Assembly (NCBI GenBank): GCA_033439255.1
Contig: CM065880.1
Location: forward strand, 124,001 to 188,000
Source of the DNA: Hericium rajendrae
Lineage: Eukaryota; Basidiomycota; Agaricomycetes; Russulales; Hericiaceae
DNA: 64,000 nt
Direction of reading: 5' to 3'
The notes under the pieces were generated by a model that worked only from the letters and a program-made list of their open reading frames with translations, was not told the origin of the DNA and searched no databases. Position numbers and translations under genes: made by a program. Below are positions 1-64,000 of this stretch, in pieces. How positions within the stretch are numbered: the first letter of the stretch is position 1; each line of letters begins with the position of its first letter.

Positions 1-550
1 GTAAGCCGGGCACAAAGGTGGCAACTGCATCAAACCCTATCGATATGGATGATTTGGATTCTAAAGAGGTTGCGGCTTTGCTGTTAGACGAGCTGATGGA
101 AGACGACGATGTGGTTATGCAGGAGGACCTCAAGGAAGCTGGTAGGCATCAGTACGCATACGCATTCTTGTGTTGACTGATATGTATCATTCCATCCAAG
201 ATCTTCCTTTGGCGCATGATACTACATCTCACACAGACAGCTCAACTATCGAGCAAAGTTTGCAGGATAGCGTGTCACGTTTCCTGCACTCTATTCGTGC
301 CGACCAGGCATCGGAAAACATGCATAGAGGACAACAAGGTGATGTATATCGATCCACCTTTGTGATGCTATTGACTCACTCTCAAACCTTGCTAGACGAT
401 CCGATTGACGTGGACATGGACCCAGAGCACGAGATGCGCCGTCGGTGGCTCCAAGTCTTGGATCCTGTATTCCGGGATTACAATGCGTCAGGTTCTCGAG
501 ATCGGGCTGTGGCTCTTGAGCCTGCGGCAATGACGAAGATGGAAGAGTGA
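1..550 (+). CDS. 3' end of an unknown host gene (partial)
   Basis: Only the C-terminal part is in the window. The first stretch reads as an acidic peptide (MDDLDSKEVAALLLDELMED). A GT-AG intron follows near 141-200, then an exon near 201-340, an intron near 341-398 (starts GTGATG, ends CTTGCTAG) and a last exon ending in TGA at 548-550. The last exon encodes a short acidic and arginine-rich tail (PEHEMRRRWLQVLDPVF). I recognise no domain. The exon-intron alternation with consistent frames supports a real gene rather than chance ORFs. The product is probably larger and lies mostly left of the window. Confidence 0.55.
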
Positions 551-1142
551 AAAAAAAATCATTGACATCATGGTACATGTGCTTGAAATTTCGATTGTTT
601 TCTTATGAGCTGAGATTCATAGGCTTATTCGTTGATACAGTGCTCTCCACGGAAGACAAGGATGAGTCGCGCCTTCGAGCCCCAGTTCTTCAAGTTGTAC
701 TTTCGAAACGGTATGGCAGCAAACTTGTCTGCTGTCATCGGTCGAACGTGATATCAAAAACGCCTCGGGGACACTGTGTTTGTGCTTCTTGCGACTGTAT
801 TCTAACGTATCGTGGGGAAGGGCTGTTGATAATGTAAACTGACAGGCTGTTTGGTAAGATTGACCGTACAACATAAAATCTATATGAAACGAAGCGGACG
901 AATTCCAGAGGATTCCGGAGCCCAAAAAGCACGTAAGCTGAATGTCCAGTTGTTGATCAAGCTTGATCTGCTGCCCCCATATCTCGCAAGGTCAGACCAA
1001 GTCGATGTCAAACAGTATCGCACATGCGATTACCCCCGTCGTCTGCGCCAGAAGCCGAAAAGTCAGGTTTTCATGGGATCACTCGTTGGTATCACAGATC
1101 TACATTACAACGTCCATCTCACTCAGCGCATCATATGCTCCC
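551..1142. other. intergenic, no gene seen
   Basis: Several short overlapping ORFs exist on both strands, but none shows a domain, codon bias or exon pattern. The stretch is most simply the shared 3' flank of two convergent genes (1-550 plus and 1143-2173 minus). Confidence 0.5.
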
Positions 1143-2173
1143 TCATGGTGCCAAGATCTCGACCACCGTCTTCGGGTTCCAGTCGGGGAACTCCTTGTTG
1201 TCGACCTCCTCTGGTTTGCCGACCACACCCCCGCCCTTGGCGAGGATCAATCTCAACAAGCCCGGGATATCGTGGGGTTGTGCTCTCATCGCAGCCTCGA
1301 GTTCCTCAATCGAGCGGTAAGTCACGTCGACTTTCTGACCGGTTTTCGCAGTATACTGCCCCAAGATCCGGTTCAAGCTCTGCAACGTAGGTGAGGGAAG
1401 GAGACAGAGCAGCGAAAGAAGGAGGACTGACGGTGCGTTCGCCTTCGATGCGGAGGGTGCGCCATTCCAGCTTCAATGAAGGGACCTTGGTGAGGACATG
1501 CGCGAGGAAGCGTCCGATGTCGGCCTTTGCAGTCACGGACAAAAAAGCTCATCGCCGCTGCCCCCGACGAGGATCTTCCCGCTCCTCAGATCCAGCTGCG
1601 CAAACCTGACGACCAACTCCTGATCAGCACCAGCCGCTGCGCCGCATATTTGGGACTCACGGTTGGAATACAAGCTCTGTGATAAGACCGGTGTGGACGA
1701 TGATCCAGGGGAGGTCGATCTTCTTGAGGTGCGCATACATCTTGTGCTTCATCGCTAGAGGCCCATGCTCGTCCGAGGGCATGCCGAACTCGGATGGCGC
1801 GAAGACGCGCACGCCCGCGGTCTTCGCTGCTGAGGCGAGGGTCTCCTGGATGCCCTGCGCCACGGCGCTGAGCGTGATCGCGGAGATGACGACCTCGACG
1901 CCGGCGAGCGCGGCCTCGAGCGAGGCCTGCGAGGCGTAGTCGACGGTCGCGACGCGCGCGCCCTGCGCTACGAGCGCCTCGAGCGCGGGGCTCGACTATT
2001 GCATCTGCGCGTCAGTTCAATGTACAGAGCCGGGTTGTAGTGGCGCTTTCGGAGCGGGTGAGGAGGACGACGTCCTCCACTTTGCCTTCAGCTTTCTTTT
2101 TGAGGAGTTCCTCTGCGATGGGCATGCCGATTTGGCCGACGCCGGCGATGGCATAAGATGCGAAGGTAGACAT
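1143..2173 (-). CDS. NmrA-like / isoflavone-reductase-like NAD(P)-binding protein
   Basis: The start at 2173 gives MSTFASYAIAGVGQIGMPIA, with a GxGxxG dinucleotide-binding motif (GVGQIG) at residues 11-16 as expected for an atypical short-chain dehydrogenase. Further on are ALAGVEVVISAIT and VRVFAPSEFGMP, typical of the NmrA/PCBER family (PSEFG), then a long middle region. The last exon ends in NPKTVVEILAP and TGA at 1143. At least three introns are needed. Exon ends in the first third are uncertain because the obvious donor/acceptor pair gives a very short intron and an awkward phase, so a damaged allele is possible. The family's usual length is about 300 residues, matching this span. The likely role is a cytosolic NAD(P)-dependent reductase or a redox-sensing regulator; the substrate cannot be told. 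Confidence 0.75.
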
Positions 2174-2255
2174 GGTTCAAGTCTTTGGAGGTATAAAAGG
2201 TGATGAAGGTTTGGATGGGCTGTTGGTCTGTCCTATTGAGACCGTGAGCACTATG

Positions 2256-2263
2256 TATTTATA
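2256..2263 (-). promoter_or_regulatory. TATA box of the NmrA-like gene
   Basis: On the minus strand the bases read TATAAATA, about 85 nt upstream of the ATG at 2173. That spacing is reasonable for a fungal TATA element with a short leader. Confidence 0.5.
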
Positions 2264-2753
2264 CCTACCGGTCATACGCGGCTGTCTGCCTTCGGCACCT
2301 TCATGAGAGTTAGTGTGCGCTCAAATCAAAGGCAAGTACGCAGGCGGGCGGCAGCTTTCTATGTGATCTCAATAGCTGGCGCTAGTCAGCGGCGGAGAGG
2401 GCAAGCTTTCATACATACGTCACCCGTGTTCTTTTGGACCTGCCGGGGTGGTACGCAATCACTTCGCCGAAATATCTAAACTGCGAAGTATTTGGCATCT
2501 GCTGCGCAGCGGCAGCGGTTCTTCTTATTTGAGGGCATCAGATGCGCTCAGAATAGAACACAGGATCAATTCGGCAGTTCAGTGTTTGACATACGTTAGA
2601 TTGTCTACAACGGTGTTTCAAGTCAGCTTGACAACTTGACAGGAACGGGTGCCGGGAAATTATATTTCGCAGTCCATCTTATAAAGTCCCAGGACGGTCA
2701 AAATCGTAAGATGTGAACGAGACCGAGGTGTGCCTGCAAATACCCCAGCAGAG
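2264..2753. other. intergenic, nothing further seen
   Basis: This stretch separates the 5' flank of the NmrA-like gene from the stop of the F-box gene. Only chance-length ORFs are present. Confidence 0.4.
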
Positions 2754-4606
2754 TCAGCTCATTAAGCCCCAAGAGTCATAATGTAAAGAGGTGTAACCCA
2801 CAGGATTGAGAATCACGATTGCATCATCTGTGATGAGCGTATTCCAGACATCAAAGTCCAGGTCCGACAGCTGCTCGGGAAGCTCGATAGAGGTTTTCAA
2901 CACAGACAGTGACATCGAGCCAGATTCATTCCAGTCGCTATCAGGCGCGAACATCTTCAATGCACGCGCGTTCCAGTCCAAAGGCTCGATAGAGGGCAAA
3001 CCGACCAACGTGCCGTCGCGGGCTGCGTGACTTTCGGAGCGTTTCAGAACCTCTGGATCGGTCCTATGGAAGTATCGTGAAATGCGCGAAGGTTCGAAGT
3101 CATACACACAGAGCCGAGTGAAGTCAGTGCTGAGATCCACGGCGCGCATCCCTGCGACAGAGTCGAACCTGGCCTCCGCAAAGCAGGGCCCGGCATCGAC
3201 CTCGACATGCGCGTCCGTCAGACCCCATTCGTGCCAGGCAAGCCGTTGTCCAGGCGTAGCTGCTGAAATACGGGTTCTGAGCCGAGAGGCGGGCACAAAA
3301 ATCTTCACTGCAGTTTCAGTGCTGTGCGTGTCCGTATGGCAGTATGCACAGATGGTGACGACAGAGTCCGGGAGATCCTCGCTGGATGAATAGGCCAGTA
3401 CGGATTGGCGAAGGGAGCTGGGGCTGCAGCGGACGTAGATTGAATCCACCCAATCGCTTTCGGGTAGTAAGAACGTGCAGCGGTTGGTTGCTTTGGTGAC
3501 ATGGGTCCGTGATGACACTGAGGTTGGGTTTGTGAGGTCATACACGGAGACGGATGCACATGCGCCAGCGCCATCATCCATGAAGGAGTCACTCAAGGTG
3601 ACCAGAATGTGCATTTCATCAATGAAGCTGAACGAGAAGAAGCGATCGCTGACAATCTCCTGCACGAAAGCATGGATCAGCTTCAGGTATGGACGAGAAG
3701 ATAACGCCTACCAATATTTTGTCGCCTGTTTTCCAGTTCCAGACGACGACAGGTTTCTCAAAGCCAGTGTCCCTGTCGTCAGAGTAAAGGACCCCAAGAT
3801 GATCGTCCACGATTTGTCCTTCGCATCGTAACTGACGCGATGCCAAGGCGTGGAATGACACATGGAAGACATTATCACGGGCCAAGGGGTGAACAGCACC
3901 TGTCGTCAGTGAACGAAGATATACCGCCAATCCTGCAGCACAATATCCCGCAGAACTGAAGCCAAGAATTAGCGAGCTTTGTGAAGTAAAGACTTGTAGG
4001 CAAACTTACTTATTGCTGGTCTCCATCAAGACGAGTAAATCTTGCGACGGGTCCATCGTAAAATAATCGCAACCCACGTCATCGCTCACAGTCCATGACT
4101 CCTCCGTCGTGGCCAGCCTGCGCGAAGGTATACGCGTCAGGTAGATAGTCGGGTCCGACGTGCCCTTCTGCGCAAGCACATTCTCGCGGAGCGACACTTC
4201 AGAGAAGGAATGTGGCAACCGCACCAGGGCTGCAGGGGCCGTGCGGAACTCGTGCCAGGCGAGGTTACGCCATGCCATTCGGTGGGTGCGCAAGATATCC
4301 GTCCGTTTGCTGAGCTCGCGGGTCTTGGAGGTTCGGGGTGGTGCTTGGCCAACACCGCTTATGGCAAGCTCGATCTTGTGCTGCAGACTTGGGCTGTCTA
4401 TGATCGTTCTGTTCCAATATCGGCAAATCTGCCGTGATGAAGACAGCTCAGAAAATGGGATATGTAGGAGTATTGTTAGAACGAACCGAGCGTGAGAGGT
4501 CCAGCGTTCTGACATCCATTGCCATGAAGATATCGAATATGATCTCCGCAGGCAGCTTGTCGAAAAGCCCTGTTTGGAGCGCGACAGCTCGGTTGATCTG
4601 CATCAT
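2754..4606 (-). CDS. F-box domain protein
   Basis: Exons read 4606-4487, 4428-4010, 3955-3712 and 3659-2754, separated by GT-AG introns of 52-58 nt. The lengths add up to 563 codons including the stop, with all phases agreeing. Residues 15-30 (FDKLPAEIIFDIFMAM) form a classic F-box start, and after the first intron CRYWNRTIIDSPSL completes it. The F-box binds Skp1 in SCF ubiquitin ligases, and the C-terminal part would recruit substrate. The remaining 500 residues look beta-rich (for example SAGYCAAGLAVYLRSLTTG, then VYDLTNPTSV) but I see no clear WD40 or LRR repeat. F-box families are strongly expanded in Agaricomycetes, so a named function cannot be given. A second in-frame ATG lies one codon downstream of the chosen start. 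Confidence 0.85.
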
Positions 4607-5155
4607 TTGGAAGATTATGCGACGGGTGGAGTTTAGTGAGTGTTAGGACATTGCAAGTCCCCATGATATATAAAGACCTTTGCGTCGTCGTAGCTTTGAC
4701 CATCTCTTGAATGATCACTTGCCTTGATACGGTTATCGGGGAGATAGTGCTGCGGCCATGTTCAAAGCGTTGCCAAGGCCAGTAAACAGACTACAACGCC
4801 TTCTAAATCGAGGACATTGCAAGCTGTGACATGTTAGTCCTGGCCACAACTTCGCCTTGTCTATCCAGGCTCCACGGAATACAAGGCCATCATTCGAAAA
4901 CAAAGGCGAGCAAATGAAGCGCTGGCAATAATCCATGGAAGAAATACACTGCCCGGTAAATAATACGAGTGCACCGTCGAAGGGAGCCTTGGTGTATCTT
5001 GTCGAAGTCATGATAGATGCCTGGCCTGAGCGCCAGAATGCGATGAGACCCTGATCAAAGCACGAAATCGTCAGAAATGCGGCCTCAACCAGATATCTCT
5101 CATTGATGATCTCCTTCATGACATCCTTCCAGCCCTCACCCTCAACATTCACCTC

Positions 5156-6146
5156 CTAAACATCAGCGAGCGAAGCGAAATCGAAACGGTCTCCGGCCCA
5201 TCGACACCGAGTCCCATCTTCATCGTCGTCTCGAGGAAAGATCCACATGAACACGACGTGTCCAAGGTCAAAGCTGCGCTCGAACTTCTTCAGTACCGCC
5301 TCGTTGTCCATTTCAAAGTACCACACCGCATCCTTCCGGACATATTCGTGCTTCGTCAGATTTCGGAGAACACAAGGCTCTGGCTTGGGGATCTGCAGGA
5401 AATTGCGACCAAGCAGGCGTTCAGCGAGCTTCAAGTGGTCAAGGATGTCATCGATGAGAATGCAACCCGCAAAGACCGCCCGGACGCGGAGATCCAGGTC
5501 TAATGTGTCCCTCAGATAAGACTGGGCAATTCCGCGAGTCGCTTGCGGAGGCTTGTGAGAAATCCGATTTAACGGCTGTGTAAAGGTCAAGCTGATCTTT
5601 GAATGCGCCTTGAGATCCCCAGTGCACACCAAGTCTCTTCTTGTCTGACCCAGTTAGCAGTCCTTCAGGGAGATGCTGCCAATAGACTCCTTCTCCGGCT
5701 GTGACGAGGCGATCGCCTGCCCACGAACGCCATTTCTCTGCCACGTATTGGCGTCCTCGACGTTCTATGTGTCGCCGGCCGATGTTCCAGTGGCGACGAC
5801 AGGACACTAAAATATACGCAGCGTCGAATGTTCTCGACGTTGCTTATGATAGCATCCATGACTTCGACTGAACAGCGCTCAAATGGTGACAAGGCCGTGC
5901 TGCACAAGACCCGATGCACGTCAATGGAAAAATAGAGCTTGGACTAAAATGAACTTACGACGCGACTTTCAGTGCGGCAATTTGCTTGAACCCCACCTTC
6001 ACTGGCAGAATGTTAACGGCCGGTGCTGGCTCGAGGAGTGAGAGCAGGCCCGTCTGCGGTATGTCCCCGAAAAAGAATTTCAAGACCTTTCCATGCTCCT
6101 GATAAGAACGCTTGTCGATATTGATGATCAACCAATGTTGATCCAT
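5156..6146 (-). CDS. polypore-type hypothetical protein, reading frame stopped early
   Basis: The start MDQHWLIINIDKRSYQEHGK at 6146 and the blocks WRSWAGDRLVTAGEG, LPEGLLTGSDKK and CRWAGDRFDFASLAD have the pattern of a large family of uncharacterised Agaricomycete proteins; this is from memory of the family, not a search. Several GT-AG introns (for example around 5957-5900 and 5600-5450) are needed to join the blocks. A TAG at 5156-5158 interrupts the frame, but the same frame continues at once with EGEGWKDVMKEI, which matches the expected tail of the family. The stop therefore looks like a late mutation or a mis-called base. Below it the frame stays open to 4733. No catalytic motif is visible. 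Confidence 0.55.
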
Positions 6147-6373
6147 TACAGAGAATACCAACACGAGAACGCGGGACTGAGAAAAATGAAAGAACCAAAC
6201 GTGAGAAGTTATGCAGTGGCACAGCAGCTTCGAGTTTCGATCGGCTCCCGGTCCGCGCGCTTCCATTGGTCCTGCTCCGCTACCCCACCTTGGTCTAAAA
6301 AGCCTCAAAATGATGTACAGCAATCTACTGCTAGTGCCAGTATTGTCTTCTACAACACGATAATTCTACATTC

Positions 6374-6398
6374 ACCGCGCGTTGACCCCGGATTTCCG
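6374..6398 (+). repeat. left terminal inverted repeat of the CACTA-like element
   Basis: It begins CACCGCGCGTTGACCC and pairs with 14186-14210 with one mismatch. Subterminal GGACATTTGC and its complements follow within 60 bp. Confidence 0.75.
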
Positions 6399-7247
6399 GG
6401 CAGGACATTTGCCGGAAACGGCCGGTTTCCGACAAATGTCCACCCAGGACACTTTGTGGAACATCAGCCCGACAATCTCCGGACCCGCGCGATTTCCCGC
6501 CAATGTCAGGCAAATGCCATATTGTAGTGTCCATGGAAAGCAGCACCCAGCCGCGGCATGCGCTGGTATTGTTGCTCGCTCAATTAATTCCGAATAAATA
6601 TGATTTATTGCAAATGATACAGTAGCTAGCATTTGGCACAGATTAAGTACACGAGGCTCGCAAACGACTTGAGGTTCTGAGCGAGAAAGGGAAACGAAGC
6701 TCCAAAGCGAGCAGTAATTACGAGGAGGCAACAGAAGTGTGCATGACGAACATCGAACGCGAATTAATCGATGCGTATCGCGCGACGGGATTGGGCAGCG
6801 ATCAAAGGCGACAGCGACGAGAGGGATCAAGAAGAACCTTGATCGAGTCGGGGACGGCGGCGACGAGGATGGATAGAGAGGTTAAATACGGCAGCCCCAT
6901 GGTCTGAGCTGCGCCCCCAAAGAGCGAACGTTCAGTGCGCTGTAAACACCATACAATCGACGATTTACCTGCTCCAAAATACCATATATCATGCCGAACC
7001 CTCCCGCGTCTCCCAGAATCCCTGATGCCAAACGTGCTCGGCTTTCCAAACAAGCCGTCGATCGCCCCCGCTTCAAAGATCCATACATCAAGCGGCACGC
7101 TGCCCCAGCGGGTAGCGACGAGACTACGCAGAGCGAGCAAGATGGTAAGAATCTCCTTCCGAATACGAGATACAGCACTTACAAGTCTGCGCGTCGCGTC
7201 AAGCATCGCGCAATCAGATCCAGGTTCCGAGCACGAGAGGCGGCATG

Positions 7248-7513
7248 TGTGATGGTCATGGTCACTGTCTCGAAAAGACACTTACTATACAACGGCCATT
7301 TCCATGGACTCATGCGCGTTTCACTTACTGTACGGATCCGGACGGCCACTAGTTCTGTTTGCAGATGTTTGTATCCCGCCCGCAGCACCGTCGCCCCTCA
7401 TCCTGTCGACTCGCGGCCTGTACGTTTTCCTCGTCGAATCAACTCCCGTAACCGGGTCCCCTTGTTCGCGAATCCCTTGCACCTCGCCTCGTTCACGAGC
7501 CTTGACCATTACA
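7248..7513 (+). repeat. 5' LTR of the Ty3 chromovirus
   Basis: It runs from TGTGATGGTCA to TGACCATTACA, so the LTR edges form an 11-bp inverted repeat with one mismatch. It matches 13282-13547 throughout. Confidence 0.95.
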
Positions 7514-7515
7514 GT

Positions 7516-7525
7516 TTGATTCGAC
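7516..7525 (+). promoter_or_regulatory. putative self-priming primer-binding site
   Basis: Two bases after the 5' LTR the sequence TTGATTCGAC is exactly complementary to GTCGAATCAA at 7433-7442 inside the LTR. No TGG-type tRNA primer site is seen here. Tf1/sushi chromoviruses are known to prime from the folded 5' end of their own RNA, which would put the RNA start near 7433. Confidence 0.45.
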
Positions 7526-7729
7526 CACCAATCCTTTTCGTTGATTTTACGCTTCTTTCCCGTTTTGGAAAGCTCGTTTCACTCAACCTCTGCGGCGACT
7601 TCGTTCTCTCTCCTCTCTCTCAGCTCGACTCAATCTCGAATCTCAAGCCTATCATAAACTCGAAGTATTTCAGCTTTTATTCACATTATAACTTCCTATT
7701 TGCTTTTTTCTACTAACTTTTGTACCATC

Positions 7730-8959
7730 ATGGAACCAGAGTTCAATACGTGGGCCGACAACCTCGACAATTCTTCCCGCAATCCCGCTCGCAACCCTGG
7801 TCAGCCGGCGCAACAACCCGCCGGACAACAACCCTCCGCCTCCTCGGCTTCAACTGCTGGGGCACCACAGTCCGACGCGCAATCGGCTTTCACAATGGAC
7901 CGTCTTTTTACGGACATCCATGCGATTGCTGAGAACATCGCGGCTGTTGGTCACGGCACCAGTCTTATGCACGAGAACCAACGTCAGATTGGTCGTGCCT
8001 TCGAGGCACTGACTAATCGTTGGGCCTCTGCAGCTTCCGCGGCCTCGGCCTCTGCTCGTGCATCGGGCGCCGCATCGTCGAGCTCTGCACCAGTGGGCTC
8101 TTCGGACCCCGATGTACCTCGCAGCGTCGCTCGTTTCCGAGAGCCTCGCATCTTTGATGGTAAAGCCGCCGACGTCGAACCATTTATCGACGAGGTTCAA
8201 AGCGCCGTCGAGCTCTCTCGCGCATCATTGCCTACTGACCACGATAAAAGTTTATATTTACAGAGCTACCTTGCGAACGGTTCTGCGCGTTCATGGTACA
8301 CGGCCCTGCGCCAGAGCGACGACGATTACAAGATCGACAACTTCGAAACTCTCATCGACGACTTCCGCGCACACTTTGGCGACCCTGACGTTGAAGGCAC
8401 TGCGCTACGGAAGATCGAAGCTCTGCGCCAAACTGGCGCGTGCGCCGTCTACGCTTCCAAGTTCCGCGAGCTACTCATTCATGTCGACTTCTCTGAGTCG
8501 ACCAAGATCCAGAAATTCTACGATGGTCTAAAAGAAGAAATCAAAGATCTTTTTATTACTCTTCCGAATCCACCTACTAAATTTGATCGCTATGTAGCTA
8601 AAGCAATCGAGATCGACAATCGACTTCATCGCCGTCATCTCGAGCGTCAGCAACATGCCAAGAAGACTCCGGCTCGTCCGACGACTCAACCTCAATCCCG
8701 CGCATCGACATCTCGCGAGCAGGCCGCTCCGACTCCTGCGCGCTCGTCGACGCCGCCTGGAGTCCCCATGGAAATCGATGCTACCAAGACCAAACGTTCT
8801 CCGCTTACACAAGCAGAGAAAGACCGTCGCAAGCGCGAAGGTCTCTGCGCATATTGCGGTACGGGCAAGCATTTCATTGCTGATTGTCCGAACATGTCCG
8901 AGCGTGCCAAAAAGCAGCTCGCTGCGCGCAAGGCTTCTTCCCAATCGGGAAAAGCCTAG
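7730..8959 (+). CDS. gag: gag of the Ty3 chromovirus
   Basis: The ATG at 7730 opens MEPEFNTWADNLDN. The capsid-like middle (VARFREPRIFDGKAADVEPF and following) is typical of Ty3 gag. A single zinc knuckle CAYCGTGKHFIADC (CX2CX4HX4C) lies near the C-terminus. Gag and pol overlap by about 75 nt in different frames, as in relatives that use ribosomal frameshifting. Confidence 0.9.
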   Translation: MEPEFNTWADNLDNSSRNPARNPGQPAQQPAGQQPSASSASTAGAPQSDAQSAFTMDRLFTDIHAIAENIAAVGHGTSLMHENQRQIGRAFEALTNRWASAASAASASARASGAASSSSAPVGSSDPDVPRSVARFREPRIFDGKAADVEPFIDEVQSAVELSRASLPTDHDKSLYLQSYLANGSARSWYTALRQSDDDYKIDNFETLIDDFRAHFGDPDVEGTALRKIEALRQTGACAVYASKFRELLIHVDFSESTKIQKFYDGLKEEIKDLFITLPNPPTKFDRYVAKAIEIDNRLHRRHLERQQHAKKTPARPTTQPQSRASTSREQAAPTPARSSTPPGVPMEIDATKTKRSPLTQAEKDRRKREGLCAYCGTGKHFIADCPNMSERAKKQLAARKASSQSGKA

Positions 8960-11900
8960 CCGGTTCCTCTCTTGTCCCAGGGCAACCGGCAGACGATGGG
9001 ACACGTCTTGCTTTTATTTCTGCGCCGGAGCCCACGCACGTCCGTTGCGATAACGGAACATTTATATTGAAAAATACTAATTCTCCTCAATTTATCTTTG
9101 CTGCTTCGGGCTCGTCACTTTATTCTCCTTCGCATTTCTTTATTTCTGTTCGGCTTTCTTTTCCGAATCGAAAACCCATCCATACTTATGCTCTCGTTGA
9201 TTGTGGTTCTACCACATCTTGTATCTCCGAGCGTTTCGCTGCGCGACACTCGCTTTCTCGATGTCTCAAGGACGTTCCTGTTCCTATTATGGCAGTTGAT
9301 GATCGCCCGATTGCTTCTGGCTTGATCACCCAGGATGTTGTCGCAAATCTCTCTGTCGGAAATCATACTGAATTTCTTCCTCTTTCTGTTGTTTCTGTAG
9401 GTTATCCAATTATCTTGGGCCTTGACTGGCTCCGCCGTCACAACCCCAACATTGATTGGGCTGAGGCTAATCTCACGCTCGACTGTTGCGGGCTTTCTCG
9501 CTCTCATCCGGTCACCGTTTCTGCGAAAGGCTCTGGTCTCTCGCCGAAACTGTCTCGACCGTCTCTTAATTCTTCTGCCTCTCTCGGTTTAGGCTTCGGT
9601 CTCAACCAACCCACTCATATTGCACTTTCTGCAACTGCTCTTGCCTCATCTTCATCTGCCAGGATTTTTCCTGCATCAGAGGCTCCTTCATCATCTGTTT
9701 CAGTTGATGCTCCATCTCATTCTGTCTCCTCGCATTTTCCTTCTTTGCTTTCCTCTATTACGCGTTGGAATGGCTTCGGTCGCTCCTCGCCACCTTTGCT
9801 TTCTTCTCCAAATATTCGTCTCATTAGTCCGAAGAAATTTGCTAAAGCAGCACGTGCAGACCCTCAGGCTGCCTGCCTCATTCGATTTCTTCCCACAGGT
9901 TCTCCTGCCTACCTTTCTGCCATCTCTCCTACTCCTGTCGTTGACGACCTCGTTGATGACTTGGATTCCACATCACCACCTGCCTCTAGCGACCCTCATT
10001 CTCCCGAGTACGACCTCACTCATTTTATCCCCGACAAGTACATGCCGTGGGCGAATACCGTCTTCTCTGCTGATGAATTCGACAAGCTCCCACCGCACCG
10101 GCCCTATGATGTCGATATCGAGCTCGAAGAAGGGAAGACCCCGCCCTTCGGCCCGCTCTATCGCCTTGCATCCACGGAACGTGAAGCGCTAGCTGATTAT
10201 GTAAACAGTAATCTCAAGCGCGGACATATCCGCAGCTCAACATCGTCCGCCGGCGCACCCGTCCTCTTCATTCGGAAGAAGACGGGTAATCTCCGCCTAT
10301 GCGTTGACTATCGTGGGCTTAATGCCATCACAAAAAAGAATCGGTATCCTATTCCTCTTGTCCATGATCTTCTTGATCGCGTTCAGGGCTGTAAAATTTT
10401 CACGCTTATGGATTTGGTCTCTGCTTACAGTCACCTACGCATCAAGGAGGGAGACGAGTGGAAGACCGCATTTCGGACTCCTCTCGGTCTCTTCGAACAT
10501 CTCGTTGTCCCTTATGGGTTGACGAACGCTCCCGCTTCATTTCAGTCTTTTATTCAAGATGTTCTTCGAGATCTACTCGACGTTATATGCGTTGTGTACC
10601 TCGACGACATTCTTATTTTTTTCGAAGACTCAGGAAGAGCATGACGAACACATTAAGCTCATTCTGAATCGTCTTCGAGATGCTCACCTCTGTGCTAATC
10701 CATCGAAGTGTTTCTTTGACAAGTCAGAGGTCGAGTATTTGGGTTACATTGTTGGTGCTGACGGCATTAAAATGAACCCGAAAAAGCTCGATACTATTGT
10801 TTCATGGCCTGAGCCAACTTCGGTGAAGGACCTTCAATCTTTTCTTGGTTTCACCAATTTTTATCGCCGTTTTATTGATGGTTATGCTCGTATCACCAAT
10901 CCTTTGACTTTGCTAACAAAAAAGAATGTTCCTTTTATTTTTTCAGATTCTGCACATTTCGCCTTCGAAACGTTGAAGCGTCGTTTTACTTCATTTCCCG
11001 TTCTTGCTCATTTTAATCCTCAGGCTCCATGCACTCTTAGCACGGATGCCTCTGATTTTGCTATCTCGGGTGTTCTTCAACAACCCGATCAAAATGGTCT
11101 CCTTCATCCTGTCGCCTTCTATTCTCGGAAGTTTGCACCTTCTGAGATTAATTATGAAGTACACGATAAGGAGCTCCTTGCTGTCATTGACTCCTTTCGC
11201 GACATGCGTTCTTGGCTTCTCAGTTCTCCTTTTCCGATTTCTGTTATCTCTGATCATAAAAATCTTGAATATTTTATGTCTTCGCAGATTCTCAACCGAC
11301 GTCAATCACGTTGGGCTATGTTTCTTTCTGATTTCGATTTTCGTCTTTCTTGGGCTCCCGGGAAGGACAACGTTGCTGACGCTCCTTCTCGGCGTCCTGA
11401 TTTTGTTCCTAAAAAGGGGGATGACACGTTACTCGTTCAAAATCGCAGAGTTTTAACCGAAAAGCATACTGAACGTCTTTTTCCTTTTATAGATTCTTCT
11501 GCATCCTCGCAATCTCTCCGCGCTCTCACTACCCTTGCTATTGACAGCTCCGCACTTCTGGAACGCTTCAAGAATGCATTCCAAGAAGACGTCGAATGGC
11601 GCGAAGCGCTTGTTCAAGGCAGTCCAGACTTCACTTCAGAAGCTGGCCTAGTCTTCCATAAAGGGAGATTATTTGTTCCTAAACCATTGCGTGCTGATAT
11701 ATTGCATTCTCGCCATAATTCTCTACTCGCAGGTCATCCCGGGCGAACGCGTACTTTCACGCTCGTCTCACGTGATTATTCGTGGCCAGGCATGCAGACT
11801 TATGTCCGTCGCTATGTCGAGGCTTGCGACACATGTGCACGTGTCAAGACCCCGCATCACAAACCGTATGGTCTTCTTAAACCCCTTGATATTCCTTCTC

Positions 11901-13249
11901 GACCATGGAGATCTATCTCCATGGATTTTATTGTTAAACTCCCTTCTTCTCACGGTTATGACTCCATCTGGGTCGTGTGCGACCGTCTCACTCGTCAAGC
12001 GCACTTTGTTCCGTGCAACGAGACGATCGACGCACCCGGCCTCGCATGGTTGTTCTTAGACCGTATTTTTCGCCTTCACGGACTTCCCAATTCGATCATT
12101 TCAGACCGTGGTTCTATTTTTGTTTCCAAATTCTGGTCGGAACTCATCCATCTATTAAAGATTGATGCTCGCACTTCGACTGCGTACCATCCTCAATCTG
12201 ACGGATTGACGGAACGTACAAACCAAACAGTCGAGACCTACTTACGTGCATATTGCTCTTATCAACAGGATGATTGGGTGGATTATCTCCCCCTCGCAGA
12301 ATTTGCATTCAACAACCTTGAAAATACTTCCACTCGACACTCTCCTTTCTTCGCCAACTTCGGTTTTCATCCTGCATTCGAGCCTCAACTGACGGAACAG
12401 TCCAGCGTCCCCGCCGCCGCTGACCTTGTTACCCGACTCGACACCATTCACACGGAGTTACGCGCCGAGTTAGAGCACGCACAGGAACTCCAAGCAAGAT
12501 ATTACGATCGACACGCTATGCCCGCGCCCGAGTTCAAACCCGATCAACTTGTTTGGCTTCTCCGTCGCAACATTTCCACGACTCGCCCTTCGTTCAAGCT
12601 CGATCATCGTCGCCTCGGTCCTTATCCTGTCATTCGCAAAATCGGCTCCAATGCTTATCACCTTCGACTTCCACCTTATCTCTCTCGCCTTCATCCCGTT
12701 TTCAATGTCTCTCTTTTGGAACCTTATCATGATCCCTCCGAATTTCATACACACTCTTTACCTCAACCTTTCGACCTCGCTGAAGACCCCGCACTCGACA
12801 TTCATACAATTCTCGACTGCCGCAAGATTGGCCACCGTTTCGAATACCTCGTTCGTTGGAAATCACTCCCGGACTCCGAGAACTCATGGATTCCCCTTTC
12901 CGACATACCTACATCACAAAACGAGGCCCTCGATCGCTTCCATCGTCGCCATCCTCGTGCCCCACGTCCTCACGAGCTCACACTCCAACAAACATTTTAT
13001 TTGCCCGCTGATCCCGTTACTCCTTCTGCCCAGAGCCCCGCGTCGCCGTCCACTCTCCCTTCGTCGCCCGTCGCGCTGCCTTCCGTTGATTCGTCGTCCC
13101 AAGCTGCCGTGCCCTCCGCTGCCGCCCGTCCTGCCTCTCCGCCTGCCGTCCGCGCTGATCCCGCGCTGCACTACGTGCCTCCCGCGCAGACCACGACCCG
13201 TTCTGGTCGCGTGTCTCGTCCTGCCGCAAGGCTGGACCCCGACCTGTAA
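8884..13249 (+). CDS. pol: pol region of the Ty3 chromovirus: PR-RT-RH-IN-chromodomain
   Basis: In order: aspartic protease (YALVDCGSTTSCIS), reverse transcriptase with the YLDD box (VVYLDDILIF), RNase H (LSTDASDFAISGVL), integrase with the zinc module H-H-C-C (HNSLLAGHPG then CDTCARVKT) and a DDE core (SMDFIVKLP, ISDRGSIF). A chromodomain (FEYLVRWKSLPDSENSW) follows, then a proline/serine-rich tail. The chromodomain places it among chromoviruses, whose integrases target heterochromatin marks. The region is nearly whole, with about one break. Confidence 0.9.
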
Positions 13250-13266
13250 ACACGTCCGTCTCCTGT

Positions 13267-13281
13267 TAAAAAGGGGGATGA
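13267..13281 (+). promoter_or_regulatory. polypurine tract of the Ty3 chromovirus
   Basis: AAAAAGGGGGATGA lies immediately before the 3' LTR, where plus-strand DNA synthesis is primed in this family. Confidence 0.75.
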
Positions 13282-13547
13282 TGTGATGGTCATGGTCACT
13301 GTCTCGAAAAGACACTTACTATACAACGGCCATTTCCATGGACTCATGCGCGTTTCACTTACTGTACGGATCCGGACGGCCACTAGTTCTGTTTGCAGAT
13401 GTTTGTATCCCGCCCGCAGCACCGTCGCCCCTCATCCTGTCGACTCGCGGCCTGTACGTTTTCCTCGTCGAATCAACTCCCGTAACCGGGTCCCCTTGTT
13501 CGCGAATCCCTTGCACCTCGCCTCGTTCACGAGCCTTGACCATTACA
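13282..13547 (+). repeat. 3' LTR of the Ty3 chromovirus
   Basis: It is identical to 7248-7513 as far as I can read, and is followed by the target copy GCATG. Confidence 0.95.
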
Positions 13548-13561
13548 GCATGGCGTCAGTA

Positions 13562-13891
13562 TCACGATTGTGAGAAGCATCCCCACACACCTGATGAATC
13601 CCGCATGCCATCAACAGGCGATTCTTGTCGCGGAGGCTCGCACTCCCCAGAAGGATGGCAGCGGGGTCGAGAAAGACCTACATTGTTGTTATCCCGAGCT
13701 GCTAGCGGCACAGAAGCGACAGCCCGAGAGGACTTTTGAGCCAAGGCCAAGGACTTTCGGGCCAGGGCCCTTGATTTTCTCTCCAGATGGTCATAGATGG
13801 TATGCTTGGCCTGCCTGCACGAGGGATCATGGGAGCTACAGGGCTTGCACGGACAGTAATGTCGGCCTGAGACTTTCTGTGCACCTGGCAT
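13562..13891 (-). CDS. N-terminal transposase fragment of the CACTA-like element
   Basis: From the ATG at 13891 the frame reads MPGAQKVSGRHYCPCKPCSS, followed by CRQAKHTIYDHLERKS. A CxCxxC motif and a basic helix at the very N-terminus resemble the start of Plavaka/KDZ-type fungal transposases. The ORF has only about 109 codons and no catalytic DDE region follows, so it is a remnant in a deletion derivative. The assignment rests on the motif only. Confidence 0.4.
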   Translation of the reverse strand: MPGAQKVSGRHYCPCKPCSSHDPSCRQAKHTIYDHLERKSRALARKSLALAQKSSRAVASVPLAARDNNNVGLSRPRCHPSGECEPPRQESPVDGMRDSSGVWGCFSQS

Positions 13892-14185
13892 AGATCCAGA
13901 GATCACGAAAATAGAGCTCTTGAAGCCGAGGAAAGGAGAAAACAGCACATACAGGCACTTACTCGCTGCGGGGCACGATGAGGGGGAGAAGGGAGGCGGG
14001 GCACAAAAAGGGAGGCGCGCCTGAGCACGACTTGGTGAATTTCGCGACACGTCAAGGTCAGGCGCCTCAAAGCTATCTACACGTGGACGATCTAACATCG
14101 GCAGGACATTCGGGGGTCTCGAGCCCCCGCGGAGCATTCGCTGGACACTTCAGGACATTTGCTCTTTCCCGCGAATGTCCCCCTA

Positions 14186-14210
14186 GGAAATCCAGGGTCA
14201 ACGCGCGGTG
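14186..14210 (-). repeat. right terminal inverted repeat of the CACTA-like element
   Basis: It is the reverse complement of the left end with one substitution. GGACATTTGC and GCGAATGTCC motifs lie just inside. Confidence 0.75.
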
Positions 14211-14304
14211 ATTACTTTCTACGTCTGTCACCACCTTTGCAGCGACCATACTCCATCCGATTACACTCCATCCATCCACATTGAATTGAAAACACATTAC
14301 AGAA

Positions 14305-16674
14305 TCAGTGCTCGGTCTCCTCCCAGGTGCGGCCGACCGTCTTGACAAGATCCGCCTCTGTGATCTGCTTCCCGCTCGTAAAGTAGCCAGCGGCGATCTT
14401 GGCGTCGATCTCGACGCGGGAGTCCATGGGTATAAGGTGTGCTACGACACGAGAAACAGGGTCAGATTCCGATTCTAAACATGCATGATAAGACGAGCAC
14501 GCACCGGGAATATCGTAGCGCTTCAGGATGGGGATACCGGATTGAACAATGGCATTGTATTTCCTGGGAGAAAGGCATAGGTAAGACAGAGTTCATGCAG
14601 GGAGGGAAGAGAACGGACATGTCGCTCATCGAGACCATGTTGTCGATCTTCTTGATCCCAAGCCAGTGCAGGACGTCGGGCATCAGTGCCTGGAAGCGCA
14701 TGTCCTTCACGCCCGCGATGAGCTCCGTCGCGCGGAAATACTTGTCCGCCGAGTCACCACCGCGCTTGCGCAAGTTGTATACCAAGTATCTGTGCGAGAC
14801 CATCGCGTTAGATCGAATTATAGCAGAGGAAGACGGAAAATGTACTTGGTGACCTCGCCGAGTGCACGGCCTTCCTTGCGGAAGTAGACCACGACGCCAA
14901 CACCTCCGCGCTGGGCAGTGTGGACGCATTCCTCGATTGCGAACGTCAAGTAGGGCTTGCAGGTACAGATATCAGAACCGAAGACGTCGGATCCATTGCC
15001 TGCAGACGTTCACATTAGGGACCGAGTAAGGGGAGAGGCATGATTCCATACATTCGTCGTGCACACGCAACGTCAGCTCCTTGCTCTCGTCATCCATGTA
15101 TGCCGGATTGCCGACTATCAAGGATGAATGTTAACTAGGCTCTTGCTTACAGGATCGAGATGTGATACTGACTGATGTACACGGTCATGCCGCCGATCGG
15201 AGGCAGGAACACCTTGATGTCCGGGCGGGTGATGAGCTCAGGGTACATTCCTCCGGTATCTTCAAACAGCGCACGCCTGAGCAGATTCTCCGAGCTATTA
15301 GAAGCATACGTTCAGCCAATATTCGAGCATGACTGTACTGGCGCCCACTTACATGCCAAACCTCTCTGCGATACCAGGAAGATACCACACAGGCTCGATA
15401 GCAGCCTTCGAGATGTTGATCTCGACACCTGGATCGGCGGGATTGACTGACCCGTCCGCGTTGAGGAGCGGTTGGCTCTTGAGCACGACCTTCCCATCGA
15501 CCTTGACGTCGCCCTTCCTTGCCGCATCGTCGATCTCCGACAGCTTCATGTGCGCGCGCGTCACCGCGATACTCGGGCGAATATCCAGCCCCTGCTCCTC
15601 CGTCTCCTTCCGGAAGACCTGCGGCGTGAGATGGCCCCACGGGTCGAACGAGACGATCTTGGACGGGTCAGACCACGAAGGTTGCTGCAGGATAGCCACG
15701 GGCGGCTCGGTCTGGCTGTAGTCGGGTTTGTGGTTCGGGACGAGGGTGCCCATGGCGATCGCGAGGGCACGGTAAATCGAGTAGGAGCCCGAGTGCGCGC
15801 CGATGGCGTTGCGGTGTTTAAATGAGGACGGAGCACGGGATGGAATGACAGGGCCCCGTTCTGTGGGATCGGCGGCACCCCAGCGAATGGGATAAGGCTT
15901 CATGCCATGTTGATCTGGGTAGGCTGGAAGAAGAGTCAGCTTATGTTTTGGACCGGGAAAGCAATCGAAAGGAGAAAGACAATATAGCAAGGCTCATTAA
16001 TCATAACACGTCATAGCTAGCAGCGGCTATCTCAAGAGGACTTGTCAAGATACGAGGCCACAAAAAGGAGGCCGTCAAGATATTGACGCGGAAGCAACTT
16101 CAGCCGTGCCCTTGATCACTCGCGTTACAGATAAGAAGGCCAATGATTTAGTATGCCATCCCCATGCCATCGGACATGAGGATTCTAATCGAGCGGACAC
16201 CCTACTATGAGGCCTGACGAAAGCTCCAGGGCCTGAATCGGCGACGGTCGAACGCCACACAGCACTGGACTTCGCAAAATACACATGAATGTCCAACTCA
16301 CTAGTAAGCATAACTCTTCCAGGATACAAGAGCTTCTCGCGTTCTTTATCCGATAAAATCTTGTCGTGCGGCACTGCGACATCGGTCGGGCCCGTCGAAA
16401 CGGAGCTCACGGCTGTCGCCGATGAGGGTGCATCAACGGGCAACGGAGCAGGGGATGGACGCGATGGACTATAGACACCGGTTGGGGTGGGCCCCGAAGA
16501 TGGCGATGTCTGACTCGTCAGGGTATCGAGCTAGACGGCGGCGTCAGATAAAGCCCACAATCGCGCGCATTCACGTACCTTCGCCTGTAGTGCCTGCTGA
16601 GATATTTGTAGTGATTCAAGTTGACTTAGAATCTGCGTGAGCACGGCGTGGTCCATGGCTTGATTGGCGGACAT
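14305..16674 (-). CDS. URC1-like protein, GTP cyclohydrolase II family
   Basis: The start at 16674 (MSANQAMDHAVLTQILSQLE) opens a coiled-coil-like N-terminus. Exon 1 is 16674-16579, exon 2 16530-16302 and exon 3 15923-15353; about six more reach the TGA at 14305. The exon 2/3 joint gives YPGRVMLT-TYPDQHGM and IRWGAADPTERGPVI, typical of the GTP cyclohydrolase N-terminal domain. The C-terminal domain has HDECNGSDVFG, SDICTC and VVYFRKEGRALG. These hold the zinc cysteines (C, then CxC) and the catalytic-loop residues of GTP cyclohydrolase II. In yeasts the URC1 member acts in uracil catabolism rather than riboflavin synthesis, and the N-terminal extension fits URC1 better than RIB1. Intron 2 is unusually long (378 nt). 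The protein is probably cytosolic and zinc-dependent. Confidence 0.8.
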
Positions 16675-17439
16675 GGTGGTTGCGGTTCAAGGGCTGATAC
16701 GGGTGCTGGCCCCGACGATAAGATGCGTCGGGCGCGCGGCGCGGGCAAGGGCGACGGCAAGCCGAGATCACGGGATCATGCAGCTGTGAGCACGTGGATT
16801 ATACGCGGACCATTTTCCTCAGTTTCCTCGACTTTTGTTTCCCGACTTCAGCGTGGCCTACGTATCGACTATACAGCAAAGCTACATGGTATACTATATA
16901 TGTAAGTCTCTAGTCTGGAGCAGAAGCGCGTGGTAGAGTCCTCCATGGAAGGGCACAACCTGAACAGTCGAAAGACCGCGGCGCTCGCCCGCCACCACTG
17001 ATACAGTAAGTGCGTACTATGCCTTTCAATGTCAATGACCGACCGTTGCTGAAGCACAAAATGACTGAGCGGCTGATGATCCCAGCGAATCTTTCAGCAT
17101 CACTTTTATTGTGATATTGAGAGCAGAATATACCGTCAAGAACAAGAAAGTGGGCGTGAGCGGTTCGAAGACATATTCCCATCATCCGAGTGCCTAAACC
17201 ACGCAGAACATCCCTGCGTTAGAAAATGCTCAGCATCATATTGGTTTGGGGACTCGAACTATACATAGGATATGCGCTTACCAGAGCACAGATATCTAAA
17301 TAGACATCGTGCCCCACGAGTCATGGGAACGTCTGCTATATAACGCTTACAGAAGTGTGAGTGTTGTTGTCTTCGAACCTCTACGTCCCACATAAGACAG
17401 GCTGCGCAAGGCATTGTCTACGACAGTACATCGCCCACA
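16675..17439. promoter_or_regulatory. divergent intergenic region between the URC1-like and GST genes
   Basis: About 765 bp separate two head-to-head starts. Only chance ORFs are present. A TATA box for the GST is listed separately; I see no clear TATA for the URC1-like gene. Confidence 0.5.
17337..17343 (+). promoter_or_regulatory. TATA box of the GST gene
   Basis: TATATAA lies about 97 nt upstream of the ATG at 17440. Confidence 0.5.
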
Positions 17440-18292
17440 ATGTCATCATCTCCAAAGCAGAAGCTTATTCTATACGATATACCTGGAACTACAGAGATCA
17501 AAGCATGGTCACCTAACGTATGGAAAGCGAGGTACGCCGCCACCCACTTATAGTACGTCGACCGAAAGCAGACCATGGCGACATTCCAGGCTGGTACTCA
17601 ACATCAAAGAGATGCCATATGAGACCGTCTGGGTTGAGTATCCTGACATCAAGCCCACCTGTCTCCGCATCGGCGCCCAGCCGACGATGACTGTGAAGAA
17701 ACCCGACGGCAGGTCCGAGCCGCTATACACACTCCCCGTCTTGCAGGACCCGAACACGGGCATCGTCATCGCGGACTCAATCGCCATCGCCATGTACCTC
17801 GAGGACACATACCCAGGCGGAGTGCAGCTCTTTCCGCCGGGATCTCGGGCGCTGCAATATGTGTTCAGCGAGACGTTTTACGATAAGATCCGCGCGCCGC
17901 TGTGGTACCCGATTGCGTTCGCTGGTGCGAACCAACTCCATGAGGTCAGCAAAGAGTACTACCTTCGCACGAAAGCGGAGCTCGCGGGCAGGCCGCTGGC
18001 GGAGTTTAGGCCGGCAGGAGAGGCCCGGGAGGCGGTATGGGCGGAGGCTCTGGCTGCGTTCGGACAGGTAGGACAGTGGATGGACAAGAACGGGACGGGA
18101 GATAAGGCAAAATATGTGATGGGCGAGAAGCTCACCTTTGCAGACGTGATCATCGTCGGATGGTTGTCCTACTATCGCAGTGTTGTGGGGGTTGCATCGA
18201 GGGAGTGGGGCGACTTGATGGCCGCGGATGGAGGCAGGTGGGCGCAGCTAGCGATGGAGTTCGACGAGCACGGCTGGTTCAAGGTAGATTAA
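17440..18292 (+). CDS. glutathione S-transferase, fungal FuA (etherase-like) class
   Basis: There are two exons, 17440-17531 and 17590-18292, with a 58-nt GT-AG intron, giving 264 residues in perfect phase. The N-terminal thioredoxin-like domain starts KLILYDIPGTTEIKAWSPN and continues WKARLVLNIKEMPYETVWVE. The SPNxWK pattern and VWVEYPDI are typical of the GSTFuA class of wood-decay fungi. LPVLQDPNTGIVIADS carries the glutathione-contacting loop (cis-Pro, then DS). The all-helical C-terminal domain includes GEKLTFADVIIVGWL, the usual N-capping box region. FuA enzymes conjugate or bind lignin- and wood-derived aromatics with glutathione in the cytosol. The exact substrate cannot be told. Confidence 0.9.
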
Positions 18293-21200
18293 AGCAGTAT
18301 GAAGACAGAATTATGGAAAATCACGTTGACTACATACCATTCTGATACGTGGGAAGGAAGTATTGCACTGTTGTTAGTGGTCGATTGTTGAAGAGGACAT
18401 ATTTCGTTTGTGAAGGTTGCGACAAAATCGAAGCAGGTGCCCAACTACCTTCTACGAGCATGAATTCAACAGGAACAGCATCGAGCAAGATTCCCTGCAT
18501 CAAATATTGATTATTGACAACAGTCCCCGGTTCTCTCCAAGGGAGAGCACCGGGTCTTTGTGGGGGTCGAAGGTCTGCACCTGGTCACATGATATTTTCC
18601 CATCACGTGTGTATCTAGAAACCTCTAGAAAATCTCGGTTTTCCCCGAAGTTATTGTGGCCGGGCCGATCAAAGCCGGTCAGACTCGCTGTGTCTTGCCC
18701 TGTCTTGCCGCATTGGCAAGTACTTGTAACGCCCCGTGTGTCTTACCACTCGTGCCCCGTTACCGGTGAGCCTTCCCCTTAACATAACAAAAATTACGCC
18801 GTTTATGACCATTCTTTCAGAACTTTGCTATGAGCCAATCTTACGCTGCGCAGTTGACTGACGTCCGTACGTATCTATGATTTCAGTTGGACTTGTTTCA
18901 TTTACAATGAATGAGAAGTCAATGCTGGGCATTGCCCACCGGTTAAGGGCACATCTCGGACCAAGAAGCGGGAAAGTCCTCACCCTTCCAACGTTAGCCG
19001 TCGCACTACCAGCATCAGGAAGGGCTCCTCCCGCGCCGTTCATCAGGATGTCACCCATCATATGCCGCCTCGCCTCGGTGAAACAGCACAGCGACGGCGC
19101 GTAGTGAGGGCTGAGTCATCTGGGAGCTGTATCGACGTTAAGACCGGGACGGTTGAATCAACCAGCTCGCATGGTAGTCAAGGTGGAGACGAACGAACCA
19201 CAATCCCAGTACGTTTCTTCACCTTTCTTGTCATATATGAGCTTCGTAACCCATATCTATTAGGTTCCATCAAGCGAACAGTGTTCTAATTCTTCTTCCA
19301 CAAGGGATGGTCAAGTCGGTCCTCATCACCTCAGCGGCCTTACAGGTAAGCTTGCTATTCTGCTAAGTTCTGTGGATTCTAAGTAACGTGCTGTGATATT
19401 ATCGTCACTGATCAAGGTCAGATCACGCAACAAATCTTTGTGGTATCGACGATGACCATCAACATATGCACCGCTCAGGCGCCTGTCACATGGGCTACTG
19501 CTGATTGTCCTCAAGATCTCCGCTCCCAATCCCAATTTGACCATTAGTTAGGTGGAGACGTGAAATTTTTTGTAGACACAATGCCGTCTATCTCTTGCAT
19601 GTTGTGGTGGATGGATTATGACGACTTATCTGTGGCTCACAGTTTGTATATTGTTTTCTTCTGAATATACCTTTGAGTATGTGGTTCCGTCGGTGGGTTT
19701 TGTTGGCTGTACTTTTATAATATTGATTTGTGTCAAATAGCTCGGATGCTCAGATCGCACCAATGCTCCCTTCGAAAATCTCGATGCCAAGCTCACTGAC
19801 TCCCCTCTTGTGCCTGAGGATGTGTTGAGATTCTGGGCTTTGCCTCTGGATGCATCAATGGAAGTCAACAAGATGACTCCATTATAGGTTGCATTGGCCT
19901 GTGTGCTGATATTATGTGCCTTATATCTAGCGCCTTGCACCCTATATTGTCTGTGTCGCACAGACTGGTCTCATGTCATTGTCTGTACAGAGATTGGCAT
20001 ACTATTGTGATCATGATTCACGATGAGAAAAGGATCTGCACTCCATCAGTCTGATCGATAAGTACCACCAATCCAGCTATTTAACTCACCCTACTCTCTA
20101 TTTCTACAGCATTAAGATTACTTGAACCTCACCGCAAACTAACTGTACTACTAATGCATGAATGGCGACTATTCCATCAACTCAGACTTTGTCTTTGAGA
20201 ACTTATGGTAAGATGTTTTCTGATTCATCCTGGCGTCTGCACAGCGATTCTAACATTATATATTCTGCATACAGATAATAATATTTCTCAATGCAATAAC
20301 AGTAGGATTGATTGTGTTCAAATATGGTAAGCATCTAGCTTTTGCATCGTATTCGTAAGCTGTGAATTTTACTAACGGAGATTGTTCTACGCCAAGAAGT
20401 GAGTGACAACATATAGTTCAGATTAACGTACAATGCTGACAGGTGACAAACTTCTTAACACACCAGTATGTAATTATTTCAATGACTGTTTATAATCACT
20501 CTCATGGATCTGTCAAAGTACCTCCACACTCTCACCGTCATACCAAGGTGACGTTACACCTTGCTACATATTATATATATGCTGAAGATTTTCTGCTCAA
20601 TGCAATACTCCTCCTCTTCTCTCTCCATTTCTTCCTATTCATTGTACGTCAAAAATGAACAACTTTCCAGTATGTTTTGTTTATAATACATGAAGAACTT
20701 ATTACATTATGGATTGCCAACAGAATGGTGCTCGCACCTATTTCTGGGATTCAAACGGGACAGTGGTATATGGGACAGTTCAAAGCACTTCAGTCCAGGC
20801 CGATGTGAGTATTTCACACAATGACAAGTCACATTGTTTTTCTAATGGCGCTCTGAATGGATTAGGGTACTCAGATCGTTACCCTACGATTAGAGGAATC
20901 TGGTGCAATAGTGAATCTACCGTAAGCATCTCAAATTTGTCATGCATCTAAGCCAATTTTACTTATTATTTCTCTCCATCAGTGCTGACCTTCTGAACGC
21001 CGATCATGGTCAGCAATTTTAGAGATATGTACAATCACGCTTGGGGTACGAAATTGTGAGCTTATAGTATCTGTGGTCCAAAGAGGTCTTATAAATTTTC
21101 TGTTCATAGATGTCCTATAGGCCCTGATTAGAACATTTCTTGGAGGAAGAGATGCATGGTCGATCTTGCAGAGGTCTTATGATCTGAGCATAACTACGTT

Positions 21201-21391
21201 AGTGTAGTGACAATGAGATTGATGACTGAATAATTCTTCAGGTGGTCTAGGCCTTAGATTTCAGATGTTATGCAGCTTTTACGTCAACTCAGGCCTAAGC
21301 GTAGGTGTGAGAATTTTGGTAATGTTGAAATGAAGAAGCAGGCAAATTTACTAAAGGTTCAGAATGCAGGTCAAGCTCATTGCTGGCAACC
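18293..21391. other. long stretch without a supported gene
   Basis: No ORF over about 120 codons has recognisable motifs. Around 20150-20960 the sequence is AT-rich with several GT...AG-like intervals and a short cysteine-containing ORF (20709-20951, MDCQQNGARTYFWDSNG). It may be a decayed secreted-protein gene, but I cannot support an exon model. Part of the stretch may be the diverged upstream flank of the gene at 21392. Confidence 0.4.
18526..18554. repeat. 13-bp inverted repeat (hairpin)
   Basis: CCCGGTTCTCTCC and GGAGAGCACCGGG pair with one mismatch around a 3-nt loop. It lies about 230 nt past the GST stop and could affect 3' end formation or be a leftover of a mobile element; the function is unknown. 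Confidence 0.4.
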
Positions 21392-22213
21392 ATGTCCTTC
21401 CTCAGTCGCCTTCAAAGCCTCTGCCCCTGCACCGACAAGGCAGTCCTCACTTACATCTTCTGCGACAAGGATACAGAGATTACCATCACATCACACACAC
21501 GTGCAATGACAGATTTGGAAGAATCTATCAATATCCAGCCGGCTTCTTCCCCCAGGCCATCCTTATGCAGCACCCTCTTATCAATAAGCGCTGTATGCCC
21601 TCAAGCTGCCATGCGCAGATCATCCAGTAACAGCGCACAGGTCCTCGTCCGCGAGCTGATCAATGACCGTGCTTACTCCCCACTCTCCTTCAACCGTGAT
21701 CTCTATGATCATGTCCCAGTTCCCCCGATGTACGCTCCAGATCCCATTATTGCTGAGCGCCCTTCAGTCCTCAATCCATGGTTCATTGTCGTACGACCCA
21801 CTCCTTTCATTCATCTCGGCAAGCACATCACGCTACGCCTAGAGGAAGGCCTCACATTCCATGAGCTGCAGGGCCATGTGACTCGTCTCACACGTCTTGG
21901 CGAGACCTGGGTCCATGTCATCTTCAAACGCAATGATGGAAGTGGCAGTGAATTTAGAGAGATTGAGGTAGTCATACCACGTATCTGGTGCAACATCCCT
22001 CGCTGGTATCATCTTTTGGCCCGCCTATCTCTCATTCCCATTCACGATGCCCACGAACCCTTCGATCCTGCCAGCGACCGCCAGGTCAACGCACAGTTGC
22101 CCATCGAGATCCCAGAGCATGTGGAGCTTGCAGGAGAAAAGGAGGTGAAGCGTCATCAGCGTCTGATGAGCAAGATCCGTATCTTCACTGGCAGTGTGAA
22201 GTACGTGATTTAG
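21392..22213 (+). CDS. unknown protein, homologue of the ORF carried in the long LTRs
   Basis: A single exon of 273 codons from ATG 21392 (MSFLSRLQSLCPCTDKAVLT). I do not recognise a named domain. The C-terminal half aligns with the LTR ORFs at 25675-26442 and 39447-40214. Compare ETWVHVIF with MTWVHFWA, VVIPRIWCNIPRWY with VVPLIWSQLPWY, HDAHEPFDPASDRQ with LDLHESFDPSGDKQ, and the last residues IRIFTGSVKYVI with IGILTGRQKYRL. The short block SAVCP is also shared in the N-terminal half. Identity is roughly one third overall. The 3' flank (about 100 nt, including TATCATGCCATCC) also resembles the LTR flank, so this copy may derive from an older related LTR, or the LTR may have captured such a gene. 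The protein looks soluble, with no signal peptide or membrane segment. Confidence 0.6.
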   Translation: MSFLSRLQSLCPCTDKAVLTYIFCDKDTEITITSHTRAMTDLEESINIQPASSPRPSLCSTLLSISAVCPQAAMRRSSSNSAQVLVRELINDRAYSPLSFNRDLYDHVPVPPMYAPDPIIAERPSVLNPWFIVVRPTPFIHLGKHITLRLEEGLTFHELQGHVTRLTRLGETWVHVIFKRNDGSGSEFREIEVVIPRIWCNIPRWYHLLARLSLIPIHDAHEPFDPASDRQVNAQLPIEIPEHVELAGEKEVKRHQRLMSKIRIFTGSVKYVI

Positions 22214-22668
22214 GTGTGCATTGAGAGGGACTTGGATGTTCTGTTTGTCAGATGGTTTGTTGCACTTTTATGCTATCCCTTCATTGTCGCTCATTTATTG
22301 CATCATTGTTGCATCGCTATCGTATCGCTATCATATCATGCCATCCTTACCGTCTTTTCGTCAGCTGATCAATCCATGCATGCAGGCTAAGTCCTGGTCT
22401 TACATCTTAATATGGTTTACATCCCTTCCCATTTTCAACCCCCTTACATCGTTGACCCATATACGTAGTCTTCGAGTACCTCACACCCCTCCTCTCATAC
22501 ACAGGGATATGCTACTATACACATTTGGCTATGGGATATGTGCAAATACTTTTCACCCAACAGCGTCATGGACAGCATATTCAATAAAATCGTGATGCGT
22601 TTATTTGATGGCCTCAACCTGCAGAGTGACTTGGAAAGTTTTCATTGTCAAAAGGGTTACCAGCAACA

Positions 22669-24169
22669 TTAATATCCATCAATGCGTATACATGTCAGGT
22701 CTAATGGATCCATGGGGCATTTCTGCCAATCTGGTCCTGGAATCAAAGACTGTCTTCGTACTGCAATATGCACCTTCTCGTCGGGTGGGACAATAGCTTG
22801 CATATCGAGGACAGCTTGAATGATACGCCGTGCCTCCTTCCACTCCTCAAGGTCTTCCCAAGCATATGCTGCATATGCCTCATCCCGATAATACCCGGAT
22901 TCATATGACTGGGGGGAAATAACCATGTCTGCCAAAGCAAGAAATGTTCGGTACTGTATTGCTGTAGGGAGAAGATGCATTAGATAGCATCTACATTTTG
23001 TAAACAGATACTCACTGCGCCGTAAGTTCCGGAGTGCAATCACCATCCGGCACACAGACCGACCAATTGTAACATGTTCAGCATTGGTCAGAGATGACTG
23101 AAGGCTCCTATCGACAAATCGGCACCATTGTGTCAGGTGAATGCTGTTATAGGTGAGAAAATGCCCGCCGATGGCGATCGAGTTGACTGGCGTGTAGACT
23201 TCATGAATGACTCCAGGCGGGATAATTCTGGCGGATACAAAGTTACCACATGGAAGCCTGAGGACATAATGCAGAAGTTGACCGTACAACGTGATTCCCT
23301 CATGAAGGAATATGGCATACCCATCACTCCACTCGTAGCCAATGATTGCTTCGTCACCGGATGCCATCGAGTCGTATAGCTTGATGATGTCACGAACCTT
23401 CCCTCGTTCTATGCGATCGCTGTGGAATTTCCGGATCACCCAAAGTTTTGCTCCAGTACGCATGGTTACCCAGGTGGCATAACCATTTGCATCGAAGTGT
23501 GTAGAGGTATAGAACCCACCCGCAGTGACCAGCCTCCAGCTGCGCAGCTTGTGAGTGTCCGTGCTAATGGCTTGGGGCCCTAGATCATCGCTGGTTTCTC
23601 CCATCTTGGTTTCCAGAACGCTGTCTGCCAGCATGCACCTTGCTCGTGCATTATGCAAAGCCGCAACATCCGCTGCAGCCGCTGCCTTGGCGTCGGTCTT
23701 CTTTCCTTTTGACTTGACAGTCGTGCTTTTTGCTGTGACACTTGTTTTAGTATGCTTCAGTCTGGACTGTGCAAACGACGCGGCAATTAGTTTCATTTTT
23801 TACGGCACCCTTGAGACTAGCCCATTCACCTTTTCTTTCGAACCTCCGCCTCCCTTGCGAGGTTTGGGCTGCAGGCCAGGTGTCACTCCATGGGCGACTG
23901 CGGCTGCTAAACTCTTATTGGCTTGTTTGGAGAATCCAATATTGCTGCTGGCTCTCCATGCTGCCGTGTCGTCAGCAAGTCCCCTAACAGAATACACGAC
24001 TGTTATCTCATGGTTGGAAGGTGAAGATCGGGTCCACGAGCCTTATAAACCATGGGATCTCGCCATCGATATCCGGTGCATCCAATATGTTGCCACATTC
24101 ATCAGGTTGCTTTGCCAAACGGATGAAAGACCTCAGAGGTGTCGACCTGTGGATGTCTTGCGCCCCCGA
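22669..24169 (-). CDS. 3' part of a JmjC-domain gene (split by a Ty3-type element)
   Basis: Reading leftwards from the insertion, the exons are GAQDIHRSTPLRSFIRLAKQ and following, then GLADDTAAWRASSNIGF, then a long exon with the JmjC core: STHFDANGYATWV holds the HxD iron ligands, and PPGVIHEVYTPVNSIAIGG holds the second histidine and the typical GG. JmjC proteins are Fe(II)/2-oxoglutarate oxygenases, mostly nuclear histone demethylases. A lysine/alanine-rich stretch (TVKSKGKKTDAK) resembles a nuclear localisation signal. The last exon ends CIRIDGY. The upstream exons lie at 40466 and beyond: removing the 16.3-kb element and one CCGA copy gives an uninterrupted frame (TTKS joined to GAQD). 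As it stands the gene is disrupted. Confidence 0.7.
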
Positions 24170-24434
24170 TGTCGTGGCGAAAGCTGTGAAGTATGGTGTT
24201 AGGGAACACTGGTTGGGTTGGGTATTCACAGTTTCCTAGGTACTATCAGGTTTTCCACTTTCCCGGATGTATCTAGTTGTTCGGGAGGATTCTTGTTTTC
24301 TCAAATAGACTTATTTGATTCTCAATCAAAGTTGCTGTAAGGAGTGTACTGGAAGGTTAGAGGTTTGCACAATGAGAACAGAGGATAGAGAAGGAGGTGA
24401 CAGAGGGGAGGGATTGCTGATGATGACGGCAGGT

Positions 24435-24582
24435 CTACTGACGGTGACGAAGGGACTACTGACGGTGATGAAGGGACTACCGACAGTGACGAAGGGACTA
24501 CTGACGGTGACGAAGGGACTACTGATGGTGACGAAGGGACTACTGACGGTGACGAAGGGACTACTGACAGTGACAATAGTGA
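24435..24582. repeat. 21-bp tandem array in the 3' LTR (7 units)
   Basis: The unit CTACTGACGGTGACGAAGGG plus A is repeated about seven times with few changes. The 5' LTR has the same array at 38207-38354, and the solo LTR has a shorter one near 53604-53727. The ORFs that span it are by-products of a repeat length divisible by three. Confidence 0.85.
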
Positions 24583-24790
24583 CAAATAACTATTTGGCTG
24601 ATGGAGAAGCTGATTCTACAGCCATAAGCTAGTTCTGGACTTGCAAGCAGAGTGAGTCTATACTGAGACTGCACTTAAGTTGCCCTGACACAGAAAAGCA
24701 GGGAAGGAGAGAGGAGAGAGAGAGAAAGGAGATGAAAGTTGAGTTCAAGGGGTACTTTCCTAAATTGCCTTTTACAGAACAGAGTCCAAA

Positions 24791-24800
24791 TCCTTATATA
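24791..24800 (-). promoter_or_regulatory. TATA box in the 3' LTR
   Basis: The minus strand reads TATATAAGGA next to the palindrome CCCCTAGGGG. About 60-100 nt downstream on the minus strand lies a pyrimidine-rich tract (TTTCTCTCTCTCTCC), a common start-site context in basidiomycetes. It probably marks the U3/R border. The equivalent positions are 38563-38572 and 53376-53385. Confidence 0.55.
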
Positions 24801-25674
24801 CCCCTAGGGGTTGTGGGAAAGACCTGCTTAATATGTACATGACTATCTACTGCTGTGCTAAATTAACTAAGGCTGTACTACTAATATACAATTCTGAATT
24901 TAATAAGTTACTTTCTATTCACTTTTTTAAGGCTGTTCTGCTTATAAATCTGCTTGCTGTGCTTCTATTAATACACTTTCAGGCTTACCAATGCCTTCAG
25001 TAGTATTTTCCCTATTTATCCTGAATTATCCATTGAGATGTGCATTGCTTTTAGGGCTGTGCATTCTAATGAGGCTATGCTGGGCTGTGCTTGCATGGCA
25101 TCAGGGCTGTGTCTGCATTGCATTGCTTCATAGCCCTTAATGTGGGTGAGGCTGTGACAAAATATCTCCAGGGAATAAGTTGAGATTTTCCCTTAAATAA
25201 ATATTTTCTCCAGGTCACTCCAGTCAGGCCATCAAGTATAAGCATAACAGGCTACATCGAATATTCTATACCAAGCTCTGCATGATGTATAGTATGTGCG
25301 TGCAAATCATAGCCAAAGTATCATAGTAGTAAGTTCGTGGATGCGAGGTAAGGGAGATGCGAACACTTGTAAACTATCTGTATCTGTCAACAAGGTGGCA
25401 TAGACCGAACATGGGCAAAGACGAATGAAATGGAATTTAAGTGTGCAGAGGGAGGAAATAGCTTGCGCACGAAGATCGACGAGTTGGGAAGGAGAGTGGG
25501 GATGATGGCATGATACGATGGTGATGCGACAGAGATACGACAAACGAGCGACAACGATGTGATAGCAAGGGAGAGGTCATAAGGGCATAATGCGAATGAA
25601 GGAAAAAGAGTCCATGTCCCCACACACCTAACGAGCATGCTTCACATTCCCGGTGAAGCTGCTAATCCTATTCT

Positions 25675-26442
25675 TCAGAGACGATACTTCTGTCTTCCCG
25701 TTAAAATCCCAATCTTGGAAGCCCAACGGCGTAGCTCGAGTATCTTCTCGTAATCCTCGGGATCGACATGGGCAGGAAGATCGAACTGACAACCGTAGAT
25801 CTGCTTGTCACCCGATGGATCGAAGGACTCATGAAGATCGAGGATGGAGCGGCGAAGGAAGAAGGAGGTGATGGGACAGTACCAAGGCAGTTGGCTCCAG
25901 ATGAGCGGAACGACGAGCTGTATGTTCTTCAACTCATGATCGAAGGCATCCTCACGTTCTGCCCAGAAATGAACCCAGGTCATCCCAACATGGTGGATGC
26001 CGCTGATACGGGCACGTGCAATCAGGGTTCCTTCTGGGTGCTTGAGCACCAGCTCGATGAGGAGCCCCTTACAGACTAGGAATGGAGGGCGTTGAGTAAC
26101 GAACCAGTTCGTCGAATAGGCTGGATAGTAAGCGTCCACCGGCAAGTGCCTGTATAGGGTGGGAAAGGAGAATTCGTCCTTGTCGTCGAGGTCGTTGATA
26201 ATTTGGAGGGGAGATGAGGGACGAGGGGATGGGGTGTGAGGGGGGAGGGCATGTTCATCCAGTGGGACTGTGTTGCCCAACTGCTGCCACGAGGCTGGGC
26301 ACACAGCGCTGACAGAGGCATCACGTGTATATTCTCGTGTCACCCGAACCTCTGCTGGTTTTTCGTCAAAGACATGGCCAAGTAGCGGGGAGTATGTGTG
26401 AGGATTGAGGGAGGAGCGGCAGGGACGAAGGCAGCTGAACAT
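25675..26442 (-). CDS. LTR-borne ORF, 255 codons (3' LTR copy)
   Basis: An ORF in the sense direction of the element, lying wholly in the LTR upstream of the TATA box, so in U3. It starts MFSCLRPCRSSLNPHTYSPL and ends GRQKYRL. The middle has YYPAYSTNWFVTQRPPFLV, then MTWVHFWAEREDAFDHELKN and LDLHESFDPSGDKQIYG. No known domain is recognised, and there is no signal peptide or membrane helix. It is homologous to the free-standing gene at 21392-22213. A gene in U3 would be included near the 3' end of the genomic RNA; mouse mammary tumour virus sag occupies the same relative place, but no sequence relation is implied. Confidence 0.65.
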   Translation of the reverse strand: MFSCLRPCRSSLNPHTYSPLLGHVFDEKPAEVRVTREYTRDASVSAVCPASWQQLGNTVPLDEHALPPHTPSPRPSSPLQIINDLDDKDEFSFPTLYRHLPVDAYYPAYSTNWFVTQRPPFLVCKGLLIELVLKHPEGTLIARARISGIHHVGMTWVHFWAEREDAFDHELKNIQLVVPLIWSQLPWYCPITSFFLRRSILDLHESFDPSGDKQIYGCQFDLPAHVDPEDYEKILELRRWASKIGILTGRQKYRL

Positions 26443-26751
26443 GGTTGTGGCAAGGGTGCTACTTTGGCGAGCGTTCTTCTAATATTGCTCTCGCTTCCAG
26501 TTTTCGTAAGTGTTTTTCCCTGGATCTCAGATTGAGCGCCTATGGTAAGTTAATGGCAATCAGATTCTCAGACTTGTGCCGAGACCTGTACTCAATATCA
26601 TATTCACTCTCAATGTAACAGCGCATGGGATGTCAAAACGGGTCTGCTGCTAGATATATCATGTCATTGTCCAAACCGAGTTTGGGCACGACATCCGCGG
26701 GGAACTTGAAATCAACCGTCCTCGGTTGCAATGTACTTTTGGGCTTGGCTG

Positions 26752-29700
26752 CTATATCCTGTAACCATCTAGGTCATATGGCTTGCATCGAATTGTCTGG
26801 GCTAACTTTTTGAGCATCTTTTCATCACGGGCGATAAACGGAATAAGCCGAGAGGCTGCTGAAGCATCTCGTAGATAGATTCCACATAGTTCCTTTAGAA
26901 CGTATGATCCACCTTTAGTCCGTCTATCAACTTCAAAGGGTCCAAGATAGCGAGGCTTGGTCTTGTTGTTTAGGCTGTTTTCAATCATGGAATTTCTCAT
27001 GAGAACAAGGTCTCCTGGTTGAAATTCATTCTTCTGTAGTCTAAACTTAAATTTGGCTTCAAAGTCAGCATTAGATTTGACTCTATACTGATTGAGACGG
27101 GCTGCAGCATGCTCGAGATCTTCTTCTCTTTTTTCAAGTTGGCACATCCTAAGGGTGAGCAAGTCTTCTGGGCTCATACCAGAGTGGAATCCTTCTACTA
27201 AGAATGTGGCTTCTGTGAGATCAAATGGGAGAACTGGGTGTACACTATGAAGCAGATAATATGGGGAGAATCCTGTCACTTGACTTGTTGTGATCTTGTC
27301 AGCAAAGAAAGCTTCGTGGACCTTTGTTGGCCACAAGCTAAGACGGTGCTCACAGGATTTGACGATTGCTTCTCTGATTATGAAGTGGCCTCTTTCGACC
27401 ACCCCATTGGCTTTGGAGTTGTATGGAGAGATAGGGATTTGGGGGATACCAAGACGTTCCATTAGCAATTGGAATCCAGCCTTTACTTCTGGACCATTGT
27501 CAGTGGTGACTTGGCCTATGGCTCCATACCTACAGTATATTTGTTCCCAGAAGAAATCTGACAGAGCTTTAGTGGATGCTCTAGTAAGGGCTCGACCTTC
27601 GGAGGCATGTGATAAATCATCTCTTGCGGCGACAATAAATTTGTAGCCTGAAGTCTTTGGCATGTACATTATGTCAATGTATACTTTGATCCAAATTGTT
27701 GAAGGAGTTGACATGATTAGTGGAACCTCGGTTCTCTTGGTGCTTCGTATTTGACATTGATAGCAGGAGGCAACATGATGCTTGATGTCAGCACGCATAT
27801 ATGGCCAGAAAAATCTAACTCGAAGGGTTTCGAATGTTGCAATTTCACCTCTGTGACCTAACTTATCATGAGCTTCCATCATCAAGGAGGCTCTCTGTTC
27901 TTGTTGGAATATAACTTTGAGAGGAGATTGATTTCCATTGCGTTTGAAGAGAGTTCCACCTTTAGTGAAGAAATGAGAGACTTTGCGAAGAAACCTTTTC
28001 TGCTTTTGGATTGAAGTTAACCCAGATGGGTATTGGAGAGTGTTGAGAAAGTTAAAGATGTCTAAAAGTGTTTGATCTTGTGATGAGATTGATATGGCCA
28101 TTACGGATGGTAGTGTTGCAATGTTATAGGGTGCTGGGGTGTTGCTTTGCTCATTGATGGAATCTGGGACTCTTCCCAAATACAGTGCAATTTTATCAAG
28201 CCATTCATCATTGTCAAGTTCCATATTTTCGCAGTTATTAGGTCTGTGGCGTGAGAGACCATCGGGTCCCTTATGCTTGTCAGCTGGAACATGAACTAGT
28301 GTGAAGTCATACATGAGAATACCTTGAATCCATCTGTTAATAGCTGCATTGGGCTGAATGTCTGGAGAGTTAAGCATGCCTCTGATATACTTGGCATCAA
28401 CTTCCACATAGAAATTAGTCAGTCCTACAATGAATAGGCTGTAATGTCTAAGGGCTCGATAGAGTCCAAATAGTTCTAGCTTAGGTTGAGAATATCGGGA
28501 TTCTACCTCTGACATTGGTAGTGATCCATAGCGTGCTGGGCGTCTTCAACCTTCATCATCTAGCTGTGAGAGGATAAATCCTACAGCAATGTAACTAGAG
28601 TCAACTGAAAGAATTACTGGGTTATTGGAATGGTAATTGATTGGACGGAGTGCAGGTGCTGATGTAACTAATTTCTTGAGTTCATTGAATGCATCTTGCC
28701 TTCGGTTATCCCAGTCAAATTCATGGTCATGTCTGATCAGCTCAGTAAGTGGCCTTGCAATCTGAGAGTAATTAGGAATCCAGATTCGAACTGTGCCACA
28801 AAGTCCTAGGAAGCCTCTGACTTCTGTAATGCTTGTTAGAGGTGGCCAGGCTAGGATCTTTTCCACTTTCTTATCATCTGGTATCCTTCCAGAAGGTGTA
28901 CACTTCTGTCCAACTATGAGGACTTCTGGTCTTGCTATTTGAGCTTTGCTTGGAGAGAAAGTGCCACCGGCATGCTTGACACGGTGCATGATTCGATTTA
29001 CATCTTGTGCATGTTCCCAAATAAATTTACGGATTCCAGGGTTCTCTTCAAGAACTGCTGGGTTACCATCTTGATCTGGATATGTTGATGGGGGTCCTCT
29101 GACTCCTAAGTCATCAATGAATATATTGGCCTTTTCTGGAATTTCTGGTTGGAGGATGAAGGCCATGCAGTTCTGGAATTCAGCTGGAGAGTTAGTGAAT
29201 CCCATGGGCATAGAGGTGATTCTTAAAAGTCCTAAGGGTGTCCTGAATGCTGTAAGATCTCTGCTTGCAGGATCAACCTTGCGCGCATCAAACCCCCAGA
29301 ATAAATCAAATACTGTGCTGCATGCACGTCCAGCAAAAGGTTCGACAAAATCATCTAAAATGGGAGGGAGGCCTGCATCTTTGATTGTAACTTTGTTGAG
29401 AGGCTGAAGGTCATGGACTATCCGGATCTTGCCATTTTTCTTGAGGACTACAAACCAACTTGAGCAGTAAGCAGATTGACTTGGTTCATAGACTCCAGCT
29501 GCAATTTTATCCTTGATGAGTTTCAAGACTTCATCCTTGATACCTGGAGGGATAGGAATATTTTTAGAGACCCATGGAGTATGTGGAACTGTTGGTATTA
29601 TGTATGGCGAGAAGTATGATTCCTTGAGAGTTCTCCTTTCAGTTTCAGTGAAAGCTAAGGCTTCTCGATGTAGACACATGATATGCTGAAATAATTTTTC

Positions 29701-29934
29701 TTCTTCAGGCCATAAGAATCCTTCTGAATTTATTTGCAGTTCATTTAATTGTTCTGCGGTCATTCGGTCTGAGGATACGAAGGTCGGTGGTCGAGGAGTT
29801 AGTGGGGGCAAGGTATTCATGGGGTCCTCCGGAATTCTCCGAGCAACGCGCGCGTCCTCAGGAAAAGTTCCAGAGACGGGCCGGACCTTTTTGTCCACCC
29901 GTTTGTAGGCGGTAAACGTATCATAGATTTCCAT
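26752..29934 (-). CDS. pol: RT-RNase H-integrase region of the large Ty3-type element
   Basis: Reverse transcriptase has SSWFVVLKKNGKIRIVHDLQ, FDLFWGFDARK and an unusual catalytic box FIDDLG. RNase H follows (ILSVDSSYIAVGFILSQ). Integrase has the zinc module (HDKLGHRGEIATFETLR then CYQCQ) and a DDE core (YIDIMYMPKTSGY, VTTDNGPEVKAGF, GVVERG). The leader MEIYDTFTAYKRVDKKVRPV and the FIDD box are features of a basidiomycete-specific Ty3 clade. About one break is seen in this part. Confidence 0.85.
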
Positions 29935-31905
29935 ATTTACTTCGAAAGAAGTTGACCGTGTGCGTGTTTTCGAAAAAGTTTGAAGTGATTTGGTTAAGTA
30001 TTCAGAACTCTAGAATTGCTCGAAGTCGGCCTTGAGGCGGGCGTCTAGGTTAGGCGCGCGTGTTTCGACACAAAATTGGCTAAGTCGAATTATTTGGGTG
30101 CAAGTGCCGTTTCGAAGGCAGAAGCGAATGCAGGCGTCGTAGATGTTCAGGACTCAAGCACTTAGGCTTAGTGTGTAGTTGGAAAGTGATAAAATCAATA
30201 AGATTTGTGTTGAAACAGGCCGAGGACGCGAAGAAATAGGCTTGATTTCGCCTCGAGATTCTCATAGGGAGTCCGTCGTCGGGTCATGCAAGACACAAAT
30301 AACTCATATTTGTAGCTACGGGACAGAGCTACAGATACATAGGTTGGAGGTGTATCGCACTACACCTTGCCGTGCTAATGTGCCTGTTTCAAACAACGTA
30401 GATTCACGGGTGCGAGTGTCGAGCCTTGATGCGCGAAACACGTGCGTCGAGGTTGAACGAGGATGACGCGACCGGAATGGAATAGATGACGGGAAGGATG
30501 ATATATAAATATGGTCCCTGTGCAGATTCATCAGCGAACCATGCGAGGAGCAGGGCAGGTAAAGACGGAGTGGGGAGGACGTATGGTGCGTGCGCGCGAC
30601 AAAGAGCCAGCCAATCCCTCTCGTTCCTAGCTACCGAACGTCTATCGAGGTGGTGGGGTCTTGCGTAAAGGCGGGCACTGACACGTCTTGCGATGGAGGA
30701 ATAGACTGCGACTGGCGAGTGCTCGTACTCAAATTAATGAGTCATGGTGCCCAGGCAGAAATAGAAATTGTCCTTGAAAGATACCGAGAGCGCGAAGTCG
30801 AAGCTGGAATGGAGTAAATGGAAAGGAAGGTGCGCGGCGACGGCACGTGCATGGGCTGCAGCTTGACGGTGTCAGGGAAAAATCAAAATGACTCTCGAAG
30901 GCTAGGCCTGTATAAGGCACGGATGAGGTTATTGTATTATTTTCCTTTTTCTGTAAGCGTGGTTAGTTCCTCTCGTGCCTTATTGTCGTTGCATGGCGCG
31001 GGGAACTTACTTGGCTTTTCTCTGACGAGTTCTTGAATAGATATGTGGGGCGCGGGACTGGAGCGAGAGCAGGGTAGGCTGGGGAGGGATGATGCATGGC
31101 TTATGGCGTATAGGCCGGCACACATGAATTTAACGAGACACGATTCAAGAAGTCGATGGCGAGGAGGGATTTGAGACTGGACGGGGGCTACAGAAGTGGC
31201 ACCGATAGTGGGAGAAACAGATTTGTGAGCCTCTGAGCACTCGCGTCAGCGGCTCGGAGAACTCACCTGTTTCGGCCCCATGAAGGTCCTTTACTGACCC
31301 ATTCAGATATTACGAGGCGACGAGGTTGTGATTAGGGAGCTAAGAATAGAGTAAACAAGAGGAATAGAAAGCAAGAAGCATAAGCGAACGACGTGGGGTG
31401 GAGTAGGAGGCCAGGCTGGCAACACGTGTCTTGCAGGTGCTAACCAGACTCCTAACCCCAGACTAGGGTTGTGTTCAGCTCGAGCGACAAGTCGTATGTC
31501 GGAGAAGGGGGAGGAGGGAGGGACTTGTCGCAAGGGAAATGACCTGGGTTAATTTATTTACGAGTCGTGCGCATGCATGGCCAGCGACTCTCCGCGTGCG
31601 AGGCTGAGGAGGCTACCGAATTAAGTGCTATTAATTTCCCTTGATTTCACTGTAAGCGTACTTGGTTAGCGTGTGTTTCGGGGCAAGAAACAGGTATACC
31701 ATATTTTCTGGACCCTTTACTAGGTCCATGGGATCTGGCAACGAAACATCGAGAGATAAAAAGTACACCTAGAATAAAATAAAAGAGAAATGAAACGGGA
31801 TTTTGTCGATTTGTTTTTAAGAGGGGGGGCTTGACAGAGACATAGGAGGCTGGAATGCTGGGATTTTCTTCTAGATTTTCTTGAAACGGCGGAGGCGATT
31901 AGAGT
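29935..31905 (-). other. ORF-poor internal stretch of the large Ty3-type element
   Basis: About 2 kb between the protease-side and RT-side coding parts holds no ORF over about 95 codons and no motif I recognise. It may be intronic or a remnant of an inserted sequence. Confidence 0.5.
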
Positions 31906-34900
31906 CTAAGATATATCCATGGACGTGAGGAACGAGGTATGCTCGTCAAGCACGTCGAGGGTCCTTTCCTCCGCTCGGCGGAGGCGGTCCAGGTACTTGA
32001 GGTCCAACTGGGTTCCATCGAGGATTTCCAGATGGATTAACCATGCTATGAGGGGATCGTCCCCAAACTTCATGTCCAGGATTCCATCCATCGAGTCCGC
32101 GAACTCCAAACGGTCCTATGCCCAATACAGGCTGGAAAGTTCCTGCATGAAACGGACCTCCTGGGACAGGAAAAGTGAAGGCTCCGGGGGGAAAAGTCAG
32201 CGGTGCGCCGCCTTCTCGTGCAAATGGCGGACCTGGGGCGTTGCACGCGAGTGGATAGACAGAGGGACCCATGAATCCGGGAGGGTAAGCAGCAGGTCCA
32301 GTGAGGAAAGGAGATCCTCCAGGAAACAGCGGAGGCGGCGACGCCAAAAATTGTATGTTGCCAGGCTGAAATCCGCCAGGCACGGATGGCGGAATTCCTG
32401 GGCTTCCCCCAGCTGGGGAGGCATTGTTGTTTGGCTGGGCGGTGGGCTGTGTGCATGTGTTCGAGTGTGTTCGCGAAGCCGGTCCGCCGTTGGTCTTCGG
32501 CTTGCTGGAAACGGGAGCCTTGCGTCGTGGTCGGGACCAGGATCTAGATCCGGGAATAAATGACGGAGCTTTGCCGGATCGCGCAGGCGGAGCTCATCGA
32601 ACAGGTTCACGAGATACGGTATTAGGCTGAACCCCTGCGGAGGAGTCGCCTCGTCTATCTTCTGGTGAACACGTTGGTACAAGGGCGCGCCGAGGATTGA
32701 ACATAAACTCACCCTGAGCTACCGGAAGGCCGGTGGATATGTCCACTATCATCTCGCCTTCCCGACGAAAACCATCATTTCCGCTCGGAGCAGCAGAAGT
32801 TTGGTCTTGAGCAGACTGGTTTGCAGCCATCTGGGCATTATGTGCCAGTGCGCTAGCGAACGCGCGGTCCACCCTAGCCCAGAATTTGTTGGTCTTGATA
32901 AGTTCCTCAACCGTGAGGGGCTCATCGGGCACTCCATCGTCTTTGTCCCTTGAATCAGGCTTTGCGCCGTCGTGGATCTTCGTATGAGCGAAGGCGATGC
33001 CATTGGGCTTGCCCTTAGGACGAGAATCGAGGGGAGACGTGCTGGAAATGGACATGAGAGAGGGCATGGAGGAGGCAGCAGAGTCGGGGTCATCGTCGTT
33101 AACTGCAGGAGGTTGCGCGCTGCCGGGCGTAGCAAGAGCAACGGCGGGGTCGGAGATAGTCTTAGGAGGGCTCGTGTTGACTGCAAGATTCTTGAACATC
33201 GAGCCTTGCTGGAAATTGGTGAGGTTCGGGGGCGAAATGGGCTGGAAATTTGTGGGGTGCGTTGGCGGGAGTGGATCACCGATCCCAGCGAAGAGCACGC
33301 TGGGGATGGCCTGCGCGATGGGGGTCACGGGGCGATGGAAAACGGGCATCGGGGGTGGTGCAACGTCCAGCGGAATATCCGCGGCGGTGAAGGCAACCTT
33401 CTTGAGAGGGGAGCCTGCAGGCGGAAATGAAGTGAATTCAAGCCTCGGGTCGCTAAAGTATGGTGAGTGCGAGGACGTACCCATGTCGGTGTCTACGTCC
33501 ATTGCCTCGTCCTTCCTGGCGATCTTGGTCTCGATTTCCTTCTCCTGCACGCGCGTCGAGTCTGCCTTCTCTGGCCGACTCGAGTTCTCCTGCGGGTCCT
33601 CAGAGAGTGCGTACAGCTTGTCGTTGCTGAGGGTAGAGTCGCACCGTTTCTTGGCCGACGTGCTTGCGCTTGAAGCCGCGGGGATGTCCAGCAGCTCACG
33701 GTCTTCGGGCCCGAGCTTGCGCTTATTCGTGACCTTGAGCGTGTCGTCGTATTTGCCGGTGAACGAATTCGAGGTTGCGCGTGTGATGCCGGAGGAGTGA
33801 AGGATAGCGTCGGGAGGAGGTAGAGCATCAGACTGAGGTGACGAGAGACTGCGCGGGAGTGCAAATCTCTCCGACGAAGGCTGCTGGATCACTGGGAGAG
33901 ACTGAGGTCGGGGAGTAGTCGATGCGCGAGACTGCAGAGGCATTAGCGAGAAAGCCTGCACACCGTCGGGGTAGTAACATACTGTACTGTCCCTAGGTGT
34001 CTGCGGAATTGAGTTGGATTCTTGAAGCGTCGGGGTAGGTGATCGGTAACGCACAATCGTGTCGTCATGGAAGAATGGCACCATAAAATTATGTGGGGCG
34101 GGATTTGGGCGTGAGACTTGCGGGAGATGTTCGCGATCGACAAACAAGCAATAGCTGGCGCCATGACGGACATCCGGCAGACGATCGCTTCGGATTCCTA
34201 CCAGAGAGGCGTCAGGAATTACGAGCTCGCGATAGGGCACACCGGTGCCCGAGTCCTCCTGGGGCTCAAGGAATATTCCATGCCGCGATGAAAGCACAAC
34301 GTCAGCAAGCTGACCGTCATGCTCAAGAGCAGGAAGATCAGCGCAGCTATCATGTACTGCCTGGACGACAGTGCGTTCATTGCCGGCTGGTGGCCAGGAA
34401 GAGGAAGGAAGTGAATTACGGTTTTCGACGAGTGAGAACCAATCTAGCGTGTAATTATTGTACCGGTAATGCGGAGGCATGAGTTGGGAAAGGTTGATGG
34501 TCGGTTGAGGGCAATTCTGCAGGCTTTTTAAGAAAAAATGGGATTGGTATTGTTGGGGCATAACTAGATGGAGTGTGGAGGGAAATTCACTAAGTCGCAC
34601 AGGACTAGATAAGATCTCGAGGACCTCAGGGTCGATCAGGGGAGATCTTGATCTGACAGATCCTGTCGGGATGAGATCGATCATTGGGAGATCCGTCTCT
34701 GATCCCAGCTCGGCTAAGCCATACCGGGACACTGATCTCATCTGCTTCCGCTTTGTGGACTCTTGATTTATCTCTATTTTTATTAGGCTCATGCACACTC
34801 GAGTATCCTTAATTTGCGTTTCCGGTTCTGTAGGTGCGTGGTAATCTACCATGAGCTCAAAACGTGCTTTACTAACGTCCGCGGGGTCCTTGAATACGAG

Positions 34901-37852
34901 ATAAGTGCCCTCTGGCCGCTTGTCAATTGAGACGAAATTTTGACGCTGCCAGGGACGTCCTAGCAAGATTGGGAATGGGACGTTTGTCGCGACGTACAAG
35001 TCGGCTTCTGTTTGTAGGTTTCCGAGGGTCAGCGGGACGCTAGATACCAGTCCGCGGAGCTCTTCGACGTTCCCATTCGCATCTCGTACGTGAATATTTC
35101 AGTGAGTGTCGTTGGGGATCATCCCCATTGCCTGCTGCCATATCTCCTCATTCACAATGTTTAATTGTGAACCGGTATCTACTACAGCGGTAATGTAATG
35201 ATTCCCGCACCTAACCTTTATTCTTATTAGGTCTCCGTGGGGATCTCGCGCGTGGGTCAGCGTTTGTGCAACCTGCTGATAGGAGATGCCTGCGACCCCA
35301 GATCCTCGGATCTCCTCACAGAGGTGGGTGGCTTTCATCGGGTATGCGTTATCCCTTGGGTTGAGGGGCTTGTCAGGTAGGGGCTGTTCGACAAATGCGA
35401 CGGCGGCTGTCGCAGAATGCTGTGAGTACTCCATTCCTGGACGTGGCTTCAGTTTTTCTGATAACATCTGAGATAGATCTTTGGATATTCCAAAGACCTC
35501 GCCGACGCGCAGCTGCACCGGCGTGTTCAGGACGTGTGTCAGCACCTCGGCAGGTTCCACGGTGGAGGAGATCGCCGACTTGCGCGCGGTGCGTTTTGCT
35601 TCAGTTACTGGTACGTTTTCTTTGTTTTGCGGCCCTTTTGAACGCGGCTTATTTATCGGCATGGTATTCTTTGGTTGCAGGCTTTGGTCTTCGATTATCT
35701 CCTCATCATTGAGGGGATTGAACGCGGGCTTTCGCGTGTCGAATGGAATAATGGGTGGATCGGGCGCAGGTTGGTCGCTCTCTAATGGAGAGTCATCCAT
35801 CCTTTCCCTGTCTTTCCAGGAGCTTCGCGTCATCCTGCCTATTGGGTGGGTTGATCGTTCTCCAGGGATCTTCGATGCGTTAGCCTCCCGAGGCTCGGAC
35901 ATGTCGATCGCGGGTGTTTGAGCCCTTGTGTTCTTGTTTACGGGTTTTGGCGGGATCGTCGGGGCAGCGCCTCGAAGCCGTGCACGCTGTGCGGGGCTGA
36001 TCGGAGGTACGTGTACACCGTCAAACATTTGTTTCTTCCCGCGCGTGGTGGCTGACTTTCGTGCACCTTCAGGGTGCTTCCTGCTCTCGAGAGGGTAAAC
36101 TTCGTGTAGGCTGTCGTCCTCGACAGCGTACACCACGTACTGTAAGTCGTCTTCATCCTCATCCTTTTCGTGCTCATTTTCTGACATTCCGACGATGGTC
36201 ATTAAGTTGGTTGACATCGTCACTGGATCCCGAGTCAACCCCTGGTCGTGCTCAATAGCAGCGATCATGTTTTCATCGCGGAAATGGATGACTCGTCTCC
36301 CATCTCGGTACGTGATCTTTCCATCTCGATCTCTTTGAATGATCCCTTGTTCATGCAGGCTTCGCAGGCCCGGGCACATACTCATGCCATGCCCACGAGC
36401 ACCGCATCCATAACATGTCATCTCCTCCCACCGAAAGGGAGGATTCTCGGCCATGGTTGGGATTGAGTTTGTCCACCACGGCAGGGCATTCATGCTAGGG
36501 GGTGGGAGGTTCGTGCGTGGCATTGGAGGGCGTACGCCACTTTCATTGTGCGGCGGTCGCTCACGCTGGAAGATCTGCCTTGGTGGTTCATTTGGGGGCG
36601 CCGTTGGGACAAGCGTCAGGCGTTGTCGAGGGGTTGGGGCACTGACGACTGATGCTACAAATGTGTCGAGCTTCACCGCTCGATAGTATAACAGACCGTA
36701 CTCAGGATCGTCTGTACGCATCGAATTTAATTCTTGAATAAGTTCCTCTGCTTGTACTTGGTCTGAGGTTCTTGCGCGAGACCTAACCGGAGAAGGGCTT
36801 TGCCTTGCTCGAGCTGCATGAAAGCTAACTTTTGTGAGCTCAGGTTCTTCATCCTGGGCAAATTTGACTTTCTTTCCTTTTTGAAGGTCCTTGGACTTAG
36901 ATTTCTTAGAATTATATTTCTTGGGCTTGCAGATTCTCTCGTCATCTGATGATTCTGAAGAGGAATCACTGCTGTCTGATTCTCCAGACCAGTCTAAACC
37001 ATAATCTTCATCCTCATCTGAGTCTTCAAGATTCACATCAAATTTATTTCGCTGCAGAATTCCCTCTGCTATCTCATTAACTTCTGAGATGCTGAATGGG
37101 ATTGATCTGTCATGCAGGGGGTCTTTAGCATAAAGGCGGGCCTCAATTTTATTTCTGAGCCCTCGTCCAATACCTAACCAAAAGAAGGATGCTTCTTCTT
37201 CAGGGGTAAGCTTGTTGGTCTTCCGAAGCCATTCTGCAATGCTTATAAACCCTCTAGAATACTTGCGCCATGCTTTCAGATCTCCCATCTTCTTATACTT
37301 TGTAGACCTAGCATATTTTTCTAAGTCTCTCTTAATATAGCGCTTATTAAGTCGATCTGCATCGAAGTACTGAAGCAGATCCTTCTTAAGCTGTTCCCAG
37401 TCCTTGGCTCGATAGCTTTGAAGTGCCTCGATCAAGTCCGCGACCTTATGTGAGCAGTACTACGTAATGTGTTCACATTTAAGTGATGCAGTAAATACTC
37501 GATTCTGATGACATAAGGTCTCGTAGGTTCTGATAAAGCACTCGACCTGATCATACTCCCCCTTAAATTTAATGGGAGCATCTCTGGTACCAGGCAAGGG
37601 CATAGTGAGAGCTGACAAATATGAGTTAATTGTGGGAGGTGGCATTTGAGGAATTGGTGCTGGCTGAGAGAGTGTCGGGAATCTAAATTGAGGTGGTGGA
37701 GTTGTACTAAAATGTTCTGAGAGGGGTGACAATACTGAGGGATGCCTTGGTGATGATAATGACCAAGCTTCTGTTGGAGAAGCTGGAGGAGGTGATGTTC
37801 TCAGGGTTGTACTCAAAGGAGGGAGTTGTGAGTGATGAGCCTGAGCCGACAT
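31906..37852 (-). CDS. gag: gag-protease region and long unassigned tail of the large Ty3-type element
   Basis: In order on the minus strand: a proline/serine-rich gag N-terminus, a capsid-like part (LKAWRKYSRGFISIAEWLRK), a zinc knuckle CYGCGARGHGMSMC (CX2CX4HX4C), an aspartic protease (ITAVVDTGSQLNIVNEEIW, then FPILLGRPWQ) and a long low-complexity serine/proline segment without known domains. Several breaks are present. Confidence 0.8.
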
Positions 37853-37913
37853 GAAGGTGAGGTCGTTTAGCGTAACGGCTCAAGAGTTCAAGTCGGTTTC
37901 ACGTATGTCTGTC

Positions 37914-37939
37914 GTTCGAATCCCTCGCGGTGGGCTCCA
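37914..37939 (-). promoter_or_regulatory. tRNA-type primer-binding site of the large Ty3-type element
   Basis: Two bases inside the 5' LTR, the minus strand reads TGGAGCCCACCGCGAGGG, followed by ATTCGAAC. This is the complement of a tRNA 3' end (TTCGAATCC of the T-arm, an acceptor strand GGTGGGCT, then CCA). Complementarity seems to run through about 26 nt. The tRNA identity cannot be fixed because no matching tRNA gene is in the window. Confidence 0.7.
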
Positions 37940-37941
37940 GA

Positions 37942-40465
37942 TGTCGTGGCGAAAGCTGTGAAGTATGGTGTTAGGGAACACTGGTTGGGTTGGGTATTCA
38001 CAGTTTCCTAGGTACTATCAGGTTTTCCACTTTCCCGGATGTATCTAGTTGTTCGGGAGGATTCTTGTTTTCTCAAATAGACTTATTTGATTCTCAATCA
38101 AAGTTGCTGTAAGGAGTGTACTGGAAGGTTAGAGGTTTGCACAATGAGAACAGAGGATAGAGAAGGAGGTGACAGAGGGGAGGGATTGCTGATGATGACG
38201 GCAGGTCTACTGACGGTGACGAAGGGACTACTGACGGTGATGAAGGGACTACCGACAGTGACGAAGGGACTACTGACGGTGACGAAGGGACTACTGATGG
38301 TGACGAAGGGACTACTGACGGTGACGAAGGGACTACTGACAGTGACAATAGTGACAAATAACTATTTGGCTGATGGAGAAGCTGATTCTACAGCCATAAG
38401 CTAGTTCTGGACTTGCAAGCAGAGTGAGTCTATACTGAGACTGCACTTAAGTTGCCCTGACACAGAAAAGCAGGGAAGGAGAGAGGAGAGAGAGAGAAAG
38501 GAGATGAAAGTTGAGTTCAAGGGGTACTTTCCTAAATTGCCTTTTACAGAACAGAGTCCAAATCCTTATATACCCCTAGGGGTTGTGGGAAAGACCTGCT
38601 TAATATGTACATGACTATCTACTGCTGTGCTAAATTAACTAAGGCTGTACTACTAATATACAATTCTGAATTTAATAAGTTACTTTCTATTCACTTTTTT
38701 AAGGCTGTTCTGCTTATAAATCTGCTTGCTGTGCTTCTATTAATACACTTTCAGGCTTACCAATGCCTTCAGTAGTATTTTCCCTATTTATCCTGAATTA
38801 TCCATTGAGATGTGCATTGCTTTTAGGGCTGTGCATTCTAATGAGGCTATGCTGGGCTGTGCTTGCATGGCATCAGGGCTGTGTCTGCATTGCATTGCTT
38901 CATAGCCCTTAATGTGGGTGAGGCTGTGACAAAATATCTCCAGGGAATAAGTTGAGATTTTCCCTTAAATAAATATTTTCTCCAGGTCACTCCAGTCAGG
39001 CCATCAAGTATAAGCATAACAGGCTACATCGAATATTCTATACCAAGCTCTGCATGATGTATAGTATGTGCGTGCAAATCATAGCCAAAGTATCATAGTA
39101 GTAAGTTCGTGGATGCGAGGTAAGGGAGATGCGAACACTTGTAAACTATCTGTATCTGTCAACAAGGTGGCATAGACCGAACATGGGCAAAGACGAATGA
39201 AATGGAATTTAAGTGTGCAGAGGGAGGAAATAGCTTGCGCACGAAGATCGACGAGTTGGGAAGGAGAGTGGGGATGATGGCATGATACGATGGTGATGCG
39301 ACAGAGATACGACAAACGAGCGACAACGATGTGATAGCAAGGGAGAGGTCATAAGGGCATAATGCGAATGAAGGAAAAAGAGTCCATGTCCCCACACACC
39401 TAACGAGCATGCTTCACATTCCCGGTGAAGCTGCTAATCCTATTCTTCAGAGACGATACTTCTGTCTTCCCGTTAAAATCCCAATCTTGGAAGCCCAACG
39501 GCGTAGCTCGAGTATCTTCTCGTAATCCTCGGGATCGACATGGGCAGGAAGATCGAACTGACAACCGTAGATCTGCTTGTCACCCGATGGATCGAAGGAC
39601 TCATGAAGATCGAGGATGGAGCGGCGAAGGAAGAAGGAGGTGATGGGACGGTACCAAGGCAGTTGGCTCCAGATGAGCGGAACGACGAGCTGTATGTTCT
39701 TCAACTCATGATCGAAGGCATCCTCACGTTCTGCCCAGAAATGAACCCAGGTCATCCCAACATGGTGGATGCCGCTGATACGGGCACGTGCGATCAGGGT
39801 TCCTTCTGGGTGCTTGAGCACCAGCTCGATGAGGAGCCCCTTACAGACTAGGAATGGAGGGCGTTGAGTAACGAACCAGTTCGTCGAATAGGCTGGATAG
39901 TAAGCGTCCACCGGCAAGTGCCTGTATAGGGTGGGAAAGGAGAATTCGTCCTTGTCGTCGAGGTCGTTGATAATTTGGAGGGGAGATGAGGGACGAGGGG
40001 ATGGGGTGTGAGGGGGGAGGGCATGTTCATCCAGTGGGACTGCGTTGCCCAACTGCTGCCACGAGGCTGGGCACACAGCGCTGACAGAGGCATCACGTGT
40101 ATATTCTCGCGTCACCCGAACCTCTGCTGGTTTTTCGTCAAAGACATGGCCAAGTAGCGGGGAGTATGTGTGAGGATTGAGGGAGGAGCGGCGGGGACGA
40201 AGGCAGCTGAACATGGTTGTGGCAAGGGTGCTACTTTGGCGAGCGTTCTTCTAATATTGCTCTCGCTTCCAGTTTTCGTAAGTGTTTTTCCCTGGATCTC
40301 AGATTGAGCGCCTATGGTAAGTTAATGGCAATCAGATTCTCAGACTTGTGCCGAGACCTGTACTCAATATCATATTCACTCTCAATGTAACAGCGCATGG
40401 GATGTCAAAACGGGTCTGCTGCTAGATATATCATGTCATTGTCCAAACCGAGTTTGGGCACGACA
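37942..40465 (-). repeat. 5' LTR of the large Ty3-type element
   Basis: It matches 24170-26693 at constant offset 13772, with about five differences, and is followed by the target copy CCGA. Confidence 0.95.
39447..40214 (-). CDS. LTR-borne ORF, 255 codons (5' LTR copy)
   Basis: The same ORF as at 25675-26442, with only three residue differences that I can see. Both copies are open over full length, which fits either young age or selection. The function is unknown. Confidence 0.65.
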   Translation of the reverse strand: MFSCLRPRRSSLNPHTYSPLLGHVFDEKPAEVRVTREYTRDASVSAVCPASWQQLGNAVPLDEHALPPHTPSPRPSSPLQIINDLDDKDEFSFPTLYRHLPVDAYYPAYSTNWFVTQRPPFLVCKGLLIELVLKHPEGTLIARARISGIHHVGMTWVHFWAEREDAFDHELKNIQLVVPLIWSQLPWYRPITSFFLRRSILDLHESFDPSGDKQIYGCQFDLPAHVDPEDYEKILELRRWASKIGILTGRQKYRL

Positions 40466-42260
40466 CCGATTTCGTCGTGTTGTTATCCTCTTCGTCATCA
40501 CTGCTACCGCCAAAATCCAGAAGACCTCCATCGCTCTCGCCACTTCCATCAACTTCCATGGAGTCATCGGATTCATCGGCGGTTGGAGTGGCACTAATCG
40601 CGTCAGACCGCTGGGAATCCCGCTTCCTCGCGCCTGACATCAGAATGAGTCAGGAAACACTCAAAACAAGATAAGATGTAACTCACATTGCCATTCGACA
40701 GTCGCATCAAGGTTGAAGTGCATGGCCTCTAACCCCACTTTATCAAAACTGACCTCTGGCCCGGATGGTGTCCAACCGACGATCACCACACACTTTCCGA
40801 TACTCAGTGCTTTGTCGATTCTACTCAGCACGCGTGCGTGTTCTTCCCTATCACTTGATCTTTGAGACGTCAATCCTGATGGACCACCATTTTTCTTATC
40901 TTTGATTTTAATCACAGTGGCAGGTGCATCATTTTCTCCCTCCTGGATAAGCACAAAATCACTCTGTGCCATGTTCTTCACGGCACAAGCATCGAAATTG
41001 AACTGTAGGAAGGGGATGAGAATGTAGTCACTAGTTATTGCAGATGCTTGACTCACTAGTGTGTTCGGACTTTTGACATATGGAAGCACAGTTCGTAGCC
41101 CATTTCGCCATGTAATTTCGGGCGAACCTCGTGGCCACTCATTGCCATCTTGGCCAATGATGCAGCAGTCAAGTGGGGGAGAACGATACACGGTATTATC
41201 GCTGGCTGTTTGAGGTTGTACGTCTGATCTTTCACATTCGACCCCGGTCAAGGCTGGACAATACCGACGTATCAATGACTGATGTCAAGAATTTACACTG
41301 TATTCCACGCACCGTTATCCTGTTCTTCCGTTCGTTCATTTTCAGGGGAAGGTTTATCTGCTGATGAGAGAACATATTCGACTCCCTGGCGTGACTGTAT
41401 GTTCTGCCGTGGATCTATTTTTGAGCATTTCAGTGGTCGTCCATCGGGAGGACTCCATTTCTTCCTTTTTGCCAAGCCAGCTTCAGGAGGCAACCCATCT
41501 TCCTGCAATACCTCCAACCAGTTCGTCACCACATCGCAATCGTTGTCCAATTGTACCTTTATACCTTTTGGATCTCCGTCGTCCATGCGGCCTTTCATCT
41601 TCATCCAATGACCGAATGCATTCTGCGCTGCACCCTGACGAGACCTACAGCTTCTGAGGTTCCTGTCGTTATCCCACCAGTTCCACATGTGTTCTCCACC
41701 GTACCATAGATGGAGTTTGGGAAACCAGGGATGGCAGATATTTCCTGCATTTTCGTTACCTGGCCATCGGATATGCCTTCCCTCACCGTCGACCACCCAA
41801 ACCGCTTTGCTCTCTCCCGTATTGATCCAAATATCTCCGGGTTCCTGGTATGTCTCTACAGGGTCGTGTGGTCCAAAGACGGTGGCAGACAAATACTGGT
41901 ACTCAGTGACTCCTTTGTTCACCGTTTCATTCTTGTTCTTGACCTTCATGGTGCGCGTCGTTAGTGGTACCATATACGGGCAAGTGGGATCTATCGTTCC
42001 AGACAATATTGGTATCAAGGTGAAGCGCACTACTGCTTCAAGACCATGAGGGATAGGATTTCGCTCGGGATACGGAGGTGGGCGCTTGGCTGCGAGCAGT
42101 CTTTGTGAGTGACTTCTAACATTGGATGAGCTCCTCACCATCTTTGTCCATGACGTTCGAGGTCTTCTCCATGCGCAGCCAATGGGCGTGGAACAATCCT
42201 TGATTTTCACCCAGCGCCTTCTTTCCTATGAAGTCCTTTCGAAATCGAGTTGCAATGCAG
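40466..42260 (-). CDS. 5' part of the disrupted JmjC gene: unknown domain region
   Basis: Minus-strand exons run through LLAAKRPPPYPERNPIPHGL, HDPVETYQEPGDIWINTGES and HPWFPKLHLWYGGEHMW, then a lysine-rich segment (AGLAKRKKWSPPDG). Further on come a block around 40661-41275 (VLSRIDKALSIGKCVVIVGW) and an acidic stretch (DDSMEVDGSGESDGGLLDF). The intron between the last two blocks is canonical: GTGAGTTACATC...GATGTCAG near 40640-40690. The final codons TTKS run straight into the Ty3 insertion, and the frame resumes at 24169 in the JmjC part. I do not recognise the N-terminal domains. Acidic and basic patches suit a nuclear chromatin protein. The start codon is uncertain. Confidence 0.5.
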
Positions 42261-42439
42261 ATACAACGGTGACAAGGGCACTTACAAGGTGTCTACCATC
42301 TAGATGACCTGGATCTGCCTTGATGTTTTAACACCAAGAAGTACAGGTAAGCAGCGAATACTCAAATGTAACCACTAACCGGAACCTGCCAGGTTATATC
42401 TTGCGGCATGGAGTGTCCCGGCATCTATCTGCGGCCCGG

Positions 42440-42846
42440 TATTTGGCAACGTGAGGCCCGTGGTCCGAACTGATGCCCGGGTTGAAAGTGACGCCCATGT
42501 CAGAAATGAGACCCGCATTGAAGTGAGGCCCGGGTCATACGTGAGACCCGGGTCGCACATAAGGCCCGTGGTCCAAACTGATGCATGATGCCCTGGTTGA
42601 AAGTGACGCCCATGTCGAAAGTGACGCCCGTATCGGAAATGAGACCCGCGTTGAAGTGAGGCCCGGGTCATACGTGAGACCCGGGTTGCACATGAGGCCC
42701 GTGGTCCAAACTGATGCATGATGCCCTGGTTGAAAGTGACGCCCATGTCGAAAGTGACACCCATATCGGAAATGAGACCCACGTTGAAGTGAGGCCCGGG
42801 TCATACGTGAGACCCAGGTCGCACATGAGGCCCGTGGTCCAAAATC
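42440..42846. repeat. tandem array, unit about 133 bp, built of shorter G/C-rich subunits
   Basis: The marker GTCCAAACTGATGC recurs at 42571 and 42704, with a variant at 42837 (spacing 133) and an earlier one at 42463 (spacing 108). Inside the unit, 15-17-bp motifs such as GAAAGTGACGCCCATGTC and GAGACCCGGG repeat, so this is a higher-order minisatellite. It lies 5' of the JmjC-gene exons. ORFs across it are by-products. Confidence 0.8.
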
Positions 42847-43394
42847 ACGCTCATATCAGTGCGGTCGACATTGGCTTCCCATACTTCAACTAGGGATGCC
42901 TGTTGTCCAACCAGAACCCCCACGAATGATACCGATGAGATGACTTTCATTTAGATAGCATATCTGCTCACCAGTTTGATGAATGATTTGAGGAGCAGAG
43001 GTTCACGTGGGTAATTGAATTCAAAGGCTCATTCCATAGCGATGTACTCGAGGATGAATCATATCCAAATCTATGATGTCGCACATGGCAGGATGAGGTC
43101 GCGATTGTGCTAATGAGGACGCGATCTGTAGCAAAGCTGTAAGTCGGCTTCCGAGCCCTTTTCCAATGTCCGCCAGTCCCAGAATTCGAGAACAACCCTG
43201 CTGCTGATTGTACACACCCACGACCTCAAACAATTCAATTTTCATTCAGCTGACCTTTCACGTTCTTCTGAAATGATGCCTTTGTCAGTGTATTTTGAAT
43301 ATGTCAAACATGCAAAACTGTCCTCAAATGATCATTCTCAGCGATCAATGCATACCTCACGTCAACTTATAATGTACATCTTGGGTCAAATTCC

Positions 43395-44157
43395 TTAGCA
43401 GCTGCACGGCACCTTCTTCAATCCAACCACGATCCGAAGGCACTCGAACCTGCTGAACCCAAAGCGAACCAGCTCATCCCTACTTTTGGCTGTTTGCGAT
43501 GTCATTGTATCTTTGAACTCTACCAAATCCTCCCGGCTCTTGATCCCGAAATCAGCAAATCATCTAACATAATCGGACCCCTTCAAGCCGATGGCCTCCA
43601 GCCAGAGCCGCATGGCGGTGTTGTCCCCCGTGTTGGTGTTGCGATGCTTGGACTGAGGCACACTTGTCGCAGTATCTGGCTGTGGACCAAGGTCGATTGC
43701 GGTGGGATGATGGTCGTTCGCTGCAGTATCTGATGGCATTGGAAAGTTAGTAGGTACTAGTGATGCAGAATATCCTGCTCACCTTGAATGACATATTCGA
43801 CTTTCAACCCAGGTAGCGGCCACGATGCAAGGTTGTCATCGTCCTCATCCTCTGCCTTCATCATAGGCGGGTCCACCTTGGCATGAAGTGGGTTTCTGGA
43901 AAGATACTTCTCGTCCTCATCGAGGACATCTTTCTGCCGGTTTTGAATTGCCATCTTGATGGTTCGTTCCGCACAGTTATGTTTCAATGCCAAATCTTCT
44001 CGAGATTGACCAGCAGCATGCTCTTGGCAAATTACTGCACGTTCTGCTCTGTCAATCATACGGTATTTCGAAGGTGTATTGCGTCTGAACGTCACAATCA
44101 ACGAAGTTCAGAGCAAAAAAAACAGTTGACTTACGAAGCCTTCATTGATTTAGACAT
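43395..44157 (-). CDS. helix-turn-helix plus SAM-like domain gene, possibly the 5' end of the JmjC gene
   Basis: Exon 1 (44157-44135) encodes MSKSMKAS. A canonical intron (GTAAGTCAAC...GTTCAG) follows, then exon 2 reads RRNTPSKYRMIDRAERAVIC and SREDLALKHNCAERTIKMAI, a helix-turn-helix of the transposase/Pipsqueak type. An acidic linker and a further intron lead to AMRLWLEAIGLKGSDYVR. There a TGA interrupts the frame near 43559, but the frame continues with FADFGIKSREDLVEFKD and FGFSRFECLRIVVGLKKV, which together look like a SAM-type helical domain. So the gene either ends early or is damaged. It is followed on the same strand by the JmjC-gene exons and could be their N-terminus; I cannot decide. 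Confidence 0.45.
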
Positions 44158-45224
44158 TGTTGATCTTCAAGGTGAGGGCTTGCTGTCTGATATCTAGACG
44201 ATGGGACAATACATGGTCAGTGACACCACAACACGCAAAAGGGCTTACCGATGTTCAGAGGGGATGAAACAGCGCAGAAAAAGAATGCAGCGTGAACTGC
44301 TTTTAATGAGACATAGTACTGTGTACGCCGTCGCGTGGAGGCTTAATTTGCATCTTTACGTCGTTCTGGTGGACAGGTGTTCAAAGCATGGCCAACAACC
44401 TTGTTAATTTGATCGAACGTGGGCGGTAGGACACCGCGGCGCAAACACCTCGCGTCTGTCTGCTCTTCGCATTGGTCAATTCCCCGCTCCTGGGATTCGG
44501 AGAGTTTGGCCTGTCATGATGAGATTTAGAGCTCAAGGCACTGCCCGCACTACGTCAGACAAGGAATTAGTACAGTTGTACGCCTCGTGCAGTGACATGA
44601 TCTTAACTTCACCGTGTCGTCTTCATTTTGACTATTGTCTCCGACATGTGGCGAGTGATTGCGCCCAGACTAATTGTGTTTCACCGGCAGTGGTGCCTGG
44701 AGCATTCACTGATTGACATCATTGCAATGAGTAATCGTGGCTGCCATAAATGTGGCGTAGATGGATGATCCAGAAGCTGTGAACGCGAGCAGGTAACCTG
44801 TGTCACCTAATTCCACCGCATTGGGACCACGGACGCCGCTTGTCAGGGCCATGCCATTCTACCTGAGTGACGACCATATCTGCAAATGTTGTCAGCACGT
44901 GTCAATTGCAGCGAGACAGAACGGTATGTAGGACTCCGTCCAGTTACCGAACTCTCAGCCCTGGAACTTGCTGAAACAGGAATCTTGAAGCCACATTTGC
45001 CGAAACCCAGAATTGTGATACCATTGCGCTTAGCACGTGTTCGGGTACCCTATGTCAGATGCTCACCTTCCAGACATTTGCTGCCATCACCTGAGGTACC
45101 GACTGTAGCTGACCCATAAGAGAAACTGAGATGGATAGGCTGGTTAATGTAGATACAGAGCGTGCGTGAGTTGGGCAATCAATGATGACCAGGAGAAGGT
45201 CTTATATATTGGCAACTTTATTCC
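44158..45224. other. no supported gene
   Basis: Only short ORFs without motifs are present. The 5' flank of the helix-turn-helix gene probably occupies the left part. Confidence 0.4.
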
Positions 45225-45497
45225 ATGATCTACTATTCAATGAGCACTGCTGCTATCGGTGTTGATGTGGCATGTTCCGTTCTCCTGGAAGACATCATCG
45301 TACTGGAGCCTGTTGAGCCATCGGAAAGTGGATTTTACTTAATAGATGATTTGGAACTGATTGCGTGCAAATCCAAGAAGAAAGGATGTGAAGTGTGGCA
45401 TGCTGCGAGACTGAGCGACACGGTTCCTGTGGGCCTGGACGTCAAATTTCATCCCAGTCAGCCGAGTTACAAATGGAGCTTACTTGGACATGGGTGA
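45225..45497 (+). CDS. small unknown ORF (90 codons)
   Basis: It starts MIYYSMSTAAIGVDVACS, with a fairly acidic middle (VLEPVEPSESGFYLIDDLE) and a lysine-rich patch (CKSKKKGCE). No domain is recognised. It could be an exon of a larger gene or chance. Confidence 0.25.
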   Translation: MIYYSMSTAAIGVDVACSVLLEDIIVLEPVEPSESGFYLIDDLELIACKSKKKGCEVWHAARLSDTVPVGLDVKFHPSQPSYKWSLLGHG

Positions 45498-45765
45498 GGA
45501 TCATCTATAATATGAAGATGGTGGTTATGATCATCGGCGATGCGACTAGTTCAATAAACGATGAGCGATAGGTGTGGACTAGTAGCAAGAGATTACATTT
45601 CGCGGTTCCTCGCCTGACTCAAGTAGATAAATGTGTTGAAGAATGTGCGCTATTGGTTCAATGGGTAATCATGTCGAGACATGAGCATCCCAGTCATACA
45701 CTGACATCAATTTATCTTTGTACATGTGAAGCGTCAGTTAGTTCCTTTGCATGCACTGAAGGATG

Positions 45766-46300
45766 TCAGTTACTTTCAAACCTTCTATGCAGAGATACCC
45801 TTCCTTCCATGTACCTGAAATATACAGTGTCAGATCGCATGAAAATAAGTAACATGTCGTAACAACTCACCCGATGCAACGTTACTCGTCCTCCGGCGAT
45901 GGTTGGGAGTGGCTTGAATGTCACTTCAGCACCTTGTACCTCCTCAACGGTAAATCCGACGCTTGCCAAGGCCTAATGGGAGCTCAAGTAAGCTGATATT
46001 CCAGCAAGAAGCGGCAACTAACACTGACGAACTCATCCCAAGTGAACGATCGCTTGCTTTGCTTGCCTGTGCCGAAGATGGCTCTAAATAGCTGCAATCA
46101 TGGTAAGTACTTTGCGCGAGGGCGGTCGAGCTATTTTCACCCGGTAGTGTCTCTTCTTGACGAGGTGTGGATACACCATGACGAAGTTGAAGATATGGTT
46201 GACAAGACTGAATGAGATATGAGTGGAAAGGATATAAGGAGGATGAAGTTCTTGCGATGCTGTGAACTCTCGCAGTTCTATCAGAGATACGAGCATATGT
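45766..46300 (-). pseudogene. HicA-like domain fossil of fungal type
   Basis: The minus strand shows RSFTWDEFV and, after an intron, GFTVEEVQGAEVTFKPLPTI, then a short C-terminal exon. The pattern resembles fungal proteins with a HicA-like fold. The typical C-terminal part is not evident, so it looks incomplete, with one or two breaks. Confidence 0.35.
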
Positions 46301-47263
46301 CGCGCTTGTATACGAATGGAAGTGAGGGAGTGAACTAAGGACCTTCGTCAAGCTAGAAAATCATGACTCGCCTTCACGAGGACCGTGCTGCCGTGCATTG
46401 CTGGTGAGCACTTGTAATCGTCGGCAGATAATTCTGTGTATCTCACCAGCGAAGGGCTCCACTTCACCGTACTCGGCTTCACGGATGAATATAACGCAGC
46501 TGCCTGTCAGAAAAAGCCCTGGCTTATATAGCATACACCGTGCATTGAGTGGGACCCGGAACGTATAGGGGTTTAAACTCCGAAGCCATCATGCCACTAC
46601 ACGCGTTTTGCTCGCGGGAGGTGGTAGAGACATGCAGAGCATCCCACAAAGATTCAAATATTAATGCACTTACACAGTAAATCATGTCAAATCGTCCTTA
46701 CGAAAGCGGTGGTGGACAGAAAGTTTTTGAAATACCGTGTCTTTCTCTGCGAATACCTTCTGCCCCCCGGCTCACCAGGGTCATGTGACCCGGACTGTTT
46801 TCAATCCACTGTTGCCGGGTCCCAGTCAAACACTAGAACCCATTCGCTAGAATGGAGTTAGAGAGAATTTGTTAGTTCGAAAATCATATGCAGATGCTGA
46901 GACGAATTCTATGGAGAACGATCTGGAGTCGTTCCTAATATTAGAACCACTTAAGAAGTATAAGATCAGGCTATCACGTCGGAATTTACTCATGCTATAC
47001 TCATCTGCTGCCTTGACATCGACTTCCTCGTACGCTTGTATCTCCTTTCTGTCGCCCATTTTCACTCAGGGAGTGTTGCTCTGGTAAGCAATCCGCTCAC
47101 ACATGTCGCTGCATGTTCCACTAACATTGCCCACTGTCCTCCAGAGAACTTAGTCTACTCGACGGCATTGCTTCTCGGACCGGGGTATCGTGGAATTTCC
47201 CATTCTTCCATTGCTTTCCGTCTCTCCCTTTCCATTGTTGCTTTCTTGTTACTGATTTTTATC
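46301..47263. other. no supported gene
   Basis: Short ORFs only. The right part is probably the upstream region of the Helitron ORF at 47508. A Helitron 5' terminus (TC) cannot be pinned down by eye. Confidence 0.35.
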
Positions 47264-47412
47264 ACCGAAAGGTTAGATTCCATCGCCGAGAGGCTGCATT
47301 CCATCGCCGAGAGGCTGCATTCCATCGTCGAGAGGCTGCATTCCATCGTCGAGAGGCTGATTTTCGTCATCGAGAGGCCGACTTTCATCGTCGAAAGACT
47401 TGATTTTATTGT
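47264..47412. repeat. 21-bp minisatellite, about seven units
   Basis: The unit GAGAGGCTGCATTCCATCG plus CC repeats upstream of the Helitron N-terminal ORF, starting near-perfect and decaying to the right (GAGAGGCCGACTTTCATCG). It is unrelated in sequence to the 21-bp array in the LTRs. Confidence 0.8.
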
Positions 47413-47507
47413 GTAGAGGCTTGTTTCCGTCTTCGAGGGATTTTTGACAGTACTTTTGCGTGTTTATCTATAAGCCATTTTTCCCAGTTTCTGGCTTTCT
47501 AGCATCC

Positions 47508-48785
47508 ATGGCTACAGGTAACAATACATCCGTGTTAATCATTGAAAAACAACCTTGCAAATTGCCTCGTGATGAAACAAATATTGACTGTCCTATGGTA
47601 GATGATGAACATGACTTCACTGATTATCCTGACTATTATTGTCCATTGTACTTTCCTCATTTGCATTCGGAGCTTTTCTCCGACCCTGAGCGTCTCTGCA
47701 ATTGGTTTGCAGGTCTGTTAACAGAAGTGGACGGCAGCGGATGGACTGTCTGGATGGAAGACCGTCAATTTATCATTGTCTCTCGAAATTCTAAATTTAC
47801 CCCTTTCGCTGTCGATTTCACCATGATAGCTGATTCCCGGTTCCATCCAACCAACATTTTGAAGGACATGCGAAAGCCACTAGACATTGTCAGATATCGG
47901 GATTCCCGTAATCCCATCTGGTTCACGTTCTCAAGGGAATATCAACTGGATCGATTGATGATCCTTCACGACAACATCCTGAAGAATGCCTTCGCCAAGA
48001 TAGGTTGTATTCCGACTGAAACGACCCAAAAGATGGATTATTGTAGTGCCATTGTAGATTATGTCCGGCAAAATGTCATGATTTGCAGGGAAATAGACTC
48101 ATATAATTTAAGGTCAATGGCCTATATGATGGGAATGCCAAATGTGTTTCACGAATCCTCCAGAGCTGCTGTTATATGTTTTTACTTTTCTTATATAGCT
48201 GGAAGCGAGATATGTATGAGTTTAAGGAAGCCAGATCCAGAACGGATAGTGTGTGCTTGCACCCACAGTGAATCCCCCAACCATCTACTGAGCGATGTTG
48301 ACATGGATGCCCAGTGTCGTCTGCTGAAGTCGAGCCTTAAGCCGAACGCATTGCGCACAGCCTTGAGAGCCGTAGATCCGTCTTCCAAGTTGCTCGTGGA
48401 CAAAGAGATTGATGCAGTTGAAGTTTCAATGGAATTGGTCAGAACGTTCAGGACGCGATGTGCGGCGCTGAAAAGGCTATCGCTTACCGATCTCATCGAA
48501 GAAGTTTTATGCTACCAACCGTCTTTCTTAGATGTTCCTGAAAAGTTCTTCACCGACCTGGATTGTTGTAAGCTTATCTTAAACTATGAGTACGGAGACA
48601 AGGTCACCACAATTTTACTGAATAGCGCAGAGGTTATCAGCAAGCGACGTGAGGCCTATAGGCTTCAGAAAAAGAACAAAATTCTGAGGGTTGCTGAGAG
48701 CCACAATTCAGACCTTATACGACAGGAAGACGAGATGCGACAGCATGTGGAACAGTGGCCACAGGCACCAGACCTTGTAGGCAGT
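47508..48785 (+). CDS. Helitron N-terminal ORF, unknown domains
   Basis: From ATG 47508 (MATGNNTSVLIIEKQPCKLP) about 425 codons are open up to the fold-back element. The first half (CPLYFPHLHSELFSDPERLC, then WTVWMEDRQFIIVSRNSKF and LDRLMILHDNILKNAF) has no family I can name. The end (LKRLSLTDLIEEVLCYQPSF, then ISKRREAYRLQKKNKILR) looks like the SAP-like and basic linker seen before DUF6570 in Agaricomycete Helitrons. After removal of the fold-back element the frame to the DUF6570 part is off by one, so there is either a small indel or a separate gene here. Confidence 0.6.
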
Positions 48786-48789
48786 TTAA

Positions 48790-50646
48790 AAACCCTGCCG
48801 GACCTTGTCGGAGTTGGGGTTACAAACCACCCGACAACTTTTCCAGCTAGGTTAAAAACCTTTCATGGGTTAAAAACCCATTAATCTCGGATAAGATTGT
48901 GGCTGACAGGATGATCCAATGGAGATGTATTATATATGACTGTGATCGTATTTGAAAGAAGAATCCAAATATAGTACCCATAAGCTTATGTAATCAGGGG
49001 TAATTTCTCAATTTGGCAATTATATGATATATATATCATTTTGCTCTGTTTTTTGTGCTGATTTCAAATCTGATGGCCAATAGGTTATGTAAGCATGTAT
49101 AATTTCCAAATTTGGTAACTATATGATATATATATGTTTGAGCTCCATTTTTGAAGCTGAATCTAAATATAATGTTTATATGTTTATATAATCTACTATA
49201 TATATAAATTTTTGGTTTGACAATTGAATATATTCATTTTAGCACTATTTTTCAAGCCAAATGTGAATATAATGTCTGTTTACAGATTGAATGACTGTTT
49301 GAGCTTGCAACACTCATACTATGTTATGTAGTAATACAAATCAGTATATTGGTCATTTTATTTTCTTGCTTTACTACTGAGCTTGATGAAGTATCAGGCT
49401 AAATGCAGCTTTTCAAGACCTTTCCAACAGTGCTACATTCATATCAATCAGATAAGTATTGGTTGAGATATTTACAAATCTTTGTTTTGCACAAAGCATT
49501 TAGTCGACTATTTTGCAATTTGCAAGTGCATCTGTATAGCTATGCTGGTCAAACTACTTGTCTGTCACTCACATGTCACATGGCTATGATTTAGGCATGT
49601 GTCACTTTTTTATACTCTAATTGCTATTATTTCTCCATTTCTATTATGTTTGATTGTATTTATCTATAAGTACTTATTACAACTGATATGAGTTGGCTAT
49701 AGGGTTGGGTTGGGTTAGTACATATGGGTGATTGAGTCAATCTATCTATCATATCTTATGATCTCTTATGCTCTTATAAATGTCAACTCTTTGATGTGAA
49801 CATAGTATATATTTAATCACATATAAAAAGGTGACATATGCCTAAATCGTAGCCATGTGGCATGTGAGTGACAGACAAGTGGTTTGACCAGCATAGCTAT
49901 ACAGATGCACTTGCAAATTGCAAAATAGTCGACCAAATGCTTTGTACAAAACAAAGATTTGTAAATATCTCAGCCAATACTTATCTGATTGATATGAATG
50001 TAGCACTGTTGGAAAGGTCTTGAAAAGCTGCATTTAGCCTGATACTTCATCAAGCTCAGTAGTAAAGCAAGAAAATAAAATGACCAATATACTGATTTGT
50101 ATTACTACATAACATAGTATGAGTGTTGCAAGCTCAAACAGTCATTCAATCTGTAAACAGACATTATATTCACATTTGGCTTGAAAAATAGTGCTAAAAT
50201 GAATATATTCAATTGTCAAACCAAAAATTTACATATATAGTAGATTATATAAACATATAAACATTATATTTAGATTCAGCTTCAAAAATGGAGCTCAAAC
50301 ATATATATATCATATAGTTACCAAATTTGGAAATTATACATGCTTACATAACCTATTGGCCATCAGATTTGAAATCAGCACAAAAAACAGAGCAAAATGA
50401 TATATATATCATATAATTGCCAAATTGAGAAATTACCCCTGATTACATAAGCTTATGGGTACTATATTTGGATTCTTCTTTCAAATACGATCACAGTCAT
50501 ATATAATACATCCCCATTGGATCATCCTGTCAGCCACAACCTTATCCGAGATTAATGGGTTTTTAACCCATGAAAGGTTTTTCACCTAGCTGGAAAAGTT
50601 GTCGGGTGGTTTGTAACCCCAACTCCGACAAGGTCCGGCAGGGTTT
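48790..50646. mobile_element. fold-back element with about 820-bp inverted arms and TTAA ends
   Basis: The arms 48790 to about 49613 and about 49828 to 50646 are near-perfect inverted copies around a spacer of about 215 bp. Ends read AAACCCTGCCGG...CCGGCAGGGTTT between TTAA at 48786-48789 and TTAA at 50647-50650, inside the palindrome GTTTAAAC. A TTAA duplication is characteristic of piggyBac-type transposition. GGTTAAAAACC-type motifs recur three times near each end. No transposase ORF is present; the paired ORFs at 49403-49594 and 49842-50033 are the same arm read twice. Confidence 0.8.
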
Positions 50647-50650
50647 TTAA

Positions 50651-51407
50651 ACAAGCTACATGGATGCCTCCGTATGTTGCGTCTGTTCGCGCACAAAATT
50701 AGGTTTGAAATATCATTCCATCGCTGATACTGATAGTGAATTCCAAAAGATACGATGGCGTGTGCTGCAAGTGTTGGATGACACGGTGAGGAGAGTTATG
50801 GACCAGTGTGGTGATGGACATATGATGGTGATCGATCAAGACAAAGGCATTAGTGCCCCAGTGTTGCTTGAACGCCTAGGCATCCGAACTGCGGTGGACA
50901 GTACAAGGCCAGGTGTGATTGGTACCATCTACGACATTTGTAGTGAGTGCAAGGGTGATCTCATTCAAGATAAAATGCCCCGACTTGCCTTGGCGAACCG
51001 CCTTTATCGGGGTAGACTTCCCAAAGAATTTGAAGATTTGTCGTGGGTAGAAGAGATGGTATGTTGTATTTATTGTTCAACCGCAATTGTGACAAGGCTC
51101 TATAAAGGATCCAGTGACCGAGATCCTCGAGTGTTACATGGTAACACTTGCGCACATGAAATGAACATCATTTCGACTGCCGAAAAGCTTCCTCTTGCAC
51201 CGGCGGATGTGAACGGCATGTTGTCAGTGGTATTCGTCGGACCCCCAGGTCATCTGCAAACTAGCAGCCTAAAAAACATTTTTTATGTGCGTAAGTCAAA
51301 GATAATGAGGTTTTTGAGATGGCTTAAGGAAAACAACACAGAGTACGCCGATGTACTCATTGATGACAGTGTTTTTGACTTGTATCCTGATGATGGTGTC
51401 TTACCGG
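50651..51407 (+). CDS. Helitron DUF6570 segment
   Basis: The open frame shows SVCCVCSRTKLG, PRLALANRLYRGRLPKEFED, LSWVEEMVCCIYC and VVFVGPPGHLQ, then IMRFLRWLKENNTEYADV and YPDDGVLP. This is the pattern of DUF6570, which precedes the Helitron-like N domain in fungal Helitrons. Paired cysteines (CCVC, CSEC, CCIYC) suggest metal binding. The segment is cut at 51407 by the solo LTR. The ATG at 50660 is probably internal to the original protein. Confidence 0.75.
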
Positions 51408-54400
51408 TGTCGTGCCCAAACTCGGTTTGGACAATGACATGATATATCTAGCAGCAGACCCGTTTTGACATCCCATGCGCTGTTACATTGAGAGTGAGTA
51501 TGATATTGAGTACAGGTCTCGGCACAAGTCTGAGAATCTGATTGCCATTAACTTACCATAGGCGCTCAATCTGAGATCCAGGGAAAAACACTTACGAAAA
51601 CTGGAAGCGAGAGCAATATTAGAAGAACGCTCACCAAAGTAGCACCCTTGCCACAACCATGTTCAGCTGCCTTCGTCCCCGCCGCTCCTCCCTCAATCCT
51701 CACACATACTCCCCGCTACTTGGCCATGTCTTTGACGAAAAACCAGCAGAGGTTCGGGTGACGCGAGAATATACACGTGATTCCTTTCCCAATTTGGACC
51801 CCTCAGACGTGCAGCCCATTTAGCTTGTTCCAAGAATATCAATTGCCAGTGATGCCTCTGTCAGCGCTGTGTGCCCAGCCTCGTGGCAGCAGTTGGGCAA
51901 CGCAGTCCCACTGGATGAACATGCCCTCCCCCCTCGCACCCCATCCCCTCGTCCCTCATCCCCCCTCCAAATTATCAACGACCTCGCCGACAAGGACGAA
52001 TTCTCCTTTCCCACCCTATACAGGCACTTGCCGGTGGACGCTTACTATCCAGCCTATTCGACGAACTGGTTCGTTACTCAACGCCCTCCATTCCTGGTCT
52101 GTAAGGGGCTCCTCATCGAGCTGGTGCTCAAGCACCCAGAAGGAACCCTGATCGCACGTGCCCATATCAGCGGCATCCACCATGTTGGGATGACCTGGGT
52201 TCATTTCTGGGCAGAACGTGAGGATGCCTTCGATCATGAGTTGAAGAACATACAGCTCGTTGTTCTGCTTATCTGGAGCCAACTGCCTTGGTACCGTCCC
52301 ATCACCTCCTTCTTCCTTCGCCGCTCCATCCTCGATCTTCATGAGTCCTTCGATCCATCGGGTGACAAGCAGATCTACGGTCGCCAGTACGATCTTCCTG
52401 CCCATGTCGATCCCGAGGATTACGAGAAGATACTTGAGCTACGCCGTTGGGCTTCCAGGATTGGGATTTTAACGGGAAGACAGAAGTATCGTCTCTGAAG
52501 AATAGGATTAGCAGCTTCACCGGGAATGTGAAGCATGCTCATTAGGTGTGTGGGGACATGGACTCTTTTTCCTTCATTCGCATTATGCCCTTATGACCTC
52601 TCCCTTGCTATCACATCGTTGTCGCTCGTTTGTCGTATCTCTGTCGCAACACCATCGTATCATGCCATCATCCCCACTCTCCTTCCCAACTCGTCGATCT
52701 TCGTGCGCAAGCTATTTCCTCCCTCTGCACACTTAAATTCCATTTCATTCGTCTTTGCCCATGTTCGGTCTATGCCACCTTGTTGACAGATACAGATAGT
52801 TTACAAGTGTTCGCATCTCCCTTACCTCGCATCCACGAACTTACTACTATGATACTTCGGCTATGATTTGCACGCACATACTATACATCATGCAGAGCTT
52901 GGTATAGAATATTCGACGCAGCCTGTTATGCTTATACTTGATGGCCTGACTGGAGTGATCTGGAGAAAATATTTATTTAAGGGAAAATCTCAACTTATTC
53001 CCTGGAGATATTTTGTCACAGCCTCACCCACATTAAGGGCTATGAAGCAATGCAATGCAGACACAGCCCTGATGCCATGCAAGCACAGCCCAGCATAGCC
53101 TCATTAGAATGCACAGCCCTAAAAGCAATGCACATCTCAATGGATAATTCAGGATAAATAGGGAAAATACTACTGAAGGCATTGGTAAGCCTGAAAGTGT
53201 ATTAATAGAAGCACAGCAAGCAGATTTATAAGCAGAACAGCCTTAAAAAAAAAGTGAATAGAAAGTAACTTATTAAATTCAGAATTGTATATTAGTAGTA
53301 CAGCCTTAGTTAATTTAGCACAGCAGTAGATAGTCATGTACATATTAAGCAGGTCTTTCCCACCACCCCTAGGGGTATATAAGGATTTGGACTCTGTTCT
53401 GTAAAAGGCAATTCAGGAAAGTACCCCTTGAACTCAACTTTCATCTCCTTTCTCTCTCTCTCCTCTCTCCTTCCCTGCTTTTCTGTGTCAGGGCAACTTA
53501 AGTGCAGTCTCAGTATAGACTCACTCTGCTTGCAAGTCCAGAACTAGCTTATGGCTGTAGAATCAGCTTCTCCATCAGCCAAATAGTTATTTGTCACTAT
53601 TGTCACCATCAGTAGTCCCTTTGTCACCGTCAGTAGTCCCTTTGTCACCGTCAGTAGTCCCTTTGTCACCGTCAGTAGTCCCTTTGTCACCGTCAGTAGT
53701 CCCTTTGTCACCGTCAGTAGACCTGCCGTCATCATCAGCAATCCCTCCCCTCTGTCACCTCCTTCTCCATCCTCTGTTCTCATTGTGCAAACCTCTAACC
53801 TTCCAGTACACTCCTTACAGCAACTTTGATTGAGAATCAAATACATCAGGGAAATGAACAGGTCCTATATAGCTCTATAAGTCCTACATAGATTTCCTAG
53901 GGCCATAGCAACGTCAAGTTCTACATAGCCCATATAGCTGTAGTGAGATGCTATGTAGTGCTATGTAGCTTGGGTGAGTTGCTATGTAGCTCTATGATAG
54001 CTATGATAGCTTTCTAATTAGCTATCATAGAAGATTTAACTATAGAATCTATGAATGATATCTTACTGATACAAGCTATATTCAAGATACACATCTATGA
54101 ACTCTACTACAGCTATCTCAATAACTTTTATTATATAGCTTTCAAAGACTTTATAAAAGTTTACAAATTTATATGCAATTTAGATCCTCATCAAACATAG
54201 ACCACACAATTAGAATAAGAACAGCAAGAAAATAAATTCAACTATCTAATACATGAATTCAGTCTACATAAACTAAATAAACATTAAGATGCAAAGAATC
54301 TAACACAACATAATAGTTAGTAGATGAATTACAAGAGACTATGTAGAAAACTCACAGACATCACAAATAACAAAAAGTCGAAAACCTAACAAGTAACAAA

Positions 54401-55126
54401 TATTAGTTAGCAACATAACATGAAAGACAACAAGGACTTACCAGAACTATAGAAAAGCGAAAATCTATGAAGATAAGATTAAGACATTAGTGTAAGAACA
54501 TAACAATAACTAGAAAAGACTCACCAACAGTCAGAAGTTAAGAATGAAAGGATAGAGTACGAAGAACGAAGGAGCAAGGAGCAAAGAGCAAAGAGCGAAG
54601 GGCACGCGGAGAAAGACAGCGACGAAAGGGAGATGGTGGTGGTTGAAGAACAAGAGACGACGCGCGTCGCGCGAGCCTTAAATAAGAATGCCAGCGGAGC
54701 CGCAATTGTGTCCGGGCCGGGCACTGCCGGGCGCCATGACAGAGGCTAGCTGGCAGACTTCATTATATCGTCTTTGCTGCCCGGTAGTATATAGTACAAT
54801 AGCTAGAAGTGATGCTCATACAATCCCGTCTTCTGATCAATCTACATGTATCTCTTTTTTCCGTTAAATTGTACGATTTTATTTTATTTGTTGTGCCTTC
54901 ATCAATGTTAACTTCGCGCGCTCGGTGGCTGGAGCAGCGAAGTCGCGTCGCTCGTCTTATCTTTGCTCTCACTCACTCGCTAGCTACTCCCTCCTCTTCG
55001 GTTTCCTCACCCCAGCATCGCCTTTCATCGTTTCTCATCAACTTGAAGGCTGGAGGTATCTGGTGGGGGCTCAAGGGCACAAGGTAAGTAAAAAATAGCT
55101 CTATCTCGCGTTTAATGTACTAATCT

Positions 55127-55160
55127 CGAGAGTACCACTCGTCGACGAGTGGTACTCTCG
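55127..55160. repeat. 34-bp perfect palindrome
   Basis: CGAGAGTACCACTCG, then TCGA, then CGAGTGGTACTCTCG. It sits exactly where AT-rich sequence gives way to the GC-rich core. Either a strong hairpin or a binding site for a symmetric protein is possible. Confidence 0.9.
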
Positions 55161-55563
55161 GTTTCTCTGTTGCCCTCGACTCCACAAGACTCCCTTCCCC
55201 TCCGACCTTCCGCCGCCCCACTCGCGCACCGTCCGCGCCCACATTTCCGCGTCACTCGCGTGCCGACCACCCACCGACTCTGACGCCCTCGCCTGCCCGT
55301 GCGCACGGTCTACACGACTGCGCCACCGCACACACGCACATACGGGCCTCGCGAACACCGTCAGCTGCGCACACAAGCCCGCACGCGCAAGGCTACGCAC
55401 GCAACCCCGTACACACGCCCGTCAGGGCATGGGCCCGGACGTCGCGTCACGCCACACGCCCGTGGGTCGTACGCCTTGCGTCCGACTCCCGACTCGTGCC
55501 GCTTCAACAGCGCGCACGTTTCCTCCGCCTCATCCCGTCGCGAACACGGAGGACAAGGCAAAC

Positions 55564-55593
55564 TGAGCCTCGTTGCTACGGCAACGAGGCTCA
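55564..55593. repeat. hairpin: 13-bp arms, 4-nt loop
   Basis: TGAGCCTCGTTGC, loop TACG, GCAACGAGGCTCA, a perfect inverted repeat inside the GC-rich core. Confidence 0.85.
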
Positions 55594-56896
55594 TCCTTCA
55601 CGGTGCGTGTCCCTCGCCTCTCCGTCATCGTGCTCACGGCCGCCATCGGCCCCGCCAATGCACCCACCCACTCGCACGGCCCCAGCGAACCAGCCGCTTG
55701 CCATCGCCGGCCCCACCGTCCAGCAGGCCGCCGAATCGGCCCGCACACAGGTCGAGCAACCCGTGTGCAGCCAGTCACCGCGCAGCAACCCCAGCGCGGC
55801 CCCAGCGTCTCGCCGACGGCCTCCGTGCCTCCCATGCGACTCGCCGCACCTCGCACACGACCTCCACGCCTCCCGCAACGACATCCGCGTCTCCTACACG
55901 GCTGCGGCACCTCGTGCACGACTCAACGGCCCCGCGCAGCGACCGCAGGACTCGCGGAGCGCCCGCCCGGCCGCGTACCGAGCCCGCGCACGCGCGTGCG
56001 CAAATGTTTCAACATGCGGGCGCACGGTTTCACACCGCTGAGCCAGATATGGCCCCCCTGTCCCCATGCCTGCCCAGCACACGCGTGTGCATGACCATGC
56101 ACGCCTGCCCACGCGCACTGCCAGCGCACGGCTTAGAGAGCGTGCACGCGCCCGTGGACGGCCCCGTCTGCGTGCGCATGCCCTCCCGTGCATCGCGCAT
56201 GGCCCGTGCGTTACGCGCACGGCCCCGCCGTCTTGCGTGTGATTTCGCATGCCGCCCCGACACCGCGCGTCCCTGCGACAGCACGTTCGGCACCACGTCA
56301 TCGGCGTATCCCGCGTTCGTGCTGTACATTTCGACACTATGCCGCACATGCGGCGCTATGCCTTGCGCACTATCGCATGCCCATAGTATCACTGTAGTTA
56401 TTAATTAATGTAGCTACGTTGACAATGTCAACAGACATCAGCAAATTTGCCCCAATAATCATACTTAATGTACTCTAACATGGAATATACTAGATTTGAC
56501 CTTACTGTCTCTAGTGTCTACCTGAGTAGCCACAGGGCATATAGCTTCCATAGCATGCATATGGGATTATATAGTGACCATAGCTATCCCTCACAACTAC
56601 ATAGTGCTATATACCTTGTAACTACTGCTATGGAGACTATGATAGCAATCATAGCTCTATATAGATGAGAAGGGGGCTATATAAGCCATATAGTGCTATC
56701 ATAGACCATATAACCTGATACTAGGCTATGTAGATTTCCCATTTCCCTGATGTAAGTCTATTTGAGAAAACAAGAATCCTCCCGAACAACTAGATACATC
56801 CGGGAAAGTGGAAAACCTGATAGTACCTAGGAAACTGTGAATACCCAACCCAACCAGTGTTCCCTAACACCATACTTCACAGCTTTCGCCACGACA

Positions 56897-59800
56897 TCGG
56901 GTATAGAGAATAGGATTATCGAGGCCAAGATGACTTCAGCAGAAGCCGAAGATGTGTTCAGGCGTGAGACCGCAGGCATGGCTGAACATCCTGCTGAGCT
57001 GATGTTTGTCGAAGGTGGCTGTAAAGGTCAGATCACGGCCGAGAATGTCAACGAGGAGAACATTTACTTAGAGAGATGCGGGGTCACTGATCCAGAAACA
57101 GTGGAAGTCGCAGGACAGACTATGCTTGCAGCAGGTCTTCAAAACCTATTACCTAGGGGCGAGCCGGGACTCGAACGCGTAGATATGGCCATAGGTCGGG
57201 GTACCAAGCCGGTGAATGATTGGAATAATCCATCTCTGTTTCACGGGATGTATCCTTCGCTCTATCCCTTTGGCATAGGTGGTTTTGAAGATCAAAGGCG
57301 AGATGTGCGGGTAAGCTTTGAGTCGCAGGCAGAATACTACCTGGACTTGCCAGATCGCAGTTTCAGATATCACTATTCTTTCATCTTTATCATCCTTAAC
57401 ATAATTCAATGGAGAAAGGGATGTTTACATACGCATTTCACAGTGGATAAGTCACGGTTTTGTTCTGTTACAACAGCCCTGAAGTCCCTGCCGAAAGACA
57501 CAATCAAAGATTTTTCATCGATGATAAAGAACGAAGGCCTCCCTCCATCGTTGAACGAAGATCAAAAAGTGCTTTGGGCTCTGATGCAGGAATTCAAGAC
57601 ACTATCCGCAAAAGTTCCTGGATCTCAAGCCGCGAAAGTGTCCGTGAGAAACAACATAAGGAATTACATGGGAGAATTTGGCTTACCGCCCATTTTTCTG
57701 ACCGTCAATGTTGCACCACAACACAGTCCCATTGCCCAATTGATGTTTGGCGACAGGACAGTCGATTTGACCCACAGGTTTCCTCAAGTTGTTCCGGGAC
57801 CTGAAAGAGCAAAGCGCCTGGTGAAAGATCCTGTGGCAGCAGCTGATTTTTTTGACTTTTCCCTCCGATGCTTATTTGAAGGTCTTTTTGGATGGGATAT
57901 GGAAAAAAAGAGATCAACAAGAGAAGGCGGTATCTTGGGCCACCTGAAAGCGTACCATGGTACCGCCGAGTACAATGAGCGGGGCACTCATCATGGCCAT
58001 TTCTTGATTTGGTTGCTCGGTGCGCTGAACCCTTCAGAAGTGCATGCCCGCATGAAAACAGATGACGCCTTTCGCATTCGTTTTTTTGAATTCTTCGAAG
58101 ATATCATAAAGCATGACTTACCAGAAGTAGAACTTCACAATTTTGATGTAGACGGGTATGAACCATGGGTTGAGCGCCCGCCTCCCCCACCCCTACCTGT
58201 AGATACTAACCAGGAACGACAAGCTACAGACCTGGAAGAGTGGGATACTGTCTTTGCTACCGAAATATGGATGATAGGCGAGAAGCTACAGAGACATACC
58301 TGTCAGCGCATTTGTCATAAGTATGGAAATGAGGACCGCTGCCGTTTTTTGTATCCCCACGAGATAGTGGAAGCATCTCGGTTTGATGCCGAGACCAACT
58401 CCATCATTTTTGTATGCAGGGATGGCACCGTCAACTATTACAACCCTTATATCCTTGTGTTCTGTCGTCATAATCATGACATCAAATGTATTCTGTCAGG
58501 CGAAGCTGCTAAGTCAGCCATGATATATATCACAGATTACATTACCAAAATGGATACTAACACAACACAAATGCTATCTTTGCTATGCACAGCGGTCCTC
58601 GCATTGCCTGCGGACGTCGATTTGGCAACACGGGAAGGGGTAAAAAAGTTACTGCATAAATGCCTTGCACAGTTCGGTAAGAAACAAATTATCCAAGCAC
58701 AGCAGGCAGCGAGGTACCTGCGTGGTCTAGGTGATTCTATAGAATCTCATGAGCCGGTCACGATGCTATCGGGACTCGTCTTTGAATTTGCCAAACGTCT
58801 CTATACCCAAGCATTCGGCCGGACCAGTGATACAGATGAAATCCCCCCCGGCCATGACGAAATTGATGATTCTCTGGAAGGCGAGAGAGAGGGTCATGCT
58901 TTAGACCAAGAACCACATAGCGAATGGGCGAACCAATCTGCGATGATTGATGATGTAGAAGAGGTTGAGCACGCTCATGTGCAGCTGAGAATCGATCGAC
59001 GAGGAAGATTCGTCGATGCAACCCAGGTCGATGACTATTTCTACCGGGACGCCCGTTTAGAAGATCTATCGTTCTATGAATTTGTCAAGTATTATCGCAT
59101 ACAAAACAAAACACAGCTTACAAATGAGGATCGTGGCAAGTTGAAGCGATATCAGCTCCGTCCTCCGCATCCATGCGCCGGCAAGCAAGAAATCATTGAA
59201 AGATATGTCGGCGCTGAGTCTGCAGTTGACTACCCAAGGGTAGTTACCAGAGTGACTGGTATGACCATACCACGCGCTACGCAGAAAGATAGATATGTAA
59301 TGTTTGTTCTCGCGCATTGTAAGCCACTGGCATTTAGCATGACAAGATGCCTCTTTAACGAGGGTGACGACGACCTTGAAGAGGTATTGAAGACTTATCC
59401 ATTTTCAGAGAGCTGTGCGAGACTCATTAAGAATTGGGAAGCCGTTCACGAGTGCGAAGATGAGCAGGATGCAGAGCGAATGAAGAGAAGGGACAAGTTG
59501 ATGCGTCAATCCGCCAAGATGAAAAAGGGTGAGCGACACGATGAGAACAATAATGAGGAGGAAGATGGAACATTGATGACTATTCCAAGTAGTGGGAGTC
59601 CCGATGACTTGGAAGATGATGAAGTAAAAGCCGTAATTAGCTCTTTGATTGAAGCTGGATATGTTGACGGTAAAGTAATGAATGTAGTCTTTGGCAGTGA
59701 AACGAGATGCCAACGGATGACCGTAGATTCCGGCTGGACTAGAGGCATTGATCGTAGCAGAGTAAAGCAATGGGAACAAGAGATCAAAGTCCAAGAAGCA

Positions 59801-62800
59801 CGGATCGAGTTGCAGCACTTGAATGTGCAGGGTGAAGGAGTGCAATCATTCACTGTCCCTGACGAAGCAGGCCAGACTGTCAATGATGTCGATGTGGAGA
59901 TCCGGGACTGGTCTGCTGTTTCCGATGCAGTGCCACCGACGGTAGTGGCAACTGGGAGTACATTAGCTCTTCCATTGTCCACCACGGAAGAAGTTATCGA
60001 GACTGTTGCCGCCAAGCATACTTTAAACACTAAACAAACCTATGCATTCAAAATCATTGCCCGAGCATGGCTTAAAATCCACGCCAAACGCATGGCCAGC
60101 ACCATTGACGAGGTCGATGATGATGATGAACCCCTTCGTCTCTTCATGACGGGCCCTGGCGGGACAGGAAAGACTCATTCTGTATTTGCCGTAAAAGAAG
60201 TAATGGAATATTTCGCATGCGGTCACAGAATTCGAATGACGGCCATGACAGGATCTGCCGCTGCGCTGATTGATGGCACTACCTGTCACAAGGGCATGGG
60301 CTTAAAAGTCAAGCAAAAGACCAACCAGGAAGGTAAGACACGAACTGGGCTAGGCGAAAAATATGAGATCGAGTTGAGTGTAAAGACACGAAACCAGCTG
60401 CGTACAAACTGGAAGGATGTCGATGTTCTCCTCATCGATGAAGTTTCCTTGGTGGGGCTTCAAAACTTGTCTGATATAGACCATGCCTTGCGTTATGCAA
60501 AAGAAAGGCCAAACACATGGTTCGGTGGCATCATCGTGGTGTTTTCGGGAGACTTCTTGAAGTATCCGCCAACGGGTGGCACACCACTGTACAGGGTTAT
60601 CCGAGGAAGCAATAAGAACAATCCCAATGAATTGAAAAAGCGATTGGGACGCCTTGCTTGGAAGACAGTGAATGAAGTTGTTGAATTTGAAGAACAATTC
60701 CGGATGAAGGATGATCCTACGTACGGTGCTGCAGTAACGCGGCTGCGCATGCACGAGTGTACACCTGCAGATGTAAATCTATTTAACTCGCGTGTGATCC
60801 GATCGAAGAAAGTCACTAAAGGTATTAATCTTGGACTGCGCGAACATGATGAGGCCGTGATGATTGTTGGAACTAATAAGGTTCGAAAAAGAGTGAACTG
60901 GCGCAAAGCACAGACCAATACACTGGCACAGGAGTCGCCGGCATTGGTGTTTTGCGCAGCTATGGACTATGTCAATAAACAATTAGTACCTAATAGTGAG
61001 ATGGGAGACTTCCGTACGCAGCTCTTGGGCTTGCGGACAGCCCACCTCAATAAAGAAGGGTCGTTGCCCGGGTACCTCCCTTTGTATGTAGGAATGCCCG
61101 TGATTCTTCGCAACAAAAATGTTTCTGTCAACTTGCGTATCACTAATGGATCCCAGGGTATCGTCAAACATATCGAAACTGCACAAGATGACTATAGATT
61201 CACATACGCAACCCTTGTCTTAGTCCACTTCCCCAGGAGTCGAGTAAAACTGGGTGATCTTGATGAGGAAGTCTGCCCTATCATGCCAGCGGAATGGGAA
61301 TTCTCATCCATGCTAGAGCTTGAGAAGGGAATGCCTCACAGATATCAAATCAAACGAAAGCAAATCCCTATTTCGCCTGCATTTGCCGTGACCGGACAGT
61401 CAGCACAAGGGAAGACACTCCCGAAAGTTCTTGCTGATCTATCGAAAGGCGGCTCTGCCGCATATGTTGCCACGTCACGGCCAAGGAGGTTGCACGATCT
61501 CTATCTTATGAAAGAAGTCCGAATACAGAATCTCAATGCCCCCATAGATGCCGACCTGCGCCAGGAACTCGCCCGATTCCGAGCTATGGAGCATAACACT
61601 TTGCGTCGGCATGGTTTTTGCCGAGGAGACCTTGTTGAAGTTCCAGACCCGGAAGAGCGGTATATGAACAGATTTGGGAGGACAGAAGGTCAGAACAACA
61701 TCGACATTATATGGGTAGAAGCAGACACACAAGGGAAGAAACATAAGTGCAGCCTTGATGACGACGAGGATAATCAGCCTACAAAGTGTCGTCAGCCAAG
61801 TCGAAACCAAACCAAAGAGAAAGAGTATCTTGTTGGATGTCAATGGTCGTCCCGTGATTGGTCGTGTGCATATGACTCCATTTTCACCAGCCTATACTTG
61901 ATGTATGCTTCTGCAACAACGGCTTGGAAAAATGGATGGACTGATGATAATGTAATGTCTGCCGCACTGAATCTTTGTTTTGATGAACTGTCGAACTTGG
62001 ATGAGACACGTCGTAACAGCTGTGAGGTCCTAAATATCTACCGTGACCAATTTCGTGATGTTGCCACTGCCCGGCACCCGACAAAGTATAAGAGACATGG
62101 TCCCAAGTTTGCATCCGCGACTGAGTTAACATATGACTTATGGTCAACGGAGACAAGGAATCTAGCTCTGTACGAGATGACAGGAACGGGGATAGCTGCA
62201 TCAAGACAGCGAGTAGAGCTGGAGATGTATCTGGAGCCAGAGCACGGTGGTGATACCCATTCCATCCAATGTTGGGTGAACGTTTGTTTCCGGAGTGACT
62301 CGAGGGCATTGTTGCTACCAAGGCGACATAACACTGCATGCAGTCACCTTGACGGATCTACGCATCGACTCCAAGCTTCCTTTCCGTGGCTATATTTTGA
62401 AGCCAATGGACCCCTTGGCGGGAACATTTGGCCCACGAGAAACTTGGTCATTCCTGCCATGGATAATAAGTGTGATTATGTGTTGCGTGCGATCATTTAC
62501 TTTGGGATGAATCACTTTACTGCAAGGATTTTCAGTGAAGACAATATTTATAAGTATGATGGACAACAGAATGGCGGGAGATGTGTCAAAGAACGCACAT
62601 GCAGCGGAGAACATTTCTCTGTAGACATAAGGAATAGGTTATTAACCTTCAGTGGACGAAAAGCGCATATCTTTATTTACATGAGAGTGGAAGGTTCGAC
62701 AGTGTCAGCAGAGTCTTGCCCCATCGCTTCGGGACGCGGAGCTACGGATGGCGAAACATGGTCCAGGCCAGACATCCGGAGACATGTTCGTGGTGGGGTC

Positions 62801-62821
62801 CTGAAGAAAGCACATAAGTAG
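56897..62821 (+). CDS. Helitron Rep-helicase protein with C-terminal cysteine-protease-like domain
   Basis: One open frame of about 1974 codons; the codons before 56897 belong to the LTR. Helitron-like N domain starts near 57300 (FESQAEYYLDLPDRSFRYHY). The HUH nuclease motif GTHHGHFLIWL is at about 57983 and the catalytic tyrosine region YITDYITKM at about 58523. PIF1-type helicase motifs: Walker A GPGGTGKT at 60152-60175, Walker B VLLIDEVSLVG at about 60425, VVFSGDFLKYPPTGG, FEEQFRM and the last motif AFAVTGQSAQGKTLPKV. After about 61750 a further domain has DWSCAYDSIFTSLYL with a possible active cysteine, NHFTARIF with a histidine, and YKYDGQQNGG, an arrangement like papain-fold deubiquitinases. 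Rep nicks and joins single strands and the helicase unwinds, in the nucleus. Confidence 0.92.
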   Translation, partial: SGIENRIIEAKMTSAEAEDVFRRETAGMAEHPAELMFVEGGCKGQITAENVNEENIYLERCGVTDPETVEVAGQTMLAAGLQNLLPRGEPGLERVDMAIGRGTKPVNDWNNPSLFHGMYPSLYPFGIGGFEDQRRDVRVSFESQAEYYLDLPDRSFRYHYSFIFIILNIIQWRKGCLHTHFTVDKSRFCSVTTALKSLPKDTIKDFSSMIKNEGLPPSLNEDQKVLWALMQEFKTLSAKVPGSQAAKVSVRNNIRNYMGEFGLPPIFLTVNVAPQHSPIAQLMFGDRTVDLTHRFPQVVPGPERAKRLVKDPVAAADFFDFSLRCLFEGLFGWDMEKKRSTREGGILGHLKAYHGTAEYNERGTHHGHFLIWLLGALNPSEVHARMKTDDAFRIRFFEFFEDIIKHDLPEVELHNFDVDGYEPWVERPPPPPLPVDTNQERQATDLEEWDTVFATEIWMIGEKLQRHTCQRICHKYGNEDRCRFLYPHEIVEASRFDAETNSIIFVCRDGTVNYYNPYILVFCRHNHDIKCILSGEAAKSAMIYITDYITKMDTNTTQMLSLLCTAVLALPADVDLATREGVKKLLHKCLAQFGKKQIIQAQQAARYLRGLGDSIESHEPVTMLSGLVFEFAKRLYTQAFGRTSDTDEIPPGHDEIDDSLEGEREGHALDQEPHSEWANQSAMIDDVEEVEHAHVQLRIDRRGRFVDATQVDDYFYRDARLEDLSFYEFVKYYRIQNKTQLTNEDRGKLKRYQLRPPHPCAGKQEIIERYVGAESAVDYPRVVTRVTGMTIPRATQKDRYVMFVLAHCKPLAFSMTRCLFNEGDDDLEEVLKTYPFSESCARLIKNWEAVHECEDEQDAERMKRRDKLMRQSAKMKKGERHDENNNEEEDGTLMTIPSSGSPDDLEDDEVKAVISSLIEAGYVDGKVMNVVFGSETRCQRMTVDSGWTRGIDRSRVKQWEQEIKVQEARIELQHLNVQGEGVQSFTVPDEAGQTVNDVDVEIRDWSAVSDAVPPTVVATGSTLALPLSTTEEVIETVAAKHTLNTKQTYAFKIIARAWLKIHAKRMASTIDEVDDDDEPLRLFMTGPGGTGKTHSVFAVKEVMEYFACGHRIRMTAMTGSAAALIDGTTCHKGMGLKVKQKTNQEGKTRTGLGEKYEIELSVKTRNQLRTNWKDVDVLLIDEVSLVGLQNLSDIDHALRYAKERPNTWFGGIIVVFSGDFLKYPPTGGTPLYRVIRGSNKNNPNELKKRLGRLAWKTVNEVVEFEEQFRMKDDPTYGAAVTRLRMHECTPADVNLFNSRVIRSKKVTKGINLGLREHDEAVMIVGTNKVRKRVNWRKAQTNTLAQESPALVFCAAMDYVNKQLVPNSEMGDFRTQLLGLRTAHLNKEGSLPGYLPLYVGMPVILRNKNVSVNLRITNGSQGIVKHIETAQDDYRFTYATLVLVHFPRSRVKLGDLDEEVCPIMPAEWEFSSMLELEKGMPHRYQIKRKQIPISPAFAVTGQSAQGKTLPKVLADLSKGGSAAYVATSRPRRLHDLYLMKEVRIQNLNAPIDADLRQELARFRAMEHNTLRRHGFCRGDLVEVPDPEERYMNRFGRTEGQNNIDIIWVEADTQGKKHKCSLDDDEDNQPTKCRQPSRNQTKEKEYLVGCQWSSRDWSCAYDSIFTSLYLMYASATTAWKNGWTDDNVMSAALNLCFDELSNLDETRRNSCEVLNIYRDQFRDVATARHPTKYKRHGPKFASATELTYDLWSTETRNLALYEMTGTGIAASRQRVELEMYLEPEHGGDTHSIQCWVNVCFRSDSRALLLPRRHNTACSHLDGSTHRLQASFPWLYFEANGPLGGNIWPTRNLVIPAMDNKCDYVLRAIIYFGMNHFTARIFSEDNIYKYDGQQNGGRCVKERTCSGEHFSVDIRNRLLTFSGRKAHIFIYMRVEGSTVSAESCPIASGRGATDGETWSRPDIRRHVRGGVLKKAHK

Positions 62822-63199
62822 GGACACTTCTCACTACATGAGTTTCAAATGAGAACACGTATCGTTTCCATTGACGACAGCCTTCGAATAAAACACATGA
62901 TGTCTTGATGTCGATGGCAGAATAGTATTCACGGAACACGCAAAGCGAACATAGAATAATAGCGATGATTGTGAAGACGTGAGGTAATGTAAACGCTAGT
63001 CCAGATATCAATGGTTCGAAGATACATGACGTGCCAGAGAATCCGGAGCGACGAGAGAGACAACTGGCAATCGGCCTGCGTGATGGCAAAAAACTTGACA
63101 ATAATGTGTAATCACTTGATGCTCCCAAGCTATGAAACATTCGGCAGTCAATTTATCTGGTGATGGAAGGTCGAGCAAGTGGCGCGGTAGTTCGATTGG
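62822..63199. other. no gene seen; should contain the Helitron 3' end
   Basis: The stretch lies between the Helitron stop and the next gene. I looked for a short hairpin followed by CTRR and found no convincing one. Confidence 0.3.
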
Positions 63200-64000
63200 T
63201 CAGCTGAACATTAACTCGACGAAGATCTGCATGCTTGCAACCCGGTGAGTCCAGTTTGATGATGAAAATGGGTCGATTGTGCCGGATTCTTGAGCGATGG
63301 AGCATGGGTTTTCCCAACATGGTATAAACTCTCCGTGCCACATGCTCTTCACTTTCCGTTCACGAGATAACATCTGATGGGGATTCTGGTAGACAGATGG
63401 CACCATTTCTTGATCGAACCGCATGAAATCGATCCTAAACCCAACAACATGAAGGTCCCATGCGAATTCTGCCCAAAGACTGTGATCGGATTCAACATCA
63501 GCATATGTCACTGTTCTGCCCCCCCACTTAGGAAGCGGAGTGATATCCTCATGGTAAGGAGCGATACCACCATGGACACCGAAATGGACGTTGATGTCGA
63601 GCCGTTCGAGTGTCCGCCGCACTCGTCGTCGTGCATCTGCATTCATTGAAACTTGATTCTTCCCATGAATAGGGGACTGTTGATGATCATAATCCAGAGG
63701 GAACGGTAACCGTGCAATGTCCGCCTGCGATGATGCTGGCTTTAAGGGTGTGTCTGGCAGGTGAATTCGATAATAACGACCTTCTAAGGCCACCCTCCAT
63801 TGAGTTGCAGTCATCAGGATATGACGACTTTGGGATGGAGACATTATCTGGGATATGCACCAGAATCGAATGCGCAACCAGTTATGGAGCTTCTTCGCAA
63901 ACGTGGAACCGTATGCAGAAAAGACATGCAAAGGAGGAAATGCGTAGTATAGCCCATCCCGTGCAGAGACTTCTTGATGGTCAGACTGATCAGATACGAC
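63200..64000 (-). CDS. unknown gene, C-terminal part (runs off the window)
   Basis: The frame is open from the window edge to TGA near 63200: EVSARDGLYYAFPPLHVFSA, then FAKKLHNWLRIRFWCISQI, ARRRVRRTLERLDINVHFG and MWHGEFIPCWENPC. Tryptophans and arginines are spaced as in a folded protein. I recognise no family. The C-terminal quarter might include an intron. It lies antisense to and 380 bp from the Helitron; it could be host DNA or a captured fragment. Confidence 0.45.
   Translation of the reverse strand, partial: VVSDQSDHQEVSARDGLYYAFPPLHVFSAYGSTFAKKLHNWLRIRFWCISQIMSPSQSRHILMTATQWRVALEGRYYRIHLPDTPLKPASSQADIARLPFPLDYDHQQSPIHGKNQVSMNADARRRVRRTLERLDINVHFGVHGGIAPYHEDITPLPKWGGRTVTYADVESDHSLWAEFAWDLHVVGFRIDFMRFDQEMVPSVYQNPHQMLSRERKVKSMWHGEFIPCWENPCSIAQESGTIDPFSSSNWTHRVASMQIFVELMFS

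Follow-up and report, generated by a model that had tools for sequence, protein, structure and literature searches.

Genes that code for protein inside long terminal repeats (LTRs) are, to our knowledge, very rare. The sag gene of mouse mammary tumour virus (MMTV) is located in U3, and bel/tas of foamy viruses and nef of lentiviruses are accessory coding sequences that reach the 3' U3. The ORF3 genes of bdelloid rotifer retrotransposons are internal and follow pol, and the env-like third gene of errantiviruses and others encodes a membrane glycoprotein between pol and the 3' LTR. Fungi, as far as we know, have no T cells. The MMTV superantigen is described as encoded in an open reading frame (ORF) of the 3' LTR in a title cited in PMC11998498, and that paper calls Sag a type II membrane protein. 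Additionally, PMC5408684 reports that bdelloid LTR retrotransposons carry lineage-specific extra ORF3 genes with domains such as DEDDy and GDSL. In the open-licence literature searched, which included PMC12037069, PMC4016481, PMC3411680 and PMC1560396, no gene inside a fungal retrotransposon LTR was found.

The locus analyzed here lies in a 64,000-nucleotide stretch of Hericium rajendrae (GCA_033439255.1, contig CM065880.1, positions 124,001 to 188,000), referred to as the window. As in MMTV, a complete sense ORF is found within both LTRs, so that there are two copies per insertion and would be one per RNA, at its 3' end. The parallel with sag, drawn in a preliminary description of this DNA, holds for position; it extends neither to sequence homology, as no significant Pfam or PDB match was obtained, nor to a membrane anchor, and the element is a fungal one of Ty3 type. 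Unlike bel/tas and nef, the ORF is contained wholly in the LTR and begins 188-771 bp from the LTR edge, and unlike the env-like gene it is inside the LTR and encodes no membrane segment. With the bdelloid ORF3 genes it shares the character of a lineage-specific accessory ORF of LTR retrotransposons, whereas it has no named domain.

The element and its LTR ORF

The features of the element are as follows.

24170..40465, minus strand: Ty3-type LTR retrotransposon of about 16.3 kb, with an LTR pair and reverse transcriptase (RT), RNase H and integrase zinc-binding domains
37942..40465, minus strand: 5' LTR, 2524 bp, with TGTC...GACA ends and 99.8% identity to the 3' LTR
39447..40214, minus strand: LTR ORF, 5' LTR copy, 255 codons; of its 5 differences from the 3' copy, 3 alter an amino acid
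35099..37852, minus strand: gag-like region with two ORFs (35099-37435 and 37460-37852), the larger with DUF4100 and a weak RVP match
28546..29934, minus strand: reverse transcriptase ORF, with Pfam domain matches
26752..28515, minus strand: RNase H and integrase ORF, with Pfam domain matches
24170..26693, minus strand: 3' LTR, 2524 bp
25675..26442, minus strand: LTR ORF, 3' LTR copy, 255 codons, LTR positions 252-1019, under purifying selection among its relatives
24793..24800, minus strand: TATA box (within GGGTATATAAGG), LTR position 1894, downstream of the ORF, an order shared with five other families
24236..24276, minus strand: conserved hairpin near the LTR 3' end, a 13-pair helix in six families, taken as U5

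Both LTRs have the termini TGTCGTG...CACGACA, and the element is flanked by a target duplication of TCGG (or ATCGG) at 40466-40470 and 24166-24170. These long direct terminal repeats, with TG...CA ends and a short target duplication, are those of Ty3/Gypsy elements, as is the pol order on the minus strand, in which RVT_1, RT_RNaseH_2 and Integrase_H2C2 each score above the Pfam cut-off; rve (31.0 against a cut-off of 32.6) and RVP score below theirs. The LTR ORFs are on the same strand as RT and integrase, and the LTR pair and ORF coordinates confirm that each 2,524-bp LTR has a sense ORF of 255 codons, as had been proposed.

What had gone unrecognised is that the window ORF is a shortened deletion variant and that the gene marks a whole clade. 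It lacks 72 bp, in frame, in both LTRs, GTGAT flanking the gap on each side, and the six other intact copies of the same family have 279 codons, that is, 24 more. An intron was rejected as the cause of the 72-bp difference on the grounds that no GT...AG register is present, GTGAT is common to both ends and other families have this segment as coding sequence. Additionally, pol is split into two frames in the window copy, the RT frame having 487 amino acids compared with 1085 in the copy at C4:1046802. Because of the 24-codon deletion and the split pol, the window element itself may be non-functional.

Of the 2,524 sites compared between the two LTRs, 5 differ, all inside the ORF, and all five read as changes of CpG to TpG or CpA, three of which alter the protein; the ORF contains 44 CpG dinucleotides and the remainder of the LTR 45. 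These transitions between the paired LTRs suggest cytosine methylation of the element.

Two side observations concern the sequences nearby. The leader that follows the 5' LTR (37855-37941) contains, in antisense, about 80 bases of a tRNA-like sequence, with what we take to be box A and box B motifs. This sequence has a single other match in the genome (C4:767032-767112), where neither ARAGORN nor Rfam calls a tRNA, and three other leaders of the same family (L004, L005 and L008) retain only its two ends, the primer binding site (PBS) and a downstream block. On the minus strand at 22669-23796 there is a 375-codon ORF with no Pfam match, for which a 77% DNA match was found at C10:1608814.

The gene family, its clade and selection on the protein

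The one genome searched comprises 46.8 Mb in 19 contigs, and the family counts from it are lower bounds. A protein search with the LTR ORF returned 71 matches, and searches with diverged members revealed further groups, giving at least six LTR families with one sense ORF per LTR, named F1 (that of the window), F2, F3, F5, F6 and F7, the label F4 being unused. One LTR pair was delimited per family:

F1: LTR 2,524 bp (window); ORF 279 codons (window 255)
F2: LTR 2,776 bp; ORF 274 codons
F3: LTR 2,580 bp; ORF 267 codons
F5: LTR 2,204 bp; ORF 303 codons (382 from an upstream ATG, which places its start 534 bp from the LTR edge)
F6: LTR 2,227 bp; ORF 423 codons
F7: LTR 2,263 bp; ORF interrupted in both LTRs by a single in-frame TGA, leaving two pieces

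The delimited pairs are 99.6-99.8% identical, and other pairs compared go down to 96.7%. The ORF is thus open in five of the six families at about 23-55% protein identity to F1 (F2 53-55%, F3 48%, F5 and F6 23-25%), and the core pattern PWF..RP...G...TW.HF...RED...VPRIW can be recognised, of which one G and one W alone are invariant over 13 sequences, some of them fragments. The RT is closer to that of F1 throughout (F2 82-86%, F3 81-83%, F5-F7 70-77%), and from the RT and ORF identities across families we therefore conclude that the gene was probably present in the LTR of the ancestor of this Ty3 clade.

The distribution of the gene was analyzed around RT loci, with 92 of 347 RT candidates scored and the pieces of one RT merged. 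Loci at least 70% identical to the window RT were assigned to the clade, and an ORF was counted if it shared the strand of the RT and lay no more than 9 kb downstream or 21 kb upstream of it. Among the candidates scored, the ORF is on both sides of 24 of the 29 clade loci, on one side of five and absent from none, whereas the 57 less similar loci, with Ty3-like RTs of at most 48% identity, have it on both sides in no case and on one side in a single case, 56 having neither. Two members of a lineage with 47% RT identity were inspected, their LTRs undelimited, and no LTR ORF was recognised. Conversely, a clade RT is nearby in 56 of the 92 ORF places used, the remaining 36 being solo LTRs or pieces; this count excludes the second parts of split matches, some of the small fragments and three single-copy relatives.

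The selection on the protein was estimated from close pairs by the NG86 method. The dN/dS ratio is 0.12 for F5_C2/F5_C1 (Fisher p = 1.8e-27), 0.117 for F6/F6b (p = 6.1e-35), 0.18 (p = 7.6e-9) and 0.23 (p = 0.0058) for two F1 pairs, 0.29 (p = 0.0026) for an F3 pair and 0.52 (p = 0.11, not significant) for an F2 pair. The LTR ORF is under purifying selection in close pairs, and the test suggested in the preliminary description, whether dN/dS between copies is below 1, gave values under 0.3 in five of the six close pairs within this genome. In six of seven pairs more changes fall at the third codon position than at either of the others, the F2 pair having equal numbers at the second and third, and the other two reading frames contain stops in all seven pairs tested. 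Between F1, F2 and F3, pS of 0.62-0.80 and pN of 0.27-0.33 point in the same direction, these ratios being rough because pS is near saturation. The gene nevertheless evolves faster than integrase: between F1 and F3 its dN is 0.44 vs 0.14 and 0.33 for two integrase parts, and between F5 and F6 it is 0.95 vs 0.25.

A random mixture of open and closed copies, named in the preliminary description as a sign against a retained gene, was also looked for within this genome. Intact ORFs were found in 8 of 12 fetched copies of F1 (including the two of the window), 8 of 14 of F2 and 4 of 6 of F3, and among near-full-length matches the frame has no stop in 14 of 17 for F6 (421 or more of 423 residues) and in 8 of 9 for F5 (290 or more of 305).

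The same description had found no recognisable domain, and this is upheld: the protein has no significant Pfam match, and profile searches against PDB gave one unrelated chain at E 0.7 in one case and none in the other. The search for relatives proposed there yielded two matches, both from Hericium alpestre, which align to about two thirds of the query at 84-85% identity; a further protein search of the best 7,999 candidates by shared words gave no match, and distant relatives may be missed by such searches because they need shared 5-residue words. No relatives of the LTR ORF were found in the viral contigs searched. A derivation of the LTR ORF from gag, RT or integrase of the element itself was rejected, with hhalign probabilities of at most 1%. 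In the three proteins tested, the highest 19-residue hydropathy mean is 1.14 and there is no membrane segment, so that the LTR ORF protein looks soluble.

Position of the ORF within the LTR

In all six families a TATA box follows the ORF, 249-715 bp from the LTR end, with the sequence GGGTATATAAGG or close to it in five families and TTTGTATAAATAG in F7; F2 LTRs have seven additional TATA-like sites. Between the TATA box and the LTR end, a hairpin of 13 pairs is conserved in all six families. Pairing holds in 96.1% of its cells, five of the pairs have changes in both partners, and when one partner is slid by 1-3 columns at most 50% are paired. On two of five measures the hairpin is no better than shuffles (double-change pairs 5 vs 3.4, 83/500; further pair types 6 vs 8.9), and the F5 stretch by itself adopts another fold. 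The simplest reading of this arrangement is the order ORF, promoter, RNA start, R and U5, which would place the ORF in U3. The earlier claim that the ORF is upstream of the TATA box stands for all six families, its U3 placement being deduced from TATA box and hairpin. The hairpin, CUAGG...CCUAG, lies near the PBS and is possibly a packaging or priming signal.

At its left edge, the first 269 bp of the F1 LTR show an 80-81% match to another repeat family in all three copies read, L055 (C5:1603200), L056 (C12:2034000) and L057 (C1:4296900). L055 and L057 have an ORF of about 330-340 amino acids, presumably kinase-like.

Two further loci in the window carry relatives of the ORF.

51408..56896, plus strand: solo F1 LTR with a broken LTR ORF, split by a 2.9-kb insertion; flanks CCGG/TCGG agree at 3 of 4 positions
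21392..22210, plus strand: single-copy relative with an open frame of 273 codons, at 31-36% identity to the LTR ORF and with a 3' flank similar to the F1 LTR

The insertion in the solo LTR (53844-56755) has CATCAGGGAAATG inverted ends and a TA duplication. The ORF is left behind in a solo LTR here, as had been predicted, and, being broken, does not demonstrate that solo LTRs spread a working gene. Relatives with ORFs in single-copy DNA number three, the other two being at C5:355342-356178 and C2:4449646, the latter open from its middle only. Because about 480 bp 3' of the window ORF match the F1 LTR at 63.5%, this locus is taken as a probable LTR relic, although no TATA box or LTR ends were found in its flank. 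For the C5 and C2 relatives, which are 47% identical to each other (pN 0.36 vs pS 0.77), no LTR match was found outside the ORF, and these loci may be host genes.

Origin and role of the LTR ORF

We consider it likely that the ORF is an accessory gene of this Ty3 clade, carried in U3 of each LTR, and that it has been retained through the preferential spread of elements with a functional protein encoded in U3. The genomic RNA would carry the ORF once, at its 3' end, after integrase. LTR replication copies U3 to both ends of a new insertion, and since one U3 is the source of both, reverse transcription would give each insertion two ORF copies, identical at that moment. Translation of the protein would probably use either a short RNA initiated close to the left edge of the LTR or the 3' end of the element RNA. 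More tentatively, it is possible that this is a soluble protein that aids the element by acting on the LTR promoter or against host silencing; its fast but constrained change would fit an evolving partner, such as silencing or promoter factors.

Among the other explanations, the ORF might belong to the 5' leader (R/U5) and precede gag as an upstream cistron, with the RNA starting near the LTR left edge. The sharing of this edge with another repeat family indicates that it may have a conserved role, but the TATA box follows the ORF in six families and the hairpin is near the LTR end, which makes this reading rather improbable. A captured host gene, with the window relative and those at C5:355342 and C2:4449646 as host genes, is somewhat less unlikely: all three are in single-copy DNA, and the C5 and C2 sequences show an excess of synonymous change. 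Against it, the flank of the window relative fits a relic LTR, its lack of recognised TATA box and LTR ends notwithstanding, and a profile search including all three relatives matched only the two F1-like Hericium alpestre proteins and no ortholog.

The protein might also act on the host rather than for transposition, for instance as a factor of incompatibility or killer protection that makes it advantageous to keep the insertion. Two copies per insertion, additional copies in solo LTRs and fast protein change would agree with such an action; no domain was matched, the three proteins have no membrane segment and the solo-LTR copy of the window is broken, and we regard this as very unlikely. 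Passive carriage or chance, that is, an open frame with no function, is strongly disfavoured and extremely improbable. Broken copies do occur (4 of 12 fetched for F1, 6 of 14 for F2, 2 of 6 for F3, and seven more, diverged or partial, with stops), but five pairs have dN/dS values of 0.12-0.29, p being as low as 6e-35, and the 171 changes of the F6 pair, when randomly placed, keep the frame open in 0.4% of 1000 trials.

LTRs are commonly regarded as control regions that encode no protein, and one clade appears to have kept a fast-changing, selected gene there through a split into six families. We would suggest, as a somewhat doubtful extension of the accessory-gene reading, that a regulatory or anti-silencing gene was transferred to U3 in this clade, and that its protein is thus encoded within the very promoter repeat under its control. 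Every insertion would then be a self-contained module of promoter and regulator, as would every solo LTR before its decay, and some copies (C5, C2) have perhaps become host genes. About 90 copies and pieces are available for study in one genome, in a eukaryotic microbe in which it can be asked why and how an element encodes and expresses a U3 protein and whether solo LTRs seed host genes. Moreover, repeat annotation that masks LTRs as non-coding would conceal such genes.
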